Source: a virus
Virus record (IMG/VR): IMGVR_UViG_3300050132_000197
Coordinates: 1-49,733 of that record
Direction: 5' to 3' (one strand)
Length of the DNA stretch: 49,733 nucleotides
Part shown: piece by piece, positions 1 to 49,733 of the stretch
Numbering within the stretch: the stretch's first letter is position 1
Layout: every line of letters begins with the position of its first letter
The notes under the pieces: model-generated
The model's input: only the letters and a program-made list of their open reading frames with translations
Told to the model about the DNA's origin: nothing
Databases searched by the model: none
Made by a program: the position numbers and the translations under genes

Positions 1-251
1 GCCGACGTGGTGCTGGCCGCTGTGACCAAGAACGGCGACGCGCTCCAGTATGTGAAGGATCAGACCGCCGACGTGGTGCTGGCCACTGTGACCGAGAACG
101 GCTACGCGCTCCGGTATGTGAAGGATCAGACCGCCGACGTGGTGCTGGCCGCTGTGACCGAGAACGGCTACGCGCTCCAGTATGTGAAGGATCAGACCGC
201 CGACGTGGTGCTGGCCGCTGTGACCGAGAACGGCTACGCGCTCCAGTATGT
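1..251 (+). repeat. 66-bp tandem repeat, about 3.8 copies
   Basis: Copies begin at 1, 67, 133 and 199 with only a few substitutions between them; the first copy has AAG/GAC codons where later ones have GAG/TAC. The period is a multiple of three and encodes the 22-residue protein unit, so copy number can change without a frameshift. The near identity at DNA level suggests recent duplication or homogenisation. Confidence 0.9.
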
Positions 252-276
252 CAATCTGGATGTTTTCGAGGACTAA
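1..276 (+). CDS. DUF4116-like repeat protein, C-terminal end (5' truncated)
   Basis: The reading frame is open from base 1 and stops at TAA 274-276, so only the last 91 residues are present. They form four near-identical 22-residue units of the pattern ADVVLAAVTENGYALQYV followed by KDQT, ending in NLDVFED. The alternation of a VVLAAV helix with an NGYALQYV helix matches the DUF4116 repeat family, which occurs in bacterial and viral proteins without a settled function. Nothing catalytic is visible. The true start lies left of the window. It precedes two other repeat-containing genes on the same strand. Confidence 0.75.
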   Translation, partial: ADVVLAAVTKNGDALQYVKDQTADVVLATVTENGYALRYVKDQTADVVLAAVTENGYALQYVKDQTADVVLAAVTENGYALQYVNLDVFED

Positions 277-285
277 AACGAGAAA

Positions 286-307
286 AGCCGCTGCGCGAAC
301 AGCGGCT
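286..307 (+). terminator. Hairpin after the DUF4116-like gene
   Basis: An 8-bp perfect stem, AGCCGCTG (286-293) with CAGCGGCT (300-307), encloses a CGCGAA loop 10 bases after the stop codon. No T-run follows, so it is either a weak terminator or an mRNA-stabilising or processing hairpin between this gene and the next. Confidence 0.4.
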
Positions 308-343
308 CAACCTGCAACACAAACAACCAGGAGGAATACTAGC

Positions 344-682
344 ATGAAAGACAAGATCAAAGCAATACGCCACGGAGACCTGACATTGGTCCAAATTGAT
401 CGGCTCCCTGAGGGCCTAACCGCATCAACAACCAAAACGCTGATGCAGGGCGTTAACAAGAACAACCACGATGTCCAGGGAGGCACGGTCTATCTCAAAG
501 ACGTCGATCAGTTCGTCTTCGTCTTCGGCTACCTCGTCGCCGGTGACAACTGCACGCTGCTCCACCCGGATCACGGCGCGGGAGACGGGGCAATCAAAAC
601 CGCATCCCTCCCCGCTGGCACCTACGAGTTGCGCCGGCAGTTCGAAGAAACCCACGAATCCTTTAAGCAGGTTATCGATTAA
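344..682 (+). CDS. Conserved-type hypothetical protein (HGD motif)
   Basis: 112 residues starting MKDKIKAIRHGDLTLVQI. The ATG at 344 was chosen because CAGGAGG (329-335) sits 8 bases upstream; the open frame itself extends further 5' but without a ribosome site. The sequence looks like a compact beta-rich protein: HGDLTLVQI near the N-terminus, a central VYLKDVDQFVFVFGYLV segment, and a YELRRQFEETHE tail. Similar HGD-leading proteins are frequent beside repeat proteins in phage and bacterial accessory regions, but I know of no function. It lies between two repeat-protein genes and is probably cotranscribed with the next. Confidence 0.75.
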   Translation: MKDKIKAIRHGDLTLVQIDRLPEGLTASTTKTLMQGVNKNNHDVQGGTVYLKDVDQFVFVFGYLVAGDNCTLLHPDHGAGDGAIKTASLPAGTYELRRQFEETHESFKQVID

Positions 683-708
683 CCATCCCAACAAAAGGAG
701 CTTTAACA

Positions 709-1869
709 ATGCAGAAATATATCAAAGAACTGACAGAAGAGCAGCGGGCCGCAATGCCGGGTTTTGCTCAGGAGTGGATCAAAAAGGGACTCCAGACCGG
801 AGAGACCGACTGGAAGACCTTCGACGAGTTCATGCCGATCTGCTACGAAAAAGCCGGCATCCAGTACCCGCCCCGCGTAGTGCGCGTTTCCTCCCCGCTC
901 GTGGGTGCCCTAGCTAGTGCAGTAGCTGAAGGCATCTGGCAGAAACGCCGCGCAAGCGGCGATGCGGTTGACGGTGCGGTTGACGGTGCGGTTGACGATG
1001 CGGTTGACGGTGCGGTTGGCGATGCGGTTCGCGATGCGGTTGACGATGCGGTTCGCGATGCGGTTCGCGATGCGGTTGGCGATGCGGTTGACGGTGCGGT
1101 TCGCGATGCGGTTGGCGATGCGGTTCGCGATGCGGTTGACGATGCGGTTCGCGATGCGGTTCGCGATGCAATCAGTATTGCCAAGAAAGCTGGTGTTTCC
1201 TTTTCCTGGCACTACTGGCTTGGCGGCCAATTTTGGGTAGGGGGTTGGTGGTGGGGCGCTGTCGCCTCGGTGTCGTTCTTTATGGACGTCTGCAAGCTGC
1301 AGCTCGCCAAAGACATAGTTGAACGGGCCACTGCCTACCGCAAGGTTTGCGAATCGGTCAACTACATCTGGCCCAACCGCGATTTTGTGATGGTTTGCGC
1401 ACGGCCTACCAGGATCGAGAAAAACGACCGGGGCCAGCTGCACTCATTGTCCGGCATGGCGATCAGGTACCCTGACGGATGGGGGCTGCACTACATCCAC
1501 GGCGTCAAATTTGATGACGCGGGGCTCTGGCAGGCGGTCGCCTCTGGGGCAATCTCTGCCGCTGAGGTATTTGCCATCCCCGACATGGAACAGCGTCGCG
1601 TCGCTTATGAGGTGATGGACAAGGCGAAAATGGCGGAGTTAGACGGCCTGGAGGTGCTCGACAGTGTAGATGATGACGGTCAGGGCTATCCGATGCGGGT
1701 GGTCAGTTTCAACATGCCAGGGTTCAGCACTCCGCTCATGTACCTCAATTGTTTCTGCCCTTCCGGTGGCCGCGAATACTACCTGGAAACCAGGAAGAAG
1801 GATTGCCGGGAAGCCAAGGCTGCGAGCTTCGGTTTGCCTGAGGATGTGGAGTGGATTGCCGAGTACTAA
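709..1869 (+). CDS. DUF6745-like protein with DAVR/DAVD tetrapeptide repeats
   Basis: 386 residues; AAAGGAG lies upstream of the ATG. Residues 1-84 form an N-terminal region. Residues 85-154 are about 17 tandem tetrapeptides of the form (D/G)AV(D/R/G), a highly charged helical or solenoid insert. The C-terminal half has an FWVGGWWWGAV segment, a VCESVNYIWPNRDFVMVC element and a GMAIRYPDGWGLHYIHGVKF block; the last two are characteristic of DUF6745 proteins (role unknown). The repeats interrupt the region just before the conserved core. Neighbours are hypothetical genes on the same strand, and a hairpin follows the stop. Length may vary between relatives because the repeat is in-frame. Confidence 0.85.
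   Translation: MQKYIKELTEEQRAAMPGFAQEWIKKGLQTGETDWKTFDEFMPICYEKAGIQYPPRVVRVSSPLVGALASAVAEGIWQKRRASGDAVDGAVDGAVDDAVDGAVGDAVRDAVDDAVRDAVRDAVGDAVDGAVRDAVGDAVRDAVDDAVRDAVRDAISIAKKAGVSFSWHYWLGGQFWVGGWWWGAVASVSFFMDVCKLQLAKDIVERATAYRKVCESVNYIWPNRDFVMVCARPTRIEKNDRGQLHSLSGMAIRYPDGWGLHYIHGVKFDDAGLWQAVASGAISAAEVFAIPDMEQRRVAYEVMDKAKMAELDGLEVLDSVDDDGQGYPMRVVSFNMPGFSTPLMYLNCFCPSGGREYYLETRKKDCREAKAASFGLPEDVEWIAEY
961..1170 (+). repeat. 12-bp minisatellite encoding (D/G)AV(D/R/G), about 17 copies
   Basis: The unit is G(A/G)TGCGGTT(G/C)(A/G)C, running from 961 to 1164 plus a degenerate final unit. Variation is confined to two positions per unit, switching Asp, Gly and Arg in a regular Ala-Val frame. The period is a multiple of three, so expansion or contraction keeps the host gene in frame. 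It also creates long open frames on the other strand and frames that are not genes. Confidence 0.95.
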
Positions 1870-1877
1870 ACAAAAAA

Positions 1878-1898
1878 GCCCCCTTCGCGAGAGGGGGC
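1878..1898 (+). terminator. GC-rich hairpin after the DUF6745-like gene
   Basis: GCCCCCT (1878-1884) pairs with AGGGGGC (1892-1898) around a TCGCGAG loop, 8 bases after the stop codon at 1869. Six A's precede it and a short CACTTTC follows. On the plus strand the U-tract is weak; on the minus strand the six A's would give a good U-tract. Confidence 0.55.
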
Positions 1899-1930
1899 CA
1901 CTTTCAAATGCACAACAAGGAGCCTTAATT

Positions 1931-3424
1931 ATGGAGACAGAAGTGGAGATTGTCAAGAATTTGCCAGCAGTGGCAGAGCACAGCCTGCGCGACGCTGCGA
2001 TGATGGAGCTGGACAAGTTGGGCGTTGGAAAGGCCCTCCTCACGGAACAGTACAGCGGCATGGTCCGTGATGCTTCTAACGCTCTCGGAATGGCACAACT
2101 GAAAGCCGCTCGTGTGGTTCTGCGTGAAGTCAGGTACAAGATCGATCCGATCATAACTGAGACGTGCCGGAAAATCGACAGTCTCAAGGTTGACGTAAAA
2201 GTCGGTGGCGAAGAGATAAGGGCGTGGATACTCGACCTTGAGAATCCCATCCACCTACAGATCAAGGGTGAAGAGGACGCTAAGGCCGAAAAGAAGCGGC
2301 TGGAGCAGGAACGCAAAGACAACATCAACATCGCCATCAACCGCATGAAAGAAGTCCCCCTCAAGTACATCGGCCTCAACGTCCCCGATCTGCTGGCACT
2401 CATTGAACAGTTCGAAGCGCGGCCGATAGGCGAGAATTACGCCGAGTTCCAGGCCGAGGCGCAACTGGTCAAAGTCGATGTTCTGAAAACTCTCAACGAG
2501 ACGCTGATCACCAAGCAGCTCCAGGAAGCCGACGAACTGCGCATCAAGAATGAGCAGGAAGCCGAGAACTTGAGGCTGATGGGGGTCGCAGAAGAGCAGG
2601 AGCGCATAACTGCCGACAACTTACGTATCGCCACCATTAAGGGCATGATTGCCGCTATCAAGGCGTGGCCGGTCGAGTGCCTCAATCTTTCATCGGTCTA
2701 CACCGAGGCCGAGATCTCCGCTTCAGGGATGGACATCCCGTGCAGCGCCGATGATTTCGCGGAGTTCACATCCGAAGCGGAAGCCGAACGGGTCATCGCC
2801 CTCAGCACCATGACAAACATGGCTGAGACTGCCGCTGCTACAGAAGCGGGAGCCGTCGAACTTCAGCGCGAGAAAGACACCCTGGCCGCTGCCGAAAAGG
2901 AGCGAACCCGCGTCGCCGGCATCAAGGAAATGATCCAGGCAATGAAGGCGCTCCCGCTCGAATGCCTCGATATTAACTCTACGCAGATCCGTCTCCTTAT
3001 CTCCAAACACACGATGGACCTTACCCTGGCCGGCACAACGCGCTTCGGCGAATTCGTAGCAGAGGCCGAAGAGGTACGCATCATTGCTCTGGGTAAGATG
3101 AACAAGATGCTCGACGCGACAGAGTTGGCCGAGAACGCCGAGAATCTGAAGCTCAAAGAGCAGCACGACGCAGATATTGAACGGGACAAGCTGGCCGAAG
3201 TGAAGCGCTTGGCTGACAAGGCCGTCACGGACAAGGAGGAAAAGGATCGCGCCGATGCTTTGGTTCTGGAGAATCAGAAGCGCCTCGACGCGCTGACAGA
3301 GACGCACCTTTCCACCCTCCAGGCAATTCTCGCCATGGCCGAAGACAAGAGCGTCAAACCGGCTGCGGCGCTCACTGGCATTATCCATTTGGCTAAGCTG
3401 GGAATCGAAAAGGGGGCAGTGTGA
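1931..3424 (+). CDS. Coiled-coil phage protein with three internal repeats
   Basis: 497 residues. The ATG at 1931 follows AAGGAGCC; the open frame runs further upstream through the preceding gene and terminator, so the earlier start is rejected. Residues 1-115 resemble the alpha-helical N-terminus of phage proteins that sit next to RecE/RecT-type genes. Then a roughly 65-residue domain occurs three times, starting near residues 131, 232 and 327 (IKGMIAAIKAWPVECLNLS, IKEMIQAMKALPLECLDIN and a more divergent first copy), each ending in an EFxxEAE helix and joined by charged coiled coil. No enzyme motif is seen. The stop overlaps the next GTG start, so it is translationally coupled to the recombination genes. 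Confidence 0.85.
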   Translation: METEVEIVKNLPAVAEHSLRDAAMMELDKLGVGKALLTEQYSGMVRDASNALGMAQLKAARVVLREVRYKIDPIITETCRKIDSLKVDVKVGGEEIRAWILDLENPIHLQIKGEEDAKAEKKRLEQERKDNINIAINRMKEVPLKYIGLNVPDLLALIEQFEARPIGENYAEFQAEAQLVKVDVLKTLNETLITKQLQEADELRIKNEQEAENLRLMGVAEEQERITADNLRIATIKGMIAAIKAWPVECLNLSSVYTEAEISASGMDIPCSADDFAEFTSEAEAERVIALSTMTNMAETAAATEAGAVELQREKDTLAAAEKERTRVAGIKEMIQAMKALPLECLDINSTQIRLLISKHTMDLTLAGTTRFGEFVAEAEEVRIIALGKMNKMLDATELAENAENLKLKEQHDADIERDKLAEVKRLADKAVTDKEEKDRADALVLENQKRLDALTETHLSTLQAILAMAEDKSVKPAAALTGIIHLAKLGIEKGAV

Positions 3425-3681
3425 AAGTCATAGCCAGTGCAAGTAATGAAGATTTCATTGTCGAGGTCTCCAGGGATGAACTCAACAGACTGGTAACGGG
3501 CTCCAACTACAACAAAATCAAGGTACACGCAATATTCGGCCGGCTCGCCAAGCTGCAGGGTAGCAAAGAGGGGCTTTCCATCATGGCTGACAACCTCCGC
3601 GCCATGGCAACCTTGCTCGAATCCACTGAGCCGATCATCCGCGAGCTAGTTGATGGACCGGCAGAGCTGGAGGCGCTATGA
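3421..3681 (+). CDS. Small hypothetical protein
   Basis: 86 residues from GTG 3421, overlapping the upstream stop (GTGA). The sequence is mixed alpha/beta with no transmembrane segment; IMADNLRAMATLLESTEPIIRELVDG predicts amphipathic helices. No family is recognised. It is embedded in a string of four-base overlaps leading into the exonuclease gene, which suggests coupled expression with the recombination module. Confidence 0.75.
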   Translation: MKVIASASNEDFIVEVSRDELNRLVTGSNYNKIKVHAIFGRLAKLQGSKEGLSIMADNLRAMATLLESTEPIIRELVDGPAELEAL

Positions 3682-3821
3682 AATGGGAATGCGAGGTCTG
3701 CAACAAGTCGAACACCTACCCTCCGTGCAAATACGATGACGGAATGAAGGCGACGTGCGTTCCCGTATGTTGCCCGCAGGATACCACCTGCACGCCGGTT
3801 TGGAAGGAGGTCAAGTCGTGA
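3678..3821 (+). CDS. Cys-rich mini-protein
   Basis: 47 residues from ATG 3678, starting MKWECEVCNKSNTYPPCK, with eight cysteines. The arrangement CxxC near the start, a central CVPVCC and a later CTP suggests a metal-binding or knuckle fold. It overlaps both neighbours by four bases (ATGA at the left, GTGA at the right), which strongly supports translation. The AAGGAGG used by the next gene lies inside its 3' end. Function unknown. Confidence 0.75.
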   Translation: MKWECEVCNKSNTYPPCKYDDGMKATCVPVCCPQDTTCTPVWKEVKS

Positions 3822-4768
3822 GCTTCGACCTTGACGATTTCCTGGGGGGCGGTCCGGCGATCCCGGCCGCTCCTGCAAAACCGGCAGCGCTGCGGCTGGT
3901 TCCGGCTCCCGTCCAGACTGCCCTGGTGGAATGCCCGCCACCGGGGATTTACTACAACATCCCGGCTCATGTCTATCACAGCTGGCCTGCGATCAGCTCA
4001 ACGCTTTTGAAGAATTACGCCAAACTTCCCGCGACGGCACGAGAACCATTTGAACCGAAAGACGATGCAGGGGTAGGCAGCGGGATTCACGCTTACACGC
4101 TTCAAGGGCAAGCAGGACTTGACGAGGAGTGTTTCATCCTCCCCATTGAGTGCGAAGGAACCAGCGCAAAGGCTAAGGCGCTGCGTGCTGAATTCGAGCA
4201 GGCCTACCCCTCTAAGGCCCTCTTGCCGTATCGCTACGGGAAGGGACCGGCCGAAGGAAAGCCGTTCGTTATGGATGTACTGCGCGGGGTTGATAAGTCA
4301 TTTCGGGAGCACATGAAGACAAAGGAGATCCTGGCGAATGCCAAGTTTGAGGTTTCCCTGGTCTGGATCGATGAGCGCAGTGGGTGTGTCTGTAAGGCAC
4401 GGATTGATGTGCTCGAAGACGTCACTTTCCGGGATGTAAAGAAAACGCTCAGCTTTGACAAGTTTGCCTTCCAAATCCGAACGCTCTTCTATGGTGTCCA
4501 GCTCGGCCACTACAGAAAGGGCCTCATTGCCAACGGGTTCAACATTGTCGGGGCTGGCTTCATGCCTTGCGAGGCTTGCTGGCCTTACCGGGTTGGGTGT
4601 GGGTACCGCGATCCTGACAAGCTGATAGAGGATACGGTGGAATCTGAGCGCCTTGTGGGACTCGTGAAACAATCACAGCTTAGCGGATGGTGGCCTAATT
4701 ATCAGATTCCCCCGCACATTTGGGACCTGGATCAGATCAGACCTAACGACCTCGAAGATATTTATTAA
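3818..4768 (+). CDS. RecE/DUF3799-like PD-(D/E)XK exonuclease
   Basis: 316 residues from GTG 3818, chosen because AAGGAGG (3804-3810) is 7 bases upstream and it overlaps the previous stop; an in-frame ATG at 3755 lacks a site. After a Pro/Ala-rich leader, GIYYNIPAHVYHSWPAISSTLLK and GSGIHAYTLQG match the start of the exodeoxyribonuclease VIII-like domain. The nuclease core is visible as ARIDVLEDVTFRDVKKT, with Asp197, Asp206 and Lys208 forming the D...DxK signature, followed by QLGHYRKGL supplying the Gln/Tyr motif. This family resects double-stranded DNA ends 5' to 3' for recombination with an annealing protein. The next gene occupies the position where a RecT-type partner would be expected. 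Confidence 0.88.
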   Translation: MSFDLDDFLGGGPAIPAAPAKPAALRLVPAPVQTALVECPPPGIYYNIPAHVYHSWPAISSTLLKNYAKLPATAREPFEPKDDAGVGSGIHAYTLQGQAGLDEECFILPIECEGTSAKAKALRAEFEQAYPSKALLPYRYGKGPAEGKPFVMDVLRGVDKSFREHMKTKEILANAKFEVSLVWIDERSGCVCKARIDVLEDVTFRDVKKTLSFDKFAFQIRTLFYGVQLGHYRKGLIANGFNIVGAGFMPCEACWPYRVGCGYRDPDKLIEDTVESERLVGLVKQSQLSGWWPNYQIPPHIWDLDQIRPNDLEDIY

Positions 4769-4780
4769 GGGAGCACGGCA

Positions 4781-5719
4781 ATGACAGACAAAACAGAGAC
4801 AGTAGAAACGACAGCCCTGGCAGTTATTAGCCGGGCCGAAATAGACACCCAGATAGCAACAGCCAGAGCCTTCCCCCGGTCCATGAAGGCTTTCCGCGAA
4901 GAGATGCAGGCCATGGTGACCACCAGTGAGGAAATCGCCACAGAATGTATCTTCGCACTCCCCCGCGGCAAAGACGACAACGGTAAAGCGAAGTTCATCG
5001 AAGGGCCGAGCGCCCGTTTTGGTGAAGTCCTGGCCTACAACTTCGGCAATAACAGGACGGGTGCTCGATTTCTTTCCGAGGACCGGGAGTATGTCATTTG
5101 CGAAGGTTTCTATCACGACCTTGAAAAGAACATCGCTACTCGCACTGAGATCCGCCGGTCGATCATGACCAAAAACAAGCAGCGGTTCAATGCGGACATG
5201 ATCACCGTCACAGCCAACGCAGCATGTGCGATTGCCAAACGTAATGCAACGCTGCAAGGCATTCCTAAGGCTCTCTGGTCAGCGTATTACGACCTCGCTA
5301 AGAAGACGGCAGTCGGAGACGAGAAGAGCCTGGCAGCAAAACGTACATGGCTGATGAAATACTTCATGGCCCTGCAAATTTCCACAGAACGGATCTTTGA
5401 ATTCCTCAACGTCAAGGCTGAGGCGGATATCACCCTGGACGACATTGCCGTACTCAAGGGCATCGCCAACGCGATCAAGGAGGGGGCACTCAATCCGGAC
5501 AATGCTTTCACCGTAGAGGAGCCGACGACCGGACCAGGAGGCAGGAAAGGCGCCGCGCTCGACAAGATCAGGGAGGCCGCGGAAAAGGCGCGGAAGGGTG
5601 CAGGAGAGAAGATTATCGAGGGAGAGATAGAGACGCCGACCGTCTGCCCCACTTGCACAGGCCCCCTCGTAGATGGCAAATGCCACGGTGAGAGTTGCCC
5701 AGATGGTGTCGCACCGTGA
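4781..5719 (+). CDS. Candidate phage recombination (single-strand annealing) protein
   Basis: 312 residues from ATG 4781, preceded by AAGGGAGC. The core resembles a widespread phage family with a P(R)GG/K...IEGPSARFGEVLAYNFGNNR block, then RFLSEDREYVICEGFYHDLEKN and VTANAACAIAKRNATLQGIPKALW. Such genes usually sit beside exonucleases, and by position this one would be the annealing partner of the RecE-like nuclease. It does not show recognisable RecT, Erf or Rad52/Sak signatures to my eye, so the role is inferred from context. The C-terminus carries a small zinc motif, CPTCTGPLVDGKCHGESC. It overlaps the DUF3268 gene by four bases. Confidence 0.7.
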   Translation: MTDKTETVETTALAVISRAEIDTQIATARAFPRSMKAFREEMQAMVTTSEEIATECIFALPRGKDDNGKAKFIEGPSARFGEVLAYNFGNNRTGARFLSEDREYVICEGFYHDLEKNIATRTEIRRSIMTKNKQRFNADMITVTANAACAIAKRNATLQGIPKALWSAYYDLAKKTAVGDEKSLAAKRTWLMKYFMALQISTERIFEFLNVKAEADITLDDIAVLKGIANAIKEGALNPDNAFTVEEPTTGPGGRKGAALDKIREAAEKARKGAGEKIIEGEIETPTVCPTCTGPLVDGKCHGESCPDGVAP

Positions 5720-6096
5720 CAGCTCCAATCTGCCCCTACTGCAACAAGAAATCGAAGCTCGTCAAGGGACGGGAGGTCTACCCGCGCAGTCCGTCCCTTG
5801 GCGATAAAGACATCTACCAGTGCAAGCCGTGCGATGCCCTGGTTGGCTGTCACCCTGGGACCATCACCCCACTCGGCAGGCTGGCTAACGCACAGCTGCG
5901 CAAGGCCAAGATGGCCGCTCACGTTGCTTTTGATCTAAGGTGGGTATCTGCAGCAACAGGTAGAGGATCGAAACGACGCATAGCTTACCAATGGCTCGCC
6001 GATCAACTCAACATCGACAAGGAAGAATGCCACATTGGGTATTTCGATCTGGAGATGTGCAAGCGTGTCGTGGAGGTGTGCCGTGCTCAACGATAA
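5716..6096 (+). CDS. DUF3268-type zinc-finger protein
   Basis: 126 residues. GTG 5716 overlaps the upstream stop (GTGA) and gives a protein that begins directly with the zinc motif CPYCNKKSKLV. A second pair, CKPCDALVGCHPGT, completes a Cys4 site. The following PLGRLANAQLRKAKMAAHVAFD, then AYQWLADQLNI and CHIGYFDLEMCKRVVEVC, match the DUF3268 family commonly found in phage recombination and replication clusters. Its biochemical role is not established. The stop precedes a small downstream gene that begins inside it. Confidence 0.85.
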   Translation: MTAPICPYCNKKSKLVKGREVYPRSPSLGDKDIYQCKPCDALVGCHPGTITPLGRLANAQLRKAKMAAHVAFDLRWVSAATGRGSKRRIAYQWLADQLNIDKEECHIGYFDLEMCKRVVEVCRAQR

Positions 6097-6268
6097 CCCG
6101 AGAGTCGAAAAGATGGTGGAGAAGCTCTTTGACCTCATGGCCTGTGACGAAATCACCAACGAGTGGGAGGGTGAATTCATCAACGACATGGACGACCAGA
6201 TGAAAGCGGGGAAACCGTTCTCACCGGGCCAAGTCTACAAGATTGAACAACTTTTCGAGAGGTATTGA
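6083..6268 (+). CDS. Small acidic phage protein
   Basis: 61 residues from GTG 6083, which overlaps the 3' end of the DUF3268 gene and has GGAGGTG a few bases upstream (6072-6078). The sequence is helical and acidic and ends in FSPGQVYKIEQLFERY, a helix seen at the C-terminus of several small phage proteins. No function is known. It is followed after one base by the next ATG. Confidence 0.7.
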   Translation: MLNDNPRVEKMVEKLFDLMACDEITNEWEGEFINDMDDQMKAGKPFSPGQVYKIEQLFERY

Positions 6269-6269
6269 C

Positions 6270-6461
6270 ATGATCCGCGCGTCCTTCACAAATAACCGGT
6301 TGGCGCTCCACGTCCCCGGCCGGCGCAACGAAATGGGGACGGCTCACCTTTTGACCGTCGAGCAAATGACGGAGCTCCACGACAGTATCGAACGAGCCAT
6401 GCGCGACCGGGAGCGGTTTCTAGAGGGTGATTGGGCTGGGCCTGATGGGCGGCTTGACTGA
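6270..6461 (+). CDS. Small hypothetical protein
   Basis: 63 residues from ATG 6270, with GAGAGG upstream inside the end of the previous gene. The first half is beta-like (RLALHVPGRRNEMG), the second a helix (LTVEQMTELHDSIERAMRDRERF). No family is recognised. The stop overlaps the next ATG (TGATG), so the genes are probably translated together. Confidence 0.7.
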   Translation: MIRASFTNNRLALHVPGRRNEMGTAHLLTVEQMTELHDSIERAMRDRERFLEGDWAGPDGRLD

Positions 6462-6883
6462 TGAAATTCAAGAACGAGGCAGAATACAACGCGTTTGTGG
6501 CATCAAAGGGATTGGTCCAGCTGTACGGACTCGTCCCTGTAAAAAAACCGAGCCGAGAACGGAACCAAAAGATTGAGGTAGGTAAAGAGAAATTCGACAG
6601 CAAGTGGGAATACACCCGGTACTGCCAGCTCAAAATGATGGAGCGAGGAGGTCTGATTTCCGGCCTCAAGCGCCAAGTTGAATTCATCCTGGCTCCTGCG
6701 GTCGTCATCGGTGGCCGGAAACGGCCTCCTCTCCGGTACTTTCTGGATTTCCAATACCAGAGTCAAGGGGTAACGGCCTACGAGGACGCAAAGGGCAAGG
6801 AAGGCGTTACCGACACCTACAGAATCAAGCGGCATTTGATGGTTTCTGTCCATGGAATACAAATTACGGAGGTGAGGCAATAA
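6461..6883 (+). CDS. DUF1064 family phage nuclease-like protein
   Basis: 140 residues. KFDSKWEYTRYCQLKMMERGGLISGLKRQVEFIL, then LRYFLDFQYQ, YEDAKG and TYRIKRHLM match the DUF1064 pattern of small phage proteins considered to have an endonuclease (PD-(D/E)XK-like) fold and sometimes proposed as Holliday-junction resolvases. The likely metal-site residues are Glu of WEYTRY, Asp of FLDFQY and the Glu-Asp-Lys of YEDAKG. It sits in the recombination module after the nuclease and candidate annealing genes, consistent with a DNA-processing role. The start overlaps the upstream stop. Confidence 0.85.
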   Translation: MKFKNEAEYNAFVASKGLVQLYGLVPVKKPSRERNQKIEVGKEKFDSKWEYTRYCQLKMMERGGLISGLKRQVEFILAPAVVIGGRKRPPLRYFLDFQYQSQGVTAYEDAKGKEGVTDTYRIKRHLMVSVHGIQITEVRQ

Positions 6884-7173
6884 TGTTGCTTCAATACGAT
6901 AACGAGAAAGAGAACCTTGAGATCCTGGCTGAAGAGTGCGCCGAGGTTCAGCAGATAAAGTCTAAGATCGCCCGTTTTGGGCTAGATGATGTGAACGTAC
7001 TGCATCCTGAAGGGCCTACGAACCGGGAAAGACTGGAGCAGGAGCTCGGACATATCATGGCTATGGTCAGCATCCTCGTCGCTCAAGGCACAATTTCCCG
7101 AGACGGGATCGTTGCTGGAGAGCAGCACAAGTTAGAAAAACTCTACCGCTGGTACGGAGGACGCAAAGGATGA
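6883..7173 (+). CDS. MazG-like all-alpha nucleotide pyrophosphohydrolase candidate
   Basis: 96 residues, with GGAGGTGAGG before the ATG. The arrangement ENLEILAEECAEVQQIKSKIARFG, then ERLEQELGHIMAMVSILVAQ resembles the EExxE...helix of MazG/NTP-PPase-like phage proteins, which hydrolyse nucleoside triphosphates. The second conserved ExxD pair is represented here by QELGHIM, where the Asp is replaced by His, so activity is uncertain. It overlaps both neighbours by one and four bases. Confidence 0.65.
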   Translation: MLLQYDNEKENLEILAEECAEVQQIKSKIARFGLDDVNVLHPEGPTNRERLEQELGHIMAMVSILVAQGTISRDGIVAGEQHKLEKLYRWYGGRKG

Positions 7174-7340
7174 CGAATGGAACTGAAACACAAGAACACC
7201 CTGGATCTCGCGTTGTCGCTTGCGGCTCAACCCGCTGCAAATTCAATTGGGATTCGGGCTGCACGTCGCCGTCAGTGAAGATCGGAAAGGGCGGAGAATG
7301 CAAAACGGAAGAGTGGGGCAGCAGGGCTGTAAAAGCATAA
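7170..7340 (+). CDS. Small DUF1540-like Cys protein
   Basis: 56 residues from ATG 7170, overlapping the previous stop (ATGA). The order VVACGSTRCKFNWDSGCTSP, then VKIGKGGECKT gives four cysteines in a spacing reminiscent of DUF1540-like zinc or iron-binding mini-proteins. No function known. It is the last gene of the left operon-like string before a 43-bp gap leading to the replication gene. Confidence 0.65.
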   Translation: MTNGTETQEHPGSRVVACGSTRCKFNWDSGCTSPSVKIGKGGECKTEEWGSRAVKA

Positions 7341-7383
7341 TCCAGGTGAAATGGCTTATCTGATTTTTTGGAGTGAGTGAACT

Positions 7384-8208
7384 ATGAGCCCTCAATGCGA
7401 AGATGGATTCACGCGGATAGCAAACGAGTTAATAGAGGCTCTTGCACTGATAAGGATACCTGGCGAATCAATGCAGATTTTCTTAGTGATCCTTCGCAAG
7501 ACCTATGGCTTCGGGAAGAAGGAAGATCGGATCTCACTTGCACAGTTCACGGAGACAACAGGCATTCCGAAACCGAGGATAGTCAGAGCATTAGCAAAAC
7601 TCCTTGATATGAAAATTATCGTTAAAAGCGGTAGTGGGCATTACCCAAATTATGGAGTCAACAAGTACCACGGTACTTGGGAAAAATTGCCAAAGAAGGC
7701 AATAAATATTGCCATAGAAGGCAACGCAATGGAACCTTTAGACAACACAGACGAAACAGTAACTTACGCAGAAATATTGCCTTGTATGGCAATAAAAGAA
7801 AAATTGCCAAAGAAGGCAATAAATATTGCCATAGAAGGCAACGCCGTTGCCATACAAGGCAATTTAAATTGCCTTGTATGGCACCCACAAAAGAAAAAAG
7901 AAACTATTACAAAAGAAAAAAGAAACATAGGTGAAGGTCTCCTTCCGATCTGTTTGGCGTGGAGAGCTTTCCAGGAGATGAGGCGTCAGAAGAAAAAACC
8001 CTTGAGCGGATACGCTGAGGTGCTGATCGTAAAAAAGCTCATGGCCTTCCATGCCAACGGTCATGATCCAGTGGATGTGCTGAACGCCTCCATTGAAAAT
8101 TCCTGGCAGGGCGTATTTGAGCCGAAGCAGTTGGCTGCCGGCAAACAGACGGCCGCCGCCGTCCGCGAATCCAATCACAACGCGTGCAGGGAGTTTGCAA
8201 ATGAATGA
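7384..8208 (+). CDS. Phage replication initiator, lambda O-like
   Basis: 274 residues. Residues 4-100 match the N-terminal winged-helix domain of phage replication protein O: GFTRIANELIEALALIRIPG, FLVILRKTYGFGKKEDRISLAQF, a TTGIPKPRIVRALAKL recognition helix and a following wing. The middle (about residues 100-185) is low-complexity and contains KLPKKAINIAIEGNA twice because the DNA there carries repeated palindromes. The C-terminal part (SGYAEVLIVKKLMAFHANGHDPVDVLNASIENSWQGVFEP) is typical of phage initiator/DnaD-like tails. In lambda, O binds iterons inside its own gene and recruits P and DnaB; the same layout is seen here. The start has only a weak ribosome site. Its stop overlaps the next gene. 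Confidence 0.88.
   Translation: MSPQCEDGFTRIANELIEALALIRIPGESMQIFLVILRKTYGFGKKEDRISLAQFTETTGIPKPRIVRALAKLLDMKIIVKSGSGHYPNYGVNKYHGTWEKLPKKAINIAIEGNAMEPLDNTDETVTYAEILPCMAIKEKLPKKAINIAIEGNAVAIQGNLNCLVWHPQKKKETITKEKRNIGEGLLPICLAWRAFQEMRRQKKKPLSGYAEVLIVKKLMAFHANGHDPVDVLNASIENSWQGVFEPKQLAAGKQTAAAVRESNHNACREFANE
7686..7885 (+). repeat. Probable replication origin: seven ATTGCC-N6-GGCAAT iterons
   Basis: Seven 18-bp palindromes begin at 7686, 7708, 7776, 7803, 7825, 7846 and 7868. All have TTGCC-N6-GGCA cores. The spacers fall into three kinds: AAAGAA (sites 1, 4), ATAGAA (2, 5) and TTGTAT or its complement ATACAA (3, 6, 7). Within the groups the starts are 21-22 bp apart (two helical turns), except gaps of 68 and 27 bp around site 3. 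They lie in the middle of the O-like initiator gene, as the lambda origin does, and are followed by an A-rich repeat tract. Binding by the initiator is inferred. Confidence 0.85.
7887..7926 (+). repeat. A-rich direct repeat beside the iterons (candidate unwinding element)
   Basis: ACAAAAGAAAAAAGAAAC occurs exactly twice, at 7887-7904 and 7909-7926, with the same 22-bp period as the iterons. The tract is almost all A on the plus strand. Its position directly downstream of the last iteron parallels the AT-rich side of the lambda origin where duplex opening begins. Confidence 0.75.
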
Positions 8209-8668
8209 TTCCGAGAAAAAACGTTTCTTGCTGGCCATGAACTGGCTGGCAGAGAAGTACCCGGTGGGTAAAGCCGGGGAGCAGGTCCCGCGGTCCCTTA
8301 CGAAGCCCTGGCTGGCTGATTACTTCAACGCCTTCAGATCGTTACCGATCCAGCAGTTTGAGCAAGGGGTAAAGCACCATTACGCGACCGACGCCTTTTT
8401 CCCTGACAGACCGGCCTCTTTGCGAAAGTCCTGCGACGCAGTACCGAGGCCGAGAGACGGCTGGCTTCCAGTTCCCGAGCGGGTTCTTCTTCCCGAAATG
8501 ACGCAGGAACAGGCGCTGGAAAACCGGAAGAGAGCAGCGGAGCTCCTTAACGGTCTATCAGGTTCAAAGTTTTACGTAGACGGCGATGGCAACATGCAGG
8601 CAGGAGGTCGCCGTGGCAAAGAAGAACCAGATCCTGGCGTAGGAGAATATTGGCTGGAGATCCGTTAA
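8201..8668 (+). CDS. Possible helicase loader-like replication partner
   Basis: 155 residues from ATG 8201, overlapping the end of the initiator gene, with CAGGGAG upstream. The N-terminal part, FLLAMNWLAEKYP then LADYFNAFRSLPIQQFEQGVKHHYATDAFFPDRPASLRKSCD, has the helix-turn pattern of small phage replication proteins that act before a helicase (short helices, an FFP turn, then another helix). No ATPase motif is seen. The place directly after an O-like gene is where P-type loaders lie in lambdoid phages, so loader function is an inference from position and weak pattern. The C-terminus is polar and probably disordered. Confidence 0.5.
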   Translation: MNDSEKKRFLLAMNWLAEKYPVGKAGEQVPRSLTKPWLADYFNAFRSLPIQQFEQGVKHHYATDAFFPDRPASLRKSCDAVPRPRDGWLPVPERVLLPEMTQEQALENRKRAAELLNGLSGSKFYVDGDGNMQAGGRRGKEEPDPGVGEYWLEIR

Positions 8669-8700
8669 CAGGGTCTCCAGCCGATTTCCGAGGTTTCAAC

Positions 8701-9069
8701 ATGGCCGTTTCCTCAAAAGACAGCTCGTTGCTCGAAAAGATCATGCCGGATCCTCGCCATAAATGGCTCATCACCGTGGATCACCGGGCAACGATGGGCG
8801 CAAAGAGTATGACGGGGAACCTGGCGGGGTGCTCAGGGCCTTACGGCATGTGCGGGCTGCCTGTCCCCTTACCTGACACCTTTAGGCTGCTTGACGGGGA
8901 AGGACGGACGCTTTACGAGGGGAAGACGAACGCCGGAACCTTAGCCGCAAGCAAGAACGGGATTCACAACGGCCTGGAGCCGCTAAAAGAGATCGGCCGG
9001 GGCGCCGTCTACATCGAGTACCTGATAAACGACAGATGGCTGCGGCCAAAAGGGAGCATGTTACGGTGA
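8701..9069 (+). CDS. Hypothetical protein
   Basis: 122 residues from ATG 8701; a GAGG is 7 bases upstream. An in-frame ATG at 8742 is a possible alternative. A GPYGMCGLPVPLPDTFRLLDGEGRTLYEGK core and IHNGLEPLKEIGRGAVYIEYLINDRWLR look like a beta-rich globular domain. Not assigned to a family. A hairpin (GGAGATCC/GGGTCTCC around 8656-8679) lies just before it and could modulate readthrough from the replication genes. Confidence 0.7.
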   Translation: MAVSSKDSSLLEKIMPDPRHKWLITVDHRATMGAKSMTGNLAGCSGPYGMCGLPVPLPDTFRLLDGEGRTLYEGKTNAGTLAASKNGIHNGLEPLKEIGRGAVYIEYLINDRWLRPKGSMLR

Positions 9070-9386
9070 TCCGGATCAATCTTGTGCAACCGAACTTCAA
9101 GCAAAAACCTTGGCGCTCGCCGCGTTATATGCGCTGGATCAGCGAGCAGGAATGCTGCATATCAGAGATGCCAGGGCCGAGCGATCCGCATCACAGCAAC
9201 ATTCCAGGGCATGCAACCATGGGCGGCAAGTGCTCAGATGCTCGCTGCCTGCCCCCTGTGCATTGGCTGCACCTGGAAGTGGGAACAGGAGAGGTAGCTT
9301 TCTGGGAAAAGTGGGGCAAAAAACCCGAGGATCTGATTCAGCAATTCAACGCTGAATGGGTGAGACTGGGGAATAAAATTGGGTAA
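9066..9386 (+). CDS. DUF968/HNH-like endonuclease
   Basis: 106 residues from GTG 9066, preferred because it overlaps the upstream stop (GTGA) and follows AAAAGGGAG; an ATG at 9036 would overlap the previous gene by 34 bases. The pattern RYMRWISEQECC, then DPHHSNIPGHATMGGKCSDARCLPPVHWLHLE fits phage DUF968-type HNH nucleases: a Cys pair, a HH that supplies the catalytic histidine, and a later D...CLP..H...H zinc/metal part. The second Cys pair looks reduced. It probably takes part in DNA processing or recombination near the origin region. Confidence 0.75.
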   Translation: MIRINLVQPNFKQKPWRSPRYMRWISEQECCISEMPGPSDPHHSNIPGHATMGGKCSDARCLPPVHWLHLEVGTGEVAFWEKWGKKPEDLIQQFNAEWVRLGNKIG

Positions 9387-9397
9387 GGAGGGGAGCG

Positions 9398-9544
9398 ATG
9401 GACGAACGAGACTTTGACGATATGGAAACAGAGGACACTAGGGTGTTTGACGGACGCGGACGCGTGACGTGCGGGAGGTGCGGCGGAACCGGTCTGTTCA
9501 ACCGCAAAGATTGCCCGGTGTGCGAAGGTAACGGATACGAATAA
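9398..9544 (+). CDS. DnaJ-type zinc-finger mini-protein
   Basis: 48 residues from ATG 9398 with GGGTAAGGAGGGGAG upstream. After an acidic leader it has two CxxCxGxG repeats, CGRCGGTG and CPVCEGNG, the pattern of the DnaJ Cys-rich domain. Only one zinc site's worth of repeats is present, so it is a minimal zinc finger. Its role is unknown; it may be a partner for the neighbouring DNA-processing proteins. Confidence 0.8.
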   Translation: MDERDFDDMETEDTRVFDGRGRVTCGRCGGTGLFNRKDCPVCEGNGYE

Positions 9545-9624
9545 ACCTCTCGTCGAGAGAGCAGCTGCCCCCTCGACGCCGATCGGTACCGGCGAGCGTG
9601 AGCCCCACTTGAAAGGTTAATAAA

Positions 9625-9870
9625 ATGGCAGACATAAGAAAGCCGGATTTAATTATGTTGCTCCGTTTTTCAGGCAAGAGAAAAGCTTTGAAACTGGAGC
9701 TATTCCGTGCTCAGCAATGGGGGCACGGAGGTACCAGGAAAGTGTATCGGCTTAGGATGAACGGCAAATGGTTCCAGGGCAAAAAAGATCAAGAGAGGGA
9801 TTACAAAGACTTCTACACCTTCTACGAATTCAGAGATTTGTTGTGGAGGAGTCTTAAAATAAAAATGTAG
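9625..9870 (+). CDS. Small basic hypothetical protein
   Basis: 81 residues; AAAGGTTAATAAA lies before the ATG. The product is rich in Lys, Arg and aromatics (RVYRLRMNGKWF-like segment YRLRMNGKWFQGKKDQE, then YKDFYTFYEFRDLLWRSL), which suggests nucleic-acid binding, but no family is recognised. It sits between two zinc mini-proteins. Confidence 0.65.
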   Translation: MADIRKPDLIMLLRFSGKRKALKLELFRAQQWGHGGTRKVYRLRMNGKWFQGKKDQERDYKDFYTFYEFRDLLWRSLKIKM

Positions 9871-9879
9871 GGAGGGGGA

Positions 9880-10011
9880 ATGATATACCAGCGAAAGGTG
9901 CCGCACCCTTGGCACTTTGGGGTGATGCTGATCGAACACGTCTGCACATGCTGCGGTCATATCCACCAGGGCCGCCCCAAAAACGGCAAGTGCTCTAGTT
10001 GCAAGAGGTAA
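9880..10011 (+). CDS. Zinc-ribbon mini-protein
   Basis: 43 residues from ATG 9880, preceded by GGGAGGGGG. CTCCGH in the middle and CSSCKR at the end form a CxxC...CxxC zinc ribbon. The N-terminus is MIYQRKVPHPWHFGVM. Function unknown; one of several such tiny genes in this stretch. Confidence 0.7.
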   Translation: MIYQRKVPHPWHFGVMLIEHVCTCCGHIHQGRPKNGKCSSCKR

Positions 10012-10089
10012 CCCGCGCTGTGACGATTGGCAGGGTGGTACCCATTTCTAAATCAACAATTACGCGGAGTTACAAGGGGGGATTTTAGG

Positions 10090-10791
10090 ATGGATTTGGC
10101 TGAAATGAAAAAGTGGCGAGACGGGTTTCCGTTGTCATTGGTGGTCGATAGAAGATTTTGCCAGCTCATTGCCGAGGTGGAGCGGCTGACCGATCAGAAT
10201 CTGCGAATACTCCGCAAAGAATTCACCCAGATTTGCAGCTATTGCGGCTTTGAATTCCCGGCAGAGGGTGCATACAGTTGGGAGGATCTGCAAGCGCACA
10301 TCCATGTTTGCCCGCAACACCCTGTTGGCAAATTGACGGCAGAGCGGGATAAATTGAAGGCACAGGTAGGGTTTGATTGTAGCACTCACCAATGTGACAA
10401 ACTCTTTGCCCTGGCAGAGCCGTACCTTCAAGAATCTATCGCTTTAGCGAAAGAGCGGGACGGGCTGAGGGAGGCGGTCACAGCCTACGAGAAAGAAGCT
10501 AATGATACCTTAACCTTCTACCGGGAGAAAGGACGCGTTACCGTAGCGAACGATGGCAATCCTGTTCAGCGCCTTGGAGCTTCTGCAGAGATAGCGATTA
10601 TCAAGGCCGAAGCCCAAGGCTTCGCGGCGGGGATGGAGAGGGCTGTGGAGATAGCGTCTGGGGTTATCTGCGATGACGAGCCGCGCAACCGAGAGTGGAA
10701 CGATGCCTGCGACCAGATAATTAACGAAATCCGTGCCGCTATCCCGGCAACTCCCACTTCCGACGCGCTCAAGGGAGACAAGCAAACATGA
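10090..10791 (+). CDS. Hypothetical protein with C2HC-type zinc finger and coiled coil
   Basis: 233 residues. ATG 10090 follows AAGGGGGG at 10075-10081; an earlier TTG at 10027 is rejected for lack of a site. Residues near 50-80 read ICSYCGFEFPAEGAYSWEDLQAHIHVCPQHP, a CxxC...HxHxxC finger common in small phage proteins. The remainder alternates helices (ERDKLKAQV, ALAKERDGLREAVTAYEKEAND) with a C-terminal IKAEAQGFAAGMERAVEIASGV segment. Function unknown. The next gene overlaps its stop. Confidence 0.75.
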   Translation: MDLAEMKKWRDGFPLSLVVDRRFCQLIAEVERLTDQNLRILRKEFTQICSYCGFEFPAEGAYSWEDLQAHIHVCPQHPVGKLTAERDKLKAQVGFDCSTHQCDKLFALAEPYLQESIALAKERDGLREAVTAYEKEANDTLTFYREKGRVTVANDGNPVQRLGASAEIAIIKAEAQGFAAGMERAVEIASGVICDDEPRNREWNDACDQIINEIRAAIPATPTSDALKGDKQT

Positions 10792-11105
10792 AGAGATTGC
10801 AGAACATCGTGAACTGGCTGAACGACCACAAGCCTAGCATCGGCTTCTATATCGGGAATAATCCCTGGGACTCATCGAAGAAGGACTCAGAAATAGTTAG
10901 GCTGACTCATATTTGCCTCGAAAGACATAAGGCGCTTAACTCCTATGAGGCAGAGATAGGCGGCCTGAAGTGGTTGGTAGAGCTGGAACAGCGTAGGGTA
11001 AGAAATCGCGGAAAGCGATACCGCGAGGCGATGGCGGAAGTTAAAAGTTTGCGCGAGAAGTTGCAGATAGCGAAATATTTAGCAGACTTGGGAGGAGGAG
11101 GTTGA
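10788..11105 (+). CDS. Hypothetical basic helical protein
   Basis: 105 residues, starting at ATG 10788 inside the end of the previous gene (ATGA). It is helical and basic: SYEAEIGGLKWLVELEQRRVRNRGKRYREAMAEVKSLREKLQIAKYLADLG. It ends in four glycines encoded by a GGAGGAGGAGGT run directly before TGA. The +1 frame after that stop encodes a Cys-rich stretch (see the separate feature at 11104). No family is recognised. Confidence 0.7.
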   Translation: MKRLQNIVNWLNDHKPSIGFYIGNNPWDSSKKDSEIVRLTHICLERHKALNSYEAEIGGLKWLVELEQRRVRNRGKRYREAMAEVKSLREKLQIAKYLADLGGGG

Positions 11106-11190
11106 CACCTGCGAGGGATGCGAAGGGGATTGCGGCATTTGCGGGCATAGACATGAGCCGAATAGTCGGTACCAGCGACTGTCACCATAA
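11104..11190 (+). other. Cys-rich open segment without its own start (possible +1 frameshift extension)
   Basis: In the +1 frame relative to the previous gene, the bases after its stop encode DTCEGCEGDCGICGHRHEP and ten more residues before TAA 11188-11190. The CxxCxxxCxxC cluster looks like genuine protein, but the frame is closed upstream (TAG 11080-11082) and has no ATG, GTG or TTG. The junction reads GGT TGA C preceded by AGGAGG, the same kind of layout as the prfB +1 shift site. Re-pairing of tRNA-Gly on GTT would be poor, so a sequencing error or a decayed gene is as likely. Confidence 0.3.
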
Positions 11191-11194
11191 AGTG

Positions 11195-11224
11195 AAGGGG
11201 GAGGGCCGCGAAGCCTTCCCCCTT
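11195..11224. terminator. Bidirectional terminator between convergent gene blocks
   Basis: AAGGGGGAGGGC (11195-11206) pairs with GCCTTCCCCCTT (11213-11224) over 12 bp with one G-U, around a CGCGAA loop. It sits just after the plus-strand left block and just before the stop of the last minus-strand gene, so it can end transcription in both directions. T-rich flanks are short (TTTCCTC on plus, TTCACTTTA on minus). Confidence 0.7.
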
Positions 11225-11227
11225 TCC

Positions 11228-11422
11228 TCACTTAACTCGCGTGTTCCACTTTTTCAGCTCTCGCAAAAAGTTCCTTTTCTTCCCCCATAAACCTCCGACT
11301 CCTTGAGAGCCACAATCAGGAGTGCAGCGGTTCTGAACCCTGAGGAAGCCAGGTTTCTCCTCAACGTAAATAGGAACTCCTCCGCAAAAAGGGCAGGGCC
11401 GGATTTCAGGCAAATCGTTCAT
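11228..11422 (-). CDS. Lar-like restriction alleviation protein
   Basis: 64 residues starting MNDLPEIRPCPFCGGVPIYV. The CPFCGG opening, a later Cys pair in NRCTPDCGS and the final LKKWNTR match the short Lar/restriction-alleviation zinc-ribbon family, which in some phages reduces cleavage by type I restriction systems. Many family members are annotated only by this pattern, so function is tentative. It is the last gene of the minus-strand island and overlaps the next upstream gene by four bases. Confidence 0.75.
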   Translation of the reverse strand: MNDLPEIRPCPFCGGVPIYVEEKPGFLRVQNRCTPDCGSQGVGGLWGKKRNFLRELKKWNTRVK

Positions 11423-11679
11423 AGTTCCTCCGGCTTAGGATAACAGCTCCAGATGATGTGATGCGGGTCCCCGCGCTTCTTTGGCGTCGTGTGCGCCAGC
11501 TTCTCGACCGTTCCGAACCCTCTCCCCGCAAATTCCTTGTTGCAGTTGATGATGATGGTAGCCCCTGCCTCTTGTGCTGCTCTCGCTCTGGTTGCCGTGG
11601 TATGCCGCACGACGACGCTCCTTGCCGTCCCGTTACCGTCGGCTCCCTGGATCGTTACGTTCTTTCGATCACTCCTCAT
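11419..11679 (-). CDS. Hypothetical protein
   Basis: 86 residues. The sequence has a TATRARAAQEAGATIIINCN segment that could be a helix-strand unit, and a basic C-terminus rich in Pro/Lys. No family is recognised. The stop region overlaps the Lar-like gene start, and its start overlaps the upstream gene, fitting one minus-strand operon. Confidence 0.65.
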   Translation of the reverse strand: MRSDRKNVTIQGADGNGTARSVVVRHTTATRARAAQEAGATIIINCNKEFAGRGFGTVEKLAHTTPKKRGDPHHIIWSCYPKPEEL

Positions 11680-12253
11680 GCTTCACCAGCCCAAGTTCCC
11701 GGGAGAGTTCCATGAACGCTTCCCGGTACCGGTCGATCTCCTCTGAGGTAACCTTTCCGCATACCAGCGGGTAAACGGTATCGATCGCGACCAGCCAGGG
11801 ACCCGGCACGAAAAGCCGTGAATTAGGATGGGTATCGCAAACCTTGCAGTCTCCGACATTGACAGTCATGAAATTGCCGTAGTCGTCAACGTAGATCTCG
11901 ATATCGGGCGTTGAGTAGCGGTATTTGGGGCCGTAGTTGTGCCGCACCTGTTCACCGAGGACTCGCGCGACCTTGGCGATCAGCGAGAGGATACCGCGAT
12001 CGGAAGCGTTCTTGTAGGTCTCTTTCTTCAACTCTTGGAGCTCCTCGATGCTTTTGGTTGTGACGAGTCTTACGAGTCTTGAGGACTCAACCTCGATATG
12101 ACGGCGGCGCAGGATGATTGCCAGGGCGTCCGCATCGTTGGCGGCGTCCACCGGGTCCCGCTGAATAGCCGTTTCCAGGGAGTGTTTCAGCCAGTGGCTT
12201 GCGGTAGGATCGGTGAGGATGCGGTGAATCTTGATAGCTGTTGATTCGCTCAC
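11669..12253 (-). CDS. Hypothetical protein
   Basis: 194 residues from GTG 12253 (minus strand), chosen because AAAGGAGAT precedes it and the start overlaps the upstream stop; the longer frame to 12313 would overlap the neighbour by 64 bases. The N-terminal part is helical (IKIHRILTDPTASHWLKHSLETAI, then DPVDAANDADALAIILRRR), suggesting an orphan phage protein of the type often found near antirestriction genes. The C-terminal part has YVDDYGNFMTVNVGDCKVCDTHPNS. No function is assigned. Confidence 0.75.
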   Translation of the reverse strand: MSESTAIKIHRILTDPTASHWLKHSLETAIQRDPVDAANDADALAIILRRRHIEVESSRLVRLVTTKSIEELQELKKETYKNASDRGILSLIAKVARVLGEQVRHNYGPKYRYSTPDIEIYVDDYGNFMTVNVGDCKVCDTHPNSRLFVPGPWLVAIDTVYPLVCGKVTSEEIDRYREAFMELSRELGLVKHEE

Positions 12254-12468
12254 AGTGTTATCTCCTTTGATTTCGATGGGGTGGGGACCAAGCAGCGGTC
12301 GATTGATATCCACGCTCTGCCGGACCCGCTCACCGGCTCAACCTCCAGCCGGATAGCTCCCCAGGATGATTTGACGTCGAGGACAACCATCGGGATGGTG
12401 AATTTCTCCAGCTGAACCTGCACTGTTTCCCCGATTGCGGGGGCCATTTGTTTAGCTGTATGGGTCAT
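12250..12468 (-). CDS. Small hypothetical protein
   Basis: 72 residues, MTHTAKQMAPAIGETVQVQL at the start and a beta-rich remainder (FTIPMVVLDVKSSWGAIRLEVEP, then GRAWISIDRC). It looks like a small beta-barrel. Function unknown. It overlaps both neighbours by four bases, as expected in a compact operon. Confidence 0.7.
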   Translation of the reverse strand: MTHTAKQMAPAIGETVQVQLEKFTIPMVVLDVKSSWGAIRLEVEPVSGSGRAWISIDRCLVPTPSKSKEITL

Positions 12469-12950
12469 AGCCTCCCCCCTCTGGCCTTCATGATGGCATC
12501 ATTCGCGGTGCCTATCCATTCCGCTTCGATGCTGTCGGGGTTGTATTTGTCGATCATGCGGGAAAGGGCTTTCATTGTGCCTTCCAGGGCTTCAAGGAGA
12601 TCCGGTGCGGCTGCTACCAGTATGGCGTTGGCCCGCGCCTCTGCTTCGCAGACATCGTCGTCTGATGTGCAGATGCATATTTCCTGTTCGGAGGACGGTC
12701 CCACTACTGCTCGCCCATCGGCATTCCATGGTCCAGGCGTATGCTGTGCTTTCATGTCTAAAACCTCCTTTCTAACAACTCCCTGTAAAATGCGCGTTGC
12801 GGTCAAATCCCGCCTTCCTCTGTTCGTGTCGACCAACTGACTAAGCGGATACCGAGGATCGGAGGGATAAACCCTCTCAACAGTCAGATATCCGTATTCG
12901 AGGCTTAAAATCTGGTCTCCAGGCTGCAAATCTTTCGGGTACAGGATCAT
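12465..12950 (-). CDS. Two-part hypothetical protein (GDQI domain joined to HTPGPW domain)
   Basis: 161 residues if translated from ATG 12950. Residues 1-65 (MILYPKDLQPGDQILSLEYG...) look like a small beta domain. From residue 66 on the protein is a typical phage HTPGPW protein: MKAQHTPGPWNADGRAVVG, then ARANAILVAAAPDLLEALEGT. That family normally starts at the Met before KAQHTPGPW, and here that Met (12755) has its own AAAGGAGG 8 bases upstream. The two halves are therefore either an in-frame fusion with an internal start, or two genes whose separating stop has been lost. Roles unknown. Confidence 0.75.
   Translation of the reverse strand: MILYPKDLQPGDQILSLEYGYLTVERVYPSDPRYPLSQLVDTNRGRRDLTATRILQGVVRKEVLDMKAQHTPGPWNADGRAVVGPSSEQEICICTSDDDVCEAEARANAILVAAAPDLLEALEGTMKALSRMIDKYNPDSIEAEWIGTANDAIMKARGGRL
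12753..12771 (-). promoter_or_regulatory. Internal ribosome binding site and ATG
   Basis: On the minus strand, AAAGGAGG (12764-12771) lies 8 bases before ATG 12755, inside the longer open frame and in the same frame. It would give a 96-residue HTPGPW protein independent of the first 65 residues. Confidence 0.7.
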
Positions 12951-13174
12951 AGCGCCAACTCGACTACGTTATTTTTCGCATCATCGGCAGCCCGTGCGCA
13001 TGCCTGCAATTGTGCGCGGTTGAGGGCATACCCTTGCATCTGGCACAAAAGTTCAGCAACATTGCCAGCATTCGGGAGTTGTCGTTTTGTAACCTCAACC
13101 CTGCCATTGCCCAGGGTAATCCGCACATAAGTATCAATTGATTCAATCGTTGTGCCCTCTAAGCGATATTTCAT
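12947..13174 (-). CDS. Small hypothetical protein, first gene of the minus-strand island
   Basis: 75 residues, MKYRLEGTTIESIDTYVRIT at the start, then a helical half (NVAELLCQMQGYALNRAQLQACARAADDAK). GAGGGGGGGAG precedes the ATG. It overlaps the next gene by four bases and lies directly after the minus-strand promoter. No family is recognised. Confidence 0.7.
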   Translation of the reverse strand: MKYRLEGTTIESIDTYVRITLGNGRVEVTKRQLPNAGNVAELLCQMQGYALNRAQLQACARAADDAKNNVVELAL

Positions 13175-13225
13175 GGCTCCCCCCCCTCGTGGTAGTTCTG
13201 CCCTCTACTTCAAAGTGACACTTTC

Positions 13226-13253
13226 CTTATACACCCCCTACTCCATATTGCAA
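13226..13253 (-). promoter_or_regulatory. Sigma70-like promoter for the minus-strand island
   Basis: Reading the minus strand, TTGCAA (13253-13248) is followed after 16 bp by TATAAG (13231-13226), 50 bases before the first minus-strand ATG. The neighbouring upstream DNA carries two copies of the AATTATTGCGTACA motif, so regulation is likely. Confidence 0.6.
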
Positions 13254-13254
13254 T

Positions 13255-13288
13255 GCAATTATTGCGTACACTGTAATTATTGCGTACA
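13255..13288. promoter_or_regulatory. Operator-like direct repeat AATTATTGCGTACA x2
   Basis: Copies at 13257-13270 and 13275-13288, 18 bp apart. The first forms the perfect dyad GCAATTATTGC (13255-13265). The reverse complement, TGTACGCAATAATT, recurs at 33501-33514 and, with one change, at 46948-46961, each time just after a -10 box. Here it lies between divergent genes, so one regulator could control both the terminase side and the minus-strand island. Confidence 0.65.
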
Positions 13289-13296
13289 GCATTAAA

Positions 13297-14016
13297 ATGT
13301 GCTACAGATGCCGCATGGAAAAGACCAGCAAAACCGCGAAGCCAGGGGAAAAGAAGAAAGCCGCCAAGCCGAGAGCCGTCGTCGATTTAGCCGAACCAGC
13401 ATCGAAGAAGGTTCCAGCCGTTAAGCCTGGTGCATCTATCCTCGATGAGATTGATGCTCTGGTGAGTGGCGAGGCTGCCAAGGGCAGGGAGACTTCCGGC
13501 GAAGCCGGGGGTGAGGGTGTCGAGGAGGAGACGATCAGGGGCGACGTTGCCTCTCTTTCAGCGAAGTGGCTCAAGCGCCCTGTTGGCCGTCCGTCCGAGT
13601 ACCGGCCCGATTTCTGCGAGATAGTCACAGCCATGGGTGCAGCTGGTTTCAGCAAAGCACAGATAGCCTACGAGTTAAATGTTGTTAAGAATACGCTGAA
13701 TAGCTGGTCCGAGGCTCATCCTGAGTTTCTGACCGCCATGGAGCACGCACGAGAAATGTCGCAGGGTTGGTGGGAGAATCAGGGCCAAGCGGGGATCTGG
13801 GGCGGCAAACAGTTTAGCGCTCAGGCCTACAACCTTCAGGTGCGCAACCGGTTCCCCGACGACTGGAAGGAACGTAGCGCACTGGCGATCACCGGGGCCG
13901 ACGGCGGGGCGATCAAAACCGATTCTCTGACAAAGGTGATAGCTGCCAACGAGGATTTTGACGAATTCAGGCGCTTGGCAGCCGAGCGACAGGCCAAAAG
14001 TGACACTCAGAAGTAG
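13297..14016 (+). CDS. terS: Terminase small subunit
   Basis: 239 residues from ATG 13297; an in-frame ATG at 13315 (MEKTSKTAK) is equally possible, as neither has a clear ribosome site. After a Lys/Ala-rich disordered leader, residues 85-190 read RPVGRPSEYRPDFCEIVTAMGAAGFSKAQIAYELNV, a helix-turn-helix, then LNSWSEAHPEFLTAMEHAREMSQGWWENQGQAGIWGGKQFSAQAYNLQVRNRFPDDWKE, typical of phage small terminase subunits that bind packaging sites and start DNA packaging. The large subunit follows 9 bases after the stop. The promoter region overlaps the divergent operator. Confidence 0.85.
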   Translation: MCYRCRMEKTSKTAKPGEKKKAAKPRAVVDLAEPASKKVPAVKPGASILDEIDALVSGEAAKGRETSGEAGGEGVEEETIRGDVASLSAKWLKRPVGRPSEYRPDFCEIVTAMGAAGFSKAQIAYELNVVKNTLNSWSEAHPEFLTAMEHAREMSQGWWENQGQAGIWGGKQFSAQAYNLQVRNRFPDDWKERSALAITGADGGAIKTDSLTKVIAANEDFDEFRRLAAERQAKSDTQK

Positions 14017-14025
14017 GGGGCAGAA

Positions 14026-15681
14026 GTGGCTATCACGCTCCCCCTTGACGTAGTTGAATCACTCAGAAGCGCTAGTTTCATTGATGTTTTTGATCTTTGG
14101 CAATGGATAGAGACGAAATACGACGTTCAGGGCAAGGCTGCACTCGGCCGGGTGGACCGTTATTACCTCCTGGTGCGCCTGCTTCACCGCAAGGACGCCA
14201 TCCATCATTGGCTGTACGCGAGGTGCCGCGAGGTCGAAGCGGATCCGGATGATCACCTAGACCTCTGGTTCCGTGAAGGCTACAAGTCGACCATCATCAC
14301 GTTTGCCGGTGCGATCCAGGAGCTGCTGGTCAATCCAGAACTGACCATCGGCATTTTCTCACACGTCAGACCGATCGCCGCTGCGTTCCTGGACCAGATC
14401 AAGACAGAGTTCGAGCTGAACGAAGAGCTCAAGGCGACCTATTCTGAGATCCTGTGGGCGAACCCGAAGCGAGACGCACCGCGAGCCGGGGCGAAGTGGA
14501 ATAGCGAGCGGATTGACGTCATCCGGACCAGCAACCCAAAAGAGGGAAGCGTTCAGGCCTGGGGCCTGGTAGACGGACAGCCGACGTCGAAGCATTACGG
14601 CCTGAGAATTTACGATGACGTCGTTACTCGGGAGTCGGTCACCACGCCGGAACAGGTGCAGAAGACGACTGCAGCCTGGGAGCTCTCTGATAACCTGGGC
14701 GCCCGGCAAGAGTCCGGAATGGGCGGTAGAAGGTGGCACGTAGGTACTCGCTACTCATTTGCGGACACCTACGGGGTCATTTTGGAGCGCAAAGTTCTCA
14801 CGCCGCGCATATATCCGGCCACTGATGACGGTTCGCCCAACGGAAAGCCCGTTTTCCATACTCCGGAGGCCTGGGCCGAGAAGAGGTTAAGCCAGTCAGA
14901 CGCGGTCCTAGCGTGCCAGATGCTGCAGAATCCGGCAGCTGGCCAGATGGCAATGTTCAAGAAGGAGCGCCTCAGGTTCATCGATATCCGACCGGGGACC
15001 CTGAACGTCTACATCCTAGTTGACCCGGCCAGCTCCAAGAAAAAGGGGAGCGACCGAACGGCGATCGCCGTCATTGGTGTCGACTACAACCGAAACAAGT
15101 ACCTGATCGACGGCTACGCTCACAAGATGAACCTGCAGGAACGGTGGATTGCGTTCTCGCAGCTCAGGAAGCACTGGCAGGTACAGCCGGGCATCCAGTC
15201 GGTCACCGTGGGGTATGAGCGGTACGGCATGCAGTCCGACCTGGATTACTTCACGGAGAAGATGGAGCAAAGCCGGGATTCGTTCACCATCACCGAACTG
15301 AACTGGCCAAACGAGGGGCCCGGCGCCAAGATCGATAGGATCCAACGCCTGGTACCGGACTTTGGGCACGGCAAGTTCTTTCTGGCTGCTTCCATCGATA
15401 TGCAGCTGGAAGATGGTACTTGGGTGGCGGCCGAAACAAAGAATCAGAAGCGCATGCGGGCTACTGGCGAAGCATACCGGATTCTCACGCCGACCAAGCG
15501 TCGCGACCACGAAGGTAACCTTTACAGCCTGAACACGATTTTCCTGAACGAGTACGTCGTGTACCCGTTTGCATCGCATGACGACCTGCTCGACGCCTGC
15601 AGCCGGATTTACGATATCGACTACACGCCGCCGATCATCATCAAAGAATCCGACCTGGAGCCGGAAGAGTACGAGGACTGA
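14026..15681 (+). CDS. terL: Terminase large subunit
   Basis: 551 residues from GTG 14026, with AGGGGGCAG upstream. The ATPase half has the divergent Walker A REGYKST (residues 83-89), IGIFSHVRPIAAAFLDQIKTE, and a Walker B-like LRIYDDVV with Asp197/Asp198. The nuclease half has YILVDPASSKKKGSDRTAIAVIG (Asp333 as first metal ligand), a YERYGMQSDLDYF element and SHDDLLDACSR with Asp519/Asp520. This enzyme drives ATP-dependent packaging of phage DNA into the prohead and cuts concatemers. Length and motif order are normal for the family. Confidence 0.95.
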   Translation: MAITLPLDVVESLRSASFIDVFDLWQWIETKYDVQGKAALGRVDRYYLLVRLLHRKDAIHHWLYARCREVEADPDDHLDLWFREGYKSTIITFAGAIQELLVNPELTIGIFSHVRPIAAAFLDQIKTEFELNEELKATYSEILWANPKRDAPRAGAKWNSERIDVIRTSNPKEGSVQAWGLVDGQPTSKHYGLRIYDDVVTRESVTTPEQVQKTTAAWELSDNLGARQESGMGGRRWHVGTRYSFADTYGVILERKVLTPRIYPATDDGSPNGKPVFHTPEAWAEKRLSQSDAVLACQMLQNPAAGQMAMFKKERLRFIDIRPGTLNVYILVDPASSKKKGSDRTAIAVIGVDYNRNKYLIDGYAHKMNLQERWIAFSQLRKHWQVQPGIQSVTVGYERYGMQSDLDYFTEKMEQSRDSFTITELNWPNEGPGAKIDRIQRLVPDFGHGKFFLAASIDMQLEDGTWVAAETKNQKRMRATGEAYRILTPTKRRDHEGNLYSLNTIFLNEYVVYPFASHDDLLDACSRIYDIDYTPPIIIKESDLEPEEYED

Positions 15682-15696
15682 GGGAGTGCGGTACTA

Positions 15697-15921
15697 ATGG
15701 CAAAGGTGACATCTCTTTTTAAGCGCGATTCCGTCCAGAACTGCCTTTGCGAAGCCGCCGATTTGGGGTTGACGGAGGTTATCTTGATTGGGAAAAAACA
15801 GGGCGATGCTGGCTTCTACTTACGGATATCTCCCTGCAAGAACGCCTACGAATTGATAGGCATGGCCGAGGCGCTGAAGCATGAATTGCTGACTGCGTTG
15901 CAAGAAGGATCAACGGAGTAA
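15697..15921 (+). CDS. Small hypothetical protein
   Basis: 74 residues with GGGAGTG before the ATG. SLFKRDSVQNCLCEAADLGLTEVILIGKKQGDAGFYLRISP alternates strand and helix; the C-terminus is a helix (IGMAEALKHELLTALQEG). No family is recognised. It is the first of several small genes between the terminase and the portal. Confidence 0.7.
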   Translation: MAKVTSLFKRDSVQNCLCEAADLGLTEVILIGKKQGDAGFYLRISPCKNAYELIGMAEALKHELLTALQEGSTE

Positions 15922-15924
15922 TCC

Positions 15925-16083
15925 ATGGCCGACGAACCATACAAGCTGAACCCGAAGCAGATAGTCCAGACGTCGCAGAAACTCTGGTCTGAGATCGTGG
16001 AGTCAGTCGATCCTGCGCCGGATGATTCGTGGGTTTACGAGTGGAGCAATGGGCGGAAGTTCAAGCGGGGGGAGACACCTTGA
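15925..16083 (+). CDS. Small acidic hypothetical protein
   Basis: 52 residues from ATG 15925, preceded by CGGAG. The sequence (MADEPYKLNPKQIVQTSQKL, then DDSWVYEWSNGRKFKRG) has no known family. Its stop overlaps the next TTG start (TTGA), and a GGGGGGAG at 16067-16074 serves that start. Confidence 0.65.
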   Translation: MADEPYKLNPKQIVQTSQKLWSEIVESVDPAPDDSWVYEWSNGRKFKRGETP

Positions 16084-16310
16084 ACACTTACGAATTGAGG
16101 GAAGCAGCAAAACCCTTAGGAGAGCGGTTAGGTGTCCATCCACGTTACAAAATACCAGCGGAACTGCGGGATATCGCAGTAATGTTCAGAATCGCGGAGA
16201 GACAGGGAGCGGACACTGATCAGCCCGAGGGCAGCCGATTCATTACCATATCCGATACCTTGGCCCTAGAACTGGCTGATGCTATCGATCGTTACGAGGT
16301 GTCTGGATGA
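16080..16310 (+). CDS. Small hypothetical protein
   Basis: 76 residues from TTG 16080, preferred because GGGGGGAG precedes it and it overlaps the previous stop; the longer open frame from 16029 would overlap the neighbour. The sequence is helical (TYELREAAKPLGERLGVHPRY, ITISDTLALELADAIDRYEV). Function unknown. Confidence 0.65.
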   Translation: MNTYELREAAKPLGERLGVHPRYKIPAELRDIAVMFRIAERQGADTDQPEGSRFITISDTLALELADAIDRYEVSG

Positions 16311-16516
16311 TGAGACGCGGCGGTTTACTGAGTAGGATGGCGTACAGCATCGGCATTGCCCTTGGTGGTTTCGGTAACCAAGTCAAAGCGTACGATGGTT
16401 CCGTACCGTTCGGCGGGTATCCGGTCATCCCTTTGGTGAGCGAGACGGCGGGGATCAGCCGCCACGTGCCGCACCAGGGGGCCAAGGAGAGGGCGCGCAG
16501 GGCGAGGGCATGCTGA
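16307..16516 (+). CDS. Hypothetical basic protein
   Basis: 69 residues from ATG 16307, overlapping the previous stop. The first part is hydrophobic (MAYSIGIALGGFGNQV) and the C-terminus is strongly basic (RARRARAC). It fills an otherwise empty 200-base gap between two short genes and overlaps the next gene by a few bases, which supports it, but its composition is odd and it could be spurious. Confidence 0.5.
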   Translation: MMRRGGLLSRMAYSIGIALGGFGNQVKAYDGSVPFGGYPVIPLVSETAGISRHVPHQGAKERARRARAC

Positions 16517-16650
16517 TCGAGGACGATTACGAGCGCCTGCCGGAGTGCATCAAGTTCACCATCACCCGCAAAGATTGGCTCTGGTTGAGCCATGAGCAGA
16601 AAGCCAACCTTGTAAAGGACGAAACCGAGCCTGAGGTATGGGGAGATTAA
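16510..16650 (+). CDS. Small hypothetical phage protein
   Basis: 46 residues from ATG 16510, with GGCGAGGG upstream. The pattern YERLPECIKFTIT then DWLWLSHEQKANLVKDETEPE resembles tiny proteins found between terminase and portal genes in other phages. No function is known. Confidence 0.65.
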   Translation: MLIEDDYERLPECIKFTITRKDWLWLSHEQKANLVKDETEPEVWGD

Positions 16651-16662
16651 AAGGAGAATTCC

Positions 16663-17034
16663 ATGAAGTTGAAGCAGAAGATCAAGTGGTTGATAGCGCC
16701 CGAAGAGCACGACTATCCCGCAGCAGAGGCGTATCTGTCGCTGGTCTATTCACCGGCGGTTGCAAACACCCTAGCCAAGAGCCTTAGGGCAGCCAAGGTG
16801 CAGTTATTCAAGGCGAAGGATATCTTCCGCGCATCCGAGCTCTCATTGCTTGGCGTATCGAACAGCCACGTGAAGGTCGTCCGTCGGAAGATCGTGAAGG
16901 GCATTGCACTGTCGCCTATCCTCCTTGTCCGATCGGCAGTGACCGGCACCGTTGTCATTGCCGACGGCTATCACCGCATGTGTGCCGTGTATTCCTTTTC
17001 AGAGGATTCCGTCATTCCTTGCAAGATCGTTTAG
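16663..17034 (+). CDS. DGYHR (ParB-like) protein
   Basis: 123 residues with AAAGGAG before the ATG. The second half reads ALSPILLVRSAVTGTVVIADGYHRMCAVYSFSEDSVIPCKIV, matching the ParB/sulfiredoxin-like core in which DGYHR stands in for DGxHR/GERR. Such domains often act as nucleases, nucleotide-binding switches or small regulators. The N-terminal half is helical (PAAEAYLSLVYSPAVANTLAKSLRAAKVQLFKAKDIFRAS). It lies between terminase and portal genes, so a packaging-related role is possible but unproven. Confidence 0.7.
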   Translation: MKLKQKIKWLIAPEEHDYPAAEAYLSLVYSPAVANTLAKSLRAAKVQLFKAKDIFRASELSLLGVSNSHVKVVRRKIVKGIALSPILLVRSAVTGTVVIADGYHRMCAVYSFSEDSVIPCKIV

Positions 17035-17045
17035 GAGCCTGAGAC

Positions 17046-17414
17046 ATGGGAATAGTCATCACCGAGAGAAGCCTGGGCGTGATCGTAGCCGACGCCAGCA
17101 CCGTGAAAGATATACAGCTGGCCAAGACGTTGACCGGTTTGCTGGACAAGACGTATCCAGGGTACGTGTGGTTCGTGGATGTGAACTCGAACCAGGGGCT
17201 CATTAACGTCAAGAACCTCTTTCTAAGCGGCAAGATGGGCTTTCGCATTGACATGGCGAAGATCTATTCCATATCGCAGCTGGAGAAGGATCTGATCATG
17301 GCCGGTGGGGAGCTCCTGGAGCGGTTTGACTTGGCCCGCAAGTGGTTCAATGATGCAAAATATGCCGAGCTGCCTGTTGATTTTAAGGGCGATCTGAGAT
17401 TTCACAGGGGGTAG
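17046..17414 (+). CDS. Hypothetical protein beside the portal
   Basis: 122 residues. DASTVKDIQLAKTLTGLLDKTYPGYVWFVDVNSNQGLINVKNLFLSGKMGFRIDMAKIYSISQLEKDLIMAGGELLERFDL is a mixed alpha/beta sequence that recurs next to portal genes in podovirus-type phages. No function is established. The portal gene begins 3 bases after the stop. Confidence 0.7.
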   Translation: MGIVITERSLGVIVADASTVKDIQLAKTLTGLLDKTYPGYVWFVDVNSNQGLINVKNLFLSGKMGFRIDMAKIYSISQLEKDLIMAGGELLERFDLARKWFNDAKYAELPVDFKGDLRFHRG

Positions 17415-17417
17415 GGC

Positions 17418-19571
17418 ATGGCGGGACCGGAACAAGAACTACTCAGGGGTTGGACGGACAAAGCCCGGGATGCACACTCTACTTCAACCACGTACTTCGA
17501 TAGCAATATACGAAGGACGGTAGAGGCGAACCTCCGCCAGTTCCAGGGGAAGCACCCGACGGGCAGCAAGTACATGGCGGACTCCTATAAGAACCGATCC
17601 AAGCTGTTCCGACCCAAGACGAGGGCGGTCCTTCGCAAGGATGAGGCCGTGTGTGCCGGTGCCTACTTCGCCTCAGAGGATGTGGTTTGCATCCGACCGC
17701 AGAACGATGACGATCTGTTCCAACAAACCGCCGCCGACGTGAACCAGGCCCTTCTGCAGTACCGTCTGACCAAGCCTGCCCCTCATGGGGTTCCCTGGTT
17801 CCTCACCCTCCTGGGCGCCTACCAGGAAAGCATGAGTGTCGGCGTGGTCGTTTCTAAGCAGGATTGGCAGTTCGACAAGCTTCAGAACCTTGACCGCCCC
17901 CGTATCACGCTCAAACCGGTCGAGAACATCCGGATTGACCCGGCCTCGGATTGGACAGACCCGATCAATTCTTCCCCCTACGTGATTGACATGGTGCCGA
18001 TGTATATCGGTGATATCAAGGCGCGAATGCAGGCTGATTCCGACGGGCAACCACGCTGGTTCCAACTCGCTGACAGTGAGATCCAGTCGGCCATCAAGAA
18101 CAGCTCAGACACGATCAGGTTGACCAGGGAGGGCAGAACGGACAGCAAAGACGCCTCTAATGCTCTCACCGATTACACGATTGGTTGGGTCCATGAGAAC
18201 ATCATGAAGGTGAATGGGCAGGATTATGTGTTCTACACCCTCGGGACCCAATTCATTCTGTCGGAGCCGCGCCCCTTGGCAGAGGTTTATTTTCACGGAG
18301 TTCGCCCGTTTGTGATGGGCTTTTGCATCATCGAGCCGCACAAAATCTACCCTTCTTCGAAAGTGGAACTGGTCAAGGACACTCAGCGCGAGCTCAACGA
18401 GATAGTCAACGAGCGGCGCGACAACGTGAAACGCATGCTTGACCCTCGCTGGAAGGCCATGCGCAACAAACAGGTGGACGTGAAGAGCCTGACGCGCAAC
18501 GTCCCGTCGTCGGTTACCCTGATGAGCGAGCTCACCAACGCCGAGCTTATCAAGACTCCGGATGTAACGGGCGCTTGTTTCTCGGAGCAGGACCGTGTTA
18601 ATGGAGACTTTGACGAGATAGCCGGGAGCTTCTCAAGCTCCAGCATTTCGAGCAACCGGAAACTTGGGGAGACGGTGGGGGGGCTGGATCTCCTCTCGGA
18701 CGATGCCAATGCAGTAGGCGAGTATCAGCTTCGTGCGTTTACCGAGACATGGGTTGAGCCGGTACTTCGTCAGATGCTACTCCTGGAGCGCCATTACGAG
18801 ACGAGCGAGCTGGTTCTATCTCTGGCAGGTGACGCCGCTCAGATATGGGAGAAAGGCCTTACCCTGGACCACATGGATGCCTTGCTCAACGAAGACGTAC
18901 TGTTGACCGTCAACGTGGGGATCGGCAGCACGAACCCTACCAAACAGTTGGACCGGTTCATAACAGCTGCCAAGGCAGCGCAAGAGCTTTTGGGCCCAAA
19001 CAATCCTGTTAAGCTGAGACCCGAAGAGGTTATCAAGGAAATATTCGGCAAGGCTGGCTATAAGGACGGCAAGCGGTTCTATGACCTTGGACCTCAGACG
19101 CCTGATCCAATGATAGCACTCCAGCAACAGGCTTTGACGGCGAGGATCGCACTGGACACTGCGACGGCTGCCCTCAAGAAGGCGAATGTGACGCAGCTGA
19201 ATGTAACTTCTATCTACGCGGGCGTGCAGGCCGCACAGGTCATTGCTTCGGTACCGGGAATTGCACCTATAGCCGATCAGCTCTTACTATCAGGCGGCTT
19301 TGTCGATGCGGACGCCGCGCCTATCATCGCCACTCCGCCCGGCCAAGCAATTCAGCCGGCGCCCGGCATAGGGGAACAATCGGTGCTACCAGCACCAGGC
19401 ACGCCAGCACCAGGGAGCCCGTCGCCAGGTCAACCAGCGTCCGGTTTGCCGCTGGTGGCACCTGAAGCCGAGCACAACACTGATCCGATGCACCCGGGCC
19501 TTCCTGAGAGTCCTGACGCGGGAGTTGACCATGGGATAGAGACGCAGCGCAACGATGGGGTGCGTAAATGA
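17418..19571 (+). CDS. Portal protein
   Basis: 717 residues with AGGGGGTAGGG before the ATG. The N-terminal and middle parts fit podovirus portal proteins: YRLTKPAPHGVPWFLTLLGAYQESMSVGVVVSKQDW, IRIDPASDWTDPINSSPYVIDMVPMYIGDIKARMQ, then a KDTQRELNEIVNERRDNVKRMLDPRWKAMRNKQVDV helix and a long helical C-terminal part with a Pro-rich tail (APGTPAPGSPSPGQPAS). The portal forms the dodecameric DNA channel at one capsid vertex and is the terminase docking site. The last four bases overlap the next small gene. Confidence 0.9.
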   Translation: MAGPEQELLRGWTDKARDAHSTSTTYFDSNIRRTVEANLRQFQGKHPTGSKYMADSYKNRSKLFRPKTRAVLRKDEAVCAGAYFASEDVVCIRPQNDDDLFQQTAADVNQALLQYRLTKPAPHGVPWFLTLLGAYQESMSVGVVVSKQDWQFDKLQNLDRPRITLKPVENIRIDPASDWTDPINSSPYVIDMVPMYIGDIKARMQADSDGQPRWFQLADSEIQSAIKNSSDTIRLTREGRTDSKDASNALTDYTIGWVHENIMKVNGQDYVFYTLGTQFILSEPRPLAEVYFHGVRPFVMGFCIIEPHKIYPSSKVELVKDTQRELNEIVNERRDNVKRMLDPRWKAMRNKQVDVKSLTRNVPSSVTLMSELTNAELIKTPDVTGACFSEQDRVNGDFDEIAGSFSSSSISSNRKLGETVGGLDLLSDDANAVGEYQLRAFTETWVEPVLRQMLLLERHYETSELVLSLAGDAAQIWEKGLTLDHMDALLNEDVLLTVNVGIGSTNPTKQLDRFITAAKAAQELLGPNNPVKLRPEEVIKEIFGKAGYKDGKRFYDLGPQTPDPMIALQQQALTARIALDTATAALKKANVTQLNVTSIYAGVQAAQVIASVPGIAPIADQLLLSGGFVDADAAPIIATPPGQAIQPAPGIGEQSVLPAPGTPAPGSPSPGQPASGLPLVAPEAEHNTDPMHPGLPESPDAGVDHGIETQRNDGVRK

Positions 19572-19720
19572 CGCCGGCCGCCAACTGGAAAGAAGAATTG
19601 CGGAACACGATGGTAGCCCTGGGGCTCATTGCGAAAGGTGAAAATCTGACAGGGGCAACGTCGATCAATTGGAACAACGGAAAGATCAGCGATATGGTTA
19701 AACCAGTTCGTTTTAAATGA
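19568..19720 (+). CDS. Small hypothetical protein
   Basis: 50 residues from ATG 19568, overlapping the portal stop (ATGA). MTPAANWKEELRNTMVALGLIAKGENLTGATSINWNNGKISDMVKPVRFK predicts one helix and a short strand. No family. It ends four bases before the -35 box of the next promoter. Confidence 0.7.
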   Translation: MTPAANWKEELRNTMVALGLIAKGENLTGATSINWNNGKISDMVKPVRFK

Positions 19721-19724
19721 TTTA

Positions 19725-19752
19725 TTGACAACGCCCGCGTAACGGTTATAAA
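19725..19752 (+). promoter_or_regulatory. Strong sigma70-like promoter before the capsid block
   Basis: TTGACA (19725-19730) and TATAAA (19747-19752) are separated by 16 bp, close to consensus. The predicted start is near 19759. It is directly followed by the short structured RNA and terminator described next, and then the scaffold/capsid genes. Confidence 0.8.
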
Positions 19753-19758
19753 TGGGCA

Positions 19759-19849
19759 TTAATTGAATATAAGCGGTTAATTTCATCCCTTCGGGGTTAC
19801 TGGAACCCGCACTGTCAGCCAAGTAAAACGGCGATAGTGCGGGTTTTTT
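19759..19849 (+). ncRNA. Short leader RNA with UUCG hairpin and terminator (copy 1)
   Basis: The transcript would read GCGGTTA (19773-19779), 6 bases, TCCCTTCGGGG (19786-19796), 8 bases, ACCCGC (19805-19810), then an intrinsic terminator. These three blocks also occur with identical spacing at 46962-46999. GCGG can pair with CCGC (19807-19810), which competes with the terminator's 5' arm, so the element could be a small RNA or a switch controlling readthrough into the capsid genes. The biological role is inferred. Confidence 0.6.
19804..19849 (+). terminator. Intrinsic terminator
   Basis: A perfect 10-bp stem AACCCGCACT (19804-19813) with AGTGCGGGTT (19836-19845) has a 22-base loop and is followed by a run of six T (19844-19849). 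It lies 52 bases after the -10 box of a strong promoter and just before the capsid operon. Confidence 0.85.
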
Positions 19850-19866
19850 CGTTTTAAGGGGGCCGG

Positions 19867-20148
19867 GTGGCAGAGCGCGAAGAATTGACCCGTGATATCG
19901 GTATCGGCCTTGACGTCGAGGCGTTCCTTACCACGGCAGCAGGCCGGCGCTTGCTGGAGCGGTTCGAGGAAGCAGCCGAGCTGGCAATCAACGGACTGAT
20001 CGATGCCGACTCCGAGGACCCGAAGGAGATCAGGCGGCTCCAAAACACTATCAAGCGATCCAGGGGGTTCAAGGAAGGCCTACTTGAGATGATCCAGGTC
20101 GGTGAAAACGCAGAAACACAACTCAGCAGCCCGGGAGAAGAGGGCTAA
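19867..20148 (+). CDS. Small hypothetical protein ahead of the scaffold
   Basis: 93 residues from GTG 19867, with AAGGGGGC upstream. Helical and acidic (VEAFLTTAAGRRLLERFEEAAELAINGLIDADSEDPKEIRRLQNTIKRSRGFKEGLLEMI). It is in the usual place of small capsid-assembly factors. No family is recognised. Confidence 0.75.
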   Translation: MAEREELTRDIGIGLDVEAFLTTAAGRRLLERFEEAAELAINGLIDADSEDPKEIRRLQNTIKRSRGFKEGLLEMIQVGENAETQLSSPGEEG

Positions 20149-20160
20149 AAAAGGAGCAAC

Positions 20161-21117
20161 ATGGACACCAGGGGCAAATCCGCTATCCAAACGGACGTGG
20201 AAGATGATCAGGTGAAGGAAAAAACCCTCTCAGCGAGGGATCAGTTGATGGAGCAAATTGGCGAGCGCCGGGAGACAGAACTGACCGGACAGTCCAATGA
20301 TGAACTGGACGCCGAGGCGGAAGCAGCCGCGGCGGCCAAGGCCCAGAGGGAAGCCGAGAACAGCAACCTCATTGAGGTCACTGTGGACGGGAAAAAGTTG
20401 AACCTTCCCCTATCCGATATCGTGAAGGGCTACCAGAAGGACAACGTAGCATCCAAGCGGCTGGAAGAAGCAGCCAACCGCAAGAAGGAGCTGGACGATC
20501 GCGAGGTCAAGCTTCTCGCCGGCGAGGACCAGTTAAAGAAGCAGCTGGAAGCCGGTACGCTCACCGGGGAAGAGGAAGGCGATGACGACCTGGTCACCTC
20601 CCTCGATGCCTTTGTGCAGGACGGCAATTCGGAGCAGACCGCCGCAGTCATTCGGAAGGAGATCGAGAAGGCGCTAAAAAAGGCTACCCCATCGATGCCC
20701 AAGGAAGAGCTCGCCGCAGCTGTCGACGAAAAGCTTGCAGTAGAGGATGCCAAGAGGGCCAAGGCAGCCCAGGACGTCGAGCACCAGGCAGCGAACAAGG
20801 ATTTCGTGGAGAAATTCCCTGACCTTATGAGCGATCCTGACTTGCTGGCTGCAGCAAACAGAAGGTTCTATGCCAAGGTGGGTGAAGGAAAGAGCATCAC
20901 TGATGCCATGGCGGAAGCCGGAGCAGAAACGAAGGACTGGATGAATGGTAATCGGACCAACTCACCCAGGGAAGTCAAACAATTACGCAAGGGCACGATA
21001 GATAGTCTCCCTCAGGTGGGAGCGCGGTCAGTCGCTAAGCTGGACCTTGACAACGTGGTGCAGTCTCCTAGTGAGATCATCATCGAAATGAGGAAAAGCA
21101 GGGGCCTGGTCGTCTAA
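20161..21117 (+). CDS. Scaffold-like capsid assembly protein
   Basis: 318 residues with AAAAAGGAG before the ATG. The sequence is highly charged, Ala-rich and coiled coil-like (DELDAEAEAAAAAKAQREAE, KKELDDREVKLLAGEDQLKKQL), with a C-terminal part LDLDNVVQSPSEIIIEMRKSRGLVV that may bind capsid. Size, composition and position directly before the major capsid gene match podovirus scaffolding proteins, which template procapsid assembly and then leave. There is no sequence signature beyond composition. Confidence 0.8.
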   Translation: MDTRGKSAIQTDVEDDQVKEKTLSARDQLMEQIGERRETELTGQSNDELDAEAEAAAAAKAQREAENSNLIEVTVDGKKLNLPLSDIVKGYQKDNVASKRLEEAANRKKELDDREVKLLAGEDQLKKQLEAGTLTGEEEGDDDLVTSLDAFVQDGNSEQTAAVIRKEIEKALKKATPSMPKEELAAAVDEKLAVEDAKRAKAAQDVEHQAANKDFVEKFPDLMSDPDLLAAANRRFYAKVGEGKSITDAMAEAGAETKDWMNGNRTNSPREVKQLRKGTIDSLPQVGARSVAKLDLDNVVQSPSEIIIEMRKSRGLVV

Positions 21118-21129
21118 AGGAGTAGGACC

Positions 21130-22125
21130 ATGTCGGGACAGTTGTGGGTCACCAACGCAGCGGACGGGTACTTAGCTTCCCCGAAGCTTTCCAAGGTTCT
21201 CCGGTATGCAGTGCAGCCGCAGACCAAATTCCGTCAGTTCGCTGACGTCAAGGATGCCGCCGTTCAGGGCAAGGGCAAGGGCGATACGTTCCATTGGGAC
21301 GTGTTCAGTGACGTAACCACTCAGGGTACGACCCTGACGGAGACGAGCACCATGCCCGAAACCAACTACCTGGTCACCCAGGGAACGATGACCATCACAG
21401 AATACGGCAACAGCGTGCCGTACTCCGGTAAGCTGGATGACTTGTCGGAAATGCCGATCAAGGAGATCATCAACAAGGCGCTCAAGAACGATGCTACCAA
21501 AGCGTTCGACATCGCCGCTTTCGGCCAGTTCAACCAGACCGAGCTGCGCATCACCCCGCTTAACGGCACGGACACCATGTCTGTCGTTCTGACTACCAAC
21601 GGGACCGCAACCGGTACCAATAACGTGGCCCTGGGTAAAAACCACGTCAAGTCCATCGTGGACATGATGAAAGAGCGGAACGTCCCGTTCTACCAGGGTG
21701 ATGATTACATGGCTATTTCCAGCCCGACCAGCTACCGACAGTTCAAGAACGACCTGGAACTTGTGCGGCAGTATTCGGACCTGGGCTTCGTTATGATCGT
21801 CAACAGCGAGATCGGCCGTTACGAGAACTGCCGATTCACTGAGCAGACCAACATCCCCAAGGGCGGGGCGGCTGACTCGGTCATCTGGAACCCGAACACC
21901 AAGACAGCCGATCCCTGGAACAACGGTCTTTCGTCCTGGGTCTTCTTCTTCGGTGATGACGCCGTTGCAGAGGGTGTCGCGGTACCGGAGGAAATGCGCG
22001 GTAAGATCCCGACCGACTTCGGCCGTTCCAAGGGCATTGCCTGGTATGCGGAACTCGGGTTTGCTCTGGTCCACAAGGGCGATGTGCCCAACCAGCGCAT
22101 CTTTAAGTGGGATTCCGCGGTTTAA
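21130..22125 (+). CDS. Major capsid protein (N4 gp56-like family)
   Basis: 331 residues with AAAGGAGTAGG upstream. Conserved blocks of the N4-gp56 type major capsid family are visible: LSKVLRYAVQPQTKFRQFADVKDAAVQGKGKGDTFHWDVFSD, ITEYGNSVPYSGKLDDLSEMPIKEIINKALKNDATKAFDIAAF, and the C-terminal AWYAELGFALVHKGDVPNQRIFKWDSA. These proteins form the capsid shell with an HK97-like fold. It directly follows the scaffold gene. A hairpin lies in the gap after it. Confidence 0.92.
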   Translation: MSGQLWVTNAADGYLASPKLSKVLRYAVQPQTKFRQFADVKDAAVQGKGKGDTFHWDVFSDVTTQGTTLTETSTMPETNYLVTQGTMTITEYGNSVPYSGKLDDLSEMPIKEIINKALKNDATKAFDIAAFGQFNQTELRITPLNGTDTMSVVLTTNGTATGTNNVALGKNHVKSIVDMMKERNVPFYQGDDYMAISSPTSYRQFKNDLELVRQYSDLGFVMIVNSEIGRYENCRFTEQTNIPKGGAADSVIWNPNTKTADPWNNGLSSWVFFFGDDAVAEGVAVPEEMRGKIPTDFGRSKGIAWYAELGFALVHKGDVPNQRIFKWDSAV

Positions 22126-22154
22126 CCCGGCCAGAATAGGCAGGTAACAATCAA

Positions 22155-22178
22155 GGGGAGGGGCAACCTTCCCCCGTT
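22155..22178 (+). terminator. Hairpin after the major capsid gene
   Basis: GGGGAGG(G) and CCTTCCCCC around 22155-22176 form a stem of 7-8 bp with a short loop, followed by CGTTTC. The T-run is weak, so partial termination could reduce expression of downstream genes relative to the capsid protein. Confidence 0.5.
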
Positions 22179-22200
22179 TCCAGAAGATCAGGAGGATGCA

Positions 22201-22569
22201 ATGGGTTACGATGCACCGAATTTCCAGGTACGACATGAGACGCTTGTTGGCAATGCGGGGGGCGCCGCTACCACGGAGTATGCCAAATTCCGGTCTTTCC
22301 AGAAGACCAAAATAAAAGCAGTCCACGCGATTGTTACGGTCGCCGGGACCTCGACGGCTCACGGTCTGGACGTCTACCACGGCACCACGTCCATTGGCAC
22401 CATTGTGGTAGGCACTGCTGCTGTAGGCACAGGCGTCCATTCAGCTACCCTCAATGAGATCATGCAGTCCTATGACCAGGCAAGCGTCAAGTCTCTTGCT
22501 GATGTCGTCGGTAAGGCAGATATCATCGTAGAGCACCATCTGTGCGAGGACGGGACCAATACGCCGTAA
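22201..22569 (+). CDS. Putative capsid decoration or minor head protein
   Basis: 122 residues with AGGAGGATGC before the ATG. TKIKAVHAIVTVAGTSTAHGLDVYHGTTSIGTIVVGTAAVGTGVHSATLNEI is a beta-rich sequence like small phage head decoration or fibre proteins; the position immediately after the major capsid gene fits. No family signature is certain. Confidence 0.6.
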   Translation: MGYDAPNFQVRHETLVGNAGGAATTEYAKFRSFQKTKIKAVHAIVTVAGTSTAHGLDVYHGTTSIGTIVVGTAAVGTGVHSATLNEIMQSYDQASVKSLADVVGKADIIVEHHLCEDGTNTP

Positions 22570-22580
22570 CTAGGTAGCGT

Positions 22581-22611
22581 ATGAGAGGGGGCGGTTTCGG
22601 CCGTTCCCTCC
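22581..22611 (+). terminator. Hairpin before the next small gene
   Basis: GAGGGGGCGG and CCGTTCCCTC pair around a short TTTCGG loop at 22583-22610, followed by CACTTCGTTAAAA. The T-run is weak. It may be a processing or attenuating element between the decoration gene and the following genes. Confidence 0.35.
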
Positions 22612-22634
22612 ACTTCGTTAAAAAGGAGCAGGGT

Positions 22635-22841
22635 ATGCCAGGAAGCAAAATGCCGCACAGAGGGATCAGCGCGGGCCTTGCCGGCGCACACAGGGGCGGG
22701 CACAGCATGGCGGAACTGCAGCAGGGTTTCCGGAACCATGGCCCAATGAACGGCAACGGTATGATGCCGGGAAGTTCACCGCCTGAAGAGCAGAGTGAGT
22801 TCCCTGCTTCAGGACCTTCAGAACAGGGGGAAAACGAATAA
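22635..22841 (+). CDS. Small Gly/Met-rich hypothetical protein
   Basis: 68 residues from ATG 22635, chosen for AAAAAGGAG upstream. MPGSKMPHRGISAGLAGAHRGGHSMAELQQGFRNHGPMNGNGMMPGSSPPEEQSEF is low-complexity and probably disordered. The stop overlaps the next ATG (TAATG). Function unknown. Confidence 0.65.
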   Translation: MPGSKMPHRGISAGLAGAHRGGHSMAELQQGFRNHGPMNGNGMMPGSSPPEEQSEFPASGPSEQGENE

Positions 22842-23368
22842 TGAGCCAGCTCGACAGGAACAAACCCTACGGGGAAGTTTTCGGAGCCCAGGACGGCCAC
22901 AGGTTCGAACAGGGCGGTAAGAAGTTCGACAACATCGGTGATGAGGTTGTCAAGATGACGCCCGCACAGATAGCGGCTGAGGAAGCTGAGACTTCCTTGC
23001 TATCCACAGCTGGCAAGATTGCCAATGCCATCCAGCTGGGAACTGCCGAGGATGGGTCCCCTTATGCCGCCGAAGCAGGCGCAGCGGACTTCAAGGAGCT
23101 CCCCGCGGCCGATTACATCATGAAGCACATGGGGTACGGAAAATACAACGTGCTGACCGCAGACGGGGTGGCCGTCGAAACCGGTCTTGATAAGACCGGA
23201 GCCGGGTTGAAACTCGATGAGCTCAACGCCGGTTCCGATCTCGACCTTGACGCTCAACTCCAGTCGCAGGGTGGGCCTATAGCACCCAAAGGCGAACCAG
23301 GCGCAACAGCCGACGAGGGCACGGAAGCCGTCGACACGCAGGCATCAACTGAGACTGCCGGGGAATGA
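22841..23368 (+). CDS. Hypothetical virion-associated protein
   Basis: 175 residues. The opening MSQLDRNKPYGEVFGAQDGHRFEQGGKKFDNIGDEV is a motif common in phage structural-gene clusters (short, RNKPYGEVxG then F-QGGK). A middle segment ADFKELPAADYIMKHMGYGKYNVLTADG is followed by an acidic low-complexity C-terminus. It may be a minor head protein or accessory factor, but the assignment is weak. Its stop overlaps the next gene. Confidence 0.7.
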   Translation: MSQLDRNKPYGEVFGAQDGHRFEQGGKKFDNIGDEVVKMTPAQIAAEEAETSLLSTAGKIANAIQLGTAEDGSPYAAEAGAADFKELPAADYIMKHMGYGKYNVLTADGVAVETGLDKTGAGLKLDELNAGSDLDLDAQLQSQGGPIAPKGEPGATADEGTEAVDTQASTETAGE

Positions 23369-24903
23369 CCTGGAGGATTGACGGCCCACAAGGCAAAGAG
23401 GCACAGAAGATCAAGTATCTCCTTCCCCGGTACACCCGGGGCAAGGGGCTTGATATCGGTTGTGGCACTGAGAAGGCGTTTCCGCACTTCATCGGCGTCG
23501 ACAACGGCCACCATTTTGGAACGGACGCGGCTGATGTGGTTTGTGAAGCCGACGACCTTTCACAGTTCGAAGACGGCTCCATGGATTTCGTGTTTTCCTC
23601 ACACGCCCTGGAGCACATGCCGGACATGCAGAAGGCCCTGAACGAGTGGGGGAGGGTCATTAAGCCGGGAGGCTGCCTCTGCCTGTACGTTCCTTCCGCC
23701 AATCTCTACCCGATATGCGGTGAGCCAGGTGCTAATCCGGACCACAAACACGACATCTACCCGGGCGAGATCCCGACCCTGATGGCCAAGACGCCTTATG
23801 CCTGGGACCAGGTGATCAAGGAAGAACGCGACGGCGGCAACGAGTACAGCCTGTTTGAGGTCTACCGGAAGATATCCGATGACGCGCTTGCCGAGTACGT
23901 CCATGAAGGGTTCCCTCGAGGTAAGACCGTATGCATCTGTCGCTTCGGTGGTTTCGGTGACATGCTGCAGACCGCGGCGATCCTCCCAAGGCTCAAGGAG
24001 CAGGGTTACCACGTCACGATCATGACCACGCCGAAAGGTCAGGGAATCCTCCAGCACGACCCGCATGTCGACGATTGGTACATCGTTGATACCGACCAGG
24101 TACCGAACGGGGAACTCAATGCATTCTGGAAGGCCCAGGCCAAGCGGTTCACTAAGTTCATCAACCTGTCCGAGTCGATCGAGGGGCATTTGCTGGCCAT
24201 GCCCGGGCGCATCAACCATTCCTGGCCGCACGAGGTTCGGAAGAAACGCCTGAATGCGAACTACATGGACTGGACGGCCGAGCTGGCCGGTGTGCAGTTC
24301 AAGGCTTGCCAGTTGTTCTACCCCTCGCGTGCCGAGTTCGACCGAGCGGAGAAAGCTATGGGCGACGACCATTTTGATATCGTGTGGGCGCTCGCGGGAT
24401 CCTCCTGCCACAAGGTTTACCCTCACCAGGATGCGGTGATAGCCCGGGTCATGCTGGATATGCCGGAAGCTAGGATATTTCTAGTGGGCGATTTCGCCTG
24501 CAAGCTCCTGGAGCAGGGGTGGGAACTGGAGAAGAGAATCATTATGCTCTCCGGCGAACAAGAGATTAGGGATACTCTGACCATGGCGGTGACCTCTCAT
24601 TGCGTTGTCGGTCCTGAAACTGGAGTGCTGAACGCCGTAGCCTACGAAAAGAACGTGTCAAAGGTCGTCATGTTATCCCATTCCAGCCACAATAACCTGA
24701 CTAAACACTGGGTTAGAACTACGGTCGCCGTGCCGGAAGAATGTGATTGTTTTCCGTGTCACCGTCTCCATTACGGAAAGGATGACTGCGAGTACGTTGA
24801 AGAGGTGGGCGCCGCATTATGCGCAATCAACACGGACCCGGCAAAGGTCTACGCGGGAATTCGGAGGGCTTATGACTCTTGGCGAGCTAATCAAAACCTG
24901 TAG
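23365..24903 (+). CDS. Fusion: class I SAM methyltransferase and GT9-type heptosyltransferase
   Basis: 512 residues. Residues 20-155 form a methyltransferase: GKGLDIGCGTEKAFPHFIGVD (SAM loop), SMDFVFSSHALEHMPDMQKALNEWGRVIKPGGCLCLYVPS. From about residue 187 a glycosyltransferase family 9 domain follows: VCICRFGGFGDMLQTAAILPRLKEQGYHVTIMTT with Asp199, and VVGPETGVLNAVAY with Glu418, resembling ADP-heptose:LPS heptosyltransferases. In bacteria GT9 enzymes build LPS cores; in a phage they may modify the host surface or virion. It sits inside the capsid/tail gene block, overlapping both neighbours, so it is expressed with structural genes. Confidence 0.85.
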   Translation: MTWRIDGPQGKEAQKIKYLLPRYTRGKGLDIGCGTEKAFPHFIGVDNGHHFGTDAADVVCEADDLSQFEDGSMDFVFSSHALEHMPDMQKALNEWGRVIKPGGCLCLYVPSANLYPICGEPGANPDHKHDIYPGEIPTLMAKTPYAWDQVIKEERDGGNEYSLFEVYRKISDDALAEYVHEGFPRGKTVCICRFGGFGDMLQTAAILPRLKEQGYHVTIMTTPKGQGILQHDPHVDDWYIVDTDQVPNGELNAFWKAQAKRFTKFINLSESIEGHLLAMPGRINHSWPHEVRKKRLNANYMDWTAELAGVQFKACQLFYPSRAEFDRAEKAMGDDHFDIVWALAGSSCHKVYPHQDAVIARVMLDMPEARIFLVGDFACKLLEQGWELEKRIIMLSGEQEIRDTLTMAVTSHCVVGPETGVLNAVAYEKNVSKVVMLSHSSHNNLTKHWVRTTVAVPEECDCFPCHRLHYGKDDCEYVEEVGAALCAINTDPAKVYAGIRRAYDSWRANQNL

Positions 24904-25546
24904 GCGAGAGCTCGCAGATGATTCAGGCGGTGCAAAAAACGGTCTGGTCAAGGACTGGCAGCTGATTGATTACGCCAACGACGCAGAGAATGAGGCTTGC
25001 CGGCGCGCCAGCTTGATCTCTGATTCTTCCACAACGGCTATTTGTACTATCCCGGTGCTTACGGGCGTGAACATATACGACCTGGACCCGCGGATTATCT
25101 ATGTGCAGAGGATCAAACTTCTGTCCAAATCTCAGCCTTTGGGAAAATACACCTTCAAGGAACTAGACGAGTTTCGGGTGGGGTGGGAAACCTCGACGGG
25201 CACAGTTGAGGCAATAGTAACAGGCATGGACACCGGTAAGCTCCAGATCTACCGGATACCTATCGCTGATGACACAATCAAGCTGACTGTTACCAGGATC
25301 CCGTTGGTTGAAATGCTTGCGCTCGCAGACACGCCTGAGATCAATCAGCGGTTTCACCGGTCCCTGATTTTCTGGATGAAGTTCAAAGCTTACGATAACC
25401 AGGACTCCGAGATTTACGATCCGAAACTGTCTGACAAGAACTATCACCTTTTTGAACAGGAATTCGGGGTGAAGCCTGGCGCAACAAGCGAGATTTTTGA
25501 TGAAATCAACACGCCTTTCGACAGCGATGATGTCGGTTGGCAATAA
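24872..25546 (+). CDS. Head-tail adaptor-like protein (DUF6682-like)
   Basis: 224 residues from ATG 24872, with GGAGGGCT upstream and overlapping the previous gene. TLGELIKTCRRELADDSGGAKNGLVKDWQLIDYANDAENEACRRASLISDSS, YDLDPRIIYVQRIKLLSKSQPLGKYTFKELDEF and a TDTPEINQRFHRSLIFWMKFKAYDNQDSEIYD part fit phage adaptor proteins that bridge portal and tail in podoviruses (DUF6682-type pattern). The order portal, capsid, then adaptor is typical. Confidence 0.7.
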   Translation: MTLGELIKTCRRELADDSGGAKNGLVKDWQLIDYANDAENEACRRASLISDSSTTAICTIPVLTGVNIYDLDPRIIYVQRIKLLSKSQPLGKYTFKELDEFRVGWETSTGTVEAIVTGMDTGKLQIYRIPIADDTIKLTVTRIPLVEMLALADTPEINQRFHRSLIFWMKFKAYDNQDSEIYDPKLSDKNYHLFEQEFGVKPGATSEIFDEINTPFDSDDVGWQ

Positions 25547-25557
25547 GGGGATTGCTC

Positions 25558-25788
25558 ATGAAGATGCAAAGGGTTGAATCATCGAACATCCATTCCACTG
25601 GCCATGAGGGAGACACGATGCACATCGCTTTCAAACTCAAGGATGGCAGCATCGGGGAGACCTACGCCTACACACCCGTTTCGGCTGGAAATCACGTTAA
25701 GCTCCGCGCGGCAAAGAGCGTCGGCGGGCACCTCAACAAGATGGGGATCAAGGGAGTGAAGCTTCCAGCAGAGCATAAGAGAGGGTAA
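25558..25788 (+). CDS. KTSC-like small protein
   Basis: 76 residues; an AAGGGG is upstream of ATG 25558. VESSNIHSTGHEGDTMHIAFKLKDGSIGETYAYTPVSAGNHVKLRAAKSVGGHLNK matches the small beta-rich KTSC family (S-S at start, FKdG, Y.Y..V, KSxG..LN). KTSC proteins are found in phages and bacteria near nucleases or virion proteins; role unknown. Confidence 0.75.
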   Translation: MKMQRVESSNIHSTGHEGDTMHIAFKLKDGSIGETYAYTPVSAGNHVKLRAAKSVGGHLNKMGIKGVKLPAEHKRG

Positions 25789-25790
25789 CT

Positions 25791-26807
25791 ATGCCGGAGG
25801 TGACCTACAACTTCATTGGAATGAACAATGTCATTGATCCTTCGGACATTGCACCCGATCCTAGTTCCAGGGAGCTGACCTTCAAGGAGGCGGCGCTTCT
25901 TGTCAATGTGGATCCGGATAATGACGGCTGCATTTCCATGAGGCAGGGCTTTGTATCGTCGCTAAGGGCTACGGGTCTCCATTCTGGCTGGAGCAATCCC
26001 TATGATCCGAAAGAGGGATACTTTGTCAACGACACGCTCCTGAATCGGATCAACGCTGACGGTACCATTACCATAGTACGTTTCGACATGATCCCTGGCA
26101 TACCGGTCAATTTTTGCCAGATCAACGACGTGGTGGCCTACTCAAACGGCCTCCAGTTCGGCATCATCGAGGATGGGCTTGATACGCCTTCCTTCACTCC
26201 GACTGCACCGTACAAAGCCCGCATGGTGGCTGGCAAGCACATGGAGTTCTTCAACGGCAGGCTCTATGCCCTGGTGGACAATTACCAGGGTAAGCCCTGC
26301 TCACTCGTCTGTTCAGACGCACTGGATGTGGCGGGCTGGCTGGAAAGTATGGATTTGAGAGAGAACATCGTGGAGAACTTCGACGGCGAAGGGTCTATGG
26401 TTGCCCGAGTCGACGGCGGCTTGTTCGTTTCCTCCAGCATCGAGACGTTCTTTCTGGAGGGAAATGACGCTGTAACGAGCCAACTGGAAACCTATAAGCA
26501 CAATGGTTTCGTTCAGTCCACCGTAGCCCCATACCCCGCGATCCCTGGCACCGTCCTTCCGATCAAGTCTGACCTGTTGAATGTCAACGGGTTGCCTCCA
26601 GGAAACGCGCTACTATGGGCATCCACGCGCGGGGTCTGTGTCGGAGGCACCGGTGGGTTTTTCAAGAATCTGACCGAAAGCAAGGTTTCTTACCCTGTAG
26701 GAACCAAGGGCACCGCGGTTCTTCGTGAGTATGGCGGTCTAATCCATTACGTCTTCGCCATTCAAGGGGGCGGTGACGCCTACAATGTCTACGAGGCCGC
26801 ACTGTGA
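25791..26807 (+). CDS. Virion structural protein (tail or stabilisation type)
   Basis: 338 residues, starting MPEVTYNFIGMNNVIDPSDIAPD. LLVNVDPDNDGCISMRQGFVSSLRATGLHSGW and later GGRLYALVDNYQGKPCSLVCSDALDVAGW-type segments give repeated beta hairpins, like podovirus tail-stabilising or beta-propeller proteins. The ribosome site is GGGTAACT, weak. It overlaps the next gene by four bases. Exact family not recognised. Confidence 0.65.
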   Translation: MPEVTYNFIGMNNVIDPSDIAPDPSSRELTFKEAALLVNVDPDNDGCISMRQGFVSSLRATGLHSGWSNPYDPKEGYFVNDTLLNRINADGTITIVRFDMIPGIPVNFCQINDVVAYSNGLQFGIIEDGLDTPSFTPTAPYKARMVAGKHMEFFNGRLYALVDNYQGKPCSLVCSDALDVAGWLESMDLRENIVENFDGEGSMVARVDGGLFVSSSIETFFLEGNDAVTSQLETYKHNGFVQSTVAPYPAIPGTVLPIKSDLLNVNGLPPGNALLWASTRGVCVGGTGGFFKNLTESKVSYPVGTKGTAVLREYGGLIHYVFAIQGGGDAYNVYEAAL

Positions 26808-28867
26808 TTCCGCAGATCGCCCTGGTTGGGAGTGGGGCAGTTGATTACATAGGGCAGGCCCTTGCGCTGTATCGTGGCTTTGAGGCCTCAGGTCAAGATC
26901 ACCAGACGGTAATCCTCGATAGCTGCACCATGTTCTTTGAAATTGGAGAAATTAAGATAACTGATGACCCACCCGCCGGCATCATTTTCCGCCCTCGGTC
27001 TGGTGCGGTGGTACCAGTAGAGTACGACCAGGTTGTCAGCGATGGCCTAGGCGGCATATCCGTCCAGGCGCAGTACCTGCCGGGGGTAGCCGGCGGGTGG
27101 GGCAACGGCGAAATCCCACTGGCTACCAAGTCGCTGTTCCCTCTGACCGACGATGACGGTGCCTCGTTCGTTACCAGCCTGGCTGATGACGGAGCGACAA
27201 TAGACGGAGATTTTGCTGACGATGGCGATTTTGGCAACCTCTACTGGACAAACGGTAAGACGGGCGATGACCTTGTTATCCTCTCCTGGCGGGGTACGCC
27301 GACTCGCCATTTCCCGGTACCGAGCGACACCCAGATCCTCGGATTCTCGATGTTTGAGACGGCGCAGCCAGGTGCAGTTGAGGACACCCCTGAATATACC
27401 GCTTTTGGAACGGAGCTGTACCAGGCAGGGGAGGCAACGGATGCACCTTTATGGTCCTGGCCTTACAACGGAAGCGCGGTAGGGGGAAAATGTCTCATCC
27501 TCGGAGCCATGCAGGACGCGGCAGGGATAATCTACATCGTCACGCAGTCTGACCACTATAACGCCCCGCAGTCGGCCAAGCTTGGCAGTAGTCTCTGGCA
27601 TGACCTGAGCAAGCCGGGGTTCTGGCTCACCCTCTGGAAAACCGGCACCCAGGTAAACGGCTGGGATCTCGTCATGGAAGCCAGCTATGGCCGCAATGGC
27701 CTGCCGTGGTTCGGCAACTCGGATGGCACCGTGTTCATGTGCAGCAACGGGGATAACCTAACCTTCGATGGTGTCCTAACCCCGAACAAGCCTTTAATGT
27801 TTGTCACAACTGAGTTCGGCGTTACCCTCGCGGCTAAATTCGCCAGTTACAGCGAGACACCGATAGATAACTCTGCAGCAGATATGGCGATTGTGGCTGA
27901 GTACGGGGCCAACGAGTTTCAGGAGTTTGCTGGTAATGCGTTGGCGTTCTCACTGGTGCGCCTTAACTTTACTGCGATAAGCATCATAAAGACGACTCCG
28001 AGCGTATCCACCACATTGACAGGGCCTTTCCCATTACTGAGCCCAGCGCCCAGTATCCCGCCTGCGGTTAACTGTGTAGACAATTTCTGGGTTATTACCG
28101 GGGGGGACGGCATTATAACTGTCGAGGTCGATGTAGCAGGGGTGTGGGTGCCTGCCGGTCCCGGCCCGTACCGGTGCCATGTAGAGCAAGTATGCCCTGG
28201 GATTACCATCAATTATCAGGCGTTTGACGAGTGCAAAAATCATTCAGCTGTCTCGTTTGGTACCTCAGTAGGCCCATCTTCTCCCCCGGCTCCGATCGTA
28301 GTGACCGGCCCCGATGCCTGGAGTGGGAACATAGGGGATTATTCAGCAACAGGTGGGGTGGCCCCTTACACCTGGACTCCTCCTACTGGCTGTGGCATGG
28401 GGGACGTGGTAGCCCAGTGCTGCCCTGACGGGGAAGGTGGTTTTGCCTATACTGGATCGCTGCCGGTCCGTATGCCCTCAGGGTACTGGAAACCGATTGC
28501 AGATCAAGGCTATGGAGTTGGGGTGTCTTACGCTAATCTGGCTGCTGGCTATGGTGGAGCTCAGACCACAGTGACAAGTGGGAACACCCAGACCATAACC
28601 AGTCAGGGTTTGTCCTTCAATGTAACATATACTCTCGGGTCTGACATAGTTCCCATCAGTAACTCGGGTTGTCCTGGTTGCCGTAGTGTCAACAATGTGT
28701 GGGTCTCGTACACGAAGGGAACCGGAGAGGATTACCTGCCTGGAGGTTCGAGCCTGTTCAGCGGTTCAGCCGCTAGTTGCTGTATTGGGGCTAGAGGGCC
28801 AGGTGAAAGCTACAATGCGTACTTCATGATTTATATAATACATGAAAACATCTGGACTTGCCCATGA
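26804..28867 (+). CDS. Large virion protein with Ig/PKD-like segment
   Basis: 687 residues starting with GTG 26804 (overlap with the previous stop). The N-terminal half has repeated beta segments, including DDGASFVTSLADDGATIDGDFADDGDFGNLYW. Near residues 500-530, GNIGDYSATGGVAPYTWTPPTGC matches the start of a small immunoglobulin/PKD-like domain often seen in tail proteins. Cysteines cluster towards the C-terminus (CGMGDVVAQCCPDGEGG, SGCPGCRSVN, SCCIGARG), unusual for a cytoplasmic phage protein and suggesting metal binding or disulfides. Probably tail- or baseplate-associated; function not assigned. Confidence 0.65.
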   Translation: MIPQIALVGSGAVDYIGQALALYRGFEASGQDHQTVILDSCTMFFEIGEIKITDDPPAGIIFRPRSGAVVPVEYDQVVSDGLGGISVQAQYLPGVAGGWGNGEIPLATKSLFPLTDDDGASFVTSLADDGATIDGDFADDGDFGNLYWTNGKTGDDLVILSWRGTPTRHFPVPSDTQILGFSMFETAQPGAVEDTPEYTAFGTELYQAGEATDAPLWSWPYNGSAVGGKCLILGAMQDAAGIIYIVTQSDHYNAPQSAKLGSSLWHDLSKPGFWLTLWKTGTQVNGWDLVMEASYGRNGLPWFGNSDGTVFMCSNGDNLTFDGVLTPNKPLMFVTTEFGVTLAAKFASYSETPIDNSAADMAIVAEYGANEFQEFAGNALAFSLVRLNFTAISIIKTTPSVSTTLTGPFPLLSPAPSIPPAVNCVDNFWVITGGDGIITVEVDVAGVWVPAGPGPYRCHVEQVCPGITINYQAFDECKNHSAVSFGTSVGPSSPPAPIVVTGPDAWSGNIGDYSATGGVAPYTWTPPTGCGMGDVVAQCCPDGEGGFAYTGSLPVRMPSGYWKPIADQGYGVGVSYANLAAGYGGAQTTVTSGNTQTITSQGLSFNVTYTLGSDIVPISNSGCPGCRSVNNVWVSYTKGTGEDYLPGGSSLFSGSAASCCIGARGPGESYNAYFMIYIIHENIWTCP

Positions 28868-30030
28868 CCTTTACTCCGCCAGGCCAGTGCTCTTGGTTCC
28901 CATCATGCGCTCCGTACGACTGCAAAGCAGCGGGTACCTGTCTGACTGTGCCAGTGTCCGATGGCCCAAACGGTTATTCCCATGGTATCAATACAGGATA
29001 TGACACGACCAAGGAAGACAGCGAGGTAGGATACAATGTCACAGTCGCGGGCGTCGTAATCCCGATTGCTAAAACGGTGCGTAGTTTTGGCGTGTCGTAT
29101 TCGATGCAATATGGTGTACCAGTTGTCTTCGGCTACGTCCCCGACCTAACAGGACCGGCCACTCCTGTAGAGTGCCAGGAAACCCCGCCCAACACTCCCG
29201 CTCTCGCAGTGAGCGAAGATTGTGTTATTGAGGCATCGACGCTGCATTATTTGGATCAACGCTACGGTGTCTGCCTCTACCGATACACCAGAGACGAGAT
29301 ACATATGAAGGTGAGCAGTCAGGAGATGGCCTCAATCAAGGGGTCTTGGGGGCAGATGTCTTTTTACCAGGCCCAGGTAAAGACCAACTGTTACACGGCG
29401 CAGCGTACCGAGGAATGGCGGCTTATTATTGATGGTGTGCAGCAGACTCTAACCTCGGTCGTTTCCCAGCTAGAGCCTTTCGGTCCAAGAAACAGCGGTA
29501 AGGCCAGCCACACTGGTCTGTTCCCTGACTATGTTCCCGACCCCGAGACGCGCATGGTGCTGCTGTTCCCTACCCCGCCCTCAATGGGTATTCCTTGGAG
29601 CGATGTTCTTTGCCGGTTGGGTTGCTATGAGTTTGGGTATGACACAGATGAAGGAGCGGAGTCGTCGCAGAACGCCTTGGACGGTGGCAACAAGGATCAT
29701 TATTACCCGGCCTGGTGCCGCAGTTTGCAGACTGACCCGCTCTGGAGGGCAGCGGCAGACAGGCGTTACCAGATAAGCTGGAACCACGTTCCCATGCAGT
29801 CAATAACGTCTGACTACACCCCGCCGCCAATAACAGTGGACCCCATACCGAGGGGTGCGTTTGCTCGGCACCCTGCCGTGGGCACGCTGTACCAGTTCTT
29901 GCTGGAGAAAAGCGATGGGTCAACGCAGCTGGCAACGTCCCCGAGCTTTGACGCCCTTATTAACGCAGCATTGCCAGAAGGTCAGGCAACGAGTGGCACG
30001 ACCCTGTATTCTCCGATTTCGCTCATATAG
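28864..30030 (+). CDS. Cys-rich virion protein
   Basis: 388 residues from ATG 28864, overlapping the previous stop (ATGA). The N-terminus, PPGQCSWFPSCAPYDCKAAGTC, has four cysteines. Later parts are beta-rich with an aromatic-rich C-terminal half (DHYYPAWCRSLQTDPLWRAAADRRYQISWNHVPMQ). It forms a pair with the preceding gene by position and composition and is likely a tail protein. No family is recognised. Confidence 0.65.
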   Translation: MTFTPPGQCSWFPSCAPYDCKAAGTCLTVPVSDGPNGYSHGINTGYDTTKEDSEVGYNVTVAGVVIPIAKTVRSFGVSYSMQYGVPVVFGYVPDLTGPATPVECQETPPNTPALAVSEDCVIEASTLHYLDQRYGVCLYRYTRDEIHMKVSSQEMASIKGSWGQMSFYQAQVKTNCYTAQRTEEWRLIIDGVQQTLTSVVSQLEPFGPRNSGKASHTGLFPDYVPDPETRMVLLFPTPPSMGIPWSDVLCRLGCYEFGYDTDEGAESSQNALDGGNKDHYYPAWCRSLQTDPLWRAAADRRYQISWNHVPMQSITSDYTPPPITVDPIPRGAFARHPAVGTLYQFLLEKSDGSTQLATSPSFDALINAALPEGQATSGTTLYSPISLI

Positions 30031-30043
30031 GAGGGCCTGAACG

Positions 30044-30463
30044 ATGATGGCGAACGATTGGCAGCGGCTTAGTATCTGGCTGGTTATGGCAAACCGATTT
30101 GATTACACCGAGTTCGAGACAGCCTGCAGGACATCGGGGATCGAACCACAGGAGCCCTTGGAGTTCGCGCAGAAGGCCGGGATGATTACCTGCGGGATGG
30201 TCGCGTTTCCGGAACTTCCGGCGCCTGAAGCATACCTTAAATTTCTACAGGCTGTACCAAGTACGCCTGCGCCTCCGCCATTCGTGCCACAGGTCGCACC
30301 CCAGGAGCAGTCTAAGGGTTTAGGTGACTCAGTAGCCAAGTTCACCCATGCGACAGGGCTAGATAAGCTGTCAGAGGCGTACACGGCCATTACTGGCAAA
30401 GATTGCGGCTGTGCAAGCCGACAGGAAGCATTAAACAAATTGCTGCCCTACTCGCAGGGTTAA
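30044..30463 (+). CDS. Virion-associated protein with C-terminal Cys motif
   Basis: 139 residues; the start ATGATG at 30044 follows AGGAGGGC. N-terminal part MANDWQRLSIWLVMANRFDYTEFETACRTSG is helical. A Pro-rich linker leads to GLGDSVAKFTHATGLDKLSEAYTAITGKDCGCASRQEALNKLLPY, a short helical module seen at the C-terminus of several phage proteins, with the DCGC pair. It may bind a zinc ion or tether the protein. Function unknown. Confidence 0.7.
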   Translation: MMANDWQRLSIWLVMANRFDYTEFETACRTSGIEPQEPLEFAQKAGMITCGMVAFPELPAPEAYLKFLQAVPSTPAPPPFVPQVAPQEQSKGLGDSVAKFTHATGLDKLSEAYTAITGKDCGCASRQEALNKLLPYSQG

Positions 30464-30487
30464 AACCAACCAAAAAGGAGAATCGTC

Positions 30488-31327
30488 ATGACGGTAAGAC
30501 TTTCCACGGCATTTCGCAACAAGATGACAGGTGATGATGGGGGGAGGTTGGCACTTGCCAACTGCATCCTGGCTTTCTTTGTGGGTGCACAGCCGGCCAG
30601 TGCTGATAACCCTCCCCAGGGGCAGAGGATACTTGAATTCACCAAAGCGGGTGGCGTTTATACAGCTCCGGTTGGGCCCCAATGGCTGATCCCTCTGACC
30701 GGTGCGGCAGGGAGCATCAATACCATCAAATTCGGTGGCGCTTCCGGTTGGGATATCCTTGGCGCGCCGGTAAACTTTGCCACGGACTTGCCCATTACAG
30801 CTGCTAACGTGGCCGCGCAGATCAACGCCTTTATTGGCAATGTGGGGTTCACTGCATCTTCGAACGGCGCCAACGTGTCAGTCATCGGGCCAAGGGCTGT
30901 CGGTGCAGCGCTGAACAGCATGACGCTGTTGGCTTCAGTAACGACCATGACGGCTACCCTGGCTGGTGACTCTACCCCTTCCGGTTCTGGCGGTGTCGCG
31001 GGTGTCGCGGCGGTTAACGGCTGTAACTTTCAACTCCCGGTCGGCGGGGTGCTAACCAAGGAAACTACAGCCTGGCAAGGTGTGGCGGGGGCAAACCGGG
31101 CGGGAACTGCTATTTCCGGATTTTCCTCGGGCAATCTCGCGGCGGGGTGGCTCCGCATCTACTGCGACCCAAGCGATGATGACAGCCAGAGTACGAATTT
31201 TGCCCGGGTGGACATGAGTGTTGGCACCTCCGGCACCGACATGATTGCCAACCCGAGTGCGTCCGTCGCCTTTGGGAGTACCCAACCTATCAACACGTTT
31301 TCCATAGCGCTGCCCTCGGGAGAATAA
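30488..31327 (+). CDS. Virion protein (tail-associated, beta-rich)
   Basis: 279 residues with AAAAAGGAG before the ATG. It contains FTKAGGVYTAPVG, then ITAANVAAQINAFIGNVGFTASSNGANVSVIGP, a segment resembling repeated structural motifs of tail proteins, and a C-terminal ARVDMSVGTSGTDMIANPSASVAFGSTQ. No exact family. Position supports a tail protein. Confidence 0.7.
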   Translation: MTVRLSTAFRNKMTGDDGGRLALANCILAFFVGAQPASADNPPQGQRILEFTKAGGVYTAPVGPQWLIPLTGAAGSINTIKFGGASGWDILGAPVNFATDLPITAANVAAQINAFIGNVGFTASSNGANVSVIGPRAVGAALNSMTLLASVTTMTATLAGDSTPSGSGGVAGVAAVNGCNFQLPVGGVLTKETTAWQGVAGANRAGTAISGFSSGNLAAGWLRIYCDPSDDDSQSTNFARVDMSVGTSGTDMIANPSASVAFGSTQPINTFSIALPSGE

Positions 31328-31330
31328 GGT

Positions 31331-32305
31331 ATGGCGTTTGATTGCTCTGCAATCCTGCTTCAAGTGACCGCAGCGGGGGCCATTTATGATGAGTGGTCCT
31401 CAGCTGCCGGTTTCTTGCCACTGGCGGTTTCCAGTGGGATGGCTACGGTCGTCTCGTTGGATGCTGCCGCGATTCTACCCGAAGTCGCCATATATGCGGA
31501 CAACAGTGGATTTTCGACTGTTGGTGTATTTCCTTTGGTATACGCATCGGGGTCCACACCGGTGTCGATGACATGGGGTTCTGTGGCCGAACTCCTTGGA
31601 GTTGAGGCAGCGGGTTCCTCAGATGCTGGCGCGAGATGGGATTGCGCTCCTTCGCTGTTGCGTATGAAGGTTTCAGGAAAAACTCTGGCTCCCATGCTGT
31701 TTGCCGCAGGCATAGAGTTTCCGCCTATCCGTGCGGACGCTATGTTCTCGGTACAAGGCGGTTTTGATGGTCAAACCCTCATCGGCTTAGTCTTGGCAGA
31801 GGGTACCCTACTAACACCGGCTGTTGCGGATGTTTTCAATTCCTTCATCATGAACACCAAGACGGCGGGAGTAGCGCAGTATTTGAACTTCCCCTTCACT
31901 TCCATCTTCAAACACCCTTTAGGCTATTTCGGCATCAGCGCCGATGGCCTCTTTCAGCTCAACGGTAAGAATGATGATGGTGCAAACATTGACGTGGAGA
32001 TCCTCACTGGAGTGGCTACCCTGGGGACCGACCGTCGCAAAGTCTTTCCGGAGGCATATCTAGAAATGCGCGGTGGAGAGGTTGAGTTTTCCACCATATT
32101 CAACGAGGACCTGGATAACGAGATCGTCTACGATCACGATTTTAGCGATAATGACCGTCTCAAGATGCACCGTATCACACTCGCCAAGGGCGTTGATGGT
32201 ACGCATGTCCAGGTACGTCTCAGAAACGTGGACGGCGCAGACTTCGATCTGCAGTCCATCATAATTCCTTACCTGATCAAGAAACGCATAACAGGAGCTA
32301 GATAA
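31331..32305 (+). CDS. Virion protein with conserved tail-type C-terminus
   Basis: 324 residues from ATG 31331. The C-terminal part, EVEFSTIFNEDLDNEIVYD then RLKMHRITLAKGVDGTHVQVRLRNVDGADFDLQSIIIPYLIKKR, has a GxxGxxxQxxLxNxDGxDFxLxxI pattern typical of tail or adsorption proteins in podovirus-like phages. The N-terminus (LLQVTAAGAIYDEWSSAAGF) is divergent. Stop and the next start overlap (TAATG). Confidence 0.7.
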   Translation: MAFDCSAILLQVTAAGAIYDEWSSAAGFLPLAVSSGMATVVSLDAAAILPEVAIYADNSGFSTVGVFPLVYASGSTPVSMTWGSVAELLGVEAAGSSDAGARWDCAPSLLRMKVSGKTLAPMLFAAGIEFPPIRADAMFSVQGGFDGQTLIGLVLAEGTLLTPAVADVFNSFIMNTKTAGVAQYLNFPFTSIFKHPLGYFGISADGLFQLNGKNDDGANIDVEILTGVATLGTDRRKVFPEAYLEMRGGEVEFSTIFNEDLDNEIVYDHDFSDNDRLKMHRITLAKGVDGTHVQVRLRNVDGADFDLQSIIIPYLIKKRITGAR

Positions 32306-33465
32306 TGGCAACTGCAGACGTAGGAACCACAGTCGAGACAGTGAACACCTATATTACTTCCTATCGGGATGCCGTAACAGCGGAACTGGTAACTATGGGG
32401 GAGTATCGGCCTGGGACGTTCAACCCTACAGTGGAGTCAGCTCCGGATCTTAATACTGTCGGCAGCATTGCTGTCCAGGCGTTTGAAGCCATCGTGCCTG
32501 TCGACTTCACGGTAACCAACCCTAACGCAAAGCCATATCAGGCATTGGACGTTAACGCGCTGCCGGTACTGACGTCCGCGACCATGGATACCGGGGCAGC
32601 TGGCACTTTCATTTCTAATTTCGGCGCCCTCCAACCAAGCCTTTTTACCTGGCTCCAGGCCCAGATCGAGGCTACCGTAAGTAGCGGAGGGCAGAACATC
32701 AGCACCGAGGTTCAGGATGCCCTATTCAATACCGGATATGAACGGGATCTACAGACATACCGGGACGCCTTAGACTTAACCGGCGCAAAAACCGGAGCCA
32801 AGGGCAGCCGATACCCCAACTCCATGACCAAGGTGATGCAGGCTCAGGCGCAGGTTGGCTATACGAATCAGAAGTACGATATGTCCAGGGAAATCGTAAA
32901 AAACATGGCGAACCTGGCTCAGGAGAACATCAAGGCAGCAATCTCGGCCGGAGTCAGCATCGATGAGGCCCGAGTATCCGTTTTTACCCAAACATCTAAT
33001 GCTCTTGCCGAAATCCAGCGCCTTTCCTTAGAACAGTACAAGACTGATCTGCAATCAAACCTTCAGGTGTTCGAGGGGCAGCTACGCCTACAGCTTTTAG
33101 ACCTCGAGGTGCAGAAGGCAGACCGTGGTGAGATGCGGGAATATATTTCTGCAGAACGCGAGCAGATTGGGCTGGAGAACCGGGTAAACATTTCGGAGTT
33201 TGAGGCTAAAAACAAGCTCAAGACCTTACAGGCCGATGTGGACAAGCTGATAGCGGAGCTGCAGATATCTGGAAACGAGCAGAAGATCAGATCTTTTGCG
33301 GCCTATGTTCAGCAACTTGACGCCGTGCAGAGGATAGACCTTTCTAATATCCAGGAGAATAATAAGCTCCAAGTGGAGTTGATGAGAAGCATTGCTAGTT
33401 CCTACGGTGAGATCATGAAGTCTATGAGCGTTCAGGCTGTGGCTGTAGTCACAAAGAAAACCTAA
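32305..33465 (+). CDS. Coiled-coil virion protein
   Basis: 386 residues. N-terminal third is beta/loop; from about residue 180 on, the sequence is continuous amphipathic helix (MSREIVKNMANLAQENIKAAISAGVSIDEARVSVF, LRLQLLDLEVQKADRGEMREYISAEREQIGLENRVN, LQADVDKLIAELQISGNEQKIRSFAAYVQQLDAV). Such proteins may be internal virion or tail-tip components that form bundles during ejection. It is the last gene before the second promoter region. Confidence 0.65.
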   Translation: MATADVGTTVETVNTYITSYRDAVTAELVTMGEYRPGTFNPTVESAPDLNTVGSIAVQAFEAIVPVDFTVTNPNAKPYQALDVNALPVLTSATMDTGAAGTFISNFGALQPSLFTWLQAQIEATVSSGGQNISTEVQDALFNTGYERDLQTYRDALDLTGAKTGAKGSRYPNSMTKVMQAQAQVGYTNQKYDMSREIVKNMANLAQENIKAAISAGVSIDEARVSVFTQTSNALAEIQRLSLEQYKTDLQSNLQVFEGQLRLQLLDLEVQKADRGEMREYISAEREQIGLENRVNISEFEAKNKLKTLQADVDKLIAELQISGNEQKIRSFAAYVQQLDAVQRIDLSNIQENNKLQVELMRSIASSYGEIMKSMSVQAVAVVTKKT

Positions 33466-33473
33466 AGTAATTC

Positions 33474-33514
33474 TTAACATTTGACCGTTTTCGTGTAATG
33501 TGTACGCAATAATT
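33474..33514 (+). promoter_or_regulatory. Promoter with operator-like motif before the ejection block
   Basis: TTAACA (33474-33479) and TAATGT (33496-33501) are 16 bp apart; TTGACC at 33481 is an alternative -35. Overlapping the -10's last base, TGTACGCAATAATT (33501-33514) matches the 13257/13275 repeats on the other strand. The ATG at 33536 follows AGGGGG (33525-33530) by five bases. Confidence 0.6.
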
Positions 33515-33535
33515 TGATACAAATAGGGGGCGGTG

Positions 33536-34858
33536 ATGGGAGTACTTGATACGTTGCAAGGAATTACCGGGATCGGTGACGCCAGCGGGCAGAAGATCCC
33601 GATGCCTGCCAACCCCAATACTCAGGCCGCGTTCCAGGCAAGCCAACAGGGCGCCTATACGCCTGACCCTATTCAGAAGATCCCGATACCGGGCCGCGGG
33701 GCTCCAGCCTCGTCCCCAAACGCTGGGAGTCTTTTGCTTGATCCCAACGCCCGCAGCTCAGTAAAAAGTGGTATTGAAAGCATGATCAACTACAACGGGG
33801 TTGGACAGGACCCTGGCAATTACCAGCTTGGGGGAGATCCTGCCTCGAGTGTTACTCCTTCCGGATACCCTGCGCCGACCACAGCAAGCGGCTCCCCGGT
33901 GGCACCCTCTCCAGTAGATGCTCAGTACCAGGCAAACAAGGCAGCGTTTGCGACGGGCAACGCGGCGCCGGGGTACGTTCCCCCCGAGCTCAGCCAGACC
34001 CAAAGGACGGATGCCTTGCGTACTCCGCTTACCCCGGCTCCAACTACAGTGGCGCCTATCGCCACAGTGACGCCGGATGCCGCGACACCGGCTCCAGGCA
34101 CTTCAACCGGAAGCGGTACGCTTTCAATGGGCGGAAAGAGCGTCGATTATTCTGCTATCGGTACCGCAAGCGATCCCTTCAACGGCGGCACGGCCAACGG
34201 GGTTGTTCCTGGGCAGGCTCTTAACTCCAAAGACGTGGTTGACAACCTGGTTTCTCAGCGTGAGGCAGCCGGGACCAACAGTACGGCCCCTATTGGGTCA
34301 CCCACGGATGCCAAGGCGGCCTTCCAGCAAAGATACGGCTTCACCCCTGCCGATTATGACCAACATCCTGACTATTACGGAAACGCGCTTGTTCAGGGGA
34401 ACGCGGCTAATGTCAGTGCTAGTGCCAGCATGTTGAACGCCGAGACGTCGCAGGCGAAAGCCCCCTCCGAAATCGGGCACTATGACGCCCTTACCAAGAC
34501 AGAAGATGCTCTCCGTCAGGGAAGAGTAAATAACCAGATAAGCGAAACCGATTTCCGAACCAAGTCGCTCGAGATCTCCGCTCAGAAGAATCAAATCCTG
34601 CAAGACCGGGTCAATGCGCTTATAGCGAGGTCGCAAAAGGGCGATTCATGTGACTGGCACGGTATCAGCGTTTCTGCCCTGGAGGCAATCAAGGTCCTGG
34701 ACAAGAAAGCAGAGCTCTCGCCCCTGACGCCTGAAGAGATACAGCAGCACGCTTTCTACACCAATGCCTACAAGATTGCGTTTTCCCGGCAGCAGAAGAC
34801 GTCGTATTTCCCTGGCCAGCAGGTCGCTTCCATATCTTCTAGTTTCGGAGACGAATAA
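33536..34858 (+). CDS. Pro/Ala/Thr-rich hypothetical protein, candidate internal virion protein
   Basis: 440 residues from ATG 33536 (an overlapping GTG at 33533 is less well spaced). The first half is low-complexity (AGSLLLDPNARS, TPAPTTVAPIATVTPDAATPAPGT); the second contains AAFQQRYGFTPADYDQHPDYYGN and helical segments ending in CDWHGISVSALEAIKVLDKKAELSPLTPEEIQQHAFYTNAYKIAFSRQQ. It precedes the giant gene by two bases and is probably cotranscribed from the promoter at 33474. Function unknown; ejection or internal protein is inferred from position. Confidence 0.65.
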   Translation: MGVLDTLQGITGIGDASGQKIPMPANPNTQAAFQASQQGAYTPDPIQKIPIPGRGAPASSPNAGSLLLDPNARSSVKSGIESMINYNGVGQDPGNYQLGGDPASSVTPSGYPAPTTASGSPVAPSPVDAQYQANKAAFATGNAAPGYVPPELSQTQRTDALRTPLTPAPTTVAPIATVTPDAATPAPGTSTGSGTLSMGGKSVDYSAIGTASDPFNGGTANGVVPGQALNSKDVVDNLVSQREAAGTNSTAPIGSPTDAKAAFQQRYGFTPADYDQHPDYYGNALVQGNAANVSASASMLNAETSQAKAPSEIGHYDALTKTEDALRQGRVNNQISETDFRTKSLEISAQKNQILQDRVNALIARSQKGDSCDWHGISVSALEAIKVLDKKAELSPLTPEEIQQHAFYTNAYKIAFSRQQKTSYFPGQQVASISSSFGDE

Positions 34859-34860
34859 AG

Positions 34861-37800
34861 ATGCCGAATAACCTTTCAAATGATGGCATGACCGATGCCC
34901 AAGCGCTCAGCAGCATCGAGAACTTCCAGGCGCCCGCCCCTGCTGCCGCCGCCCCCGCTCCGATAAGTGGGGGTAATATCATCGAAGGCGCCAAGCTTCT
35001 TGGCAGATCGGCCATTGCTATCCCCCAGGCAGTTTCCCAGGCGGCCGCGGGCGCCGTCGGTAGCCTCACCGATGCGGCAGGGTTCCAGGCCCAGGACAAC
35101 CCGGTTTACCGGGGGCTCGACGCTTTCAATAAGGATGCTGAGTTTTCCCGACATGACCCGAGCTCTCCCCTGGCAGCTGATTCAGCCTGGCGCGCAGCTA
35201 ACCCCATCAAGGCCACTATTGGTGATGCAGCTGAAAGCATAGCGCCTATCGCAGCGATTACGGCCGCAACCGGCGGGGCGGCAGCCGTGGCCTTGCCTGT
35301 TACCTACGGGCTCAAGAAACAGGAAGAGGGCACTCAGCTGGGGATGCAAAACAACCCGGGCATGACCGAACCGGAAGCCCGATTACGGGCGACACCCGGC
35401 GGTGTGGTTGAAGGCGGCATGTTCGCAGCCATGGGTGCGGCCGGCGGCCTAGGAAAAGCGGGACTTGCCAAGGCGGCCCCTGGGTTCTTTGGCGACACCG
35501 TGGCTGCCGACGTGCCAGGCATAGTCAACTATGGAGCAAAGAAAGCATTCCGGGACGCTCTGTCCACAACCCTCACTGATACCCCTTTCATGGTGGGCCA
35601 AGGGCTCGCCGTGGGTGCTACCGACAAGGCTACCGGGACCACTCCGGATGCGCACCCCATCGACGACGCCTTTTCCGGCCAAAACCTTCTGACCAGCGCA
35701 GGGACGGCGGCCATGTTCGGCCTTCTTCATGCTCACGGTGCGTCACGGCAGCTGGCTGGCGTGCGTGACGCCCTCTCTGATCCCGAAGCGCCGGTTGAAG
35801 CCCGAGAAAAAGCGGCGCAGTACGTCTACGACAATCTGAAAGCGGCCGATCCTGCCGCAGCCGACAATTGGGGCCTGAACGCCAAGATCGCTATCCATGG
35901 CCTGCCCGATGGTCCTTACTGGAACGCCGTTGAACCTCACCCGATCCCCTTGGACAACCGGTATCTGAACGACCCTTTTTACCTTTGGGGCAAGGAAGAT
36001 CCGCAGCAACAGGCAATAGGTTACACCCCTGGGCCTGACTCCGGTGCTCAACCCGAGCCCGGCGCGCCCCCCGCAACTCCCCCGGGCGCTCCGGTTTACG
36101 ATGCTGAGTGGAGCGACGCTACACCGCAACCGCTCTTGACGGACGGAAGCGGCGGGGCGCCCGAACCTGCCAATCCCCTTAGTCCCATAGCAGCCGCCGA
36201 ACCGACTGCGCCGGCCGCCCCCGCTGGCCCACTAGGGAAAGCCCTGATGTCAGGTGGAATCGTTGCGCCAGAGGTGCATAATCTGGACTCGGCGCCGGCA
36301 GCCTCAGCCCTTGTCGCCTCCCCTACCACTGCCGTCCCCGGCCCGCTCTCGCGTGCGATCGCTCCGATTAGCAGCCTTGCAGACATGGTAAAGGCCTCCA
36401 GGGCAGGAAGAACATCAACGATGCCCGGTGATGCCGGGCCACAAGGAGAATTGAATGACCTGCCCCAAGTGCGGCAAGAAGCAGGCGCGACGCAAGAAGT
36501 GCCATCAATGCGGAACGGAGATGTTGCGCCAATATCGGCGGTTGATGAGGCGGCCCATGAATCAGCGTTCTCTCCTCTCAATGGCTTAGCAGCTCCAACT
36601 CAGGGCCAGATAGAGGCAGGGAACTACCAGAAGGGCCACATTAATGTCCAGGGTCTTAATATCTCTATCGAGAACCCCGCAGGGTCCACAAGATCCGGCA
36701 CCGATCAGGACGGGAAGCCCTGGTCAGTCGATATGGCGCACCACTATGGCTACATCAAAGGGACCGTCGGGGTTGATAAGGATCACATCGATACCTTTGT
36801 TAAGGAGGGGACTGATCATCAGGCGGCCAACGATAAGGTTTTTGTCGTTGATCAGATAGACCATAAGACCGGTCAGATGGACGAGCATAAGGTGATGATT
36901 GGCTTTGATACCGTCGCGGCTGCCAGGGAAGGATACCTCGCCAATTACGATAAGACCGGTGAACAGCGTATCGGTGCGCTCACTGAAACAACAATGCCCG
37001 AGTTCAAGACCTGGCTGAAAGAAGGCGACACGAAGTCGGCTTTTGGTGAGGTAGTAGAGCGGAAAACCGAGGGGCATCCAGCGCCGGCCGAGGTTCCCGA
37101 AACGGCTGTTGCTGAAACGGAAGCGCCCGCAGTGGAGACGAAAGCAGGCGAAACGGGAACGGTATCGCCTAAAACGGATGCAGCTATCCGCGGTGTGCTG
37201 CAGACCCTTCAGAACCCGAAATCAGGTAGTGCGGCTAAGATTGCCAACCTCAGCACTAAATACGGCAAGGAAACCGTCAACGATCTAGTGCGATCGGGGC
37301 ACATCTCCTTCCCGGGTAAGGGCGTGGCTGAGATCACCAAGAAGGGCCAGCAGTACCTGGTGGACCATCCCGAGGCGCTGAACCCAATCGCCCTGAAAAA
37401 GCTGGAAGCACTCAGTAAAAAGCGGAAGCGCAACGCCAAAGAAGAGGCGATGTACCAGACGTTGAACGATCGTCACGAAAAGACGAAGGACCAGGTTGCA
37501 GCAGTGGCCGAAAACGCAGTACCGGCTACCGACAGACGTCAAGACCCAACCCTCCGCAAAAAAATAGCTGATATGTCACCGGCTGAGGTCCAAAAAGAGC
37601 TTCTCACCAACCACGTTACTGGCCTACCCAATAAACGCGCTTACGATGAGGCTCCTCTCTCCGGTTACCACGCAGCTATTGATGCCGATTCTCTCAAGTG
37701 GATCAACGATAATATGGGGCACGAGAACGGAGACGAGCTCCTGAAAGCTGTCGGTCAGGCTATTGCCGATGAAACGGACAAAGGTTACCATCTGAGTGGA

Positions 37801-40800
37801 GATGAATTTGCTATAATTGGAAACGACGAGGCTCATGTTAATGGGATCATGGCAAAGGTGTCTGAGCGCCTTAAAGACGCCGAGCTCGTTTATACAGCAC
37901 CTGATGGCACCGTATACCGTAAGAAGGGACTGGAGGTAACCCATGGTACAGGAACGACATTCGCAGAGGCAGACACAGCCCTCCGCGCCAGAAAAATCGA
38001 ACGAGAAAAAGCAGGGGAGCGCGCAGCGCGCGGTGACCAACCTAAAGGCGTGGCTATCGAGACTCCCGAAGGGAGGAAAGCTGACGGTGAAGTTGCCGAA
38101 AAAGTAGAAACATCCCCCGAAAAAAGAACCGGCACCGAGACTAGGACGGACACTCTCGACGTTGCCAGGAAGGATGACACAGCTAGCCCCCCCACCGGTT
38201 CTTCTTCTGATTCCATTATCGCGTCTGTCGACACCGGTGTCAAGGCCAAGCCAACCCCCGAGGAAGAACTGTATGCCCTCGCCAAGGCCTCGTACACCCA
38301 CGTTTCCCCGTCTCCCAGCCGGGCAGCGCAGGCCTACCGTGACGGCATGGTGTCGGCGACTGCCGATCTACAATCGGAACTCAGCAAGCTCGCCACTACC
38401 GATGAACAAAAAGCCATTGCCATCACACAGGTGGATCTATTTAAGCGCGGGTACCTCGAGAAGTCCCGCCCCATCTTAAACGCCATCAGCAACCAGGTCT
38501 CCAAGATGGTGGCTGGTGGGTCCAAGTTCAACGAGAACCACGGCAAGCGGAACGAGCGGGCACAGGGTGCCGAACAGAAGGCTAATGACGAGTTCCAAAA
38601 GTGGAATGCACAGGTAAGGGGGGGCGCCAAGGATGCGGTACTCGACGCCAGAACGCCCGAGCAGGTTGCGGCCGATGATCAGGCAGGCAAGGACACCATA
38701 GCCAAGAAGATAGAGCGCAGGCGTGCTGTAGAAGTGTCGGCTGTCAAAAAGTTCATGGCGCTCAAGCCCGGCGACACGATAGACGTTGGTGGCAATGCAC
38801 CGGTGGAGATTGCTAAGAAAAACCGCAAATCCGTCGAAACCGTTGGTGGGGCAAAGTACAGTATCAATGACCTTTACCAGATCGACGGCAAGCGCATCGA
38901 CGAGATCATGGCCGGCCTTGACGAAGAGAGATCCCGAGCGGTTGAAGCATTTAAGGGCGCTGAAAAGCTGGAAGGTGAGATATCCGGCTACGTAGGTGAA
39001 AAGGTAGCCAAAGAGATAGCTGACAAAATTGATGGCGAGTTGGCCGACCAAGACGGTCCGGCGCGCAGTGAGGTCGTTTCCTCTACTGACAGGGGAGCTG
39101 TATTTTACGCGGAGAAGCAGAAAGAGCTTGCTAAGGCGCTCTCCGATATCAAAGACCAGGCCGATCAACCCGACAGCCTGATAGCCCGCCAGATGGAGCA
39201 ACGTAGGGCCGCAAGTAACCAGAAGGCAATGGACGCTATGGACGCGGCGGACCGCCAAGAAGCTGAGGACCTGGCTGAAACCCTTGAGAAAAAGGTCATT
39301 ACGCCTGAACAGCAAAGTCTTATTGATGAGGCTGTTGATAGCGGCGACAAAGAGGCCATCCTGGAAGCTATGTCTGAGGTTGCAGCCACAGCCAAGGATA
39401 AATTTAAGTTTGTGCCGGGCGGTGAGGCCGTCCATGCCGATTCTCCTTCACTGAACGAGATCGCCACCATTGCAGACCACGCCAAGGTCTCCAAAGCCAT
39501 CCGTAGTGGCGATATCACCCCAGACCAGTTCAAGAGCTCCTTCGCCTCCATGGTTTCGAACGAGGATGCAATCAAGGCCGAGCTCAACGGCATGTCCAAA
39601 GCGGAGGCGCTGAAGCTTGCCGGCAGCATGACGGCGGAACGATACAAGAACGAGAAGAAGGCCGATGCTATCCGGGCCGTCTACGACTCGATGCTTGCCG
39701 AGTTTGCCCTGAATCGCGGTATCACCTATCAGGGGTTTGGCAAGGACGCCTACACGAATGCCCTGCAGAAGATGGTCGACGGCACGACAGCGGGTGATAT
39801 CTCCGGCTACGCCAAGGAGGTTGAGGAAGCCCGCAGCGCCACCATGAAGCGCAGGGAAGCCGGTATGAAGGCCCTTTCCAACCCCGAGACGCTGGAGGAA
39901 TTCCAGACCTTCATCAAGTACAAGGGGGAGGGCAAGCTTACCAAGGACCAGCGTGCCGCCTATGACGAAGCGGTGGCGAGCAGCAACAAAGATCAGAAGG
40001 CGGCCGACCTCGAAAAGAAAGCCACCGTGGGCCAAGTGAAGCTGGGTGACGAAACCACATTCACGATGGTTGAAGGGAAACATGGAAAAACCGGGGAGCC
40101 GCTATCCATCGTCCAGCTGGGCGGCCCGAAGCTCGAGGGCGATGCTTTCAAGGAGTTGGCGCAGAAGGCGCGGCAGCTGGGCGGCAACTACGTCAACAAC
40201 ATGCAGGCCCGTATCTGGAAAACAACCGGGGGCTTCCAGTTCAAAGACCAGGAGAGTGCGGAAAGGTTCATGCAGCTCCGCGACGGCTCCGTGTCTGTTG
40301 CCGGCAAGGTCGAGGCGAAGCAGGAAGAAAAGAAGAGCGCCGCGGCGGATCGTCTCCTTGAGCTAGCTGATAGCATGGAGGAGAAGGGCAACGCTGTCTT
40401 GAACACCGACCGGCTGACGAACACCGCGAAGAGGGCGCGTGAGGCATCCGGTACCGAAGCGGCAGCAGCCGGCCAGGTTGCCATGGCGAAGACAATCAGG
40501 AACCTCGCCCAGGCGATTGCCAGCGGGGACGCAACGCACCTTGACGGAATAAGGGCGGCTACCCATGTCCAAACCTTATCCGACCTCCTTAACAGGGCAA
40601 AACAGGCGAAGCTGGATATTGACTATCCTTCCTACGGCGAGCGGGAGCAGCATAAGAACCGCGCCGCGACTACTGATGACGTTGCACTCGTCAAGTATCC
40701 TTACCCGACTCCCCACATAGATCACCTCCGAACCATTGCCAGCTCCCTGAAAGACATTAAGGGCAGGAAGATGGACGCGGCATGGCTCAACAAGCGGATC

Positions 40801-43800
40801 AACGAACAGGGTGCCGACAGCGTGGTTCCTTTCACGGACGCGCAGGACGTGGAGCGTTTGGCCGGTATCCTCGCCCGGGTCAAGGAATCCGTACCGGGCA
40901 ATTCGTTACGCTCTGCAATGGAGAATACGGCTGAACGCATGGTGAATTACAACCGCTTGCAGAAGATGGGAATTACCGATCTACCTTCCCTCCGCGCAGC
41001 GCTCCGTGAGTTCATACAGTACAAAGAGAACCGCAGTGCTCCTGATAAAGCGAAGGAGCTTGAGCGGGCGCTCGTCGGCAACAAGGGCGTAGGGCTCGAT
41101 TTCTTCCCAACTCCTCCCAAGGTAGCCGCAGACATGGTAAAACGCGCCGATATCAAGCCGGGAATGAAAGTGCTGGAGCCTGGAGGCGGTACCGGGAACA
41201 TCGCCGACAAGATGAAGGATGCAGGCGCCGATGTAGACGTGGCCGAGATATCCCAGTCGCTTCGGGATGTGCTGGAAGCCAAGGAGCACAACCTGGTCGC
41301 TCGAGACTTCATGGATTACGAACCGGGCCCGATCTACGACAGAGTTTTGATGAATCCGCCGTTCAGCGCCGATATCGACCACGTTCAGCACGCCTTTGAC
41401 CTTCTTAAACCTGGCGGCAAGTTGGTTGCCATCGTAGGTGAAGGGAGTTTTGGCGGCCAGAAGAAGCATACCGAGTTCCAGCAGTGGCTAGACGATAAGG
41501 GGGCGAGCGTCGAGAAATTGCCCTCTGGAACCTTTACCGACCGGACGCAGCTCAAGACGACCGGAGCCGGGGCACGGATGGTGGAAATGGAGAAAGGCGG
41601 CGACGTGGCCGAGCAGCACCCCATCGAGACGCTGACTGAAACCGGACTCCTGCGCGAGTACGGCGACCGCTGGCAGTACAAGCCGCACCCAGAGGCACGG
41701 TGGCTCACCTCTAACAGCAAAGATGGCGCTATCGAGCAGGCGAGCAATGCCTACGACTCGCTTCCTGAAAATGAGCGCCTTACCACCACACAGCGCGGTG
41801 AGCAGGCCGACGCCAAACGGGATGCTGAACTGGAGAAGCGGTACGGTAAAGAGAGTACTCCTGACCTTGAGAAGCGCCTTGCGGGGCTGGACGGAGAGAT
41901 TGCCTCGCTCCAGAAGGCAGGATCCAGGGAGTTCAACGGCAACGGTGGCCGGCGCACGTCGGCGGCAGTATCGAACGAGGGAGCGCGGGCGGCAGGGCAG
42001 GAAAAGATGGATCTTGCGCGGTATCTGGGTACCAGGGCCGAGACGGAGACAGCCCGTACAGCCTACGAAGACGTCAGGATGCCCGACACCCCAGCCGAGA
42101 TAGTCACGGAAGCTGTCAAGACCGCCAAGGGCGAAGGCACTGCGCTCAAGGAGCAGAAGAAGTACCTGCTGGCGAATATCGAAGATGCGGTTAAGGATGC
42201 GTCGAGCCATAGCAGAGGCACGGAACTGGAAGCGGCCAAAAAAGGCATTGAAGCGGACCGAAAGAAAACGGAGGATCACACTGCCTACAAATTGCGTGTG
42301 CAGACGGCAGAGGCAGCCTATGCCAATGTGACAGATGCCCTGGCAAAAGATTACGGTTACGTCACTATCCACGTTCCCGATGATGGCACGTTCAAGGTCC
42401 TGAACACCAAGGAGTCGTTGCAGCAGTTCAAGTCCAACGTCGAACGGTTGTTCCCCACCGATAGCAAGGGCGGCGCCAAAGGATACGGCAACGCGCCGAA
42501 GCCTACCAACGTGAAGGCTGAAGGCTTAGAAGGCGCCACTACCTTCCAGACGACGAGCGGAGTATGGCATACGACGCCTCAAATGCTCGTCAAGGGTGAA
42601 CCGCAGATAAAGCCCAAGGTCACCAAGGACGGCAGCGATTATGGTTCATGTTTCCTGAAAGAGACCCCCGAAGGCAATCAGAATTCTGTCGATAGGGTCC
42701 GCCCTCCCATGAGGAGCACTACCCCTGTGGACAAGGTTGAATTCGTAGCAGGGGCAAAGGATGGCGCAACTGACAACGGAGATTTCACGTCGATCTCCGA
42801 TAAGCCGATTAAGGTAAGTAAGTCGAACGGGGAAGAGGCTTTTGCGCGGCTTACGGCAATAGGTAAACCGGACGTCTACTTGGGTCAAAATCATTATCTC
42901 TATGCCAAGGAGCATTACCCTGATGCTGAGGTAAGGATATCTGATAGCCTCGGCCCTGTGGCTTTCGTTCAAGACGGCCAAGTCGTCGCGGCTGTCATGC
43001 CAATGAACCCGGAAAGGATGGGGTTGCAGCCTGACGGTATTCGATATTCCAAAGTCGTCAAGATTATACAAGGGGATTCTGGATTGGGCGACGCTTCCGT
43101 AACCCCTGCCAAATCTTTTCCAGATATCAGATCCATCCTAGACGACCAAAACGCCAAACAAGTGAGCGTAAAAGGGGGAAACAGTGACGTTCTTAGAAGA
43201 CTTGCTGGGGTGTTCGGAAAGAGAATCATCTTTTATGCGCCCGAGGGAAGTGAGGGTGAAGTGGCAGCGGCCGACCATGGTCGACCTGAAGACGGGCAAG
43301 ACTTATCACCGATGCAACACAACGGGTTCGTGGTTGGAGGACGCCCCAGTACCATCTTCCTGAACGCGGAAGCCAACAATCATCTTCTTTTCATCCTAGG
43401 GCATGAACTACAGCATCTATTGCACAATGAAGACCCAGACTTATGGCGAGAAATGGGCCGAGATATAAATCCCTTGGTCAGGGGATGGGTTGCTGCCCGG
43501 GAGGAGTATTCTAAAGTCTACAAAACAGATGATAGCCTCTATCTATCTCAGGAATTCCTAGGGGATGTAGTGGGTGAGCATTTTCTGGATGGCAAATTTT
43601 GGGGCGACCTTGCAGACCAGGACAAAAACCTTTTCCAGAAGGTAGCAAATAAGGCTATTTCGCTCATAAACAAGGCTCTCCGACTCGTAGTTGATTCCCC
43701 AGTGGCTACCACCTATATCAGTGACCTTACTCAATCAAGGGCGGTTATCAGCCGGGTGATGGGTGAATACGCGCAAAACGCAAGGATTGGAGCATACGCA

Positions 43801-46800
43801 GATGCTTACGACAAAGACTACACTGAAAAGAGGTTTGCCCTTTCGCCGACGTCTACCGGTAACGGAATGCTTGGCCTCCAACGGATTTACGAGAAGCTTG
43901 CTGGGACAAAGACCGCTCAGGAAGCCGCGAGCTATCTTGAGGTTGGTGCTCGTAAGGTATACGAAGGCGCCAAGAGCTACTCAGATTTCACCAAGGGAAT
44001 GAAGGATTGGCTCAAGGACCTTTGGGAAAGATTCAAGGGAGGAATGCTGAAACTCTACCAATTTGCTAAGAGCAAACTTCAGGAGGAGCGCGGGTCATTT
44101 TCCTGGAAAGGGGTAGACGGCGGAGACGAGGCTAGCGCGGACAACACGGCATGGGACGCGATGCTTAAAAAGGCACGCGATACGCAGGCCAAGGTTGACG
44201 CATTCACTGATAAGTCGAGATTTGCCAAGGATGACGTGAAACCGGCGTTCAAGGCTGCAGCCGACGGGATGAAAACCTCCTATGATGGCCTTCATCGTGC
44301 TGTTCACCCAGCTGGCCGCAGCAAGGAAGCAGCGGAAGCTAGCCGAATTCTGACTGAAGGGATAGGCAAAACGGCGCACTCCAAGGATCAGCTTATCGCA
44401 AAATTAGACGAGGCCGCATCGAAAGAATCTAAAAACGTGACCTTTACCGCCAGAATGCTCGACTTGATGCAAACATCCTCCACCCTAGCAGACAAGGTGG
44501 TATCGAGTATGTCGGAAGCGGATCAGATCGACGCCATAATGAGAGCGCAGCACGGTCAGAGCCAAGCCACCCCCGAGGTACAGCGAATTATGGACGTGCT
44601 CCAGTCGATGCTTGCGGGAAAGGCAGCTGTAGTCCAGGCTCTCGATACTGGGGCGCTTGAGAATTTGATGGAAAATTACTTTCCTCAGATAACCGTACCC
44701 GGCGAAGACACCAGCGAAGACGCCATCAAAAAAATCAACACTGAGTTGTCTAAGCGACCGCTGGAGGGGAGCAAGGGCTTCACTAAGCATCGAGTATTTG
44801 ATGATGTTGAGGCGGTCTATTCCGCAGGGTATAAGTTAGTCACAACAAATCCTATTGACCTTACCTTTTTGAAAATGGACGAAATGGACAAATACATCAA
44901 CGCCCATACCGCGCTCCAGGCTATGGAGAAAAGTGATAGCGAGCTTGCCCACCTCATCCTCCCAGGGGATAAGGTGCCCAAAGGGTACACTGAAATCAAC
45001 GGACCTTACGGTATTGTAACCAAGAAGACCGGCACTGCGTCTGACGAAGAGATAAAAGATGCCTACCAGAAAGTGGCAAAACTGGAGGGTGTGCGGAAAA
45101 GTCTCACACAAAAACTTGCCGACGCCCAAGAGGAGTTCGGCGACTTCAGCCCCGAGCATCAAGAGGCCAGTGACAATCTCGATACGGTGGCCGATATGCT
45201 GAAAAACGCCAAGTCTGAATATGCGCAAGCCACCGGAAAAGTGAATTGGCGTTACGTGGTGCGGGAGGATGTGGCCCAGGTTATCAATAATTATACCAGT
45301 CAAAGCCTCTACAATAACCGGTATGTCGGCAAGATTTATACCGGTTATATGAAAGCTGCCAACCTTCTTAACCGATTTCAGTTAGGAGTGTTCAGTGCCT
45401 TCCATGGCGGGTTCATGACCATGGAAAACATTATCAGTCATGCCTCGATAGGAATGAAGGCTCTTTCCAGGGGCGATTTTGAAACCGCAATGGAGTACCT
45501 TGGGACAGCCCCGTCTGCTGTTTTGGCACCTTGGCGCCTCGGTGACCAGATCATGCAGTCGTGGATGGGCGGGAAAGGTAGCGATGAGATGGCACGCATC
45601 ATTAGCTGGCTTGAGCTGGCGGGCGCTCGCAAATTACTTGATACCCGGTTCCAAAGCAATAGCACTAAAGAGATGTTCCAAGCGTGGGCCAACGGCAACA
45701 AGGTCGGTGCAGTCCTGCGCGGGATACCTTCAATAGTGGAACAGTCGGCCCGTCCCATCACTGAGTGGTTCGTACCTCGCTGCAAGTTTGCCGCGTTCGG
45801 AGAAATGGCAAACGATTGGTTTTCGCGTAACCCCGACGCTACCCACGCAGATCTGGCCGAGGCCATGCAAAAGATATGGAACAGGGTGGACTCTAGGATG
45901 GGGCAGGTGAACTATGACCGCCTCTTCTCTCATAACGTCATGAAAAACTTGGTGCAGGCCCTGATTCGTGCTCCAGGATGGACAGGCGGAACGATTTTGG
46001 AGGTCGGTGGGGGTTTAAAGGACCTAGCCGGCTACCTCAAGAACGCCTCCCTTGGGAAACCGGGGGAGCTCTCCGACAGGGGGGCTTATGTCCTGTCTTT
46101 GGCCCTCACCCACGCAGTGGTAAATGGTATTCTCACGACCCTTTTCACTGGCCAGCCGCCGCAGGACTTGAAGGACCTTCTAGCCTTCAGAACTGGCAAT
46201 TTGGACGAGCACGGGAATCCAGAGCGGTTCATGCTGCCAGACTACGCGAAGGACATGTATGCCTACATAGAAGCGCCAGGCTCAACGCTGGCCCACAAAA
46301 CTCATCCGGCATTGTCGCTTATCGGGGACGCGATCCACAATAAGACCTACTATGGCCAAGAAATAAGGCATCCAGGAGACAGTCTTTTCGCTCAACTGGC
46401 ACAGATGGCTGGTTTCGTAGCCGACGCTTTTGTCCCATTCTGGATGAAGGGCGCTCAAAAGGAGATCGAACGCGGAGGTAGCCCTTTAACGATAGGCCTT
46501 CCTCAGATCGGCGTCATGCCTGCACCGGCCGACATGAACAAAACCAAGGCTGAGAAGATGGCGCGTGATTTAATGGTTGATCGGATGCCTCAAGGATCCA
46601 AGACTCAGGAAGAGTCTGATCGCAGCCAGCTGGTAGGGAAATTGACCAATGAGATCCGCAAAAACTCTCCTGACGCCCGTGCGGATATCCAAAAGGCGGT
46701 CTATGACGGCAAGATCACCCGCATTCAGGCGCATAATGTTCTGATGAACTCGCACTTCACTCCACTGCAGGTTGCATTTAAGCACCTGGGGTACGAAGAG

Positions 46801-46914
46801 GCGCAAAAGGTCATGGAGGTGGCAACGCCCGACGAGAAGCAAAAGTTACAAGGGCTACTCATTGCGAAGCAGCGCGGTTTCAACAAAACGCACCCGAAGC
46901 AAAACGCAGAATAG
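34861..46914 (+). CDS. Giant polyvalent protein: pyrophosphatase-like, GGDEF, N6-adenine methylase and zincin domains
   Basis: 4017 residues. In order: hydrophobic Ala/Gly segments (about 120-210), a Pro/Ala-rich linker (380-500), an inorganic pyrophosphatase-like polyvalent domain (about 582-735, with GNYQKGHI, WSVDMAHHYGYIKGT and DKDHIDTF), a winged-helix-like stretch (about 770-850), a GGDEF domain (about 905-1050; IDADSLKWIND at 940-950, SGDEF at 979-983), long helical regions, a DNA adenine methylase (DFFPTP near 2079, VLEPGGGTG at 2104-2112, NPPF at 2165-2168), charged coiled coils, a zincin metallopeptidase (HELQH at 2848-2852) and a helical C-terminus. Polyvalent proteins of this kind are known in phages and may be ejected with DNA to counter host defence. 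It follows directly after the promoter-driven 440-residue gene. No interruption of the frame is seen; activity of each domain is unproven. Confidence 0.85.
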   Translation: MPNNLSNDGMTDAQALSSIENFQAPAPAAAAPAPISGGNIIEGAKLLGRSAIAIPQAVSQAAAGAVGSLTDAAGFQAQDNPVYRGLDAFNKDAEFSRHDPSSPLAADSAWRAANPIKATIGDAAESIAPIAAITAATGGAAAVALPVTYGLKKQEEGTQLGMQNNPGMTEPEARLRATPGGVVEGGMFAAMGAAGGLGKAGLAKAAPGFFGDTVAADVPGIVNYGAKKAFRDALSTTLTDTPFMVGQGLAVGATDKATGTTPDAHPIDDAFSGQNLLTSAGTAAMFGLLHAHGASRQLAGVRDALSDPEAPVEAREKAAQYVYDNLKAADPAAADNWGLNAKIAIHGLPDGPYWNAVEPHPIPLDNRYLNDPFYLWGKEDPQQQAIGYTPGPDSGAQPEPGAPPATPPGAPVYDAEWSDATPQPLLTDGSGGAPEPANPLSPIAAAEPTAPAAPAGPLGKALMSGGIVAPEVHNLDSAPAASALVASPTTAVPGPLSRAIAPISSLADMVKASRAGRTSTMPGDAGPQGELNDLPQVRQEAGATQEVPSMRNGDVAPISAVDEAAHESAFSPLNGLAAPTQGQIEAGNYQKGHINVQGLNISIENPAGSTRSGTDQDGKPWSVDMAHHYGYIKGTVGVDKDHIDTFVKEGTDHQAANDKVFVVDQIDHKTGQMDEHKVMIGFDTVAAAREGYLANYDKTGEQRIGALTETTMPEFKTWLKEGDTKSAFGEVVERKTEGHPAPAEVPETAVAETEAPAVETKAGETGTVSPKTDAAIRGVLQTLQNPKSGSAAKIANLSTKYGKETVNDLVRSGHISFPGKGVAEITKKGQQYLVDHPEALNPIALKKLEALSKKRKRNAKEEAMYQTLNDRHEKTKDQVAAVAENAVPATDRRQDPTLRKKIADMSPAEVQKELLTNHVTGLPNKRAYDEAPLSGYHAAIDADSLKWINDNMGHENGDELLKAVGQAIADETDKGYHLSGDEFAIIGNDEAHVNGIMAKVSERLKDAELVYTAPDGTVYRKKGLEVTHGTGTTFAEADTALRARKIEREKAGERAARGDQPKGVAIETPEGRKADGEVAEKVETSPEKRTGTETRTDTLDVARKDDTASPPTGSSSDSIIASVDTGVKAKPTPEEELYALAKASYTHVSPSPSRAAQAYRDGMVSATADLQSELSKLATTDEQKAIAITQVDLFKRGYLEKSRPILNAISNQVSKMVAGGSKFNENHGKRNERAQGAEQKANDEFQKWNAQVRGGAKDAVLDARTPEQVAADDQAGKDTIAKKIERRRAVEVSAVKKFMALKPGDTIDVGGNAPVEIAKKNRKSVETVGGAKYSINDLYQIDGKRIDEIMAGLDEERSRAVEAFKGAEKLEGEISGYVGEKVAKEIADKIDGELADQDGPARSEVVSSTDRGAVFYAEKQKELAKALSDIKDQADQPDSLIARQMEQRRAASNQKAMDAMDAADRQEAEDLAETLEKKVITPEQQSLIDEAVDSGDKEAILEAMSEVAATAKDKFKFVPGGEAVHADSPSLNEIATIADHAKVSKAIRSGDITPDQFKSSFASMVSNEDAIKAELNGMSKAEALKLAGSMTAERYKNEKKADAIRAVYDSMLAEFALNRGITYQGFGKDAYTNALQKMVDGTTAGDISGYAKEVEEARSATMKRREAGMKALSNPETLEEFQTFIKYKGEGKLTKDQRAAYDEAVASSNKDQKAADLEKKATVGQVKLGDETTFTMVEGKHGKTGEPLSIVQLGGPKLEGDAFKELAQKARQLGGNYVNNMQARIWKTTGGFQFKDQESAERFMQLRDGSVSVAGKVEAKQEEKKSAAADRLLELADSMEEKGNAVLNTDRLTNTAKRAREASGTEAAAAGQVAMAKTIRNLAQAIASGDATHLDGIRAATHVQTLSDLLNRAKQAKLDIDYPSYGEREQHKNRAATTDDVALVKYPYPTPHIDHLRTIASSLKDIKGRKMDAAWLNKRINEQGADSVVPFTDAQDVERLAGILARVKESVPGNSLRSAMENTAERMVNYNRLQKMGITDLPSLRAALREFIQYKENRSAPDKAKELERALVGNKGVGLDFFPTPPKVAADMVKRADIKPGMKVLEPGGGTGNIADKMKDAGADVDVAEISQSLRDVLEAKEHNLVARDFMDYEPGPIYDRVLMNPPFSADIDHVQHAFDLLKPGGKLVAIVGEGSFGGQKKHTEFQQWLDDKGASVEKLPSGTFTDRTQLKTTGAGARMVEMEKGGDVAEQHPIETLTETGLLREYGDRWQYKPHPEARWLTSNSKDGAIEQASNAYDSLPENERLTTTQRGEQADAKRDAELEKRYGKESTPDLEKRLAGLDGEIASLQKAGSREFNGNGGRRTSAAVSNEGARAAGQEKMDLARYLGTRAETETARTAYEDVRMPDTPAEIVTEAVKTAKGEGTALKEQKKYLLANIEDAVKDASSHSRGTELEAAKKGIEADRKKTEDHTAYKLRVQTAEAAYANVTDALAKDYGYVTIHVPDDGTFKVLNTKESLQQFKSNVERLFPTDSKGGAKGYGNAPKPTNVKAEGLEGATTFQTTSGVWHTTPQMLVKGEPQIKPKVTKDGSDYGSCFLKETPEGNQNSVDRVRPPMRSTTPVDKVEFVAGAKDGATDNGDFTSISDKPIKVSKSNGEEAFARLTAIGKPDVYLGQNHYLYAKEHYPDAEVRISDSLGPVAFVQDGQVVAAVMPMNPERMGLQPDGIRYSKVVKIIQGDSGLGDASVTPAKSFPDIRSILDDQNAKQVSVKGGNSDVLRRLAGVFGKRIIFYAPEGSEGEVAAADHGRPEDGQDLSPMQHNGFVVGGRPSTIFLNAEANNHLLFILGHELQHLLHNEDPDLWREMGRDINPLVRGWVAAREEYSKVYKTDDSLYLSQEFLGDVVGEHFLDGKFWGDLADQDKNLFQKVANKAISLINKALRLVVDSPVATTYISDLTQSRAVISRVMGEYAQNARIGAYADAYDKDYTEKRFALSPTSTGNGMLGLQRIYEKLAGTKTAQEAASYLEVGARKVYEGAKSYSDFTKGMKDWLKDLWERFKGGMLKLYQFAKSKLQEERGSFSWKGVDGGDEASADNTAWDAMLKKARDTQAKVDAFTDKSRFAKDDVKPAFKAAADGMKTSYDGLHRAVHPAGRSKEAAEASRILTEGIGKTAHSKDQLIAKLDEAASKESKNVTFTARMLDLMQTSSTLADKVVSSMSEADQIDAIMRAQHGQSQATPEVQRIMDVLQSMLAGKAAVVQALDTGALENLMENYFPQITVPGEDTSEDAIKKINTELSKRPLEGSKGFTKHRVFDDVEAVYSAGYKLVTTNPIDLTFLKMDEMDKYINAHTALQAMEKSDSELAHLILPGDKVPKGYTEINGPYGIVTKKTGTASDEEIKDAYQKVAKLEGVRKSLTQKLADAQEEFGDFSPEHQEASDNLDTVADMLKNAKSEYAQATGKVNWRYVVREDVAQVINNYTSQSLYNNRYVGKIYTGYMKAANLLNRFQLGVFSAFHGGFMTMENIISHASIGMKALSRGDFETAMEYLGTAPSAVLAPWRLGDQIMQSWMGGKGSDEMARIISWLELAGARKLLDTRFQSNSTKEMFQAWANGNKVGAVLRGIPSIVEQSARPITEWFVPRCKFAAFGEMANDWFSRNPDATHADLAEAMQKIWNRVDSRMGQVNYDRLFSHNVMKNLVQALIRAPGWTGGTILEVGGGLKDLAGYLKNASLGKPGELSDRGAYVLSLALTHAVVNGILTTLFTGQPPQDLKDLLAFRTGNLDEHGNPERFMLPDYAKDMYAYIEAPGSTLAHKTHPALSLIGDAIHNKTYYGQEIRHPGDSLFAQLAQMAGFVADAFVPFWMKGAQKEIERGGSPLTIGLPQIGVMPAPADMNKTKAEKMARDLMVDRMPQGSKTQEESDRSQLVGKLTNEIRKNSPDARADIQKAVYDGKITRIQAHNVLMNSHFTPLQVAFKHLGYEEAQKVMEVATPDEKQKLQGLLIAKQRGFNKTHPKQNAE

Positions 46915-46917
46915 CAC

Positions 46918-46963
46918 TTGCATTAGAATGTGTTTTTACCTATAAACTGTATGCAATAATTGC
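46918..46963 (+). promoter_or_regulatory. Promoter and dyad operator before the end-of-genome block
   Basis: TTGCAT (46918-46923) and TATAAA (46941-46946) are separated by 17 bp. TGTATGCAATAATT (46948-46961) follows, containing the dyad GCAATAATTGC (46953-46963) at the predicted start site. The same motif occurs at 13257-13288 and 33501-33514. The downstream RNA cassette resembles that at 19759. Confidence 0.75.
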
Positions 46964-47035
46964 GGTTAGTCAAATCCCTTCGGGGCTAAAGAGACCCGCG
47001 CCATTTTCTGAGATATTCAGAGGGCGCGGGTTTTT
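46953..47035 (+). ncRNA. Short leader RNA with UUCG hairpin and terminator (copy 2)
   Basis: GCGGTTA (46962-46968), 6 bases, TCCCTTCGGGG (46975-46985), 8 bases, ACCCGC (46994-46999): the same three blocks and spacings as in the copy at 19773-19810, 29 of 38 positions identical without gaps. TTAG (46966-46969) can also pair with CTAA (46986-46989), so the UUCG hairpin is extended. GCGG can pair with CCGC (46996-46999) and so compete with the terminator. Small RNA or conditional leader; no known family recognised. Confidence 0.6.
46994..47035 (+). terminator. Intrinsic terminator
   Basis: ACCCGCGCC (46994-47002) pairs with GGCGCGGGT (47023-47031) over 9 bp; the 20-base loop contains a second small stem, TCTGA/TCAGA. 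Five T's (47031-47035) follow. Confidence 0.85.
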
Positions 47036-47077
47036 CTCGTTTAAATATCAATGTGATGACATCTACCGAGGCGAATA

Positions 47078-47443
47078 ATGGAAAGCGGCGATATCGAAGG
47101 GGAAGGCATGGGACGGAGGGGTTACGATCCTGGCTGCTTAATAGATCAGAAAAAACTCAGCGACATGCAGACCGTCGTGGACAAGAACGCCGGCAGGTAC
47201 GCGGCGTTAATGTGGTTTCTAGGAGTAGTCGGTCTTTTCGTCTGCGGCTGCATGTCCTTGATCCTGGCTAAGACCTCATCGATTCAGGAGTCGATCTCTG
47301 GCACCAACGTCATTATGGAGCGGCACTCCAACCTGATCGCCAGCATATCGATGCGGGTTGACAAGATCGAGGAGCGCAACCGGTACATCGACCAGAGTGT
47401 TATTGGCAGGTTTGAGAACAAGAGCGGCGCGCCAGCAAATTGA
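47078..47443 (+). CDS. Membrane protein, holin-like or membrane anchor
   Basis: 121 residues from ATG 47078, preceded by GAGGCG. Residues about 42-66 form one transmembrane helix (AALMWFLGVVGLFVCGCMSLIL), preceded by a charged N-terminus and followed by a periplasm- or cytoplasm-facing coiled coil (SIQESISGTNVIMERHSNLIASISMRVDKIEERN). Single-pass proteins like this next to fibre genes are often holins or lysis accessory factors; no endolysin is visible here, so the role is open. Confidence 0.7.
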   Translation: MESGDIEGEGMGRRGYDPGCLIDQKKLSDMQTVVDKNAGRYAALMWFLGVVGLFVCGCMSLILAKTSSIQESISGTNVIMERHSNLIASISMRVDKIEERNRYIDQSVIGRFENKSGAPAN

Positions 47444-47451
47444 GGTAGCAG

Positions 47452-48606
47452 ATGGCAACCAGAACAATAAGCAATAGCGGCGGCAATTACTCGGCAACCG
47501 GCACATGGGTTGAGGGGGTTGTGCCGACAGCCTCGGACGCTGTGGTAGCCACTGGCACCTCTGGGAACTTAACCATTGACACAATTGGTAACGTAGCCGC
47601 GTCAGTGGATTTTACCAATTACCCTGTTACTTCTACTGTCACTTTTGCAGCAACAAAGATTTTGACTGTATACGGAGGTTACAAACAAATTGCTGGCATG
47701 AATATTACTGGAACAGGGTCGCTGGTAATGGCTCTTGCGTCCACAATGACATCAGCAGGAGTAACTTTCCCTGGTTCTTTAATCTTCGCAGTGAATGCTA
47801 CTTTTACATTGGCCGATAATTGGACTCTAACTGGTTTATTGACCTACAATACCAATACGGTTGTTAATGGCAATCAAATTACTTGCAACGGAGGGATAAC
47901 CAATAATGGGACGCCTAGTGGAACAACTAATATTATTTTAGCTGGTGGAACATGGTCAGGAGGTAGTACAAATGAGCTTTATAATAATTTAACTATAGCA
48001 GGAAATGTAACAGTTTCGGGCGCTGTTTATTATAGGAATGGAGTACTAACATATTTATCGGGAACAGTGACGTGGTCAAGTGCTGTATTGAGAATAACTG
48101 CAAATTGCACGCTAAACACTAGTGGGATAACCTGGCCGAACGTAACCACAGCACTGGGTGCGACATGGACACTGCAAAGCGACTTAAATTGCACGATTTT
48201 AAATTTAGCCCACGCCATAATAACAGCTGGAAACTTTAATATTAATTGCGCCAGCTATTTTGCAATAGCTGCTGGTGCTTCCTTAACTGTAAAAGCAGGA
48301 CAAACCTTAAATATTTCAACTACGATGTTTTCTGGCACGCCAAGTTCGGCAGGTACTTACGTAAACTGCCCTCTAAAGTCAGGCACAGCCTCAAGCCCAA
48401 TGTATCTAAATTATCAAGGACCGCAAGCAAATTTAGCGCTTATAGGCTGCGCTATTACGGACGTAGACGCTTCCAGTTCTGCTATTCCGTTATTCCAGTA
48501 TCAAGGAAGCACTCTACTAAGAACAGTTAATATCACGAACATAGTACTTCCCCCGGCAGGCGGCTTAATGGGAAGCAGCAGTTTGTTAGGGGGGCTAGAT
48601 GGCTAA
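47452..48606 (+). CDS. Beta-helical tail fibre/spike-like protein
   Basis: 384 residues with GAGGTAG before the ATG. The opening MATRTISNSGGNYSATGTWVEGVVPTASDAVV resembles the first repeat of fibre/adhesin proteins, and the rest is a long run of Thr/Asn/Gly-rich short beta strands (NITGTGSLVMALAST, TNELYNNLTIAGNVTVSG) typical of right-handed beta helices used in receptor binding. The DNA from about 47640 to 48540 is markedly more AT-rich than its neighbours, suggesting acquisition from elsewhere. The next gene overlaps its end. Confidence 0.8.
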   Translation: MATRTISNSGGNYSATGTWVEGVVPTASDAVVATGTSGNLTIDTIGNVAASVDFTNYPVTSTVTFAATKILTVYGGYKQIAGMNITGTGSLVMALASTMTSAGVTFPGSLIFAVNATFTLADNWTLTGLLTYNTNTVVNGNQITCNGGITNNGTPSGTTNIILAGGTWSGGSTNELYNNLTIAGNVTVSGAVYYRNGVLTYLSGTVTWSSAVLRITANCTLNTSGITWPNVTTALGATWTLQSDLNCTILNLAHAIITAGNFNINCASYFAIAAGASLTVKAGQTLNISTTMFSGTPSSAGTYVNCPLKSGTASSPMYLNYQGPQANLALIGCAITDVDASSSAIPLFQYQGSTLLRTVNITNIVLPPAGGLMGSSSLLGGLDG

Positions 48607-49733
48607 GTTATCAATACTCGGCGGCGCAACTAGCGTCACAGATTACATTTTCGTTCAGGACTCGGCAAGCACTGTCGGCGCTGGTAAAACGGGGCTCGTC
48701 TACAATACTTCGGGGTTATCAGCCTACTATGTCAGGCCAGGAGCAGCGTCGCAAGCCGTGTCGCTGGTGACCCAGACCGTAACCGGGGCGTATTCATCGG
48801 GTGGATTCGTGGAAGTGGATGCTGTAAACCTACCGGGCGTTTATCGTATCGACTACCCCAACGCCATGCTTGCAGCAGGTGTACGGTCGGCGGTAATGAT
48901 GCTGAAAGGGACCGGGATTGCACCGGTAAAATTGGAAATAGAGCTGACCGGATGGGATAACCAGGTGTCGAAAATAGCCGCCACTCTTGCGGCTTCGGAT
49001 GTGACAGGGAATCTCCCTACCAACGTCATCCAGGTCAACGGCACCGCTCAGACGGCCCGAGATCTGGGGGCGAGCGTACTGCTTGCAGGTGATTTTTCCG
49101 CGACGATGAAAACAAGTCTCAACGCGTCAACGGTAGCAACTGTGACCAACCTCACCAATGCACCGACGAACGGCGACCTTACAGCCACAATGAAGGCCAG
49201 TATAGCAACGTCCGTTAGTGGTGTGACTGCTGCTGTCACTGCCATTACGACCAATACGGCAAGGGGGCGTACTGTTATCCCAGACCAGATGGAGCTGCCT
49301 GCTTCCGGTTCTACATCTTATGAAATCAACCTCAACATTTACACGCTGCAGGGGGCAATGGATGCCCCCGACTCGGCACCTACCATTCACGCCAGGACTG
49401 TGGGCGGGGCTTCGATGGATGCGTCACTTAGGTCCACCGCCATGACGCTTATATCTGCAGGCGTCTACAATGTGACCTATTCTGTAGCATCAACAGATAT
49501 TCAACAGCAGATCCTTTTCACCTTCGCCTGGGCTGTTGGAGGGGTGCCATTCACTCTCACGGGCACGACTGATGTTGTCAACGTGTATGCTGTGGCCTTT
49601 ACATCTACCGACCGAACTGCACTGAACGCTATTCCAACTACCCCTCTTTTAACTAGTGATACTCGGTTAAATCATTTGAATGCAGATATTTCGGCTATTC
49701 CAATTGCTCCACTTCTGGCAAGCGACACCCGGC
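48599..49733 (+). CDS. Tail fibre protein, 3' truncated
   Basis: At least 378 residues from ATG 48599, with AGGGGGG upstream; the frame is still open at the window end. MAKLSILGGATSVTDYIFVQDSASTVGAGKTGLVYNTSGLSAYYVRPG, then SSGGFVEVDAVNLPGVYRIDYPNAMLAAGVRSAVMMLKGTGIAPVKLEIELTG matches the conserved N-terminal module of phage tail-fibre/baseplate-upper proteins (GGAT, FVQDSSS, GLxYN, YRxDxPNA). Later sections are Ala/Thr-rich with repeats of the LLxSDTRLNHLNADISAIP type. It overlaps the preceding gene's stop. Confidence 0.85.
   Translation, partial: MAKLSILGGATSVTDYIFVQDSASTVGAGKTGLVYNTSGLSAYYVRPGAASQAVSLVTQTVTGAYSSGGFVEVDAVNLPGVYRIDYPNAMLAAGVRSAVMMLKGTGIAPVKLEIELTGWDNQVSKIAATLAASDVTGNLPTNVIQVNGTAQTARDLGASVLLAGDFSATMKTSLNASTVATVTNLTNAPTNGDLTATMKASIATSVSGVTAAVTAITTNTARGRTVIPDQMELPASGSTSYEINLNIYTLQGAMDAPDSAPTIHARTVGGASMDASLRSTAMTLISAGVYNVTYSVASTDIQQQILFTFAWAVGGVPFTLTGTTDVVNVYAVAFTSTDRTALNAIPTTPLLTSDTRLNHLNADISAIPIAPLLASDTR

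Follow-up and report, generated by a model that had tools for sequence, protein, structure and literature searches.

The late transcription unit of phage lambda, the Q-dependent pR'-tR' leader, consists of a promoter, a short leader and a terminator, followed by the late genes. The ribonucleic antiterminators (RATs) of the BglG/LicT/SacY operons are short leader hairpins with internal loops, the 3' strand of which overlaps the 5' arm of a terminator, such that the two folds are exclusive and the terminator is the default (PMC3369936). ANTAR RNAs are defined by two hairpins whose loops carry A1 and G4 (PMC3369936). The put elements of phage HK022, about 70 nt long with two stem-loops, act on RNA polymerase without a protein in early genes and do not overlap a terminator; together with lambda nut, they illustrate how antitermination complexes can be loaded at paired RNA sites close to a promoter (PMC9378689).

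The cassette described here, with copies A and B in one phage genome and copies C and D in a relative (G005), has the order of lambda pR'-tR', i.e. promoter, leader, terminator and late genes, but unlike the Q-dependent late leader its conservation lies in the leader RNA and not in the promoter. Like HK022 putL and putR, it comprises two related promoter-proximal cis RNA elements in two phage operons, whereas its core is shorter than put (38-40 nt), has one apical hairpin and overlaps the terminator. It also differs from ANTAR RNAs, since the core has a single small hairpin, the loop of which is UUCG or GGAAU. As in the RATs of the BglG/LicT type, the core fold overlaps and excludes the 5' arm of the terminator in all four copies, although the core sequence is different and the cassettes precede phage late blocks. 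As far as it was tested, the cassette falls outside the BglG/LicT family: a CAT domain (PF03123) was not found among the phage-encoded proteins of the window or G005 records, while control genomes were positive, and the Rfam family bglG-cis-reg gave no match for A and B and only 15.8 bits for D, on its terminator part, against a cut-off of 80. The reading that we favour, and hold with about even confidence, is that the cassette is a conditional terminator of late operons, resembling a ribonucleic antiterminator, that would be off by default and opened by a factor.

Anatomy of the two cassettes in the window

The window, that is, the whole stretch of DNA analysed, is a virus record of 49,733 bases, whose gene content includes an exonuclease VIII-like protein, a Holliday junction resolvase, an O-like replication protein, terminase, portal and major head protein. 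Units of the form ATTGCC...GGCAAT are repeated within the O-like replication gene (7659-7887), comparable to a lambda-type origin; the direct repeat AATTATTGCGTACA, with an 18-nt period, lies immediately 5' of the terminase small subunit gene (13258-13288) and is possibly an operator or promoter; and coding regions at the left end carry tandem repeats (923-1217 and 1-254, with periods of 12 nt and 66 nt). One 4017-aa protein is encoded at 34861-46914; over its first 3000 residues it matches large proteins from phages of Vibrio, Aeromonas and Pseudomonas, some of which carry a methyltransferase annotation; searches of IMG/VR found no relatives of its C-terminus, nor of the 121-aa protein behind cassette B. 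The features of the two cassettes are as follows.

19568..19720, + strand: p50, a 50-aa ORF directly 5' of cassette A
19725..19752, + strand: cassette A promoter, -35 TTGACA (19725-19730), 16-nt spacer, -10 TATAAA (19747-19752)
19773..19810, + strand: cassette A core, 38 nt, located by its sequence and by comparison with B
19803..19849, + strand: cassette A intrinsic terminator, 5' arm AACCCGC overlapping the 3' end of the core
19867..20148, + strand: 93-aa gene, first of the capsid block, directly behind cassette A
46918..46946, + strand: cassette B promoter, -35 TTGCAT (46918-46923), 17-nt spacer, -10 TATAAA (46941-46946)
46962..46999, + strand: cassette B core, 38 nt, GCGGTTA / ATCCCTTCGGGG / ACCCGC
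46992..47036, + strand: cassette B intrinsic terminator, 5' arm GACCCGC overlapping the 3' end of the core
47078..47443, + strand: ORF for a 121-aa protein, apparent membrane segment, no clear family; first gene behind cassette B

Both copies are thus flanked, as the initial annotation had it, by a sigma70-like promoter and a strong intrinsic terminator. Against the window background (150-nt windows), promoter A scores above the 99th percentile and promoter B at about the 99th percentile, and in both cassettes the core follows the promoter at a distance of 15-20 nt. The terminator hairpins, at about -27 and -26 kcal/mol in the two cassettes, have GCGGGTTTTT and TCGTTT in common. Cassette A is located, together with p50, between the portal gene and the 93-aa gene, the counterpart of which in relatives usually overlaps or closely trails the portal gene. 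Since only 17 nt separate this strong terminator from the next gene, the capsid block must be reached via read-through, either from the cassette promoter or from further upstream. Cassette B lies directly 3' of the 4017-aa gene and had been placed at the start of the fibre end, which is only roughly correct: the 121-aa membrane-segment protein comes first and the fibre-like gene second, and the equivalent copy in G005 precedes lysis genes. The fibre-like genes themselves (47452-49733) share 98.5% DNA identity with L104:6001-8285, a record that is otherwise dissimilar, and this identity, with the match beginning exactly at the start codon at 47452, suggests a recent exchange of the fibre module.

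The two cores were found where they had been annotated and align without gaps at 29 of 38 positions (46962-46999 against 19773-19810), while the next-best 38-mer in the window reaches 22/38 on the + strand and 21/38 on the - strand. The expected number of occurrences of the three-block pattern in shuffled windows is 0.00, and the leader alone, stripped of ACCCGC and the terminator, still scores above all 20,000 paired dinucleotide shuffles. The three blocks stand as described, except that the middle one measures 12 nt (ATCCCTTCGGGG) and not 11. All 25 block positions match between A and B, compared to 4 of the 13 linker positions, which is about the chance level; a plain duplication without constraint does not account for this, and the blocks are not a scattered repeat either. 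Three other readings of the leader were rejected: CsrA binding, because core B has no GGA; a leader-peptide attenuator, because cores A and B contain no start codon; and a sigma-dependent pause of the lambda type, because the -10-like hexamer, good ahead of core B, is poor ahead of core A and hence not conserved.

Two further copies in a co-linear relative

A covariance model built from copies A and B (R1) retrieved a third copy, C, with an E value of 4e-12 in G005, a relative that is co-linear and has a capsid identity of about 70%, and a weak fourth copy, D, in the same phage (E 0.13 in a wide search and 0.012 in a narrow one); D is assigned chiefly by where it stands and how it folds. Copy C is preceded by a 55-aa ORF (p55) and followed by a 226-aa ORF, by its position the terminase small subunit, upstream of the terminase large subunit. 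Copy D lies behind a 4255-aa gene and ahead of a 153-aa protein, which has an apparent membrane segment, and an endolysin. Over the two phages, then, the four cassettes precede the terminase, capsid and lysis/fibre blocks. In C (GCGGTAA) and D (GCGGGTAA) the first block is altered, and promoter scoring revealed no strong promoter immediately 5' of either. The exact spacing of the blocks with diverged linkers, as originally proposed, holds in three of the four copies, with linkers at chance level, and fails in D, where the core is two bases longer.

A model of all four copies (R2), in which A-D score strongly by construction because it was built from them, gave convincing matches over 84 records in the window and G005 only, and none in the other 82. 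Exact and gapped patterns in IMG/VR and GTDB contigs yielded nothing, or chance matches in unrelated or coding DNA (L083, L105, L106, L107), and occurrences of CCCTTCGGGG in L096 and L097 were rejected, their contexts being unrelated. Rfam gave no match at the gathering threshold, with weak noise below it, and BLAST of the cassettes against phages and plasmids returned only short matches of other kinds.

It can be asked whether the cassette is rather an autonomous gene for a trans-acting RNA of about 90 nt, made up of a promoter, a single-stranded seed (GCGGUUA) at the 5' end, a small hairpin and a terminator, the copies being paralogous small-RNA genes between late blocks. The unit from promoter to terminator in the window contains no gene, the terminators have U tracts in the layout of many small RNAs, and A and B have an identical first block of 7 nt. 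This proposal fits copy C less well, with a small ORF upstream and no strong promoter just 5', and the first block is not the same in C and D. The seed-target search gave nothing above chance, the exact complement of the block having one sense-strand match in the window. Moreover, a strong unregulated terminator ahead of the capsid genes would still require read-through. We regard a small-RNA gene as unlikely.

Far less probable in our view is that the core is an RNA anti-CRISPR, i.e. a solitary mimic of a CRISPR repeat, 31-32 nt long (GTWA...hairpin...GRRAC), that has its own promoter and occupies Cas proteins. The cassette resembles the Racr type of solitary repeat unit in that a phage promoter is followed by a short RNA whose hairpin is like that of a repeat (PMC10651486); the length is repeat-like, the hairpin central and the end GAAAC, GAGAC or GGAAC, and viral solitary repeat units are often found just downstream of a promoter (PMC10651486), as the core is. 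Just 5' of copy D, G005 also has a stretch that ends in GTGGATTGAAAC, like the end of a type I-C repeat. However, A and B match no Rfam CRISPR family even at E 10, the conserved GCGG falls outside the repeat-like part, and unlike an RNA anti-CRISPR the cassette has a fold that overlaps a terminator and precedes late blocks. The G005 sequence upstream of copy D (L090:2580-2608, - strand) is a solitary stretch, GTCACCTGGTAACGGGTGTGGATTGAAAC, resembling a type I-C CRISPR repeat; judged from its sequence it may possibly be an RNA anti-CRISPR in its own right, although it scores 17.3 bits against the cut-off of 45 for Rfam CRISPR-DR9.

Core fold and its overlap with the terminator

Folded in isolation, all four cores have as their minimum-energy structure a closing helix of four pairs topped by a small apical hairpin; across the four, the closing pairs form with probabilities of 0.58-0.99. 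The closing helix is GCGG:CCGC in A, B and C and CGGG:CCCG in D, and the apical hairpins are CCC-UUCG-GGG in A and B, CCU-UUCG-AGG in C and ACCC-GGAAU-GGGU in D. A possible inner helix is formed by GUC:GAC in B and C and by GUU:AAC in D, and is imperfect in A. When RNAalifold was run on the four sequences with no structure supplied, it returned the closing helix and the hairpin with two compensatory pairs, and the shared structure outscores all slid versions of itself. Column shuffles equalled the observed covariation in 37 of 500 cases, cores A and B are no more stable than their shuffles, and a four-pair closing helix arises by chance in 1.4-4.4% of shuffled leaders per copy, where A, B and C do not count as independent evidence because they share the same closing helix by descent. 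The support that four sequences give to the structure is thus real but modest. The initial interpretation is borne out in part: selection on an RNA structure is supported by two extra copies in a relative, a fold common to all four, two pairs that changed on both sides and yet remained paired, and the contrast between diverged linkers and block spacing retained in three copies.

What had been overlooked is a second role of the third block, which also serves as the terminator's 5' arm; the element is therefore a candidate switch. In all four copies, the lower 5' arm of the terminator consists of the same nucleotides as the 3' strand of the closing and inner helices, and the core fold and the terminator are thus mutually exclusive. 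As transcripts of A and B grow, the core fold has the lowest energy up to the point at which the 3' arm of the terminator has been made, whereas at equilibrium the terminator is favoured over the core fold by a wide margin. The cassette would accordingly be off by default, and read-through would call for a factor.

Read-through of the late blocks and a candidate factor

Our preferred reading, the conditional terminator, can be envisioned as follows. Transcription from the promoter would yield an RNA that carries the core of about 38 nt, the cassette being the leader of a late-gene transcription unit. By default, the 3' part of the core (AAC or GAC plus CCGC) would become the 5' arm of the strong terminator, and transcription would stop ahead of the structural or lysis genes. 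A trans-acting factor, probably a protein, would hold the alternative core fold, with its GCGG:CCGC helix, short inner helix and small apical hairpin; with this fold held, the lower terminator stem would be blocked and RNA polymerase would continue. Two copies under one factor would allow two late blocks to be switched jointly. Apart from the cassette terminators, no strong intergenic terminator was found on the coding strand of the late region in either phage; in the window, the + strand has just these two strong intrinsic terminators between genes. A point against the switch is that other relatives are without the element.

Alternatively, the cassettes could be plain promoter-terminator boundaries, with late transcription made terminator-resistant by a general system (Q-like or other) that acts from another site; the core would then only mark a place near the promoter for loading or pausing, or be left over from common ancestry. 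In several relatives, ordinary terminators that lack the core occur among the head genes, so that passing terminators may be a general ability of these phages, and the loading sites of HK022 put and lambda nut provide a precedent (PMC9378689). On the other hand, the blocks are fully conserved where the linkers are saturated, the conserved part extends into the terminator stem, the helix is changed in D yet complementary, and no Q-family protein was found in the two phages: PF06530 is absent from both, and PHROG scans named no Q family among the ORFs tested. A general system of this kind appears doubtful as an explanation for the cassette.

In lambdoid phages, Q often sits between the O-like gene and terminase. 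At this position the window encodes a 48-aa protein with a DnaJ-like CxxCxGxG zinc motif (9398-9544), which gave no match to Q.

If a protein is the agent of read-through, p50 and p55 may perhaps be that protein. The two resemble each other over 35 aa at 31% identity (BLASTP E 4e-5 when this one pair was compared), and p50 is directly upstream of cassette A just as p55 is directly upstream of copy C in G005; it is only because they adjoin one cassette in each phage that they are a candidate factor. No family match was found for p50, and matches to microviruses (E 2 for p50 and 0.8 for p55) are weak and were taken as chance. The predicted model of p50, a helix and two strands with a mean pLDDT of 69.5, carries no weight, being a poor model from two sequences only with which fold searches returned nothing significant. 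It is a tentative and rather improbable suggestion, then, that these phages have a previously undescribed form of antitermination, in which a protein of about 50 residues (p50/p55), encoded beside one copy of the cassette, would bind the paired leader RNAs, open the conditional terminators and turn on the late blocks together.

How late gene expression is timed has often not been established for tailed phages without a recognisable Q or N protein. An RNA switch as compact as this one, overlapping its own terminator and repeated at the heads of late blocks, would offer a directly testable case, together with a candidate regulator, and the covariance model is a handle for finding further copies.
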